DNA of 36,126 nucleotides from Clostridia bacterium (GTDB lineage: Bacteria > Bacillota > Clostridia > Christensenellales > Borkfalkiaceae), in assembly GCA_017463425.1 (NCBI GenBank), contig JAFTPE010000019.1:1-36126 (forward strand). The letters are read 5' to 3'. The notes under the pieces were generated by a model, which did not search any database, was not told where the DNA came from, and worked only from the letters and a program-made list of their open reading frames with translations. The position numbers were made by a program, and so were the translations under genes. This document shows, piece after piece, positions 1 to 36,126 of the stretch (the first letter of the stretch is position 1; every line of letters starts with the position of its first letter).

Positions 1-111
1 AAATCAAAACCACCAGTTAAACTGGTGGTATGCACTGGCCCTTCAAGGGCATAATACTGGCTGAGCCTTAAGGCTCATTGAAAGGTTTGCCAACCGCAAA
101 ACAATCTCAGG

Positions 112-136
112 CAGCCGCTGAAGCGGCTGTCTTTTT
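112..136 (+). terminator. Terminator-like hairpin at the tnpA 3' end
   Basis: CAGCCGCT (112-119) pairs with AGCGGCTG (122-129) and is followed by TCTTTTT on the plus strand. It lies just past the tnpA stop codon, so it may block transcription entering from the outside on the plus strand. IS200 elements are known to carry such insulating hairpins. Confidence 0.6.
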
Positions 137-605
137 ATGCCTTGTTATTCTTGCTACCCGTAAACGGGTCTATGTATTCTTTCAAACTCAGTTGGTCGGC
201 TACTATATCTTCCTGCAACTGATTCCTTACATATTCCGCTATTTTCTTTTCGTTCCTACCTACCGTATCTACATAGTATCCGCGACACCAAAAATGTCGA
301 TTTCCGTACTTGTATTTTAGGTTTGCATGCCTATCGAAAATCATTAGTGAACTTTTTCCTTTGAGGTATCCCATGAATTGTGCTACGCTCAAATGGGGCG
401 GTATTGCCACCAGCATATGTATATGGTCTGGGCATGCTTCTGCCTCTATGATTTCCACTCCTTTCGCTTCGCACAATTTTCGCAGTATCTTTCCTACATC
501 TTCTTTTATCCTACCATATATTTCTTGTCTACGATATTTTGGACAAAATACGATATGATACTTGCAATTCCATTTTGTATGTGATAAACTATTTATGTCA
601 TTCAT
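135..605 (-). CDS. tnpA: IS200/IS605 family transposase TnpA (Y1 HUH single-strand transposase)
   Basis: A 156-residue protein of normal length for IS200 transposases. The metal-binding HUH motif is His61-Ile-His63 in the context PDHIHML, and the likely catalytic tyrosine is Tyr125 in IAEYVRNQ. The family acts as a dimer that cuts and rejoins single-stranded DNA at subterminal hairpins, usually on the lagging-strand template during replication. The start ATG (603-605) follows an AGGAGG site that lies in one arm of a 15-bp inverted repeat, which suggests translational repression. The reading frame is intact. It is the only gene in the element. Confidence 0.92.
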   Translation of the reverse strand: MNDINSLSHTKWNCKYHIVFCPKYRRQEIYGRIKEDVGKILRKLCEAKGVEIIEAEACPDHIHMLVAIPPHLSVAQFMGYLKGKSSLMIFDRHANLKYKYGNRHFWCRGYYVDTVGRNEKKIAEYVRNQLQEDIVADQLSLKEYIDPFTGSKNNKA

Positions 606-609
606 TGAC

Positions 610-672
610 TAATCCTCCTGTGTTTTCTTATTGTGGTTGGCAAACCCACTTTATTATAACACAGGAGGATTA
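610..672 (-). promoter_or_regulatory. tnpA ribosome-binding-site sequestering stem
   Basis: TAATCCTCCTGTGTT (minus strand, 672-658) is a perfect 15-nt complement of AACACAGGAGGATTA (624-610), which holds the AGGAGG site of tnpA. A transcript containing both arms would bury the ribosome binding site. A second small hairpin (633-649) sits in the loop. The layout matches the known translational repression of IS200-family transposases. Confidence 0.75.
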
Positions 673-682
673 CTTTTGCTAA
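653..682 (-). promoter_or_regulatory. Candidate tnpA promoter inside the element
   Basis: On the minus strand a perfect TATAAT (658-653) has a weak TTAGCA (682-677) 18 bp upstream. Transcription would begin near 646, downstream of the distal arm of the RBS-sequestering stem. Native transcripts would therefore lack the inhibitory arm while transcripts reading in from outside would carry it. The -10 is clear and the -35 is poor. Confidence 0.4.
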
Positions 683-740
683 AGCTTTTTTAATACCACC
701 ACTTCAAGTGGTGGTTAATTTCCGCTAAAGGCTACAATTG

Positions 741-770
741 AACAGAGGTCGAATCGTTTCGACCTCTGTT
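741..770. terminator. Hairpin between IS200 and the sigma-factor operon
   Basis: A 13-bp perfect stem (AACAGAGGTCGAA at 741-753, complement at 758-770) has a four-base loop. It sits downstream of the minus-strand sigma-factor operon and is its likely terminator, although the T-run is short on that strand. On the plus strand it is followed by TTCATTTT. Confidence 0.6.
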
Positions 771-812
771 TTCATTTTGCGTTATTGCATTTAGAATTGT
801 TTTCAAAGTGAT

Positions 813-1175
813 TTATCGATTGATTTTAATCAAAACCCGTATGCCGTCCTCATCTACAAACACGCGTTCTTCACACACCGAACGTACTAAGAACAAGCCC
901 CTGCCGTGTTCGGAATATACCTCGGCGCAAGGCTGTTTTTCAAGCGGATAAAAAGGTGAATCGGATAGAATTTTCAATTCTAAAAACCCGTCTTTAATTT
1001 CACCGCAAAGCCGCGCCTTTCCGTTCGCGTGGCGTAAAACGTTGCCAAGCAATTCGCAAGCGACCAGCTTGCTGTCGAAAATATCGTCGGAAGACACGTT
1101 TTGCGCGAGAAGAAATTCGCACAGCGTATTGACTGCCCGTTGCAACGTCGCATGATTTTCTACGTCAAAAAACAT
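813..1175 (-). CDS. RsbW/SpoIIAB-like serine kinase, anti-sigma factor
   Basis: A 120-residue GHKL-fold ATPase of anti-sigma-factor size. The N-box is intact (Glu41 to Asn45 in ELLGNVLRHA), as is the G2 glycine box (HGRGLFLV, about 90-97). The G1 box is divergent: Asp72 is kept in LSDSPF but the usual following glycines are not. Proteins of this family bind their sigma factor and phosphorylate the partner STAS protein on serine, giving partner switching. It is the last gene of the module, 35 bp after the sigma-factor gene. Because the other RsbW-like gene at 1951-2310 lacks its ATP-binding residues, this is the likely active kinase. Confidence 0.8.
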   Translation of the reverse strand: MFFDVENHATLQRAVNTLCEFLLAQNVSSDDIFDSKLVACELLGNVLRHANGKARLCGEIKDGFLELKILSDSPFYPLEKQPCAEVYSEHGRGLFLVRSVCEERVFVDEDGIRVLIKINR

Positions 1176-1210
1176 AACCTTCCTCCTTTGATTTTATTAC
1201 GATATCCTCG

Positions 1211-1945
1211 TCAAATACTCTCTTTTAATTTCTCTTTCAATTTCGCCAACAATTTTCTTTCCATACGCGATACAAACATTTGTGATACACCAAGTTTTTT
1301 TGCCGTGTCGCTCTGTGACAATTCGTCTACGTATCGATATTTGACAAGCGCCTTTTCCGTATCCGAAAAATCTTTCATCACCGCGCGGAGAGTTTCTTTC
1401 GTTTCAAATTCTTCATACGAATCCTCTCCGTCAGAAAGTAACGAATATAACGAACTCGATTCGCCCTCCTCGTTGCTTGCCATACCGTCCAGCGACACCG
1501 TTCCGTTCACTTCCAAGGCGCGCACCACGTCTTCTTCCGAAAGTTTTAATGCGTCCGCAATCGTTTTCACCTTTGGCTTGACTCCATTCGTTGCCTCGTA
1601 TTCGGCGGCGTATTTCTTTACTGCGCCGCTGATTTCATTCAACCGCCGAGGCAATTTTATCATACGCGATTTATCGCGAAAATAATTTTTAATCTCCCCC
1701 GTAATGGTCGGCGTGATAAACGTCGTAAATTGCATGCCCAAAGCAGGGTCGAAACGGTCAATTCCACGCAAAAGCGCAAACGCGGCGACTTGTTTCAAGT
1801 CGTCGTATTCCACGCCACGCCCCACGAACTTTTTCGCGAGAATGTCGGCTATGTAGAGATATTTTTCGGCAATCTGGTTTCTAAGCGCAATATCGCCGCT
1901 CTCTTTGTATCGCTCAAACAGCTCGTTTATCTTTTCGTCCGTCAT
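1211..1945 (-). CDS. RNA polymerase sigma factor, SigB/SigF/SigG subfamily
   Basis: A 244-residue sigma-70 family protein lacking region 1. Region 2 spans about residues 25-95: YDDLKQVAAFALLRGIDRFDP is the core-binding part, and FTTFITPTITGEIKNYFRDKS is the -10 recognition part. Region 3 is at about 110-155, and region 4 at about 190-240 contains the helix-turn-helix LSQSDTAKKLGVSQMFVSRMERK. Length and layout match the general-stress and forespore sigma factors controlled by RsbV/RsbW partner switching. The flanking regulators support that role. It begins 5 bp after the preceding gene, so it is probably translationally coupled. The sequence does not show whether it serves stress or sporulation. 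Confidence 0.88.
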   Translation of the reverse strand: MTDEKINELFERYKESGDIALRNQIAEKYLYIADILAKKFVGRGVEYDDLKQVAAFALLRGIDRFDPALGMQFTTFITPTITGEIKNYFRDKSRMIKLPRRLNEISGAVKKYAAEYEATNGVKPKVKTIADALKLSEEDVVRALEVNGTVSLDGMASNEEGESSSLYSLLSDGEDSYEEFETKETLRAVMKDFSDTEKALVKYRYVDELSQSDTAKKLGVSQMFVSRMERKLLAKLKEKLKESI

Positions 1946-1950
1946 GACCC

Positions 1951-2310
1951 TCAGCCTTCAAAAGCAATTTTTTCTACCACTTCACCCGTGGCGTCCTTGA
2001 CAAAATCCACTTGTCCGAGCAACGCCGCAAGCAACGCGCGAGAAATTTCTTCTTCCAACGCCTCTTCTTTTTCACCGATACGTTCCTTACCGCACACCGT
2101 GCAGCCCAGCGATTCGCCGATTGTAAAATCTATAACGGCTTGACGAAATCCGTTGCGTTTTAAGATGAGCAAACTTTCGGTTACGCACACCTTGAAATCT
2201 TCCGCGGAATCCACGTCAAACCCAGCAAGAGCGCACAATCCGCCCGTCGTCAAACGAACCGTCGTTAAATATTCCCCCGTTAAAGGCAACGTTACAGAAA
2301 ATTTTTCCAT
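1951..2310 (-). CDS. Degenerate RsbW-like anti-sigma protein (probably no kinase activity)
   Basis: A 119-residue protein. The start at 2310 is chosen over an upstream ATG at 2361 because AAAGGGGTG lies just before it and homology-like sequence (MEKFSVTLPL) begins there. The N-terminal half resembles RsbW-type ATPases: FDVDSAEDFKVCVTES matches the helix leading to the N-box. The N-box asparagine position is occupied by Ile49 (ESLLIL), and no G2 glycine box is present. ATP binding is therefore unlikely. It sits between the STAS gene and the sigma gene, exactly where rsbW normally lies. It may still bind the sigma factor or STAS partner as a pseudokinase. Assignment rests on position and partial motif match. 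Confidence 0.6.
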   Translation of the reverse strand: MEKFSVTLPLTGEYLTTVRLTTGGLCALAGFDVDSAEDFKVCVTESLLILKRNGFRQAVIDFTIGESLGCTVCGKERIGEKEEALEEEISRALLAALLGQVDFVKDATGEVVEKIAFEG

Positions 2311-2327
2311 ATACACACCCCTTTGCG

Positions 2328-2636
2328 TTATTCGATTTCCATAATCGTATTCAACGAACAAATCATAAACAATTTTTTGATTTTCGGCTGCAATTTTACC
2401 AATTTCATATTCTTCCCGTCCATCTTTACCGCTTTGAGTATTTTTACGAACGTACCAAGCGTCGTGCTGTCGATAAAATCGAGAGCCTCACAATCAAACG
2501 TCAAATTGGCAGTTTCTTGTTTATACGCCGTCATGACCGCCTGATAAAACGCCTCTGCGTTTCCAAGGTCAATATCTCCCGACAGCGCAATTTCAAGATT
2601 TCCGTCTTTCAAACCTATTATTTTCACTTCTTCCAT
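2328..2636 (-). CDS. STAS-domain anti-anti-sigma factor (RsbV/SpoIIAA-like)
   Basis: A 102-residue single STAS domain. The phosphorylation site region is DFIDSTTLG, with Ser57 as the likely phosphoacceptor. In this family the unphosphorylated protein captures the anti-sigma kinase and frees the sigma factor. It is the first gene of the module, with an AGAGGA-like purine-rich RBS (GCGGAGGAAACAACC) before ATG at 2636. The upstream gap (2637-2741) contains GTTTAA at 2712-2707 and GCGTTA 14 bp downstream. This loosely resembles a SigB-type promoter and would give autoregulation, but the match is too weak to annotate. Confidence 0.85.
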   Translation of the reverse strand: MEEVKIIGLKDGNLEIALSGDIDLGNAEAFYQAVMTAYKQETANLTFDCEALDFIDSTTLGTFVKILKAVKMDGKNMKLVKLQPKIKKLFMICSLNTIMEIE

Positions 2637-2741
2637 GGTTGTTTCCTCCGCGGAATTTTTTCTTATTTTTCCTTATATTATATTTATAACGCGAAAACGG
2701 TTTTCTTTAAACACTTTCGCGCATTTTTCCTATTTTTCCCT

Positions 2742-3683
2742 CTACGCGCCTATCGGCAAACAGTTGACAAGCAACCCAATAATTACGGGCAACGCATAAC
2801 AAATTGCAATCAAAGCCAAATTCCGTTTCCATTGCCGCGTGTTTCGCAATAACACGACAAATCCCATACCTGCATTGGAACAAAGCCCTGCAAGGCAAGA
2901 CCCAAACGTAATACCGCCGCTTAAAAACGTTTCCGTCAGCACGACGCTGGACGCACAATTCGGAATCAGTCCAATCGCGCAAGCTACAAACGGCTGAGCA
3001 AATCGATTTTGGCGCATAAACTGCGCAAAAACGTCCTCGCCTACTTCGTGAATAATCCAAGTCAACACGAAATTCACAAGGAAAATAAACGCCGCCACTT
3101 TCAGCGTATGCAACAACGGATACACGAAATAATTCATAAAAGGCCGCGTTTCGTCGTGCGTACGTCCACACGAACAACGCACTTCCACGTCCTTTTCTTC
3201 CAAATACGCGCGTATAAATATTTCGTGCGTCGTATTGGGATGTTTCGCATACGTATTTTGTATTTCAACGCATACCTGCCTATGTCCTATCAACGAAATC
3301 AAACCGTCCGCTACGTATCCTACCGCCATACCTATCAATATCTTTGCCGCCAACATAGGCAACACCCAAGCCGCGCCCTCGCCTGAGGAAAGCATAATGA
3401 TAAACGCCTCGTCGCTAGTTGCAAAAAAGATGGCGAGCAGCGTCCCCACCGTAATATATTTTTGCTCGAACAATTTCGCCGCCATTATGGAAAATCCACA
3501 TTGCGGAATCAAGCCCGTTGCCGCGCCGACGATAGGCCCTAACTTGCCCCCAAAACGATTGACTTTTGTCAAGTCAGCTTTGCTTTGCAACAACTCGATC
3601 ACGATATAAATCAACAATATCCAAGGCAACAACGGCGCAGTATCTTTCAATGCGTGGACGAGAATTTCTATAAAATGGTCCAT
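2742..3683 (-). CDS. Putative heavy-metal exporter, ArsP_2-like 10-TM permease
   Basis: A 313-residue integral membrane protein made of two homologous halves. Each half has a Gly-Leu-Ile-Pro motif followed by cysteine: GLIPQCGFS at 57-65 and GLIPNCASS near 238. The halves are joined by a hydrophilic, probably cytoplasmic loop of about 50 residues (134-185) containing several histidines and a Cys170-Ser-Cys172...His176 cluster. The architecture fits the putative arsenic/heavy-metal permease family (ArsP_2, formerly DUF2899). Substrate cannot be fixed from sequence. The gene starts one base after tsaD ends, with its RBS (AAGGAG) inside the tsaD 3' end, so the two are co-transcribed. Confidence 0.75.
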   Translation of the reverse strand: MDHFIEILVHALKDTAPLLPWILLIYIVIELLQSKADLTKVNRFGGKLGPIVGAATGLIPQCGFSIMAAKLFEQKYITVGTLLAIFFATSDEAFIIMLSSGEGAAWVLPMLAAKILIGMAVGYVADGLISLIGHRQVCVEIQNTYAKHPNTTHEIFIRAYLEEKDVEVRCSCGRTHDETRPFMNYFVYPLLHTLKVAAFIFLVNFVLTWIIHEVGEDVFAQFMRQNRFAQPFVACAIGLIPNCASSVVLTETFLSGGITFGSCLAGLCSNAGMGFVVLLRNTRQWKRNLALIAICYALPVIIGLLVNCLPIGA

Positions 3684-3684
3684 T

Positions 3685-4773
3685 TTATTCGTTCTCCTTA
3701 CGCGCTGCGCGGCTTTGCACCGTTTCCAACGTCGCCGCCAAAGGAATGGACGCTTTTGCAGTCAAAGTCATAGGCGCAAAATTCCCCAAACGATATTGAG
3801 TCAGTCCCTCCGCCGCTATCATTGCCGCATTATCCGTACAATACCGCTTTTCAGGTAACACCAAACGCAAACCGCGCTGTTCACAAGCAGCTTTCAAACT
3901 TTCCCGAAGATAGGTATTCGCCGCAACGCCGCCTCCTGCCGTAACGCATTTTACACCCTTTTCCATTGCCGCCGCCACCGTCTTTTCCACGAGTACGTCT
4001 ATCGCCGCGCATTGGAAAGACGCCGCAACGTCCGCCTTGGAATACGGCTCGTTTTTCTGCTGTTTCGTATGGCAATAATTGATAACCGCCGTTTTTAAAC
4101 CGCTGTATGAAAAATTATACCCACCGCCGCCTTTCAACATTTTCGGCATAGCAATCACGGGTTGTCCGTCCTTTGCAACTCGTTCGATATTCGGTCCGCC
4201 GGGATATTGTAATCCAAGCACCCTTGCCACTTTATCAAACGCTTCGCCAGCCGCGTCGTCCAACGTCGCGCCCAAAATTTCAAATTCCGACTCTGTTTTG
4301 GTGTGCAAAATCGCCGTATGCCCACCGCTGGAAAGCAGAGTGATAAACGGCGGTTTTAATAAAGGACAATCCAAATATGCCGCCGCCAAATGTCCGCGGA
4401 TATGATTGACGGCAATCAACGGCTTGTTCAGCGCATATGCAAAAGCCTTTGCAAACGACACGCCCACAAGCAGCGCCCCCAACAATCCCGCGCCGTACGT
4501 TACCGCAACCGCGTCAATATCGTCGTACGTAATCCCCGCTTTTTTCACGGCGTTTTCCACCACCTGTGCCACGTAATCGGTATGCGCGCGCGAGGCAATT
4601 TCAGGTACAACCCCACCGTACAAAGCCTGAATGGAGGCAGATGATGCGATTTCGTCGGACAAAATTTTTCTACCGCGAATCACCGCCGCCGCCGTTTCGT
4701 CGCAGGAGGTTTCAATACCCAAAATCACGGGGTTTTCTTTATTCAAATCGACAGTTTTTAAAGGATTATACAT
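3685..4773 (-). CDS. tsaD: tRNA N6-adenosine threonylcarbamoyltransferase TsaD
   Basis: A 362-residue ASKHA-fold protein that transfers threonylcarbamoyl to A37 of ANN-decoding tRNAs together with TsaB, TsaC and TsaE, none of which are in the window. Signatures are LGIETSCDETAAAV (18-31), the metal-binding His124 and His128 in NHIRGHLAA, FDKVARVLGLQYPGGP, and GGGVAAN near the C-terminus. Length is slightly above the usual 335-345 residues because of about 15 extra N-terminal residues before ILGIETS. The RBS AGGTGA precedes the chosen start. It lies between prfB and a metal permease in a minus-strand run. Confidence 0.95.
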   Translation of the reverse strand: MYNPLKTVDLNKENPVILGIETSCDETAAAVIRGRKILSDEIASSASIQALYGGVVPEIASRAHTDYVAQVVENAVKKAGITYDDIDAVAVTYGAGLLGALLVGVSFAKAFAYALNKPLIAVNHIRGHLAAAYLDCPLLKPPFITLLSSGGHTAILHTKTESEFEILGATLDDAAGEAFDKVARVLGLQYPGGPNIERVAKDGQPVIAMPKMLKGGGGYNFSYSGLKTAVINYCHTKQQKNEPYSKADVAASFQCAAIDVLVEKTVAAAMEKGVKCVTAGGGVAANTYLRESLKAACEQRGLRLVLPEKRYCTDNAAMIAAEGLTQYRLGNFAPMTLTAKASIPLAATLETVQSRAARKENE

Positions 4774-4830
4774 ACTTTCACCTAAGCAAAGAGGGCAGTC
4801 AACTCGACCCTGCCCCCTCCGTTTCTTCTT

Positions 4831-5928
4831 TTACGCCTTTTTCAGATAATCGATAATAAAGCCGTGGATATCACCGTCCATCACCGCTTGGATATCCCCT
4901 TTTTCAAAGCCCGTACGGTGGTCTTTCGCCATTGTATAAGGACAGAACACGTACGAACGAATTTGCGCGCCCCATTCAATTTTCTTCACGTCGCCTTTCA
5001 TTGCCGCAGCCTCCGCTTGACGCTGTTCGATTTTCTTTTCCAACAGCTTGGCTCGCAACATTGCAAAACACATAGCCTTGTTTTGCAGTTGCGAACGCTC
5101 GTTTTGGCATTGCACCACGATACCCGTAGGGAAATGCGTGATACGCACGGCAGAGGCAACTTTGTTTACGTTTTGACCGCCTGCGCCGCCCGAATGATAA
5201 ATATCGATTCGGATATCGTCGTCGTTGATTTCCACTTCGTTATCGTCCTCAACCTCAGGCATTACTTCCAACGAACAAAACGAAGTCTGACGGCGTTTGT
5301 TTGCGTCAAAAGGGGAAATACGCACCAAACGATGCACCCCCATCTCCGCTTTCAAATACCCGTACGCATTTTCACCTTCTACGCGGAAATCTACGCTCTT
5401 AAATCCTGCGCCGTCGCCTGCCTCTCTATCGAGTTCGTACACTTTAAAGCCCATTTTTTCGCAATAGCGGCAATACATACGATACAGCATTTGACACCAA
5501 TCGCACGCCTCCGTACCGCCTGCGCCCGCGTGCAATGCGAGCATAGCGTTGTGGTTGTCGTACGGTCCTTTCAAAATGGCGCGGATACGCATATCTTCGA
5601 TATCCTTTTCCGCCGTCGAGAGCATTTCGTCCAATTCGGGAATCAAACTCTCGTCCTCGGTTTCTTCAATCAAATCAATGACGTCGTTTGCATCGGAAAG
5701 CGCGGTTGCGCCTTTTTCGTAAGAGGCAATTTTATTTCGGATTGCAGACAACTCCCGCCCGATTTTCGTGGATTTTTCCAAATCCTGCCAAACGTCGGGG
5801 TTTTCCTGTTCCTTTTCAAGTTCCGCCAAACGCGGACGTAAATGTTCGATATCCAACGCGTATTCTGCCTCTTTCAGCGTTTCGCGCATTGCCTGAATTT
5901 TTAATCTATAATCGTCTGCTTTAAACAT
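4831..5928 (-). CDS. prfB: Peptide chain release factor 2
   Basis: A 365-residue class I release factor. It has the catalytic GGQ loop (HSGGAGGQNVNKVASAVRI) that triggers peptidyl-tRNA hydrolysis, and the SPF tripeptide (VRISPFDANKRRQTSF) that reads UGA/UAA and separates RF2 from RF1. Most RF2 genes need a programmed +1 frameshift near codon 26. Here the matching region (YALDIEHLRPRLAELE) is read straight through as GCG TTG GAT with no in-frame TGA, so this autoregulation is absent. It starts 32 bp after secA. The 57-bp gap to tsaD contains a weak GGGCAG/CTGCCC hairpin. Confidence 0.95.
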   Translation of the reverse strand: MFKADDYRLKIQAMRETLKEAEYALDIEHLRPRLAELEKEQENPDVWQDLEKSTKIGRELSAIRNKIASYEKGATALSDANDVIDLIEETEDESLIPELDEMLSTAEKDIEDMRIRAILKGPYDNHNAMLALHAGAGGTEACDWCQMLYRMYCRYCEKMGFKVYELDREAGDGAGFKSVDFRVEGENAYGYLKAEMGVHRLVRISPFDANKRRQTSFCSLEVMPEVEDDNEVEINDDDIRIDIYHSGGAGGQNVNKVASAVRITHFPTGIVVQCQNERSQLQNKAMCFAMLRAKLLEKKIEQRQAEAAAMKGDVKKIEWGAQIRSYVFCPYTMAKDHRTGFEKGDIQAVMDGDIHGFIIDYLKKA

Positions 5929-5960
5929 ATATTTTCCTTTACGTTTCTATTTTTCTCGCC

Positions 5961-8876
5961 TTATTTGGTTTCGTCCTTATTTTCCGCCGCTTTGTTCTGC
6001 GCGTTTTTATAAGACGACATACTAGACAAAGGCGAGGGCATTTGACGACGGAACGCTCTTGGCGCAGTCGGCGCTGCGTTCGTCGCCGCAGGCGTGGGTG
6101 TCGGCATAGGTGCAGGGCGCGTTTCCACTTTCACTTTCAACAATACGCTGATTGTCGTGCGTTGAATACGTTCCACCATTTCGTCGAACATATCAAACCC
6201 TTCTTTCTTATAAGAAATAATCGGGTCAACTTGACCGTACGCGCGTAAACTGATACCCTTTCTCAGTTGGTCCATTGCGTCAATATGGTCAATCCAATTT
6301 CTATCCACGGTCATAAGCAGCACTCTGCGTTCCACCGAATAGAAATCTACGCCCATTTCTTTGAGTTCTTCTATCTTCTTTTCGTATTCTTTTACAACTT
6401 TGTTGGAAATCTTTTTCAGCGCCAATTCGTAATCCCATTTCATCAACCGTTCACGGGTTACGTAATTCGTACCCTCAGGCAACACTTTCGCCTCCAAAGC
6501 CGCGTTCAATTCGTTTTCATTCCAAAGTTCGGGCATATCTTCCACGTTCACAGCAGAGGACACCGTTTCCGCGACGTAGTCGGGAATATATTTCAGCACT
6601 TGTTCGTGTACGTCCTCGCCGCGCAACACTTTCATACGTTCTGCGTACATTACTTCACGTTGTTTGTTCATAACGTCGTCGTATTGCAACACGTTTTTAC
6701 GGATCCCGAAGTTTCTGCCCTCGATATTCTTCTGCGCGTTTTCAATACCGCCCGACAACATTTTCGATTGCAAACAAGTATCCTCGTCGATTTTAAACAT
6801 ATTATACAGCGATTTCATTCTTTCGCCGCCAAAACGCAACACCAAATCGTCTTCCAACGAAAGGAAGAACACGGACATACCAACGTCCCCTTGACGACCT
6901 GAACGACCACGGAGCTGGTTGTCGATACGACGGGATTCGTGGCGTTCCGTACCGATAATGCACAAACCGCCTGCCGAAATTACCTGTTCTTTTTCTTCGT
7001 CCGTCTGCTTTTTATAATACGCGTACACTTCTTTGTATCTATCGCGCAATGCTTGAATTTCCTCGCTGACTTCAGTGATATACATACTGATAGCAAGTTC
7101 GATATCCTCGTGCTTTGCACCCTCTTCTCTAAGACGTTTTTTCGCCAAATATTCGGGGTTGCCACCCAGCAAAATATCCGTACCGCGCCCTGCCATATTC
7201 GTTGAAATGGTAACGGCGTTCAATCGACCTGCTTGCGCTACGATTTCCGCTTCGCGTTCGTGATTCTTTGCGTTCAAAATATTATGTTTGATACCGTTCT
7301 TTCTCAAAAGACGGGAAATTTCTTCCGATTTATCAACAGAGGACGTACCTACCAAAATCGGTTGACCGCTTTCGTGGCGTTGAATAATCTCGTTGATAAT
7401 CGCGCGCTTTTTGCCTTCTAACGTCGAATATACCATATCGGGCAAATCCACTCTCTTTACGGGTCGGTTGGTCGGGATTTCCACAACGTCAAGCGAATAA
7501 ATCGTTCTGAATTCCGCTTCTTCCGTCTTTGCCGTACCCGTCATACCCGACAACTTTTTATACAAACGGAAATAATTTTGGAACGTAATCGTTGCGTACG
7601 TTTTGTTTTCGCTGCGAACTTCCACGTTCTCTTTCGCCTCAATGGCTTGGTGCAATCCGTCCGAATATCTACGGCCTATCATCAATCTTCCCGTAAATTC
7701 GTCTACGATTACCACTTCGCCCTCATTGACGATATAATCTTCGTCCAATTTAAACAATTTATGCGCTTTCAACGCCTGTTGAATGTGGTGATTCAAATCC
7801 GCGTGTTCGACCTCCGCAATGTTGTCGATACGGAAAAAACGTTCGGCTTTTCTTGCGCCGCTGTCGGTAAGTTCCACCGTCTTTTCTTTACGGTTAATAA
7901 TATAATCCCATTCGCGCGCCGCCGCCAACGAACGTTTGCCCTCGGGCGCAACCAAAGCCGCCGCGCGTTTTTCTTCTTGCGCCGCTTCGTAATTTGCCTG
8001 TTCTTCCAAGGTCATCTGCGTATAATCGACGTATTCTTCGTCATCCGAATCGTCCACCACGCGCTTTTTCTTGGCTTTTTTGGTTTTTTGCGCGTATTGC
8101 GCCGCTTCTTGTTCCTCTTTCAACTCGTCGTCGAAACCGCCCGAAAGCGTACGAACAAGGCGGTCTACTTGTACGTACAAATCAGAGGATTTTTCCCCTT
8201 TCCCCGAAATGATAAGCGGCGTTCTTGCCTCGTCTACCAAAATCGAGTCCACTTCGTCCACGATGGCAAACGTCAAATCGCGCTGTACCATTTTAGACAT
8301 ATCCGTTTTCAAATTGTCGCGAAGATAATCAAAGCCAAATTCGTTGTTCGTACCGTAGACGATATCGCATTTGTACGCCGCTTGCTTTTCGTCGTCTTCC
8401 ATGCCAGGTACAACCACGCCTACGGTCAAGCCCATAAATTTATGCACTTTGCCCATCCATTCCGCGTCGCGCTTTGCCAAATAATCGTTGACGGTAACAA
8501 TGTGCACGCTCTTACCCGTTAAGGCATTGAGATATGCAGGTAAGGTAGAAACCAACGTCTTACCTTCACCCGTACGCATTTCGGCAATACGGCCTTGATG
8601 CAAACAAATACCGCCGATAATCTGCACGCGAAAATGTCTCATTCCAAGTACGCGCTTTGCCGCCTCTCGCAGCGCGGCGAACGCGTCGTACAAAATGTCG
8701 TCCAAAGTTTCCCCGTTTGCAAGACGTTCTTTCAGCACCGCCGTCTGTTCTTTCAGCCGCTCGTCGTCCATTGCTTGATACTTGGGTTCCAAGCTCTCTA
8801 CAATGTCCGCCATTTTGTCCAGCTTTTTAAGGCTCTTTCTGCCGTCGCTGCCCGTCAAAAATTTAATCAATCCCAT
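5961..8876 (-). CDS. secA: Preprotein translocase ATPase SecA (enlarged)
   Basis: A 971-residue DEAD-like motor that drives preproteins through SecYEG. Walker A is MRTGEGKT (100-107), the DEAD-box equivalent is VDEVDS (206-211), and the helicase arm includes TNMAGRGTDILLGG and the RGRSGRQGD motif. It is longer than the usual 800-900 residues. About 75-80 extra charged residues (about 245-325, including a KKAKKKR run followed by an acidic DDSDDEE stretch) lie in the preprotein cross-linking domain region. The C-terminus is a Pro/Ala-rich tail without the CxC zinc finger, so SecB-type docking is not expected. RBS CGGAG precedes ATG. Confidence 0.96.
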   Translation of the reverse strand: MGLIKFLTGSDGRKSLKKLDKMADIVESLEPKYQAMDDERLKEQTAVLKERLANGETLDDILYDAFAALREAAKRVLGMRHFRVQIIGGICLHQGRIAEMRTGEGKTLVSTLPAYLNALTGKSVHIVTVNDYLAKRDAEWMGKVHKFMGLTVGVVVPGMEDDEKQAAYKCDIVYGTNNEFGFDYLRDNLKTDMSKMVQRDLTFAIVDEVDSILVDEARTPLIISGKGEKSSDLYVQVDRLVRTLSGGFDDELKEEQEAAQYAQKTKKAKKKRVVDDSDDEEYVDYTQMTLEEQANYEAAQEEKRAAALVAPEGKRSLAAAREWDYIINRKEKTVELTDSGARKAERFFRIDNIAEVEHADLNHHIQQALKAHKLFKLDEDYIVNEGEVVIVDEFTGRLMIGRRYSDGLHQAIEAKENVEVRSENKTYATITFQNYFRLYKKLSGMTGTAKTEEAEFRTIYSLDVVEIPTNRPVKRVDLPDMVYSTLEGKKRAIINEIIQRHESGQPILVGTSSVDKSEEISRLLRKNGIKHNILNAKNHEREAEIVAQAGRLNAVTISTNMAGRGTDILLGGNPEYLAKKRLREEGAKHEDIELAISMYITEVSEEIQALRDRYKEVYAYYKKQTDEEKEQVISAGGLCIIGTERHESRRIDNQLRGRSGRQGDVGMSVFFLSLEDDLVLRFGGERMKSLYNMFKIDEDTCLQSKMLSGGIENAQKNIEGRNFGIRKNVLQYDDVMNKQREVMYAERMKVLRGEDVHEQVLKYIPDYVAETVSSAVNVEDMPELWNENELNAALEAKVLPEGTNYVTRERLMKWDYELALKKISNKVVKEYEKKIEELKEMGVDFYSVERRVLLMTVDRNWIDHIDAMDQLRKGISLRAYGQVDPIISYKKEGFDMFDEMVERIQRTTISVLLKVKVETRPAPMPTPTPAATNAAPTAPRAFRRQMPSPLSSMSSYKNAQNKAAENKDETK

Positions 8877-9215
8877 AATAACTCCGATAAAGTTTATTTA
8901 TTTCGATTTTTTCCTTTCTCTTTTTCCATTCTTCCCCTTTGGGGAAGGCGTTTTGAAAAATAGACGAAAGTCATCTCTTCTATTTTACAATATTTTCATT
9001 GAAAAGCAAAGCGTTTTCCGCTCGTTTACAAGAAAAAATTTCGCTAAATTCCAACGAATCGGGATTTAGCTGTAATTTTATATCTATCTATAACCTTTTT
9101 TCCCTTTCTTTAATCGCATTTAATAAGAAAACGCGCGGTTTTTATCGGTTTTTCTTGACAAACAATTTTATTTGTGTTACACTATGAACTATCGAACAAT
9201 CAAGGATGAAGAAAA
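8877..9215. other. Divergent secA-asnA intergenic region
   Basis: This AT-rich gap contains the asnA promoter at its right end. Near secA there is a short hairpin, CTTCCCC (8931-8937) paired with GGGGAAG (8941-8947), in the likely secA leader about 55 bp before the start codon. No convincing secA promoter, small gene or riboswitch was seen in the rest. Confidence 0.5.
9155..9183 (+). promoter_or_regulatory. asnA promoter
   Basis: TTGACA (9155-9160) and TACACT (9178-9183) are separated by exactly 17 bp. The start codon at 9216 follows AAGGA at 9202-9206, giving a leader of about 25 nt. Confidence 0.8.
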
Positions 9216-10223
9216 ATGAGCAAAGTAATCATTCCGAAAGGATATAAAACTAAATTGGGCTTGTACGATACGCAAACGGCAATCGGGCTGTTGAAACGTA
9301 CGTTTGAAGAACGGTTGTGTCTTGCCCTTAATTTAAAACGTGTATCTGCGCCTTTATTCGTCGACCCCGACACGGGTTTGAACGACGATTTGAGCGGTGT
9401 AGAACGCCCCGTGCGTTTCGATTTAAAGGAAACGGGCAAAGACGCCGTTGTGGTACATTCCCTTGCAAAATGGAAACGTATGGCGCTTGCCGCATACGAA
9501 TTTTCCGCAGGCGAGGGGCTGTATACGGATATGAACGCCATTCGCCGCGACGAGGAAATGGACAATTTACATTCCGTCTATACCGACCAATGGGATTGGG
9601 AAAAAATTATCACCCGTGAAACGCGAAACGTTGATTATTTGAAAAAAGTGGTACAAGGAATTGTTGGCGCAATCTGTGATACACTCGATTTTTTAAAGTG
9701 CCGTTATCCCCAAATTGACGTGGAATTGCAACGAACGGTGTCTTTCGTAACTTCGCAAGAACTCGAAGATATGTATCCAAATATGACCTCAAAAGAAAAG
9801 GAAAACGCCTATTTGAAAGAACATAAAACAGCCTTTATTATGCAAATCGGCAGAGCGTTGAAATCAGGCAAGCCGCACGATTCCCGCGCCCCCGACTACG
9901 ACGATTGGTCGTTAAACGGCGATATTTTGTTCTGGGACGACGTTTTGGGTTGCGCAATGGAAATTTCCTCTATGGGGATTCGCGTAGACGAAGTTGCTTT
10001 AGACAAACAGTTGTCTTTGGCAAACGCCGACGAAAGAAGAACGCTGCCTTTCCACAAAGCCTTGCTCTTGGGGCAACTCCCCTTGACGATGGGCGGTGGT
10101 ATCGGACAATCCCGTCTTTCCATGCTCTTGCTTGGCAAAGCGCATATCGGCGAAGTGCAAGTTTCCTTATGGGACGACGAAACCAAACGCATTTGCGAGG
10201 AAAATGGAATCGTTTTATTGTAA
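9216..10223 (+). CDS. asnA: Aspartate--ammonia ligase (asparagine synthetase A)
   Basis: A 335-residue class II aminoacyl-tRNA-synthetase-like enzyme that makes asparagine from aspartate, ammonia and ATP in the cytoplasm. Recognisable parts are the N-terminal start IIPKGYKTKLGLYDTQTAI, the substrate region VSAPLFVDPDTGLNDDLSGVERPV, RRDEEMDNLHSVYTDQWDWEK, and the C-terminal GGGIGQSRLSMLLLGKAHIGEVQ loop. Length is typical for AsnA (about 330). It is monocistronic with its own consensus promoter. It faces metK and shares its terminator. Use of the ammonia-dependent enzyme fits an anaerobe with free ammonium. Confidence 0.97.
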   Translation: MSKVIIPKGYKTKLGLYDTQTAIGLLKRTFEERLCLALNLKRVSAPLFVDPDTGLNDDLSGVERPVRFDLKETGKDAVVVHSLAKWKRMALAAYEFSAGEGLYTDMNAIRRDEEMDNLHSVYTDQWDWEKIITRETRNVDYLKKVVQGIVGAICDTLDFLKCRYPQIDVELQRTVSFVTSQELEDMYPNMTSKEKENAYLKEHKTAFIMQIGRALKSGKPHDSRAPDYDDWSLNGDILFWDDVLGCAMEISSMGIRVDEVALDKQLSLANADERRTLPFHKALLLGQLPLTMGGGIGQSRLSMLLLGKAHIGEVQVSLWDDETKRICEENGIVLL

Positions 10224-10252
10224 TCGTTATAAATCAGCATCAAATCACCAAC

Positions 10253-10288
10253 AAAAAAAGAACGGAGTTTTTAATTCCGTTCTTTTTT
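10253..10288. terminator. Bidirectional terminator between asnA and metK
   Basis: A7-GAACGGA (10253-10266) pairs with TCCGTTC-T6 (10276-10288). The stem is flanked by an A-run on one side and a T-run on the other, so it works as an intrinsic terminator for both converging genes. Confidence 0.9.
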
Positions 10289-10345
10289 CATCTCGTACCT
10301 GTCCTATATCTAAAAATTTCAACCCGTACACGGGTGGTTTGTTTT

Positions 10346-11509
10346 TTACAGATATTTTTTCAGCATTTCCGCCTTGTCAGTTTGTTCCCAAGCAAAGCCT
10401 TTATACCCAAAATGTCCGTACGCTGCCGTCTTTTTAAATACGGGCTTTCTCAACTCCAAATCACGAATAATGGCGTAAGGACGAAGGTCAAATTCTTTCT
10501 TCACAATTTCCGCCAACGCTTCGTCGTCCAATTTGCCCGTTCCGTGGGAATCAACGAATACGGATACGGGATTCGCTACGCCGATTGCGTATGCCACTTG
10601 AATTTCAAGCTCGTCTGCAAGCCCTGCCGCCACCATATTTTTGGCAATATACCGACAATAATACGCCGCGCTTCTATCCACTTTCGTCGGGTCTTTCCCC
10701 GAAAATGCGCCGCCGCCGTGCGCGCATCTGCCGCCGTACGTGTCTACGATAATTTTTCTGCCCGTCAAACCGCTGTCCCCTTCCGGTCCGCCGATTTCAA
10801 ATCTGCCCGTAGGATTTATATAGATTTTTGTATTTTCGTCCATCAAGTTTGCGGGAATAATCTCGTCAATAATATATTTTTTCACGTCTTGACGAATCTG
10901 TTCTTGCGAAACCTCAGCGTTATGTTGCGTGGAAACGACCACGGTATCAACGCGCTTTGCCACGTTATCGACGTACTCCACCGTAACCTGCGTTTTTCCG
11001 TCGGGACGAAGATAGGCAAGCGTTCCGTTTTTTCTCACGTCCGTAAGACGTTTTGCCAACCGGTGGGATAAAGACAACGTCAACGGCATCAATTCTTTGG
11101 TTTCACGGCACGCGTAACCAAACATCATACCCTGATCGCCCGCGCCAAGCTGATCCGCCTCGTCGCCGCCCGCCGTTTTCTTTTCCAAGGACGCGTTTAC
11201 GCCCAAGGCGATATCGGGGGATTGCTGATGAATCGCCACCATAATCTTGCATTTGTCGTATGCAAACGTGCCGAAATCGTATCCTATTTCTTTGATAATT
11301 TCTCTAGCTTTCGCCTCGTAATCCACTTTTGCCGTCGTCGTAACTTCACCCATAATCAACAGAGTATCATACGCCGCCGAACATTCGATGGCAGCTCGCG
11401 CCATAGGGTCAACGGATAAAATAGCGTCTAAAATCCCGTCGGATACGTTGTCGCATACCTTATCGGGATGCCCTTCGGTAACGCTTTCGCTGGTAAAAAA
11501 CTTTTTCAC
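10346..11509 (-). CDS. metK: S-adenosylmethionine synthetase
   Basis: A 387-residue enzyme making SAM from methionine and ATP. It has the N-terminal [14 protein letters not shown] (ATP-binding HPDK), [12 protein letters not shown], the P-loop-like [15 protein letters not shown], and a C-terminal region ending in LKKYL. Length is normal. It is transcribed alone from a consensus promoter at 11615-11644 with a leader of about 100 nt. The leader holds one stable hairpin but no recognisable SAM-I (S-box) riboswitch, unlike many Bacillota metK genes. RBS is AGAGGA. Confidence 0.97.
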
Positions 11510-11538
11510 GTAAAAAATCCTCTTTTTAACATAGTTCG

Positions 11539-11564
11539 TCGTCGCAGCTTTGAATTTGCGACGA
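11539..11564 (-). promoter_or_regulatory. Hairpin in the metK leader
   Basis: TCGTCGCA (11539-11546) is perfectly complementary to TGCGACGA (11557-11564), with a 10-nt loop. It sits midway between the metK promoter and RBS. No T-run follows it, so it is not a plain terminator. Its role is unknown; mRNA stability or protein binding are possible. Confidence 0.45.
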
Positions 11565-11614
11565 AATGCCCCTTTGAAAAAAATTTTTTCTTTCGTTTTT
11601 CATTCGGGATTATT

Positions 11615-11644
11615 ATTATACCTCTTTTTCTACGTACTTGTCAA
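11615..11644 (-). promoter_or_regulatory. metK promoter
   Basis: On the minus strand TTGACA (11644-11639) is followed after 18 bp by TATAAT (11620-11615). The metK start codon is about 105 bp downstream. Confidence 0.85.
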
Positions 11645-11672
11645 GTTATTCCGCTATCTACGCAAAACACGC

Positions 11673-11701
11673 TTGCAAATTTTTTTCGTTCGTGTTATAA
11701 T
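11673..11701 (+). promoter_or_regulatory. Promoter of the radical SAM gene (predicts a leaderless mRNA)
   Basis: TTGCAA (11673-11678) and TATAAT (11696-11701) have a 17-bp spacer. The ATG begins at 11708, six bases after the -10, which is where transcription should start. No Shine-Dalgarno sequence is possible in such a transcript. Confidence 0.75.
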
Positions 11702-11707
11702 ATTTTT

Positions 11708-12598
11708 ATGGAACTGACAAAAGACAGCGTTTTTCAATCGTTAAAAAATTGTACGCTTTGCCCTGTGGAATGTGGTGCAGACCGAACCGCGCAGTTCGGC
11801 GCGTGTGGCGCAATGGGATTGCGGATTGCAAAATATTATCTGCACGCCTTTGAAGAACCGTGCATTTCTTTTAAAAACGGCAGCGGTACAATCTTTTTTT
11901 GCGGTTGCAATCATCGTTGCGCGTTCTGTCAAAATTACGAAGTTTCTCGCGCGCAACGCGGTAAAGAAATTTCCCCCGAACAACTTGCGGACGTTTTTCG
12001 CAAGTTAGAGGAGATGGGCGCAGAAAACGTTTCTCTCGTTACCCCTACTCATTTCGTCGCGCACCTGGTACGCGCGTTTGAGATTTATCGACCCAAAATC
12101 CCCGTGGTGTACAATACGGGCAGTTATGAAAAATTGGAAACCTTGCGGATGATTGACCCATTCGTGGATATCTATCTTCCCGATATGAAATTTTATTCTT
12201 CCGCGCTTTCCAGGCGGTATTTGGGTAAAGAAGATTATTTTGATTATGCGGAACAAGCCGTCCGTTTTATGGCGCAAAAACCGTTGAATATGACGGCGGA
12301 GGGCAAAATGCTGTCGGGCTGTATCGTTCGACATTTGGTAATGCCCCTTTGCACGAGCGATTCTAAATCGATTTTGCGTTGGTTTAAAAGAGAATTGCCC
12401 GATTCTACGTATCTAAGCCTAATGAGCCAATACACGCCGTTTGGAGATATTCAAAACTTTCCCGAACTTTCCCGTCCCATCACCAAACGGGAATACAACG
12501 CAGTATTGGAAACGGCAGAAGACTTGGGAATAAAAAACCTGTTTGCGCAACAGCGCGATTCCAGCAACGCCAAGTACATTCCCAAATGGGATTATTGA
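11708..12598 (+). CDS. Radical SAM protein, pyruvate-formate-lyase-activating-enzyme-like
   Basis: A 296-residue protein. The radical SAM cluster motif is Cys67-x3-Cys71-x2-Cys74 (CNHRCAFC). An N-terminal cysteine group (Cys15, Cys18, Cys22, Cys33, in CTLCPVECG and GACG) is typical of the COG1313 group of PflA-like proteins and may bind a second cluster. Downstream are family elements NTGSYEKLETL, DIYLPDMKFY and VRHLVMPL. Members are annotated as putative glycyl-radical activases, but no glycyl radical enzyme is nearby, so the substrate is unknown. The start at 11708 is the only ATG that keeps the N-terminal cysteines. It lies at the predicted transcription start, so the gene looks leaderless. 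Confidence 0.85.
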   Translation: MELTKDSVFQSLKNCTLCPVECGADRTAQFGACGAMGLRIAKYYLHAFEEPCISFKNGSGTIFFCGCNHRCAFCQNYEVSRAQRGKEISPEQLADVFRKLEEMGAENVSLVTPTHFVAHLVRAFEIYRPKIPVVYNTGSYEKLETLRMIDPFVDIYLPDMKFYSSALSRRYLGKEDYFDYAEQAVRFMAQKPLNMTAEGKMLSGCIVRHLVMPLCTSDSKSILRWFKRELPDSTYLSLMSQYTPFGDIQNFPELSRPITKREYNAVLETAEDLGIKNLFAQQRDSSNAKYIPKWDY

Positions 12599-12729
12599 AT
12601 TTCGTCAAATACCTGCCCCTTCCATTTTACAATTTTTTGCGTTAGTTTCGCTACGCGTTTGGGATCTGCGTAAACGAGTTCGTTTTCCCATTTTCGTATC
12701 TTTTTAAAAATTTTTTCTCTGTTTTTCAT
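12592..12729 (-). CDS. Small hypothetical protein (45 residues), uncertain
   Basis: This minus-strand open frame fills most of the gap between the radical SAM and ABC-F genes and overlaps the former by 7 bp. The peptide begins MKNREKIFKKIRKWENELV and ends KGQVFDEIQ. It is lysine-rich with two tryptophans and would form amphipathic helices. Codon choice looks ordinary for the window. No clear RBS precedes the ATG and no family is recognised. It could be a chance frame in an AT-rich gap. Confidence 0.35.
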   Translation of the reverse strand: MKNREKIFKKIRKWENELVYADPKRVAKLTQKIVKWKGQVFDEIQ

Positions 12730-12793
12730 TTGTTTACAGTTTGCGTAAAGCAACCGTAATTATCCTAAATACATACGATTCCACGAGGTTTTT

Positions 12794-14695
12794 ATGCTGA
12801 TTTCTGCGGACAATTTACAATTTGGTTTTAACGGCAACACGTTGCTTGAAAACGTGTGTTTTTCATTGTCCGAGGGCGACAGAGTCGGGTTAATCGGCGC
12901 AAACGGCGAGGGCAAAACCACGCTGATTCGCTTGATTTTAGGCGAATTGGACATAGAAAACGGCGCGCTGTTCAAAAAAAATGGAATTCGCATTGGATAT
13001 CTCGCCCAAAACGGCGGTTACGATTCCGTAAACACCGTCTTTGAAGAAATGCGAGAAATTTTTCTGCCCGATATTCAGGCAATCGAAACTTTGCGTGAAA
13101 TCGAACGAAAAATTTCGCAAACGCAGGAAAACAGCGCGGAATATCGCGCTCTTTCCGCCAAATACGAAACCTTAAACAACCGCATTGCCGCAAGGGACAG
13201 TTACCATTATGAAATCCGTATACGCACCGTCCTCAACGGTATGGGCTTTGAAAACGTGTACGAACAGCCAATTTCCACAATGTCGGGAGGCGAAAAGACC
13301 CGTTTGAAATTGTGCCGTCTGTTGTTGGAAGACCCCGAACTGCTGATTTTGGACGAGCCGACCAACCATTTGGATATGAAAACTCTGTTTTGGTTGGAAG
13401 AATATTTATCCGCTTTTAAAGGCGCGATTCTCACCGTTTCGCACGATAGATATTTTTTAGACAAATTGGTTTCGCAAATTTATGAAATTGAAAATAAGAA
13501 ACTCTGCGTTTTTAAAGGCAACTACACCAAATACAAAACTTTAAAAGCGGAAAAAACCGCGCATTTATTAAAAGAATACGAAAAGCAACAGGAACAGCGC
13601 GCGCATATGCAGGAATACGTGGATAGAAATCTCGTCCGCGCCTCCACTACGAAAATGGCGCAATCCCGTCGCAATGCCTTAGAGAAAATGGAGCTGATAG
13701 AAAAACCCTCGCTCCCTCCTCCCCCGCCGCGGTTTGCCTTTATGTATACGGAAAAATCGTATGAAAACGTGTTGGACGTAACCGATTTAAAATTGACGGC
13801 AGGCGAAAAAACTTTGCTTGAAAAAGCGTCGTTTTCCATAACACGCGGTGAAAAATGCGCTGTCGTAGGCGACAACGGAACGGGAAAATCCACCCTCATC
13901 AAAGAAATCGTTAAAAATAAAAACGCCGCCATACGGCTGGGTAGATTTGTTAAAATCGCCTGTTACGACCAAGAAAACGCCAACCTTAGCCCTGAAAATT
14001 CCGTTTTAGAAGAACTGTGGGGTCGGCACGTAACTTGGGATCAAACGCGTGTACGCAATATCCTCGCGCAAGCGGGTTTGCCCGCCGAAGATATGGATAA
14101 AAAAGTGCGTATGCTCTCAGGCGGAGAACGCGCCAAACTCGCCCTTGCGGTGTTTGAATGTGAAAACGGCAATACGCTCGTCCTCGACGAACCCACCAAC
14201 CACCTCGATTTGCCTGCAAGAGAGAGCCTCGAATCGGCATTGAAAGAATTTGACGGAACGGTGTTGTTCGTTTCCCACGACAGATATTTTATCAAAGCCT
14301 TAGCGAATAAAATTTTAGAACTTGAAAATCAAAGCGCGACTCTATTTAAAGGCAGCTACGACGAATATACGGCGTATAAAAACGCCGCGAAAGCAGAAAC
14401 AAAATCAACCGATAATCAAATACCTGCCCCCTCCGTTTCGACAAAATCCGAGCAAAAAAGCACCTATCACCGCAGCAAGGAAGACCGCGCCGCCGACGCA
14501 AAACGTCGCGCGCGTATAAAGAAAATAGAGGAAGAAATTTCTGCCCTCGAAACCGAAGATAACGAACTCAATCAATCCCTTTCCGACCCCAAAGTAACGA
14601 GCAATTTTACGCTTTTGACGGAAAAATGCAACCGCTTGGATGAGATAAAAACCTTGCTCGACAACCTGTATAACGAATACGAAACCCTAATTTGA
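12794..14695 (+). CDS. ABC-F family ATPase (tandem ATP-binding cassettes, ribosome-associated type)
   Basis: A 633-residue soluble protein with two ABC domains and no membrane segments. Domain 1 has Walker A GANGEGKT (about 35-42), signature MSGGEKTRLKL (about 162) and Walker B LLILDEPTNHLD (about 184). Domain 2 has GDNGTGKST (about 359), LSGGERAKLAL (about 441) and LVLDEPTNHLD. A helical linker of about 80 residues (about 240-320) joins them, as needed for reaching the ribosomal P-site tRNA. A charged C-terminal coiled-coil (about 560-633) resembles the Uup/YdiF type. The family acts on stalled or antibiotic-bound ribosomes. The sequence does not show a resistance-type linker with certainty. 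RBS is ACGAGG. Confidence 0.92.
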   Translation: MLISADNLQFGFNGNTLLENVCFSLSEGDRVGLIGANGEGKTTLIRLILGELDIENGALFKKNGIRIGYLAQNGGYDSVNTVFEEMREIFLPDIQAIETLREIERKISQTQENSAEYRALSAKYETLNNRIAARDSYHYEIRIRTVLNGMGFENVYEQPISTMSGGEKTRLKLCRLLLEDPELLILDEPTNHLDMKTLFWLEEYLSAFKGAILTVSHDRYFLDKLVSQIYEIENKKLCVFKGNYTKYKTLKAEKTAHLLKEYEKQQEQRAHMQEYVDRNLVRASTTKMAQSRRNALEKMELIEKPSLPPPPPRFAFMYTEKSYENVLDVTDLKLTAGEKTLLEKASFSITRGEKCAVVGDNGTGKSTLIKEIVKNKNAAIRLGRFVKIACYDQENANLSPENSVLEELWGRHVTWDQTRVRNILAQAGLPAEDMDKKVRMLSGGERAKLALAVFECENGNTLVLDEPTNHLDLPARESLESALKEFDGTVLFVSHDRYFIKALANKILELENQSATLFKGSYDEYTAYKNAAKAETKSTDNQIPAPSVSTKSEQKSTYHRSKEDRAADAKRRARIKKIEEEISALETEDNELNQSLSDPKVTSNFTLLTEKCNRLDEIKTLLDNLYNEYETLI

Positions 14696-14729
14696 AAAAA
14701 TTTTTACAGCTTTTTTTTCTTAAAACCTC

Positions 14730-14758
14730 TTGACAAATGACAAAATATATGATATCAT
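14730..14758 (+). promoter_or_regulatory. Promoter of the SPFH gene
   Basis: TTGACA (14730-14735) and TATCAT (14753-14758) are 17 bp apart. The start codon at 14794 follows GGAGG at 14780-14784. Confidence 0.8.
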
Positions 14759-14793
14759 TTTAATATCAAATCCATATTCGGAGGTTTTTATTT

Positions 14794-15819
14794 ATGGAAG
14801 AAATTTTATTGCAGAATAAGAAACACGGTATGAGAACGTTGCTCGTTTGTGTTTTGGTAGAATTGGTGGCTCTCGCAGGGGTTATTTTCTCGGCAATTTT
14901 GGACGAAAGCGGCGTTGCCAACGCGCTTTGGATTCCCCTTCTCGTCATCTCCCTCGCGGTTATGTTCGTGGCGTGGATTCCACTCGTTGGTTTGCGCGTT
15001 TTAAAACCGCAAGAGGCGCTTGCATTGACTTTGTTTGGGAAATATATCGGCACGATTAAAGGCGAAGGTTTTTATGCGGTAAATCCGTTCTGCGTGGCGG
15101 TAAACCCTGCGGCGCAAACCAAGCTCAATCAAAGTGGCGACGTAAAACATTCCTCTTTGCAACCGACGGTAAACGCCGATTTAAACGTTTCATTTGAAAT
15201 CCCCAACAAGAAATTGTCTTTGAAAATTATGACGCTCAACAACAACCGTCAGAAAATCAACGATTGCCTCGGCAACCCCGTTGAAATCGGTATCGCGGTT
15301 ATGTGGCGTATCGTGGACACGGCAAAAGCGGTGTTTAACGTGGACAATTATAAAGAATATCTGTCCCTGCAATGCGACAGCGCGTTGAGAAATATCGTAC
15401 GTATCTATCCTTACGACGTAGCCCCTGGCGTAGACACGACGGGCGACGGCGTGAACGACGACGGCAGTTTACGCGGTTCGAGCGATATCGTCGCAAGCAG
15501 AATCCGCGACGAAATTCAATCGCGCGTGAACGAGGCAGGCATTGAAATTATCGAAGCGCGCATCACGTACCTTGCGTACGCGCCCGAAATTGCAGCGGTA
15601 ATGTTGCAACGTCAACAAGCGTCCGCCATTATCGACGCAAGAAAAATGATTGTGGACGGCGCTGTGGGTATGGTGGAAATGGCGCTTGAACGGTTGAACG
15701 AAAACAACCTCGTACAATTAGACGAAGAGAGAAAAGCGGCTATGGTATCCAATCTCCTCGTCGTGCTGTGCGGCAATCACGACGCGCAACCTATCGTCAA
15801 TACAGGCAGTTTATACTAA
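14794..15819 (+). CDS. SPFH/Band 7 domain membrane protein
   Basis: A 341-residue protein with two N-terminal membrane segments (about 14-36 and 44-68). An SPFH (stomatin/prohibitin/flotillin/HflK) domain begins at VLKPQEALALTLFGKYIGTIKGEGFY (about 70-95) and continues through VNADLNVSFEIP, IGIAVMWRIVD and RDEIQSRVNEAGIEIIEARITYLAYAPEIAAVMLQRQQA. It ends in a helical region without a long coiled coil. SPFH proteins form oligomeric membrane scaffolds, often with proteases. This gene is followed at 76 bp by a small ribbon-helix-helix-like gene, so the two probably form one unit. Confidence 0.88.
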   Translation: MEEILLQNKKHGMRTLLVCVLVELVALAGVIFSAILDESGVANALWIPLLVISLAVMFVAWIPLVGLRVLKPQEALALTLFGKYIGTIKGEGFYAVNPFCVAVNPAAQTKLNQSGDVKHSSLQPTVNADLNVSFEIPNKKLSLKIMTLNNNRQKINDCLGNPVEIGIAVMWRIVDTAKAVFNVDNYKEYLSLQCDSALRNIVRIYPYDVAPGVDTTGDGVNDDGSLRGSSDIVASRIRDEIQSRVNEAGIEIIEARITYLAYAPEIAAVMLQRQQASAIIDARKMIVDGAVGMVEMALERLNENNLVQLDEERKAAMVSNLLVVLCGNHDAQPIVNTGSLY

Positions 15820-15832
15820 ATAACGTATTTAT

Positions 15833-15870
15833 GCGGCGTACGCCGCAATGCGTTTCGTAGAGAAACGCAT
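15833..15870 (+). promoter_or_regulatory. Two consecutive hairpins between the SPFH and RHH genes
   Basis: A perfect 14-base palindrome, GCGGCGTACGCCGC (15833-15846), is followed immediately by ATGCGTTTC (15848-15856) paired with GAAACGCAT (15862-15870). No T-run follows on the plus strand. This may be an RNA-processing or attenuation site or an operator for the downstream protein. Confidence 0.5.
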
Positions 15871-15895
15871 AAAACAAAAAAGGCAGGTGAAACGT

Positions 15896-16099
15896 ATGAA
15901 TGAAGGTCAAAAAAAGCAAGTCCCCTTGCGCTTATCCCCAAAACTGTACGAGGCAATCGCCTCGTGGGCAGAGGACGACTTTCGTTCGGTAAATGGACAA
16001 ATCGAATATTTGCTGTCGGAATGTGTTCGTCAACGCAAGAAAAACGGCAAATACGTTTCGGACGAAATCGACGTTCCGCCCGAATTGGATATCGAATAA
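15896..16099 (+). CDS. Small ribbon-helix-helix (Arc-like) protein
   Basis: A 67-residue protein. The start at 15896 is chosen because AGGCAGGTGA lies just upstream; an earlier in-frame ATG at 15848 falls in a hairpin and has no [42 protein letters not shown] (about 6-44) fits an Arc/MetJ-type ribbon-helix-helix fold: a short beta strand followed by two helices. A short basic segment and acidic tail follow. Such proteins are DNA-binding dimers. It is paired with the SPFH gene and may regulate it or act as an adaptor, which is inference. Confidence 0.7.
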
Positions 16100-16120
16100 A
16101 TTGCCCCCCTATAAAATGCA

Positions 16121-16158
16121 ACGAGCGCGGTATTTTTTAATCCGCGCTCGTTTTTTTA
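16121..16158 (+). terminator. Terminator after the SPFH-RHH pair
   Basis: ACGAGCGCGG (16121-16130) pairs with CCGCGCTCGT (16142-16151) and is followed by seven Ts on the plus strand. It slightly overlaps the 3' end of the converging XRE gene. Confidence 0.92.
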
Positions 16159-16467
16159 TTGTTTAAATTGTTTTATCAACGTCCGAACCAACTCAATTTG
16201 TTCGTCGTTTAGATTTTTCAACTCGTCCGCCAATTCCTTCGTCGCCTGTGGATTTTGCAGTTCTTCGTCAAAAAATTCTTTCGGCTCAATCCCAAAATAA
16301 TCGCAAATATAAAAGAACGTAGCCATTGAAGGCAACCCGTGTCCGTTTTCAATGCTGTTGATATAGCTTACATTTTGTCCTATATCAATACTCATTTTTC
16401 GTGCCGAAATGCCTTTTGCCATTCTTAATTCGCATAACCTTTTAGAAAAATCTTGTTCTGTAAACAC
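16156..16467 (-). CDS. XRE-family transcriptional regulator
   Basis: A 103-residue protein with an N-terminal lambda-repressor-like helix-turn-helix (about 7-62: LCELRMAKGISARKMSIDIGQNVSYINSIENGHGLPSM) and a short helical C-terminus (about 75-102) likely used for dimerisation. The start is GTG at 16465-16467, preceded by AGAGGTG. No ATG fits. It is divergent from a promoter at 16539-16567 that overlaps a 7-7-7 dyad. The regulator may therefore control that small transcript and possibly itself, which is inference from position. No phage genes are nearby. Confidence 0.88.
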   Translation of the reverse strand: MFTEQDFSKRLCELRMAKGISARKMSIDIGQNVSYINSIENGHGLPSMATFFYICDYFGIEPKEFFDEELQNPQATKELADELKNLNDEQIELVRTLIKQFKQ

Positions 16468-16538
16468 CTTTTCACCTCTTATATAATATTGTACACGATA
16501 ACAAATAAAATATTAAAAGGTTATATCCATTATTTTAG

Positions 16539-16567
16539 TTGACATACCATTTTATATATGGTATAAT
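16539..16567 (+). promoter_or_regulatory. Promoter with operator-like dyad, drives the small RNA
   Basis: TTGACA (16539-16544) and TATAAT (16562-16567) are exactly 17 bp apart, a perfect consensus. Between and overlapping them is an inverted repeat, ATACCAT (16544-16550) and ATGGTAT (16558-16564). A bound repressor would block RNA polymerase. The adjacent XRE regulator is the obvious candidate. Confidence 0.8.
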
Positions 16568-16573
16568 ATATAA

Positions 16574-16756
16574 AATGTATAAATAAAAAAGGTATTATGC
16601 GTGCTTTTAATAGGTCTCGACGCCTTTAAGTTTCGATGTAGATAATGTAAGTAAAAATTTTTCGGTGATGTAAAAACGCAACTTCCGTATTCGTTTTTCT
16701 TAGCCGTACGCACGCTTAATATAGAAGTCGCAAAAAGAAATTTTTGCGACTTTTTT
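16574..16756 (+). ncRNA. Putative structured small RNA of about 180 nt
   Basis: The segment runs from a perfect promoter to a strong terminator and has no plausible coding frame (the longest start gives about 10 codons). A closing stem pairs 16594-16604 with 16710-16720: ATTA, a T-T mismatch, then GCGTGC against GCACGC. Inside, AAAAACG (16672-16678) pairs with CGTTTTT (16692-16698), extended by CGG/CCG around it. No known RNA family was recognised. A 6S-like RNA is possible by size and closed-stem shape, but I saw no diagnostic bubble. A regulatory sRNA under XRE control is the alternative. Confidence 0.5.
16725..16756 (+). terminator. Terminator of the small RNA
   Basis: AAGTCGCAAAAA (16725-16736), GAAA loop, TTTTTGCGACTT (16741-16752), then more Ts. 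This is a perfect 12-bp intrinsic terminator. Confidence 0.92.
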
Positions 16757-16793
16757 ATTTACAATCTATTTTCTTCATTTGGCGGAAAAATCA

Positions 16794-16822
16794 TTGACAA
16801 TTTTCTTCAAGTGGGGTATAAT
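16794..16822 (+). promoter_or_regulatory. tRNA-Ser promoter
   Basis: TTGACA (16794-16799) and TATAAT (16817-16822) with a 17-bp spacer, another perfect consensus. Transcription would start near 16829, giving a 5' leader of about 117 nt before the mature tRNA, which is long for a tRNA gene. Confidence 0.85.
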
Positions 16823-16836
16823 AATTAAGCAATTAT

Positions 16837-16917
16837 ACGAAAGCGGTCATAGCAAAGGCGTGTCGTGTAAGGAGCTATGCGACGGAATAGCGAGGCACGA
16901 GAGTCAAACCGTTTGGG
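16837..16917 (+). pseudogene. tRNA-Ser-like fragment in the tRNA-Ser leader
   Basis: The stretch around GAAAGCGGTCATAGCAAAGGCG (begins 16839) is nearly the same as the D-arm region of the downstream tRNA-Ser (GAAGCGGTCATAACGAGGCG). TCAAACCGTTTGGG (ends 16917) matches its anticodon 3' arm (GAAAACCGTTTGGG). Between them, about 45 nt form a nested hairpin: TCGTG/CACGA outside, GCTAT/ATAGC inside. No acceptor stem or T-arm is present. It is either a decayed duplicate with an insertion or a structured leader derived from the tRNA. Confidence 0.45.
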
Positions 16918-16945
16918 ATATACAACACAATTTCATAAACTATAC

Positions 16946-17034
16946 GCAGGAATATCGAAGCGGTCATAACGAGGCGGTCTTGAAAACCGTTTGGGTGAAA
17001 GCCCACGGGGGTTCGAATCCCTCTTCCTGCGCCA
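16946..17034 (+). tRNA. tRNA-Ser (anticodon UGA)
   Basis: An 89-nt class II tRNA with encoded CCA. The acceptor stem is GCAGGAA (16946-16952) with TTCCTGC (17024-17030), discriminator G as usual for serine, then CCA. The anticodon stem GCGGT/ACCGT encloses the loop CTTGAAA, with UGA at 16981-16983. A long variable arm (GGGTGAAAGCCC) and the T-arm with GTTCGAATC complete it. It reads UCA and related serine codons. Confidence 0.95.
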
Positions 17035-17243
17035 AAAACATAAAGGACGAGAAAAACTCGTCCTTTATGTTTTGTATATCGAATATTAAGAGGGATTCGA
17101 GGGTAGGAGCCGTTTTGCAAGAGCAAAACGCTTTGCCTCGCATATCTCAATTACCACTCGTCTTGACGGCAAAGGACGCCGTTGATAACGGCGGAGCTGG
17201 GCGCGCCGCCACAGGAGAGAATCCCTCTTCCTGCGCCAAAAAC
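17015..17243 (+). repeat. 25-bp direct repeat of the tRNA-Ser 3' end (att-like)
   Basis: The 25 bases 17015-17039, covering the T-arm 3' half, acceptor 3' strand, CCA and the next few bases, recur exactly at 17219-17243. The 204-bp unit between carries a terminator, a 13-nt inverted copy of the T-arm (17088-17100), and GC-rich hairpins. A second terminator follows the second copy. This is the pattern left by site-specific integration at a tRNA 3' end, or by tandem duplication and decay. No integrase is present. Confidence 0.65.
17038..17073 (+). terminator. Terminator after tRNA-Ser
   Basis: A perfect 14-bp stem (ACATAAAGGACGAG at 17038-17051, complement at 17057-17070) with an AAAAA loop, followed by TTTG. 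It lies four bases after the tRNA CCA end. Confidence 0.88.
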
Positions 17244-17246
17244 GCT

Positions 17247-17282
17247 AAAACCACACGGCTTGCACTCCGTGTGGTTTTTTTC
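17247..17282. terminator. Terminator downstream of the second tRNA 3' copy
   Basis: AAAACCACACGG (17247-17258) pairs with CCGTGTGGTTTT (17267-17278), followed by more Ts on the plus strand and TTTTAGC on the minus strand. It can serve the minus-strand opp operon that ends at 17302 and anything coming from the tRNA side. Confidence 0.88.
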
Positions 17283-17301
17283 CATTTACTGTTTTGTTTT
17301 A

Positions 17302-17703
17302 TTATCCGCCTTTGGTTTGATACCAAATCACCAAGAAAACAATTCCGACAAGGAAGAAAAACAAGCCCGTAAAAAAGATACTGCTATCCCCTTTACCGCT
17401 GAGGTTTTCGCTCTTCCTTTCGCGATATTGCGCGTACGTTTCTTCGTCTTTTTTATACATTGGAATAAAGAACCGCAACGTTCTTTTGAAAATGTACCCA
17501 AGGGAAATGAAAACGCCTTCACTGCTGACGAATAACAAACCGAAAAAGAGCATCATCAACAAACCTGCCGTCGTAAACGCGTCGCATAACACCGTTACGT
17601 TGATATTGAAACCCTTGATGGCAAAGACAAAAAATACAATCCCTGCCCCCACGCAAAAACAAATAAGATATTTTTTTAATAATGCTTTTTTATCATTATT
17701 CAC
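17302..17703 (-). CDS. DUF3899-like small membrane protein
   Basis: A 133-residue protein with three predicted membrane segments (about 13-29, 38-59 and 107-128). A basic, hydrophilic loop (about 70-103) lies between the second and third. Size and pattern match DUF3899 proteins, common in Clostridia and of unknown function. It starts 28 bp after oppF and is the last gene of the operon, so it may be expressed with the peptide transporter. A direct role in transport is not shown. Confidence 0.65.
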   Translation of the reverse strand: MNNDKKALLKKYLICFCVGAGIVFFVFAIKGFNINVTVLCDAFTTAGLLMMLFFGLLFVSSEGVFISLGYIFKRTLRFFIPMYKKDEETYAQYRERKSENLSGKGDSSIFFTGLFFFLVGIVFLVIWYQTKGG

Positions 17704-17731
17704 TATATTTTACCGTTCCTGTTTTTTCAAT

Positions 17732-18991
17732 TTATTGCAGCTGTTGTTTATATTTTTCCTCTTCTTCGTCGTTACAATACACAAAATGCCCAGGCGCGAC
17801 CTCTCTCAAAGAGGGCAAATTCACCGAATAATCGTGTTCCGCAATCGGATTGTAAGTAATTCTCTTACGTTGCTTTTCATAATGCGGGTCGGGCAAAGGA
17901 ATTGCCGACAACAACGATTTTGTATACGGATGCAAGGGATTTTTAAACAATTCTTCGGAAGTGGCAAGCTCTACCATTTTACCAAAATACATAACGCCGA
18001 TTCTGTCCGAGAAATATTTCACAACCGACAAGTCGTGCGCGATAAACAAAATCGTAAGCCCCAAACGTTCTCTTAAATCGTTCAAAAGGTTGATAACTTG
18101 CGCCTGAATGGACACGTCGAGCGCAGAAATCGGCTCGTCTGCGATAATCATTTCCGGCTGCATAATGATTGCTCTTGCAATGCCGATACGCTGACGTTGA
18201 CCGCCTGAAAATTCGTGAGGGTAACGGTCTGCGTGTTCGCGTACCAAACCTACGACCTCCAAAATTTCATACACTTTTTGGTTTATATATTCCTTATCGC
18301 GAATACCGTTAATAATCAAGCCTTCAGCAATAATATCACGAACGGTCATACGCGGGTCTAAGGACGCAATCGGGTCTTGGAAAATCATCTGAATTTGTGT
18401 AATCAATTTGCTCTTTTTGGCGATACGGCATCTGGACGCGTATTCTTTCTTTAACGCTTTCGTTGCCGCCTCGTCGCCCTCTGCCTGAGCAAATTTTTCT
18501 TTGTATTCCGTTTCCAACGATTGTAACAAACCGTCTGCATGCATTTTATCGACGTTTCTATTGTCCGCATTCGCAGCGCGGATAAGCGCGCGGTTTTCTT
18601 CGACAATCTTATTCAAATCGTCGTTGATTTGCGTAATTTTTGCTTTAATTTCGGTTTCTTTGTCGGGATTTTCTTTCAATTCACGACGAAGAGTTTTGAT
18701 ATCCGCCGCCGCCTTTTTCTGCGCGGTTTTTATCGCGTCTTTATATGAACGCGTACCTGCCCCCACTCTTTGACCTTTGAAATAGATATTTCCCGACGTA
18801 ATGTCGTATAATTTGATAATCGAACGTCCGGTTGTCGTTTTACCGCAACCCGATTCGCCGACCAGCCCGAACACTTCGCCTTTTTTCACCTCAAAGCTGA
18901 CGTCGTCCACAGCTTTCAAATCTTTATGCCCCATACGGAAATATTGGCAAAGATGATCAACTTTCAATAAAACTTCATTGTTATTCATCAT
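17732..18991 (-). CDS. oppF: Oligopeptide ABC transporter ATPase OppF-like, with insertion
   Basis: A 419-residue ATPase of a peptide/nickel-type importer. Walker A is GESGCGKT (45-52), Q-loop Gln205 (MIFQDP), signature FSGGQRQR (261-268), Walker B MIIADEP (281-287) and switch His319. The C-terminus has the OppD/F extension ([19 protein letters not shown]). Typical OppF proteins are about 310-330 residues. The excess is a highly charged, probably coiled-coil insertion of about 110 residues (80-190) between Walker A and the Q-loop. The start overlaps the oppD stop by 4 bp (ATGA). It works as a heterodimer with OppD. Confidence 0.9.
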
Positions 18992-21237
18992 TTCTCGCCT
19001 CCTCTTTCGTTCATACGCTTAATGCGTTCGGTAATAATGGGGGGAATTTCCACCTTTTCTGCATTGGGGTGCAACAGCCAAGTCGCCGCGTAATGCGTAG
19101 GAGAAACCTCAAACATAGGCGGTTGCATTTCAAAATCTATCTGCATTGCGTATTTATTTCGTTCCGCAAACGCGTCGCCAACGGGAGGATAAATCATATT
19201 CGGCGGAGTGCCGGGGATTGCGTCCAATTTTTCGTTGGTATCCAAGTCAGGCATAGACGACAGCAACGCCCACGTATACGGATGGCGGGGATCGTAGAAA
19301 ATATCGTCCGCCGTACCGTATTCGACAATTTTACCCGCGTACATAACCGCGATTCTGTCTGCCATATTTGCAACAACGCCCAAATCGTGCGTGATGAAGA
19401 TAATGGAAAGATCACGTTCTTTCTTTAATTTATTGATAAGTTCGAGAATCTGCGCCTGAATGGTAACGTCGAGCGCCGTTGTAGGCTCGTCGCAAATCAA
19501 GATATCGGGGTTTGCCGACAACGCAATCGCGATAACGATACGCTGACGCATACCGCCCGAAAATTCAAACGGGTATTGATTGTAACGAATTCTGGGTTCG
19601 GGAATACCAACCTCTTCCATCAATTTGATTGCCTTTTCTTTCGCAATACGCTTGGTCAATTTATAAACGACCTGCGACGCTTTTTCTTTCAGATAATCAA
19701 TGAGTTCTACACAGCGCTTATCCACGTCTACGCTGTCCGCATTTTCAATATCTGCCTTGAACTTCGTGATAACACGATCCAATACGGAAACAATGCTCTC
19801 AATCTGCTTTTCAGGTTCGACAATGAATTTGGGAACGACTTTCCAATCCACCTTTTTGCCTTTGGCGAGCAACGCTTCGCGTTTTGCAGTTTGACGAGCG
19901 AACCGCGCCTCTTCCTTGGGATTGTTCTTCAAATAGAAGAAATATTTCTCCACTTCTCTATCCAACGCGCCGCTAAACGTATACGCCACGTTGTCTTTCA
20001 CTACGTCCAAAGGATTTATCGCGTCAAGCACCGCTTTGGAAACGTTTTTACAAGCGGTAGCCGCGTCGCTTGCCGCGAAACCGCCCTTTTTAAAGAACGC
20101 AACTGCCTCTTCCAAAGCCGCCACCGCCGCTTTTTTATTATCCAAAGCCTGCGCCGCCGCGTATGCAACCGCGTCCTTTTCAAGAGCCATAAAATCGTTC
20201 ATATAATCTTCCATAAGGAATTTATACGCCATTTCATTGGCTTCGTCCGCGGGCATTTGACTAAGGTCTGCCTCAGGGTTCTTGTATACATAATAACCGA
20301 TTCTGAAGAAATTATACGCAGGTTGCGCCAACATTTCCGTTACGGTGTTTTTGATTTCTCCGCAAAGCTGAATAATCGTTTGCGAAACCTCAGCTACCGC
20401 TTTTTTACGACCAACCAAACCTTTGATCGTATCGCCAAGCGTCGTCTTGGCTTTTTCTTCGGAAATTGCCTCGTTGATGCGTACCAGGTACGCGTTTAAA
20501 TCGTCCGTATACTTGCCAACGAAGTATTTATCTTGCATAGCTTGCAGCTTACGCACAATCGATTTCAACGTTATAACGCCGTCCACTTTCTGTTTCTTTT
20601 CTGCGAGGAATAAAAAGTCGTCAATAATAGAAATGAGTTCTTCCGCTGCATTTTTTGCGTTGTTATAACCGTTTTCCAAGGAAATCGCTTTGATATTAAA
20701 GCCGTCAAAAGTGCGAATATATTCGCTGACTTTTTCCAAATATGCAGTTGCTTTTTCCGCATCTTCGACGCTGCCGATTGTTTTCTTTTCCGTCAACGCC
20801 GCCGTCATTTTTTCCGAAAGCTGCGCAAGCATTTTATTGAACGCCGCGCGCCCTTCCTTACGGTTGGCTTTATTTTTCAAAAGCATAGCCTCCGTAATCT
20901 GTCTGCCGATACGCATAATCGGGTCAAGCGCGGATAACGGGTCTTGGAAAATCATAGCGATTTTGTCGCCACGGAGTTTGTGCATTTCCTCTTCGGGAAT
21001 ACGCACCAAATCCTGCCCGTCGTACAAAATTTCACCGCTTTCAATAATGGCGTTTGCCGCGGAAATGCCAATGACCGCCTTAGACGTAACCGATTTACCC
21101 GAGCCAGATTCGCCAACGATTGCCAAGGTTTCGCCTTTGTACAAGTTAAAGGAAATATCACGAACCGCCTGCACTTTACCTGCCTGCGTACGGAAAGAAA
21201 CGACCAAATTTTTAACTTCTAATTTCTTTTCCATCAT
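18988..21237 (-). CDS. oppD: Oligopeptide ABC transporter ATPase OppD-like, with a ~400-residue insertion
   Basis: A 749-residue protein, more than twice the normal OppD length of about 330-350. Catalytic motifs are complete: Walker A GESGSGKS (42-49), Q-loop Gln98 (MIFQDP), signature FSGGMRQR (559-566), Walker B ILICDEP (579-585), D-loop TALD (587-590) and switch His617. The C-terminus has the OppD tail (RHPYTWALLSSMPDL, PGTPPNMIYPP). Between the Q-loop region and the signature, residues about 130-530 are inserted. They are rich in Ala, Lys and Glu, look mainly helical, and have no family I recognise. The reading frame is uninterrupted and translationally coupled on both sides, so it is not an assembly accident. 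Confidence 0.9.
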   Translation of the reverse strand: MMEKKLEVKNLVVSFRTQAGKVQAVRDISFNLYKGETLAIVGESGSGKSVTSKAVIGISAANAIIESGEILYDGQDLVRIPEEEMHKLRGDKIAMIFQDPLSALDPIMRIGRQITEAMLLKNKANRKEGRAAFNKMLAQLSEKMTAALTEKKTIGSVEDAEKATAYLEKVSEYIRTFDGFNIKAISLENGYNNAKNAAEELISIIDDFLFLAEKKQKVDGVITLKSIVRKLQAMQDKYFVGKYTDDLNAYLVRINEAISEEKAKTTLGDTIKGLVGRKKAVAEVSQTIIQLCGEIKNTVTEMLAQPAYNFFRIGYYVYKNPEADLSQMPADEANEMAYKFLMEDYMNDFMALEKDAVAYAAAQALDNKKAAVAALEEAVAFFKKGGFAASDAATACKNVSKAVLDAINPLDVVKDNVAYTFSGALDREVEKYFFYLKNNPKEEARFARQTAKREALLAKGKKVDWKVVPKFIVEPEKQIESIVSVLDRVITKFKADIENADSVDVDKRCVELIDYLKEKASQVVYKLTKRIAKEKAIKLMEEVGIPEPRIRYNQYPFEFSGGMRQRIVIAIALSANPDILICDEPTTALDVTIQAQILELINKLKKERDLSIIFITHDLGVVANMADRIAVMYAGKIVEYGTADDIFYDPRHPYTWALLSSMPDLDTNEKLDAIPGTPPNMIYPPVGDAFAERNKYAMQIDFEMQPPMFEVSPTHYAATWLLHPNAEKVEIPPIITERIKRMNERGGEK

Positions 21238-21238
21238 A

Positions 21239-22795
21239 TCAATCCTCCGAGCCTCTCAGCGAAGGGTTAAACGCGTCGCGCAAACCGTTACCGAACAAGT
21301 TAAAGCTGAGCAACAACAAAGCCAAGAACACAGCAGGAAACATTGCAACGTGAGGAATCCCCAAACGTAACAACCCTTGTCCGTTTGCGAGTATCGTACC
21401 AACACTGGTCAAATCCCCCGACGTCAAACTGATAATCCCCAAATAACTCAAATTAACTTCCGAATAAATCATAGACGGAATAATCAAGGCACACTTGGTT
21501 ACCAACGTACCGAGCGCGTTAGGGAAAACGTGTTTCCATATAATTCTTCTATCTTTTGCGCCAAGCGTCCGAGCAGCCAAGACGTATTCTTGATTTTTAA
21601 AACGATAAAACTGCATACGAGTCGAAGCTGCCATTCCTATCCACCCCGTTGCAAAGAACGCAACGAATAGGATAACAATCGGTCCCGAATTCCCCATATG
21701 CAACCGAAGTAGCGTAATAACGATTACGGTAGGAATTGAACCCAAAATCTCGGAAAAACGTTCCATCGCCAAGTCGAGCTTTCCACCGTAATATCCTTCG
21801 ATTGCCCCGTAAATTGCACCAACGGTAAGGTTAACTACCGCTACGGCGATTGCAAACGCAAACGAGAAGAATGCACCCGACGCCATACACGTGAAAATAT
21901 CTTGTCCTCCATTTGTCGTACCAAACAAGAACGAGGGCTTTTCAATTCCGTCTTTCAACACGTAGCTATGATAATAAATATAATATTCGTAATAATTTAC
22001 ACGAATTTCATATCCCGTATCGATTGGCAACGCGTATTCGTAAACCATACCGTTTTCCCCGTCGCCTTCAATACGAATGGAATTATAATTATCGTTCGAT
22101 TTTTTCCCTTCTTCGTGAGATTTATAAACAGGAATTATATCACCGTTTTCGTCGTAAACGATTTGGAGTCTGCCGTTTTTAGCCTCTGTTTTATACCAAT
22201 AATTGGCAATCATATTTTGCCCAACGTAAATTGACGCAGGACGGTTTCTCTTCGCGACAGTGGGATAAATAACCTGAATACCTGTTTCATTTTGATATTT
22301 TTGGATATTCTCGTATTCGGCTGCTTCTACTTTTTTATAAATACACCCCGTCGAATGATAGGAATCCCAACGTACGTTATACAACTTACCCGATTGCGTG
22401 TATTTTTGATTTTTAATCGCGTTATGCCCTGATTCTTCGCCAATATAATAATAATAATCGAACGTTTCTTTATTCAGCGACTTGTCTTCGCAACCGTCCC
22501 AAAAATTGGTGTTTGCGAACCATTCGCACTTTGGCAGAGTATGAATAAAGTACGTATCGTTATATGACACGGCGTAAGGAGTCAATAACGAACCGAACGC
22601 TGCATATAAGAACAGAAAAAGAATAACGATCGCACCAACAATCGCGCCTTTATTTTTACAAAAACGGGACATTGCGTCCTGAAAATAGGTACGCGGTTTT
22701 GTCTCGAATTTTTTATCGTGAGAAATATCCCCAGACGAAAACTTGAATTTTTCCTTAGGAATATTCATTATATCCATATTTTTCAATTCGCTCAT
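21239..22795 (-). CDS. oppC: Oligopeptide ABC transporter permease OppC-like, with extracellular insertion
   Basis: A 518-residue permease; usual OppC is about 300. An N-terminal cytoplasmic tail leads to membrane helix 1 (about 51-72). About 200 extra residues (80-285) rich in Tyr, Asn and charged residues follow before the conserved FGTTNGGQDIF (291-301), where the normal transmembrane core resumes. The insertion lies outside the membrane by family topology. The coupling loop is present (EYVLAARTLGAKDRRIIWKHVFPNA). It starts one base after oppB and ends one base before oppD. Confidence 0.9.
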   Translation of the reverse strand: MSELKNMDIMNIPKEKFKFSSGDISHDKKFETKPRTYFQDAMSRFCKNKGAIVGAIVILFLFLYAAFGSLLTPYAVSYNDTYFIHTLPKCEWFANTNFWDGCEDKSLNKETFDYYYYIGEESGHNAIKNQKYTQSGKLYNVRWDSYHSTGCIYKKVEAAEYENIQKYQNETGIQVIYPTVAKRNRPASIYVGQNMIANYWYKTEAKNGRLQIVYDENGDIIPVYKSHEEGKKSNDNYNSIRIEGDGENGMVYEYALPIDTGYEIRVNYYEYYIYYHSYVLKDGIEKPSFLFGTTNGGQDIFTCMASGAFFSFAFAIAVAVVNLTVGAIYGAIEGYYGGKLDLAMERFSEILGSIPTVIVITLLRLHMGNSGPIVILFVAFFATGWIGMAASTRMQFYRFKNQEYVLAARTLGAKDRRIIWKHVFPNALGTLVTKCALIIPSMIYSEVNLSYLGIISLTSGDLTSVGTILANGQGLLRLGIPHVAMFPAVFLALLLLSFNLFGNGLRDAFNPSLRGSED

Positions 22796-22796
22796 A

Positions 22797-23759
22797 TTAT
22801 TTCGCCCCCATTCTAATTCTGGGATCTATAATCCCGTAACTGATATCGATAATAATACCTGCCGCCAAACCGACAAGGGTATAGAACCCCGAAAGCAACA
22901 TAAAGAAATCGTAATCCAACACCGTAATGGATTTCAAATACAATCCACCAACGCCAGGAATATCGAAAATATTTTCAATAATCATCGAGCCGCTTAATAC
23001 CGAAACGAATTCCCCTAAAATCATAGGAAAAATAGGCACCATTGCATTTCTCAATGCGTGCCGAATCGTTGCTTGCCCACGCGTCAACCCTTTCGTTCTT
23101 GCAAGCAACATAAATTCTCCCGTTAATACTTCCGTCAATTCGGCACGCGTATATCGCGCGTATCCTGCAATCGAGCCAAAGCACAACGAGAACACCGCAG
23201 GAAGCATAGATTTGAACATTTCCCACGAAAAATAATCCGTACCGCTTTCCATACGCAAAGGAAACCAGCCGAGTTTAAAACATAAAACGTACTGAATTAA
23301 AAACGCAAAAACAATGGAAGGAATCGATATCATTACGATAACGCCCGTAGAAATCACTTGGTCTTGCCACTTATTCTTTTTTAACGCCGCCAAAATACCA
23401 AGCCCCAAACCAATGGGAACACCAATCAGCGAAGAATAAACGTTAATCAAAATCGTAGGCGGTAAACGAGAAACGAATCCGTCCCAAATCGGTTGATTTA
23501 TATAGCCTGGCATCGTCGTACCAATACCGAAATCCCCCTCGGTAACGATTCTAACCACGTAATTCCACAACTGTACGGGAATCGGGTCGTAATAACCGCG
23601 TTCGCGCAGTTTCATTTCTATCAACTGCTTATCAACCCCCAATCCCTCGCCCAAAGGAATAGGCAACAATTTAATCAGAACGAAACAGGTAACGATAATG
23701 ATAGAAAACGTCATCAACATCAACCCGATTCGTTTTAATATATACTTTAACATATACAT
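22797..23759 (-). CDS. oppB: Oligopeptide ABC transporter permease OppB-like
   Basis: About 320 residues, the normal size, with about six membrane helices. The start at 23759 is preferred over an upstream ATG at 23786 because GGGAGGA lies 10 bases before it and the family-typical N-terminus (MLKYILKRIGLM) follows. Family features include the N-terminal TM, an extracellular region with RERGYYDPIPVQLWNYV and GDFGIGTT, and the coupling loop EFMLLARTKGLTRGQATIRHALRNAMVP. It forms the channel with OppC. It is the only transport subunit in this operon without enlargement. Confidence 0.92.
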   Translation of the reverse strand: MYMLKYILKRIGLMLMTFSIIIVTCFVLIKLLPIPLGEGLGVDKQLIEMKLRERGYYDPIPVQLWNYVVRIVTEGDFGIGTTMPGYINQPIWDGFVSRLPPTILINVYSSLIGVPIGLGLGILAALKKNKWQDQVISTGVIVMISIPSIVFAFLIQYVLCFKLGWFPLRMESGTDYFSWEMFKSMLPAVFSLCFGSIAGYARYTRAELTEVLTGEFMLLARTKGLTRGQATIRHALRNAMVPIFPMILGEFVSVLSGSMIIENIFDIPGVGGLYLKSITVLDYDFFMLLSGFYTLVGLAAGIIIDISYGIIDPRIRMGAK

Positions 23760-23791
23760 AGTGATAAAATCCTCCCATTTCAACAACCCAA

Positions 23792-23823
23792 ACAGCGGAG
23801 ATAAGTTTCCTTATCTCCGCTGT
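23792..23823 (-). promoter_or_regulatory. Stable hairpin between oppA and oppB
   Basis: A 14-bp perfect stem (23792-23805 with 23810-23823) with a four-base loop sits between the oppA stop and the oppB RBS. No T-run follows on the minus strand, so it is unlikely to be a full terminator. It probably protects the 3' end of a processed oppA mRNA, giving excess binding protein over permease, as in other binding-protein operons. Confidence 0.65.
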
Positions 23824-23840
23824 CTGAATCGTTACTTTAA

Positions 23841-26444
23841 TCAATCACGACCAAACAAATAGTTCAACGTGCCACCGTTTTCAGCTACGAACGCAGCCCA
23901 TTCCGTATCATCATAATTATACGTCATATAACGGGTACCGCCGTAACCAACGAAGGTATTGTATTCATAAGAGATATAATCGCACTTATAGCTCATAAGG
24001 CTTCCCGCGAATTTCGAGAATACAGGAACTGAATAGTAAGCGTTGAGAACCGTCGCTTCGATTTCGCCAAGAATTACCAACTTGTCTTCGATAGGATACA
24101 ACGAGAAGTTGGGAAGAGATTTACCTGCTTCGCCCTTGCCTTGAATAGCGTCGCTCCATTCCGCAAGGTTAAACGTATATTCACCGCCTTCGTGCGTATC
24201 GTCGCCTTGAACATTAACTGTTACACTAACCGCTTTAGGATCCCAACCTTGCGCATAACGGTTTGCACCTTCAATTTGCGTAGCGCACAACAAGTAGTAA
24301 GGATTGAACGGTGCGTTACCCCATCCGCTGAAAATTAAATCGTATTCGCCATCTCTGAATTGCTTCGACCAAGTTGCAGACGAGAAGTAGAAGTATTCGA
24401 TTTCAATCTTGTCTTCCAAAGGCGTACCTACCGTAGCTGCGTCAAACGCCGCTTGGAACCAATTCTTAACACGGTCGGTATTTTCGCTTTGCTGTTCGAT
24501 ACCGTAGGTAAGAACAACCTTCATATCGTCCGTGAAATCGCCTGCCTCTTTTGCTTCGTTATAAGCCTGCGTCATCAATTCTCTTGCGAGCGTAATGTTG
24601 TAACCCGTCATTGCGTCCAAAGCGTCGTCGATATCCGTATATTCTACCGCACCAACTTTCCAACCGTCTTCCGTCTTGGTTGCGCCGTATGCGTTGAGGA
24701 TTGCCTCTTTCGCCTGTACGCTTTCACGATACGTCTTACCGTTTTCAACATCGTAATAGTACATATTATTCAACAAACCGAGTGCCGCCAAGGAAGAAGG
24801 ATTGTTCTTCGCACAGTAATCGTCACGGTCAAGCATCAAGGAAATCGCTTTACGGAAAGATTCATAATTCAACAATTTGTTCGTTTTACCGTCTTCCGTT
24901 TTGTTTGCTCTCGATTGAAGATTCAAACAATAGGTATACGTTTCGGGCGTGAAGTACGCGCGGCTGGAATTTCTGTATTCTTCCGCAATCGTAACGTCCA
25001 TACCAACGCCGTCGATTTCACCTTTTTGGAACATTTGCCAAGCGGTAGACCATTCGCTTACCTTATCGCAAACGATTCTATCCGTTTGATATTGACCCTT
25101 ATATTCGTCCATACCATAACCGTACCATTTTTCGTTACGGGAAAGGGTGTAGGTTACGTCCGTTTGATAATTCGTCAACTTGTAAGGGCCCCAGCTTGCG
25201 GAATTTTCAACGCTAGCCGAACAATATGTGTTCACCCAAGGGGTCTTCGTTTGGTCTTCGCAAGCCAACCACAAAGATTTCTTAACCAAGGGGAAGCTCT
25301 GCAAATAGTAAGCCGCTTCGTACGTCAAGTCGCCATTTTCATCAATGGGAGCCAACGTGCTGTCGGTTACCATAACCAATTCGTATTCGTTTTCACCTAC
25401 AAAATAGCCTACTTCATCAAAAGACATTTCGGGATAGGTATATTCGGTTACGAAGAAATCCAATTCTTCATTGGGTTCAGTTTGCCACCAACCAATAAGT
25501 TTATCCCAAGACGCTTTCAACGTTGCATCAGCTTTAATTTCAGCAAACGTTTTTCCTTGCATTGCAAGAATTTCACTAACACTTGCTTCCAATCCATAAG
25601 AATTAATAAAATAATCAACTACCGCTTCCGCCGTATAAGATGCAGGGAAACCAACCGCCGCACGAACCGAAGATTCTGCGCCACCGTAAGCCTCGTTTTC
25701 CGTAGGATTACCCAATGCGAACACAATCTTGCTGTCAAGTTCTTCAGAATATACTGCATAAGGCGAATCCGCTGCAAACCAACCCGATTGACCTTGTTTT
25801 ACGTATTCTTGCGAATTGTGAATAATGTAGTTACCGCTGTAATAATTGGAAGCGGTTTCAAACAAATACTTAGGAGAAAGCTGTTGAGACATCGTGAATA
25901 CGAAATCTTCCGCTTTGATAGGCGTGCCGTCATCCCACGTCAAATCGTTACGAAGGGTGATTGCAAACGCATGATGTCCTTCCGCTACGTCTTCCGCCGT
26001 AATACCGTATTTGCCTTCATATCTTGCCGTAACGTCTTCTAATTTCGTTGCCGCCGAATAATCAATCTCAAACCCACCAGGTACGATTTCGCCGTTTTCG
26101 TCCAACTTATAATCGAATTCGAAGAACGAGCTGTTCATATACCCTGCTAAAGAAGTATTGGTAGCGTCATTCGTCAAAATTTCGTTCCAAACGTTAGGCA
26201 TTTGAGACGTATAATCGTTATTCGTATACACTTTCGGGTCTTTGTGTCCCGTAGTGTCAACTTGTTCGATTTGACCGCTACTGCTGCTATTGCTACTATT
26301 CACACCTGCGCCGTTTTTGCCGTTGAGAACTGCACCAAGTACAACACCGCCAACAATAACAACACCAAGCGCCGATGCCGTTATCGCAACAACTTTTTTG
26401 TTCGACAACAGCTCTTTCAATTTCTCTTTGAAATTGTTTGCCAT
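23841..26444 (-). CDS. oppA: Membrane-anchored oligopeptide-binding protein OppA-like (867 residues)
   Basis: An SBP_bac_5-type extracellular binding protein. The N-terminus is a basic stretch and a hydrophobic helix (about 18-40: VVAITASALGVVIVGGVVLGAVL) with no lipobox cysteine, so it is probably held by an uncleaved membrane anchor. A Ser/Gly/Asn-rich linker follows (about 43-60). Family features include LRNDLTWDDGTPIKAEDFVFT, KLTNYQTDVTYTLSRNEKWYG, NYESFRKAISLMLDRDDY and a C-terminal GEYDLIFSGWGNAPFNPY. It is about 300 residues longer than usual OppA, with much of the excess between about 195 and 410. It is the first gene of the operon with its own consensus promoter. Confidence 0.9.
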   Translation of the reverse strand: MANNFKEKLKELLSNKKVVAITASALGVVIVGGVVLGAVLNGKNGAGVNSSNSSSSGQIEQVDTTGHKDPKVYTNNDYTSQMPNVWNEILTNDATNTSLAGYMNSSFFEFDYKLDENGEIVPGGFEIDYSAATKLEDVTARYEGKYGITAEDVAEGHHAFAITLRNDLTWDDGTPIKAEDFVFTMSQQLSPKYLFETASNYYSGNYIIHNSQEYVKQGQSGWFAADSPYAVYSEELDSKIVFALGNPTENEAYGGAESSVRAAVGFPASYTAEAVVDYFINSYGLEASVSEILAMQGKTFAEIKADATLKASWDKLIGWWQTEPNEELDFFVTEYTYPEMSFDEVGYFVGENEYELVMVTDSTLAPIDENGDLTYEAAYYLQSFPLVKKSLWLACEDQTKTPWVNTYCSASVENSASWGPYKLTNYQTDVTYTLSRNEKWYGYGMDEYKGQYQTDRIVCDKVSEWSTAWQMFQKGEIDGVGMDVTIAEEYRNSSRAYFTPETYTYCLNLQSRANKTEDGKTNKLLNYESFRKAISLMLDRDDYCAKNNPSSLAALGLLNNMYYYDVENGKTYRESVQAKEAILNAYGATKTEDGWKVGAVEYTDIDDALDAMTGYNITLARELMTQAYNEAKEAGDFTDDMKVVLTYGIEQQSENTDRVKNWFQAAFDAATVGTPLEDKIEIEYFYFSSATWSKQFRDGEYDLIFSGWGNAPFNPYYLLCATQIEGANRYAQGWDPKAVSVTVNVQGDDTHEGGEYTFNLAEWSDAIQGKGEAGKSLPNFSLYPIEDKLVILGEIEATVLNAYYSVPVFSKFAGSLMSYKCDYISYEYNTFVGYGGTRYMTYNYDDTEWAAFVAENGGTLNYLFGRD

Positions 26445-26479
26445 AAAAAACCTCCAATAATAATTTTTAATATTTAACC

Positions 26480-26568
26480 AAAATTCTTTTTTATCGAAAA
26501 GAATTTTAATTCCACTATTAAGTATTTACGTTTTGGTGTAGAATTACACCAAAACGGGGCATGCCCCG
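26480..26568 (-). promoter_or_regulatory. Hairpin array in the oppA leader
   Basis: Three stems lie between the oppA promoter and RBS: CGGGGCATGCCCCG (26555-26568, short perfect palindrome), an 11-bp stem with arm GTTTTGGTGTA (26530-26555), and an 11-bp AT-rich stem (26480-26507). The first two share the base at 26555, so in full they may be alternatives. No T-run marks a clear terminator. A known riboswitch was not recognised. Regulation of oppA translation or mRNA stability is plausible. Confidence 0.5.
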
Positions 26569-26601
26569 AAATTTTATGCGATTTTATCACATTTTTAACA
26601 A

Positions 26602-26630
26602 ATTATATCATATTTCTGCATATTTGTCAA
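26602..26630 (-). promoter_or_regulatory. oppA operon promoter
   Basis: On the minus strand TTGACA (26630-26625) and TATAAT (26607-26602) are 17 bp apart. The start codon is about 155 bp downstream, leaving room for the hairpin array. Confidence 0.88.
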
Positions 26631-26710
26631 CCCAAATCAACAAAATCTTGAAACATTTTCGCTTTTTCTATCGAAATAATCGATTGATTGTATCATATTT
26701 TTAGAAAATC

Positions 26711-27028
26711 AAGAGATACACGCGGTATGACGGGACTAACTGTCATTGCAAGGCAATCTTATAGATTGCTTCACTTCGTTCGCAATGACAGAATGAGGTC
26801 GCAATAACATGGTGAAATCGCAATGACAAAAACGCCACGCTGTCATTCAGAGGCGCAACGCGCCGTAGGAATCCCGTGGTGGAGTATTTTACAAGAGATA
26901 CGCTCGACTCACTTCGTTCGCTCGGTATGACAGGTGGGCTATGGAATTAAATGTCATTGCGAGGCAATACGGTTGCTGCGGCAATCTTATAGATTGCTTC
27001 ACTTCGTTCGCAATGACAGAATGAGGTC
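26711..27028. repeat. Cluster of palindromic interspersed repeats
   Basis: Copy 1 (26741-26790) is bounded by TGTCATTGC and GCAATGACA, with an inner stem GCAATCT/AGATTGC. Copy 3 (26952-27018) has the same ends and core with about 17 extra bases. Both are followed by GAATGAGGTCG. Copy 2 (26841-26932) begins TGTCATTC, ends CGGTATGACA, and shares CACTTCGTTCG. A fragment of that type is at about 26711-26732. These look like non-autonomous intergenic palindromic elements. All copies lie outside genes. Confidence 0.8.
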
Positions 27029-27044
27029 GGCAAGATAAAATATC

Positions 27045-27067
27045 GCCTCCCTTTATGCAAGGGAGGC
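27045..27067 (-). terminator. Terminator of the tldD-tldE operon
   Basis: GCCTCCCTT (27045-27053) pairs with AAGGGAGGC (27059-27067). On the minus strand it follows the tldE stop codon at 27092 and is followed by GATATTTTATC. Confidence 0.75.
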
Positions 27068-27091
27068 TTTACACATTATATATTATATATA

Positions 27092-28330
27092 TTAGCCGTT
27101 GATAACGTTCATTTTCGTTACCAACACTTCGCTATCCACTGCGTCAAACACGTCTTTTGCGCTGACACCGACGAAATCTTCGCCCAACATTTCCTTGATA
27201 TTTCCACTCGCGGAAAAGTCCGTAAGGCGAGCCGTGATTTTCCCGTTCTCCACCAAAAATGCCAACTGCACGGGCATACCCACTACGCCCTCCGTCGTCA
27301 TATCGCCACCCGAAGTAATGGCAATATACACGGCTTTTTCCGCGCCTAACATTGTTTTCAAATCGGGTGCGGTACGTTTCAGATACAGACCAGGCACACC
27401 GATAGACGGAACTCCGTCGTAAGGCGCAGCCGACGTTTTCGACAACGGTAAGTTGAACATTGTCGAGGTATTTTTATTGTTTAACACGTTTTTAAACGTT
27501 CCGTTTTCAATAATGGGCGCGCGATAGTCTTTCGCGATTTCGCCCTCGGAATCGTAAAATGCCGCCGCGCGATTGGTTTTGGGGTTTCTATCGATACAAA
27601 CGCTGAGGTTTTCATTGAAGATTTTTTCACCCAATTTACCGCTGAACAGCGAACCGCCCGAAATATAATATTCGGCGATAAAATCTTTGACTACATTGCC
27701 TAAAACGTCATAGGGCGCAACGATTACGGGGTATTTCCCGTCGGGCAGCGTTACTTTTTCCCCGAAAAACGCGTCGTGCAAAGTTTTCATATCGTTGACG
27801 ATTTTGTTTTCCGTTATTTTTCCGTAAGTGGACACGTTGGTTTGATAATACGCGTCCGCGATATTGGACGAATCTTTATCCTTTACTTGGAAAAACACGG
27901 TAAACGAATTGTTTTCATACGCCAAATCGGTATCTTGCGAGTTTTTATAACTGCCTTTACGGCGAATTGCTTGCGTTTTGCCGTTGATTAAAAACCGAGG
28001 ACAAGCGTTTGCCACTTTTTTCGCCAAACGCTTGGTCGTGCGAATCAAATCCTGTTCCGCCACGACGGCTTTGTCGCGAATAACGCTCTTTTTCACGCCC
28101 TTATTCAATTTGCAAGGATACGGAATCCCGTCGTTTAATTTTTCTTTCGCCTGTTTTTCGAGCGCCGTCCAATCCGCGTCGCCCAACGCGCCCGCTACGC
28201 CGATTTTATCGTTATCGTATACGCGTACCGTCGATTGCGTTTCATCTTTTACACGATAGGAATCTACTTTCCCGTCCGTAACGTTTAACGTGATTTCGTT
28301 GCTGACATTTACCAAATATTCTTTTTGCAT
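27092..28330 (-). CDS. TldE/PmbA-family protein (metalloprotease partner subunit)
   Basis: A 412-residue protein of the TldD/PmbA superfamily without the HExxxH zinc motif, as expected for the inactive TldE/PmbA subunit. Family features include KYPVIVAPYDVLGNVVKDFIAEYYISGGSLFSGKLGEKIFNENLSV in the C-terminal beta-rich domain and the NKNTSTMFNLP region. TldD and TldE form a heterodimer that degrades unfolded peptides and trims leader peptides of some modified peptides such as microcin B17. It lies 12 bp after the tldD-like gene with an AAGGAGGGG RBS. No precursor peptide or modification gene is visible. Confidence 0.85.
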   Translation of the reverse strand: MQKEYLVNVSNEITLNVTDGKVDSYRVKDETQSTVRVYDNDKIGVAGALGDADWTALEKQAKEKLNDGIPYPCKLNKGVKKSVIRDKAVVAEQDLIRTTKRLAKKVANACPRFLINGKTQAIRRKGSYKNSQDTDLAYENNSFTVFFQVKDKDSSNIADAYYQTNVSTYGKITENKIVNDMKTLHDAFFGEKVTLPDGKYPVIVAPYDVLGNVVKDFIAEYYISGGSLFSGKLGEKIFNENLSVCIDRNPKTNRAAAFYDSEGEIAKDYRAPIIENGTFKNVLNNKNTSTMFNLPLSKTSAAPYDGVPSIGVPGLYLKRTAPDLKTMLGAEKAVYIAITSGGDMTTEGVVGMPVQLAFLVENGKITARLTDFSASGNIKEMLGEDFVGVSAKDVFDAVDSEVLVTKMNVING

Positions 28331-28342
28331 AATTCCCCTCCT

Positions 28343-29680
28343 TTACTGCGCGAACATTTTCGAGATACGCACGTGCGGACCGCCAAACCCAACGGGCAAA
28401 GGATACTGTTCGTTCTTACCGCAACCGCCGGAAACGAAACTCATAAATTCTACTTTGTCCGAAAGCCCGTCGATAAGCCCTAACGTTGTGAATACGTCGC
28501 CCGTGATAACGCTTATTTTAACGGGACGCGTAATTTTTCCATCTACGATTTCATACGCAACGTTCGGGGCAATCGTGAACTTACTCATACCCGAACCGTG
28601 TTTCACGCTCTTGATATAATATCCGAATTTCACGCCAGCGAACAATTCTTCTTTGGTATATTCACCCTTTTCGATATACGTATTGGTCATACGCACGATA
28701 GGTTCAAACGTACAATTTACCGCGCGCGCATTGCCCGTCATTTTTTCTTTTAAATACGCGGACGTTGCGCCGCTGTGCAATCTGCCTGCCAACACCCCGT
28801 TCTTGATTAGATAATTTTTACGCGCTTTCGTCCCCTCGTCGTCGTAAGGCACGTAACCGCTTCCAAGCGATTTACCGCAGTCCACAATCGAAAGCAAGGG
28901 CGAAGCCACCGTCTTGCCAATTTGCCACTCACGGCGGATTCCCTCATCCGCGAGCATAAAGTCTGCCTCCGATTTATGCCCGAACGATTCGTGCGCGAAA
29001 ATCCCAGCCGCTTCTGGCGAAAGGATAACGGGATATTCCCCCGGCGTAATCGCCACTTCGTTTTTCATACATTCGATTTGTTCGTCGAACGCCGCCTTGA
29101 TTTCCTTCCCTTTGCCTTTTAAAGCGGAAAAACGCGTATGCCCAATTTGATGATGCGCCTGGAAGAATTTTTCCCCCTCCGCGAGTGTACAAGCAAGCAC
29201 GATTCCGCAAGTTTGATAATCGTATTTAATCGACGCGCCTTTGCTGGAATAAAATTCAAACACGCTGTTTCTGTCGAGATATATTGCCTGTGGCATAGCC
29301 ATAAGCGGAGACGACGACAAAATCGGTAAATATTTTTCAAGCAACGCTTTCTTTTCCGAAATAGGAATATTTCTTACCGAAGTATCGGAAAACGCCATTT
29401 TTTCTTCTACGTTCACTTGGTAACGGCTGACCGTTCGGTTGCGTAAAATTTTCGGATTGCTCTTTGCCTGCGCGTACAATCCGTCCAATTTATTTTGGAT
29501 ATCACCGATATCCGTCGTGGACGCGTAATACCACATTTTACCGTCAAACACACGAATAAACGCGCGTTTTTCCTTACTTTCTTTGATTTCTTTCAACATA
29601 CCGTTCATAAACGTAACGTTCGTGGAAAATCTATCCTCTATTCTTACGTCCGCGTATGCGTCTTGTTTAAACGTAAACAT
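28343..29680 (-). CDS. TldD-family zinc metalloprotease
   Basis: A 445-residue protein. The zinc site is His230-Glu231-x3-His235 (AHESFGHKSEAD), the TldD version of HExxxH. The conserved C-terminal GGCGKNEQYPLPVGFGGPHVRI carries the cysteine expected as further ligand. Other landmarks are VPYDDEGTKARKNYLIKNGVLAGRLHS and NTYIEKGEYTKEELFAGVKFGYYIKSV. Length is slightly below E. coli TldD (481). It is the active subunit, encoded upstream of its PmbA-like partner, from a consensus promoter at 29730-29758. RBS is AAGGAGGAG. Confidence 0.9.
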   Translation of the reverse strand: MFTFKQDAYADVRIEDRFSTNVTFMNGMLKEIKESKEKRAFIRVFDGKMWYYASTTDIGDIQNKLDGLYAQAKSNPKILRNRTVSRYQVNVEEKMAFSDTSVRNIPISEKKALLEKYLPILSSSPLMAMPQAIYLDRNSVFEFYSSKGASIKYDYQTCGIVLACTLAEGEKFFQAHHQIGHTRFSALKGKGKEIKAAFDEQIECMKNEVAITPGEYPVILSPEAAGIFAHESFGHKSEADFMLADEGIRREWQIGKTVASPLLSIVDCGKSLGSGYVPYDDEGTKARKNYLIKNGVLAGRLHSGATSAYLKEKMTGNARAVNCTFEPIVRMTNTYIEKGEYTKEELFAGVKFGYYIKSVKHGSGMSKFTIAPNVAYEIVDGKITRPVKISVITGDVFTTLGLIDGLSDKVEFMSFVSGGCGKNEQYPLPVGFGGPHVRISKMFAQ

Positions 29681-29729
29681 TCGCTCCTCCTTCTTTTAAA
29701 CGTTTTGCATAATCGTTATACGTAGTTAA

Positions 29730-29758
29730 ATTATATATAAATTCGTCGACAATGTCAA
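29730..29758 (-). promoter_or_regulatory. tldD operon promoter
   Basis: On the minus strand TTGACA (29758-29753) and TATAAT (29735-29730) with a 17-bp spacer, about 50 bp before the start codon. Confidence 0.85.
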
Positions 29759-29789
29759 GGGTTTCACTAAATTTTCACCAAAAAACGCC

Positions 29790-29818
29790 TTGACTTTTAT
29801 TATGAATAATGCTATTAT
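29790..29818 (+). promoter_or_regulatory. ABC exporter operon promoter
   Basis: TTGACT (29790-29795) and TATTAT (29813-29818) with a 17-bp spacer. It is divergent from the tldD promoter only about 30 bp away, so the two may compete or share control. The start codon at 29861 follows GAGGAAA. Confidence 0.75.
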
Positions 29819-29860
29819 TTGTATATTGAATATTATATCATTGTTATTTGAGGAAAAATC

Positions 29861-31630
29861 ATGCTGTTTGGAAAGCATATCAACCGCTATTATTTAAAAT
29901 ATCTATATATGTTTTTATTCGGACTGGTCGCGCTCGTTACCGTCGATTACGCGCAACTGGAAATTCCGCGTCTTTATAACTATCTCATCAACGGCGTAAA
30001 CGAAGGCGTCGTGGAGATAGATGGGGTAATGGTTGCATTTGATTTTGATTTTGTGTTGAAACGTATCTGCCAACCTATGATGTGGATTATCTGCGCTATG
30101 ATAATCGGCAGATTTTTATGGAGAATCTGCTTTTTCGGCGCAGGGATTAAAATCGAAACAGATTTGCGTTTGAAAATGTTCGATCATTGCAAAAACCTTT
30201 CGCAAACGTATTATCAAGTGAATAAAGTCGGCAATTTAATGTCCTTGTTCACCAACGATATCGATACCGTACAAGAATGTTTGGGCTGGGGTACTATGAT
30301 GCTTGCCGACGCGCTGTTTTTGGGCGGTTTGGCAATCGTTAAAATGTGGACAATGAACGGAATGTTGACTCTGTTTGCCCTTATCCCGATGGCGTTTCTG
30401 CTCGCCGTATCCCTTATCGTCGGAAAGTATATGACGATGAAATGGGACGTACGCCAACAGGCGTTTTCCGATTTGTCCGATTTTTCCCAAGAAAGTTTTT
30501 CGGGTATCGCCGTCATCAAGGCGTTCGTAAAAGAATGTAAGGAATTGTGGGCGTTTAAAAAATTGAATGATAAAAACGAAACCGCAAACGTCGATTATAC
30601 GAAAATCTCCACGTTACTTCGAATTTTCGTTACTCTGTTTGTAGAATCGGTTATTTGTATCATTCTCGGTTACGGTGGTTATCTCGTTTATAAAGACGTA
30701 TTAAACGCAGGACAGTTGATGGAATTTATCGGTTATTTCAATTCGATTGTGTGGCCTGTAATGGCGGTGTCCGAACTGATTGAAATGACTTCGCGCGGAA
30801 AAGCCTCTTTGAATCGAATCGGCGAATTGTTGGAGGCAAAACAAGACGTGCGCGACAAAGCCGATGCGAAACCGATTGAAAGCGTTGCAGGGAAAATCGA
30901 ATTCAGGGATTTATCGTTCCGCCATGCAACGGGCGAATTTGACGCCTTAAAAAACGTATCGTTTACCATTGAGGCAGGCGAAAACGTAGGACTGATTGGA
31001 AAAACGGGCGCAGGAAAAACCACTCTGGTCGATTTGATTTTGCGTAATTATAACGTTGCAGACGGGTGCTTATTCGTAGACGGACAAGACGTCAACGACG
31101 TTACCATTTCGTCGCTGAGAAACTATATCGCTTACGTTCCGCAAGACAATTTCTTGTTCAGCGATACCATTGCAAACAACATTGCGTTCGCCGTAGACGA
31201 CAAATCCCCCGAAGGTGTTCGCCGCTCGGCGGAGCTTGCCGCAGTCAGCGACAATATCGAAGAATTTGCAGACAAATACGACACTCTGCTTGGCGAACGA
31301 GGCGTTACCGTATCGGGCGGGCAAAAACAGCGCATTTCGATTGCGCGCGCGCTGATGGTAGACGCGCCGATTTTGATTTTGGACGATTCACTCTCTGCGG
31401 TGGACACCAAAACGGAACGGACTCTTTTGGATAATTTACGCGCGGAGCGCGCAGGCAAAACCACCATTTTAATCGCGCACCGTATTTCCACCGTCGAACA
31501 GATGGACAAAGTGATTTTTATCGACGACGGACAGGTCGTTGCCGCGGGGTCGCATCAAGAATTGTTAAATTCTTGTTCCGCATACAAAACGATGGCGGAA
31601 TTGCAAAAATTGGAGGAGGAAAAAGATTGA
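29861..31630 (+). CDS. Heterodimeric ABC exporter, subunit with degenerate Walker B
   Basis: A 589-residue fused permease/ATPase of the multidrug exporter type: six membrane helices in about 1-320, then an ATP-binding cassette. Walker A is GKTGAGKTTL (about 380), the signature is canonical (VSGGQKQRISIARAL, about 483) and Walker B is ILILDDSLSAVD (about 504). Asp replaces the catalytic Glu. In LmrCD and TM287/288-type pairs this marks the protomer whose own nucleotide site binds but does not hydrolyse ATP. It is coupled to the next gene, one base separating stop and start. Substrate unknown; drug, lipid or peptide export are all possible. Confidence 0.92.
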   Translation: MLFGKHINRYYLKYLYMFLFGLVALVTVDYAQLEIPRLYNYLINGVNEGVVEIDGVMVAFDFDFVLKRICQPMMWIICAMIIGRFLWRICFFGAGIKIETDLRLKMFDHCKNLSQTYYQVNKVGNLMSLFTNDIDTVQECLGWGTMMLADALFLGGLAIVKMWTMNGMLTLFALIPMAFLLAVSLIVGKYMTMKWDVRQQAFSDLSDFSQESFSGIAVIKAFVKECKELWAFKKLNDKNETANVDYTKISTLLRIFVTLFVESVICIILGYGGYLVYKDVLNAGQLMEFIGYFNSIVWPVMAVSELIEMTSRGKASLNRIGELLEAKQDVRDKADAKPIESVAGKIEFRDLSFRHATGEFDALKNVSFTIEAGENVGLIGKTGAGKTTLVDLILRNYNVADGCLFVDGQDVNDVTISSLRNYIAYVPQDNFLFSDTIANNIAFAVDDKSPEGVRRSAELAAVSDNIEEFADKYDTLLGERGVTVSGGQKQRISIARALMVDAPILILDDSLSAVDTKTERTLLDNLRAERAGKTTILIAHRISTVEQMDKVIFIDDGQVVAAGSHQELLNSCSAYKTMAELQKLEEEKD

Positions 31631-31631
31631 T

Positions 31632-33545
31632 ATGACGTTTTTTGAAAAGTATTATCCTCTGATTATTATGGGCGGTATTTTGGGCGCGTTCGCGTTGGTG
31701 TTCGCTCTTTCCTACGCACTTATTAAAAATAAAAAAGAAAGCATCGGATTTGACAGAAACATACCCGACAAAGAAATCGTGAAACGTTTGCTTGCCTATG
31801 CAAAGCCATATTGGAAAGGGTTTGCGTTCGTTTTGCTCTTGATGCTGTTTTCCATTTCCTACGATATCGTATCCCCTCTCTTGATTGGGAAAATTCAGGG
31901 TATGATTAAAGGCGAATTTCAGTTAAATGATTTGTTTTTAATGATTGCGTTGTACGCAAGTATTTTAATCGTTACCTTGGTTTGTTCGTACGCGCAAGCG
32001 ATTATTTTACAAAAAATCGGACAAAAAATCGTTTCCAATATCCGTATGGATTTATTCAAACATATCGAAACGCTGTCCCACGAACAACTCAATCATATCC
32101 CCGTCGGGAAATTGGTTACCCGCGTTACCAACGACACCAACGGCGTTTCTATGATGTTTACGAACATTATCGTCAACCTTATCAAAAACTGTTTCGTAAC
32201 CGTGGGCGTATTGGTGGCAATGCTGTGTTTAAATTACGCCTTGACGTTGATGATTTTATGTTTCGTGCCGTTCGTCATTTTCTTTACGGTCATCTTCCGT
32301 AAATTTTCAAGACGCGCGTATCGCCGCGTAAAAGACAACACCACGGATATCAATACCTTTTTGTCTGAAAATTTATCGGGTATCAAAATCACGCAATTTT
32401 TCAACCGCGAAAACACGAAGTTGGAAGAATTCAGAAAAAAGAATACCAGCCTTGGCAAAGCCAAACATCAACAAATTTTCGTATTCGGTATTTTCCGTCC
32501 TATGGTATATATGTTGTATATCGTTTCGGTGCTTTGTCTGTTTTTCTTCGGCGCAAAAGGCGCGTTGGACGGAAAAGCAATCCTTGGTCAGACGATTACC
32601 AGCGAAATTATCGTTTCGTTCTATATGTATATCTCCAAATTCTTCAACCCTATCCAAAGCCTTGCCGAACAGTTTAATTGGTTGCAATCGGCGTTTGCCT
32701 CCGCGGAAAAAATTTTCACGATTATGGATATGCAGCCTATCGTCGTGGACGAAGACGGCGCAATGGAATTGACCGAAGTCAAAGGCAAAATCGAATTTAA
32801 AAACGTTTGGTTTGCTTATGAAAACGAAGATTGGGTATTAAAGGACGTTTCTTTTACCGTCGAGGCGAAACAAACGGTGGCGTTCGTCGGGTCGACGGGT
32901 TCGGGAAAAACCACTATTTTATCTTTAATTTGTCGCAATTACGATATTCAAAAAGGTCAAATTTTAATCGACGGAATCGATATCAAAAAAATCAAAATTT
33001 CTTCTTTGCGAAAACACTTTGGACAAATGTTGCAAGACGTGTTCCTCTTTTCGGGTACAATTCGGGACAATATCCTACTCCGCGAAGAAAATGTCAGCGA
33101 CGAAGAAGTGTGGCAAGCGTGCGAATACGTACACGCGGATTCGTTTATCTCCAAATTGCAAGAAGGATTGGATTATGAAATTTTGGAACGCGGCAACAAT
33201 TTCTCCGCAGGACAAAGACAACTGCTTTCCTTTGCGCGAACAATCGTGCATAAACCCAAAGTGATGATTTTGGACGAAGCAACCGCAAATATCGACACGG
33301 AAACCGAACAAATCATTCAAAAATCCTTAGAAAAAATGATGAATATCGGCACTATGTTAATCGTTGCGCACCGTTTGTCCACCATACAACACGCGGATAA
33401 AATTATCGTACTTTCCCACGGAAAAATTATTGAGGAAGGCGACCATTTCGACCTATTGAAACGAAAGGGAAGTTATTACAATCTGTACACCTTACAACAT
33501 CAAAAAGAAACCCTGTTAAAAGGCGAAATGAAACCTGCCGTGTGA
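31632..33545 (+). CDS. Heterodimeric ABC exporter, subunit with active Walker B and altered signature
   Basis: A 637-residue partner of the preceding exporter half. It has an N-terminal helix plus linker, then six membrane helices in about 60-370 and an ATP-binding cassette. Walker A is GSTGSGKTTIL (about 419), Walker B VMILDEATANID (about 543) has the catalytic Glu, and the signature is altered (FSAGQRQLLSFARTI, about 523). Altered signature here plus Asp in the partner's Walker B are the two halves of one degenerate ATP site, so the pair forms one active and one inactive site. The N-terminus is about 40 residues longer than the partner's. Confidence 0.92.
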   Translation: MTFFEKYYPLIIMGGILGAFALVFALSYALIKNKKESIGFDRNIPDKEIVKRLLAYAKPYWKGFAFVLLLMLFSISYDIVSPLLIGKIQGMIKGEFQLNDLFLMIALYASILIVTLVCSYAQAIILQKIGQKIVSNIRMDLFKHIETLSHEQLNHIPVGKLVTRVTNDTNGVSMMFTNIIVNLIKNCFVTVGVLVAMLCLNYALTLMILCFVPFVIFFTVIFRKFSRRAYRRVKDNTTDINTFLSENLSGIKITQFFNRENTKLEEFRKKNTSLGKAKHQQIFVFGIFRPMVYMLYIVSVLCLFFFGAKGALDGKAILGQTITSEIIVSFYMYISKFFNPIQSLAEQFNWLQSAFASAEKIFTIMDMQPIVVDEDGAMELTEVKGKIEFKNVWFAYENEDWVLKDVSFTVEAKQTVAFVGSTGSGKTTILSLICRNYDIQKGQILIDGIDIKKIKISSLRKHFGQMLQDVFLFSGTIRDNILLREENVSDEEVWQACEYVHADSFISKLQEGLDYEILERGNNFSAGQRQLLSFARTIVHKPKVMILDEATANIDTETEQIIQKSLEKMMNIGTMLIVAHRLSTIQHADKIIVLSHGKIIEEGDHFDLLKRKGSYYNLYTLQHQKETLLKGEMKPAV

Positions 33546-33571
33546 TTGAAAATTCTATCGTTTAAACGTGT

Positions 33572-33604
33572 TACGCCCCGAAAGTTTTATGCTTCCGGGG
33601 CGTA
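33572..33604. terminator. Bidirectional terminator between the exporter and lipid kinase genes
   Basis: TACGCCCCG (33572-33580) pairs with CGGGGCGTA (33596-33604) between the converging genes. The T-runs are short on both strands, but the position fits. Confidence 0.7.
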
Positions 33605-33623
33605 GTTTTATGCGTATTCGTTT

Positions 33624-34547
33624 TTATGCGTTTTCCGTTTTATCAGGGTCGGACAACGCCACGCTGAGCGATTGTTTGTACGCTGTGATAACGATATGTT
33701 CGTGCGAACCGCCGTTTTCACCGTCCAACGTCCAAGCCGTCGGCTCACAACGGATTTCAAATTTTTTCGCCCGTACGAACGCCAAACCCGACGAGGCAAA
33801 ATCACGCGAAAGAAATCCTTTTTTCAACTGATCCCAATCCTTTAAGGTTTTGGGACGAGGAATAAACAACCCCTCCAACAACCCGTCGTTCAAAACCGCT
33901 TCTTTGTCCGTGAAATTTTTCACACCGCCAATGGAACGGGAATTGGATATCGCGCCGAAAATAAATTCTCCTTTTAATACCGTTTCGCCCGTGTCCACCG
34001 TCATTTTACGACAAGCCCTTTTCAATTTTTTCGGTCCGACGATGCTTCTTACCACGTTGACGAAATAAGCGAGAAACTTCCAACGTTTTTTCGCTTTTTG
34101 GTCGGTGTCATAGGCTACGTTGGTCGCCACGCCAAACGCCGCCACGTATGAAAAATACGTGTTCTCAAATTTACCGACGTCCACGTCCACGACGTAATCG
34201 GACACCGCGATTTTTGCCGCCGCAATAACGTTGTTTTTAGGTAAATTGTGCGCGGTTGCAAAATCGTTTACCGTGCCTGTGGGAATATACCCCACCGTTA
34301 CCTTTTTGGGCAACAACATTACGGCGTTTACCAACTCGTTTAACGTTCCGTCGCCACCGGCAACGACGATACGGTCAAAATCCTTTCCCTCGGCAAGAAT
34401 TTTTTTCTTCCCATCACCAGGAGCTTGCGTAGAATACACCACTACGTCGTAATTCGCTTTGATGAAAATATCCACAACTTCGGCAAGTCGTTTGCAGATT
34501 TCGCCCGAACCCGATTGCGGATTGAATATAAACAACAGTTTTTTCAT
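33624..34547 (-). CDS. Diacylglycerol-kinase-family lipid kinase (YegS/DgkB-like)
   Basis: About 307 residues. FIFNPQSGSG near the N-terminus and the nucleotide-binding VAGGDGTLNELVNAV are the hallmarks of the DAGK catalytic domain. GYIPTGTVNDFATAHNLP is the third conserved block. The C-terminal beta-sandwich region includes FIFGAISNSRSIGGVKNFTDKEAVLNDGLLEG. Members phosphorylate diacylglycerol or related lipids to recycle phospholipid precursors. The start at 34547 gives 10 bases to a GAGG site; ATG at 34553 is possible but only 4 bases away. The promoter lies in the end of the upstream remnant gene. Confidence 0.9.
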   Translation of the reverse strand: MKKLLFIFNPQSGSGEICKRLAEVVDIFIKANYDVVVYSTQAPGDGKKKILAEGKDFDRIVVAGGDGTLNELVNAVMLLPKKVTVGYIPTGTVNDFATAHNLPKNNVIAAAKIAVSDYVVDVDVGKFENTYFSYVAAFGVATNVAYDTDQKAKKRWKFLAYFVNVVRSIVGPKKLKRACRKMTVDTGETVLKGEFIFGAISNSRSIGGVKNFTDKEAVLNDGLLEGLFIPRPKTLKDWDQLKKGFLSRDFASSGLAFVRAKKFEIRCEPTAWTLDGENGGSHEHIVITAYKQSLSVALSDPDKTENA

Positions 34548-34582
34548 TTCCATATCGCCTCGCTTTTCATTCCGTTTGTTTT

Positions 34583-34611
34583 ATCATAGCACTATTTTTC
34601 GCAAATGTCAA
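34583..34611 (-). promoter_or_regulatory. Lipid kinase promoter
   Basis: On the minus strand TTGACA (34611-34606) and TATGAT (34588-34583) with a 17-bp spacer. It overlaps the last codons of the hydrolase remnant, which ends at 34592. Confidence 0.75.
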
Positions 34612-35002
34612 CGCTTTTTCCGTATTCGCCCGCCGCCTCGTTTAAGGCGCGAATATACCCGTCTTTGTCCATCATAAAGCTAAGTCCGTGTCCTGCCCCT
34701 GCTACCTTATAAATCCATTTTTTCTCAGACGCGCCTTTTTCGTATTCGTAATATTTTCCACGCAAAACCAACCCATCGTTACTGCGAACGGACAATTTCT
34801 CGCACGGCATAGAGCGCGTTTCTTTCATCCACCCTACCATCACGTCGCGATACGGTTCGTAAATTTCACCGTCGGGAATTTGATATTCGTCTTTCCCTAG
34901 CGGTTTCCGTTTGGGAGAATAGAACGCCATATAAAAACAGATAAACGCCGTCAACGCAATCAGCAATACAACTGCGGACAATACAATTAAAACCACTTTC
35001 AT
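34592..35002 (-). pseudogene. Alpha/beta hydrolase remnant with internal in-frame deletion
   Basis: A 136-residue frame starting at 35002 (MKVVLIVLSAVVLL). The N-terminal part has a membrane anchor (about 3-28) and a segment FYSPKRKPLGKDEYQIP...NDGLVLRGKYYEYEKGA resembling the start of a membrane-anchored serine hydrolase. From about residue 93 it jumps to SEKKWIYKVAGAGHGLSFMMDKDGY, which resembles the C-terminal catalytic-His strand. The nucleophile Gly-x-Ser-x-Gly region and the acid, roughly 150-180 residues, are missing. No enzyme activity is expected. The frame is still open and has a perfect promoter, so a membrane microprotein role cannot be excluded. Confidence 0.6.
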
Positions 35003-35011
35003 AATACGCTT

Positions 35012-35040
35012 ATTATACCTCTTTTTATGCAAATTGTCAA
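35012..35040 (-). promoter_or_regulatory. Promoter of the hydrolase remnant
   Basis: On the minus strand TTGACA (35040-35035) and TATAAT (35017-35012) with a 17-bp spacer. The ATG at 35002 starts nine bases after the -10, so the leader would be only a few nucleotides and has no RBS. Confidence 0.75.
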
Positions 35041-35058
35041 ACGCTCGTTCCGTTCTCC

Positions 35059-35087
35059 TTGCTTTTTTATTTACGGTATGATATAAT
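35059..35087 (+). promoter_or_regulatory. Promoter of the QueG-like gene with overlapping dyad
   Basis: TTGCTT (35059-35064) and TATAAT (35082-35087) with a 17-bp spacer. The -10 lies inside an inverted repeat, ACGGTAT (35073-35079) and ATACCGT (35086-35092), a possible operator. Confidence 0.65.
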
Positions 35088-35102
35088 ACCGTTGACGTCG
35101 CT

Positions 35103-35140
35103 CGAATGGGGCTACCCCCATATGCGGGCAACCCCATTCG
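35103..35140 (+). repeat. Long hairpin in the QueG-like gene leader
   Basis: CGAATGGGG (35103-35111) pairs with CCCCATTCG (35132-35140), with an inner CCC/GGG pairing. It lies between the promoter and the RBS (AAGAGG) of the gene starting at 35160. It may be a palindromic repeat element or a leader control hairpin. Confidence 0.55.
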
Positions 35141-35159
35141 TCGTAAAAAAGAGGTTTTT

Positions 35160-35834
35160 ATGTCGTCTTTTCAATCTATTTTAAAAGAATACGCCCGTTC
35201 GCTGGGCGCAGATCTCGTGGGATTTTGCGACCTTACGCAATCGCCTATCAAAAACCAACCAAATTTACATTACGCAGTTTCCATTGCCGTAAAAATTTCC
35301 GACTCCGTGTTAAAAACCATTGATAACGCGCCTTCGTTTGTGTATTTTCAACAATACCGCACCGCCAATGCGTTGCTTGACAAAATCGCATTTTTGCTGG
35401 CGCGAAAAATAGAGGATTGTGGCTATTCCGCCCTGCCCGTTGCGGCAAGCCAGAGCCTCGGGAAAAACAATCCCTACCGCGGCGTTACGTCGCATAAAAC
35501 CGCCGCCGTTTTATCAGGACTTGGATTTGTGGGAAAAAGCGGATTGTTTCTTTCCTCTTTATACGGCAGTAAAATCCGCCTTGCCACCGTGCTGACCGAT
35601 TTGCCTTTACAAAGCGAATTGCCCTTGATTGAAAACGGTTGCGGTGAGTGCACCATTTGCCAAAAAGCGTGTCCTGCCGGCGCAATCTTCGGACAACTTC
35701 CTACCACGGACGGAGAACGGAATTTTGACCCCGAAAAATGTTCGAGGTATATGAAAGAACATTTTCAAGACGTCGGCAGAGGCAGCGTTTGCGGCGTTTG
35801 TATCAAAGTTTGCCCAAAAAATAAACTCCGATAG
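35160..35834 (+). CDS. QueG-like iron-sulfur protein (short epoxyqueuosine reductase family member)
   Basis: A 224-residue protein. The start at 35160 follows AAGAGG; an upstream in-frame ATG falls inside a leader hairpin. The central region SHKTAAVLSGLGFVGKSGLFLSSLYGSKIRLATVLTDLPL matches the cobalamin-associated catalytic domain of QueG. Two 4Fe-4S motifs follow: CGECTICQKACPAGAI and CGVCIKVCPKN, with an extra Cys in the CSRYM element. QueG normally has about 310-380 residues with a C-terminal HEAT-like domain for tRNA, which is absent. It may be a compact QueG or a related reductase with another substrate. Confidence 0.75.
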   Translation: MSSFQSILKEYARSLGADLVGFCDLTQSPIKNQPNLHYAVSIAVKISDSVLKTIDNAPSFVYFQQYRTANALLDKIAFLLARKIEDCGYSALPVAASQSLGKNNPYRGVTSHKTAAVLSGLGFVGKSGLFLSSLYGSKIRLATVLTDLPLQSELPLIENGCGECTICQKACPAGAIFGQLPTTDGERNFDPEKCSRYMKEHFQDVGRGSVCGVCIKVCPKNKLR

Positions 35835-35868
35835 GTGCGTCACTCATAGAGATTTTTTAGACATTATA

Positions 35869-35896
35869 AAAGGATAGCAAAATTTTGCTATCCTTT
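35869..35896. terminator. Bidirectional terminator after the QueG-like gene
   Basis: A perfect 28-base palindrome with arm AAAGGATAGCAAAA (35869-35882) is bordered by T-rich sequence on both strands. It serves the QueG-like gene and the converging partial gene at the window end. Confidence 0.88.
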
Positions 35897-36001
35897 ACTT
35901 TTTGCTTTGCAAAACACACGGCTTTCTTTTGAAAGTATAGTGTGCTACACTTTTGAAAATTTTCCACAAAAAATATCAACTCGATAAATTGGAATTTGTC
36001 G

Positions 36002-36126
36002 TTATAAATCAATCTTGATTTCGTATTGGTCATCAATAAGAATATAGTTTGAATTATGTCTTTTCGCAAGTGCCAAGACTTCTGCATTATCTGCCAATAC
36101 ACTCTCCATTGTACACCATTCATCAT
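36002..36126 (-). CDS. C-terminal end of an unidentified protein (partial)
   Basis: The last 40 residues of a minus-strand gene entering from beyond the window: DEWCTMESVLADNAEVLAL then AKRHNSNYILIDDQYEIKI, ending DL at a TAA (36002-36004). The composition looks like a normal protein, with an alternating hydrophobic pattern in NYILIDDQYEIKIDL. Another frame in the same place is open longer but reads through the downstream terminator and has poor composition. No family can be named from this fragment. Confidence 0.6.
   Translation of the reverse strand, partial: DEWCTMESVLADNAEVLALAKRHNSNYILIDDQYEIKIDL

Follow-up and report, generated by a model that had tools for sequence, protein, structure and literature searches.

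Opp importers are textbook machines. For the E. coli Dpp system, a scoop motif on the B permease, the docking of the substrate-binding protein (SBP) and the positions of the [4Fe-4S] cysteines of DppD are described in the available part of one report (PMC12136057). AmiC, a permease of the Ami importer, is a 498-aa protein with two extracellular domains (ECD1 and ECD2) that clamp the binding protein in an AlphaFold model, according to the available portion of its description (PMC11192437). In the maltose importer, the P2 domain of MalF moves around MalE (PMC8134467, available part). Here, we analyse an opp operon on a 36,126-nucleotide stretch of DNA from a member of the Clostridia (contig JAFTPE010000019.1, assembly GCA_017463425.1; hereafter "the window"), in which four of five importer subunits are enlarged.

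An opp operon with four enlarged subunits

The window contig comes from a genome of 1.34 Mb that is 82% complete. The operon has the gene order oppA-oppB-oppC-oppD-oppF, followed by a gene for a DUF3899 protein, all on the minus strand; two peptidase genes lie upstream:

oppA, 23841..26444, minus strand: 867-aa substrate-binding protein, SBP_bac_5 (PF00496, E 1.6e-29)
oppB, 22797..23759, minus strand: permease of normal size, about 320 aa (PF00528, E 8.8e-33)
oppC, 21239..22795, minus strand: 518-aa permease (PF00528, E 4.5e-22; PF12911, OppC_N, E 2.3e-12)
oppD, 18988..21237, minus strand: 749-aa ATPase (PF00005, E 1.6e-27; PF08352)
oppF, 17732..18991, minus strand: 419-aa ATPase (PF00005, E 3.6e-31)
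DUF3899 gene, 17302..17703, minus strand: 133-aa membrane protein (PF13038, E 4.9e-9)
tldE-like metallopeptidase gene, upstream of oppA, 27092..28330, minus strand (PF19289, E 3.8e-25), probably a separate transcription unit from the opp operon
tldD-like metallopeptidase gene, 28343..29680, minus strand (PF19289, E 3e-48; PF01523)

Gene lengths were taken from the first possible start and may be some tens of residues too long; the open frame of oppB reaches 23786, and its best start is the ATG at 23759 behind the Shine-Dalgarno sequence GGAGG. We defined an Opp/Dpp-type importer as a single operon encoding an SBP of family 5, two BPD_transp_1 permeases (one with OppC_N) and two ATPases with an oligo_HPY tail. 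All five subunits have Pfam matches above the cut-offs and the locus qualifies on each count; the BPD_transp_1_N score of OppB is just under the Pfam cut-off. The Walker A, Q-loop, signature, Walker B and H motifs are all intact in both OppD and OppF. OppA begins with a hydrophobic segment, and no lipobox was seen at its N-terminus. A search of the window's genome for OppC gave one match, with no second OppC.

In six operons from the same taxonomic order with subunits of normal size (L040, L042-L045 and L050), OppC has 335-382 residues, OppD 343-428 and OppF 306-356. The preliminary description of the window held that OppA, OppC, OppD and OppF are enlarged while OppB keeps its normal size; alignments with normal subunits bear this out, and its coordinates are right. 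The alignments place the main inserts as follows:

OppA N-lobe insert, 25413..25832, minus strand: about residues 205-344, 140 aa (alignment with normal OppAs)
OppC ectodomain insert, 21932..22573, minus strand: residues 75-288, 214 aa, in the TM1-TM2 loop
OppD insert, 19660..20880, minus strand: residues 120-526, 407 aa, in the helical subdomain
OppF insert, 18401..18766, minus strand: residues 76-197, 122 aa, directly before the Q-loop

The N-lobe stretch that measures 140 aa in the window has 18-25 aa in five normal OppAs, and there are smaller additions in the C-lobe. The OppD insert lies between two helices, one following the Q-loop and the other preceding the signature motif. The OppF insert is charged and, judging by its composition, probably helical. 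Across the class, the OppC insert is about 200-230 aa and the OppD insert about 350-410 aa in length. OppF has the smallest and most variable enlargement of the four subunits, with inserts from 13 to about 270 aa and usually of 57-270 aa. Two hydrophobic segments are present in the OppF insert of four operons (L109, L112, L117 and L122); the second of these precedes the Q-loop strand by some ten residues, which suggests that the insert loop lies near the membrane. A further nine operons (L100, L102, L106, L107, L114, L115, L126, L129 and L215) have an N-terminal extension of OppF that carries two hydrophobic segments, separated by about 320-350 residues.

The inserts are real coding sequence under purifying selection. 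Of 20 gene pairs, dS could be computed for 12 (it was saturated in the other eight), and in these dN/dS of the inserts was 0.03-0.21. The corresponding values for the cores were 0.01-0.07, and dN of the OppD insert was 5-10 times that of its core. A frameshift or gene-fusion artefact was rejected, since the inserts are in frame, conserved in 27-28 aligned relatives and under purifying selection. No Pfam family was found in more than one of 28 members for the OppC insert (best PDB match, E 0.24) or in more than one of 27 for the OppD insert (best PDB match, E 0.2); known domains in these two inserts were discarded as candidates, with Pfam matches in single members only (best E 0.006-0.009). A DUF3592-like domain considered for the OppF of L117 had no Pfam support.

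The enlarged subunits occur together

A scan of named genomes with OppC, from which the best 80 of at least 562 relatives were taken, gave mostly uncultured gut and rumen Clostridia (Candidatus Gallimonas, Candidatus Scatosoma and others) and one cultured carrier, Anaerocaecibacter muris (L117). With further loci added from other genomes, we collected 158 loci with an OppC match, or 148 after merging those with identical OppC segments. From these and the window we drew 96 operons in which all four genes are complete. All four inserts are present in 88 of the 96, which is a within-class figure since the operons were gathered by OppC or OppD similarity. Three operons (L087, identical to L035; L036; and L096) combine the OppC ectodomain with a normal OppA N-lobe, OppD and OppF; three (L113, L224 and L236) lack the OppF insert or nearly so; and two (L039 and L198) lack the OppA insert and have those of OppD and OppF. 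One of the 88, L034, is degraded, with an OppA of 458 aa, a called OppC of 399 aa and an in-frame stop in oppC.

To test co-occurrence without regard to adjacency, we searched 297 genomes of the order separately with the OppD insert and the OppC ectodomain. The former was found in 47 genomes and the latter in 48, with 44 in common where 7.6 would be expected if the two were independent. Two of the genomes with the OppD insert only (G410 and G548) have another type of large OppC (628 and 645 aa), and the third (G612) gave a weak match and has no opp genes; the four with the OppC ectodomain only (G470, G517, G600 and G607) are truncated at contig ends. In a sample of 299 genomes from the phylum, each of the two profiles matched the window's genome only. 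Among about 125 genera of the order that were sampled, the inserts are retained wherever the operon occurs. Thus, the four enlarged subunits co-occur, and do so more widely than the preliminary description had claimed; their physical or functional coupling is only putative. Judged from these sequences, the enlarged importer looks like a distinct, widespread, lineage-wide form of Opp and not a one-off.

Evolutionary history of the inserts

We built core trees from alignments without the inserts; they are of a quick kind and include some long branches (L036, L039, L040 and L041). Insert-bearing OppDs form one clade (FastTree support 0.94; SH-aLRT 97 with 37 or 47 rows and 94 with 22 or 27 rows), and a single origin of the OppD insert holds in these trees. 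The sister of this clade is the normal-size OppD of L036, L087 and L096, whose operons carry the OppC ectodomain already. The OppF core tree does not unite the insert-bearing rows in a single clade, and L121 groups with these three exceptions (support 92). The phylogeny of the conserved cores, proposed in the preliminary description as a check on its class, agrees with it for OppD and not for OppF.

In the OppA, OppB and OppC trees, L087 and L096 are nested within the class, next to L073 and L094, and L036 is placed elsewhere. AU tests, with p-values that are optimistic as the groups were named after the first FastTree run, rejected one clade of the three insert-less OppAs of L036, L087 and L096 (p 2.7e-55) and a grouping of L087, L096, L073 and L094 for OppD (p 0.017) and OppF (p 0.003); a grouping of L036 with L101 was weakly rejected for OppD (p 0.041) and not rejected for OppF (0.12). 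Discordant placements of this kind indicate that A-B-C and D-F behave as two blocks. Among 51 operons, core distance correlations are 0.93-0.94 among OppA, OppB and OppC, 0.84 for OppD with OppF, and 0.66-0.78 between the blocks. L087 and L096 look like the A-B-C half of a class operon joined to a normal-size D-F half. Exchange with normal subunits, which the preliminary description had set against a common class, is therefore seen in these operons, but rarely.

The window operon itself is, by its core trees, a hybrid with A-B-C and D-F from different lineages: its A-B-C half belongs with L031, L051 and L052 and its D-F half with L038/L039 and L061-L091, and the opposite placements were rejected with similarly optimistic p-values of 0.0007 for OppC and 1.7e-5 for OppD. 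Rate covariation between inserts beyond that of their cores is weak. A strong coevolution of inserts was considered and rejected: a residual correlation of 0.43 between the OppD insert and DUF3899 in the first Mantel test fell to 0.20 under stricter control (0 of 1000 permutations) and to 0.15 after thinning (78 of 1000). The correlation of the OppD insert with the OppF insert after control was 0.03.

A DUF3899 membrane protein adjoins the operon

The DUF3899 protein of the window is a member of PF13038 (36.9 bits; gathering cut-off 23.4), as are, at E 0.001, 106 of 109 small open reading frames downstream of oppF. Of 118 class operons that have their oppF end plus room beyond, 116 adjoin a DUF3899 gene. 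In 113 it is downstream on the same strand, in L052 and L225 it occupies a frame beginning inside oppF, and in L127, on a contig labelled spirochaete, it is upstream of oppA. No DUF3899 gene was found beside the class operons L102 (512 bases beyond oppF) and L198, in any of the 11 operons L040-L050, or in any of 14 control genomes.

Across the 297 genomes of the order, DUF3899 scores above the cut-off in 50, of which 46 carry the enlarged operon. The gene adjoins a normal-size opp operon in G503, G588 and G419 (the match in G358 is broken), and four of the five other DUF3899 matches in the phylum sample adjoin normal-size opp genes in other arrangements; the fifth does not. It lies beside normal-size OppC, OppD and OppF together with a 505-aa OppB-type permease in L256, and away from opp genes in L269, L257 and G352, in the last on another contig. 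Its presence beside normal-size operons indicates that DUF3899 predates the enlargement and has a general link to Opp. The link to DUF3899 raised in the preliminary description is therefore confirmed as an adjacency, but is not specific to the enlarged form. We consider DUF3899 probably a candidate sixth, accessory subunit of Opp transporters in general. The literature searched contained no mention of the family, and the association is a first functional lead.

Cluster cysteines and peptidase neighbours

The four cluster cysteines of Fe-S Dpp/Opp ATPases such as E. coli DppD are missing from OppDs of the class; the window's OppD has D688, N694, D701 and T719 at these positions, with the same spacing of 6, 7 and 18 as in DppD. 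DNDT or DNDS was found in 84 of 93 aligned OppDs, and CCCC in the other nine (L042-L050). Loss of the Fe-S clusters that hold DppBCDF together would make a stabilising or regulating role of the OppD and OppF inserts more likely; the cysteine-less OppDs of L040 and L041, which have no insert, speak against the inserts simply replacing the clusters.

TldD/E degrades or trims unfolded polypeptides (PMC5810440). In seven unique loci (L055, L111, L112, L122, L195, L235 and L243), genes for tldD/tldE follow the DUF3899 gene directly and in the same orientation; in the window and L038 they precede the operon on its upstream side. This adjacency in eight unique loci plus the window compares with 0.55 expected for the loci by a rough estimate, and its sites span about four lineages rather than nine independent events. 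Its recurrence in several lineages suggests that the cargo is probably a peptide, perhaps long and unfolded.

Discussion

Our confidence is high in the anatomy, the co-occurrence and the DUF3899 linkage, and moderate to low in the mechanism. The explanation that we favour, and think reasonably likely, is a distinct, mostly vertically inherited type I SBP-dependent Opp importer with modules outside and inside the cell and a DUF3899 protein. By sequence, the outside module comprises the OppC ectodomain in the TM1-TM2 loop and the OppA N-lobe insert; the inside module comprises the OppD helical-subdomain insert and, usually, the OppF insert before the Q-loop. Such an expanded class had been suggested in the preliminary description; the presence of all four inserts in most complete operons and the single origin of the OppD insert argue for it, but the OppC enlargement is separable from the other three inserts, as three of the 96 operons show. 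The OppC ectodomain, outside the cell by its position, may clamp or steer OppA, as do the AmiC domains and MalF-P2, and by this analogy docking of the enlarged OppA would be its simplest role. The OppD and OppF inserts may together make up a helical module in the cytosol, next to the ATPases, with a role in stabilising or regulating the complex. DUF3899 would serve Opp transporters in general as an accessory subunit in the membrane, acquired before the enlargement, and the cargo is probably a peptide, perhaps long and unfolded, trimmed in the cytosol, as the tldD/tldE neighbours suggest.

The inserts could instead be surface expansions that the proteins tolerate, fixed a single time in an ancestor by a neutral ratchet and co-inherited as one operon with no joint function. 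Their faster evolution than the cores, their varying lengths (above all in OppF, from 13 to 269 aa) and their weak covariation would fit; nevertheless, we think this improbable, given purifying selection on the inserts, their retention wherever the operon occurs among the sampled genera, the joint absence of the OppA, OppD and OppF inserts from the same three operons even though the OppAs of these are not one clade, and the derivation of the window's exchanged D-F half from another enlarged operon. We give still less credence to a different cargo, such as an oligosaccharide or modified peptide, that the inserts would reflect. Proteins of SBP family 5 bind ligands of several kinds, and OppA is the most divergent part of the system (core identity 0.41), but the best models for the permeases and ATPases are those of oligopeptide importers (NF043078, NF043079, Opp3B and Opp3C, all below their curated cut-offs), and several lineages have peptidase genes next to the operon.

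As for DUF3899, it might be a bystander or regulator kept by synteny and not a subunit. Its varied orientation and position in distant genomes (upstream, antisense, or between oppA and oppB) and one distant match with no opp neighbour favour this, but adjacency is near-universal in the class, being kept even where the gene is upstream of oppA in L127, and its recurrence beside opp genes in unrelated arrangements points to function and not to a frozen gene order; we regard a mere bystander as rather unlikely. At the opposite extreme, the operon might encode a six-subunit polypeptide importer, in which long unfolded peptides enter by way of the OppC ectodomain and an OppA whose N-lobe is widened, and a cytosolic receiving module at the membrane face, made of the OppD and OppF inserts with DUF3899, passes the chain to TldD/TldE. 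This is speculative and quite doubtful; if true, DUF3899 would be a previously unrecognised Opp subunit across the Bacillota.

An entire order of Clostridia from gut and rumen uses an Opp with several hundred extra residues in a permease loop, the binding protein and both ATPases. The cultured carrier A. muris makes its structure and transport directly testable, and the natural hybrids (the window, L087 and L096) reveal which parts of Opp are exchangeable.

Comparison with known systems

E. coli DppABCDF and OppABCDF share the core fold family and subunit plan of the window's importer, but have subunits of normal size; DppD and DppF need their [4Fe-4S] cysteines, whereas the window's OppD has D/N/D/T at the matching positions. 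In E. coli MalFGK2E, as described in the accessible part of the source above, a large extracytoplasmic permease loop contacts the binding protein, as we propose for the window; the permease family and loop of MalF are unrelated to OppC, and the likeness is one of analogy only. AmiC is an OppB-type permease, so that in Ami the OppB-type permease is the enlarged one, whereas in the window OppC is enlarged and OppB normal; the importer is hence not of the Ami type. Streptococcus pneumoniae AmiACDEF nonetheless resembles it as a five-subunit peptide importer in which one permease has a large extracellular part; no ATPase inserts are described in the available portion of the Ami report (PMC11192437), whereas both ATPases are enlarged in the window.

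The best NCBIfam models for the window's ATPases are those of the Mollicutes Opp, NF043078 for OppF and NF043079 for OppD, and in that system, too, both ATPases are enlarged (649 and 561 model positions, respectively). Neither protein is a member: OppD scores 465.9 bits against a cut-off of 740, and OppF 410.7 against 800. In OppD, the alignment to NF043079 has its gap at profile positions 71-298, before the Q-loop, whereas the window's insert is after it; for this difference in position, we rejected the idea that the OppD insert is homologous to the expansion in Mollicutes OppD. In OppF, the Mollicutes insert (profile gap from position 69 to about 430) lies in the same stretch as that of the window.

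Enlarged opp operons in other loci

The contig of locus L127 bears the label Sphaerochaetaceae (Spirochaetota), and positions 4907-13726 of the locus contain the enlarged opp set in full. The gene for DUF3899, the small membrane protein, is shifted to upstream of oppA, and the OppA lacks a lipobox. It looks as though the enlarged opp genes and DUF3899 were transferred as a complete unit, or else the contig is mislabelled.

Four loci (L203, L206, L211 and L225) carry a normal-size opp operon directly adjoining the enlarged one. Based on a second DUF3899 match in G421, a genome of the order sample, the normal-size operon of L211 seems to have a DUF3899 gene of its own.

OppF variants with hydrophobic segments

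The OppF insert contains two hydrophobic segments in L109, L112, L117 and L122, the second lying ~10 residues ahead of the Q-loop strand; these segments are probably transmembrane. For L117, the one of these four that was searched, no Pfam match was found. A different arrangement occurs in L100, L102, L106, L107, L114, L115, L126, L129 and L215, where OppF has an N-terminal extension of 400 residues bounded by hydrophobic segments, making it a fusion of the ATPase with a putative ectodomain.

Other genes and size variants

Two further features of the window are:
27092-29680, genes for TldE- and TldD-like peptidases, on the upstream side of the enlarged opp operon
135-605, an IS200-type transposase-like protein, judged by its N-terminus

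Extra-large members of the class are found among L212, L216 and L233 (OppC, 1001 and 782 aa; OppD, 935 aa). Another enlarged OppC type, with a loop of 323-395 aa, occurs in L046, L047, L048 and L049, with normal-size OppD and no DUF3899. L256 encodes a 505-aa OppB-type permease (4007-5524) alongside normal OppC, OppD and OppF, with the DUF3899 gene antisense; this permease is similar in size to streptococcal AmiC.
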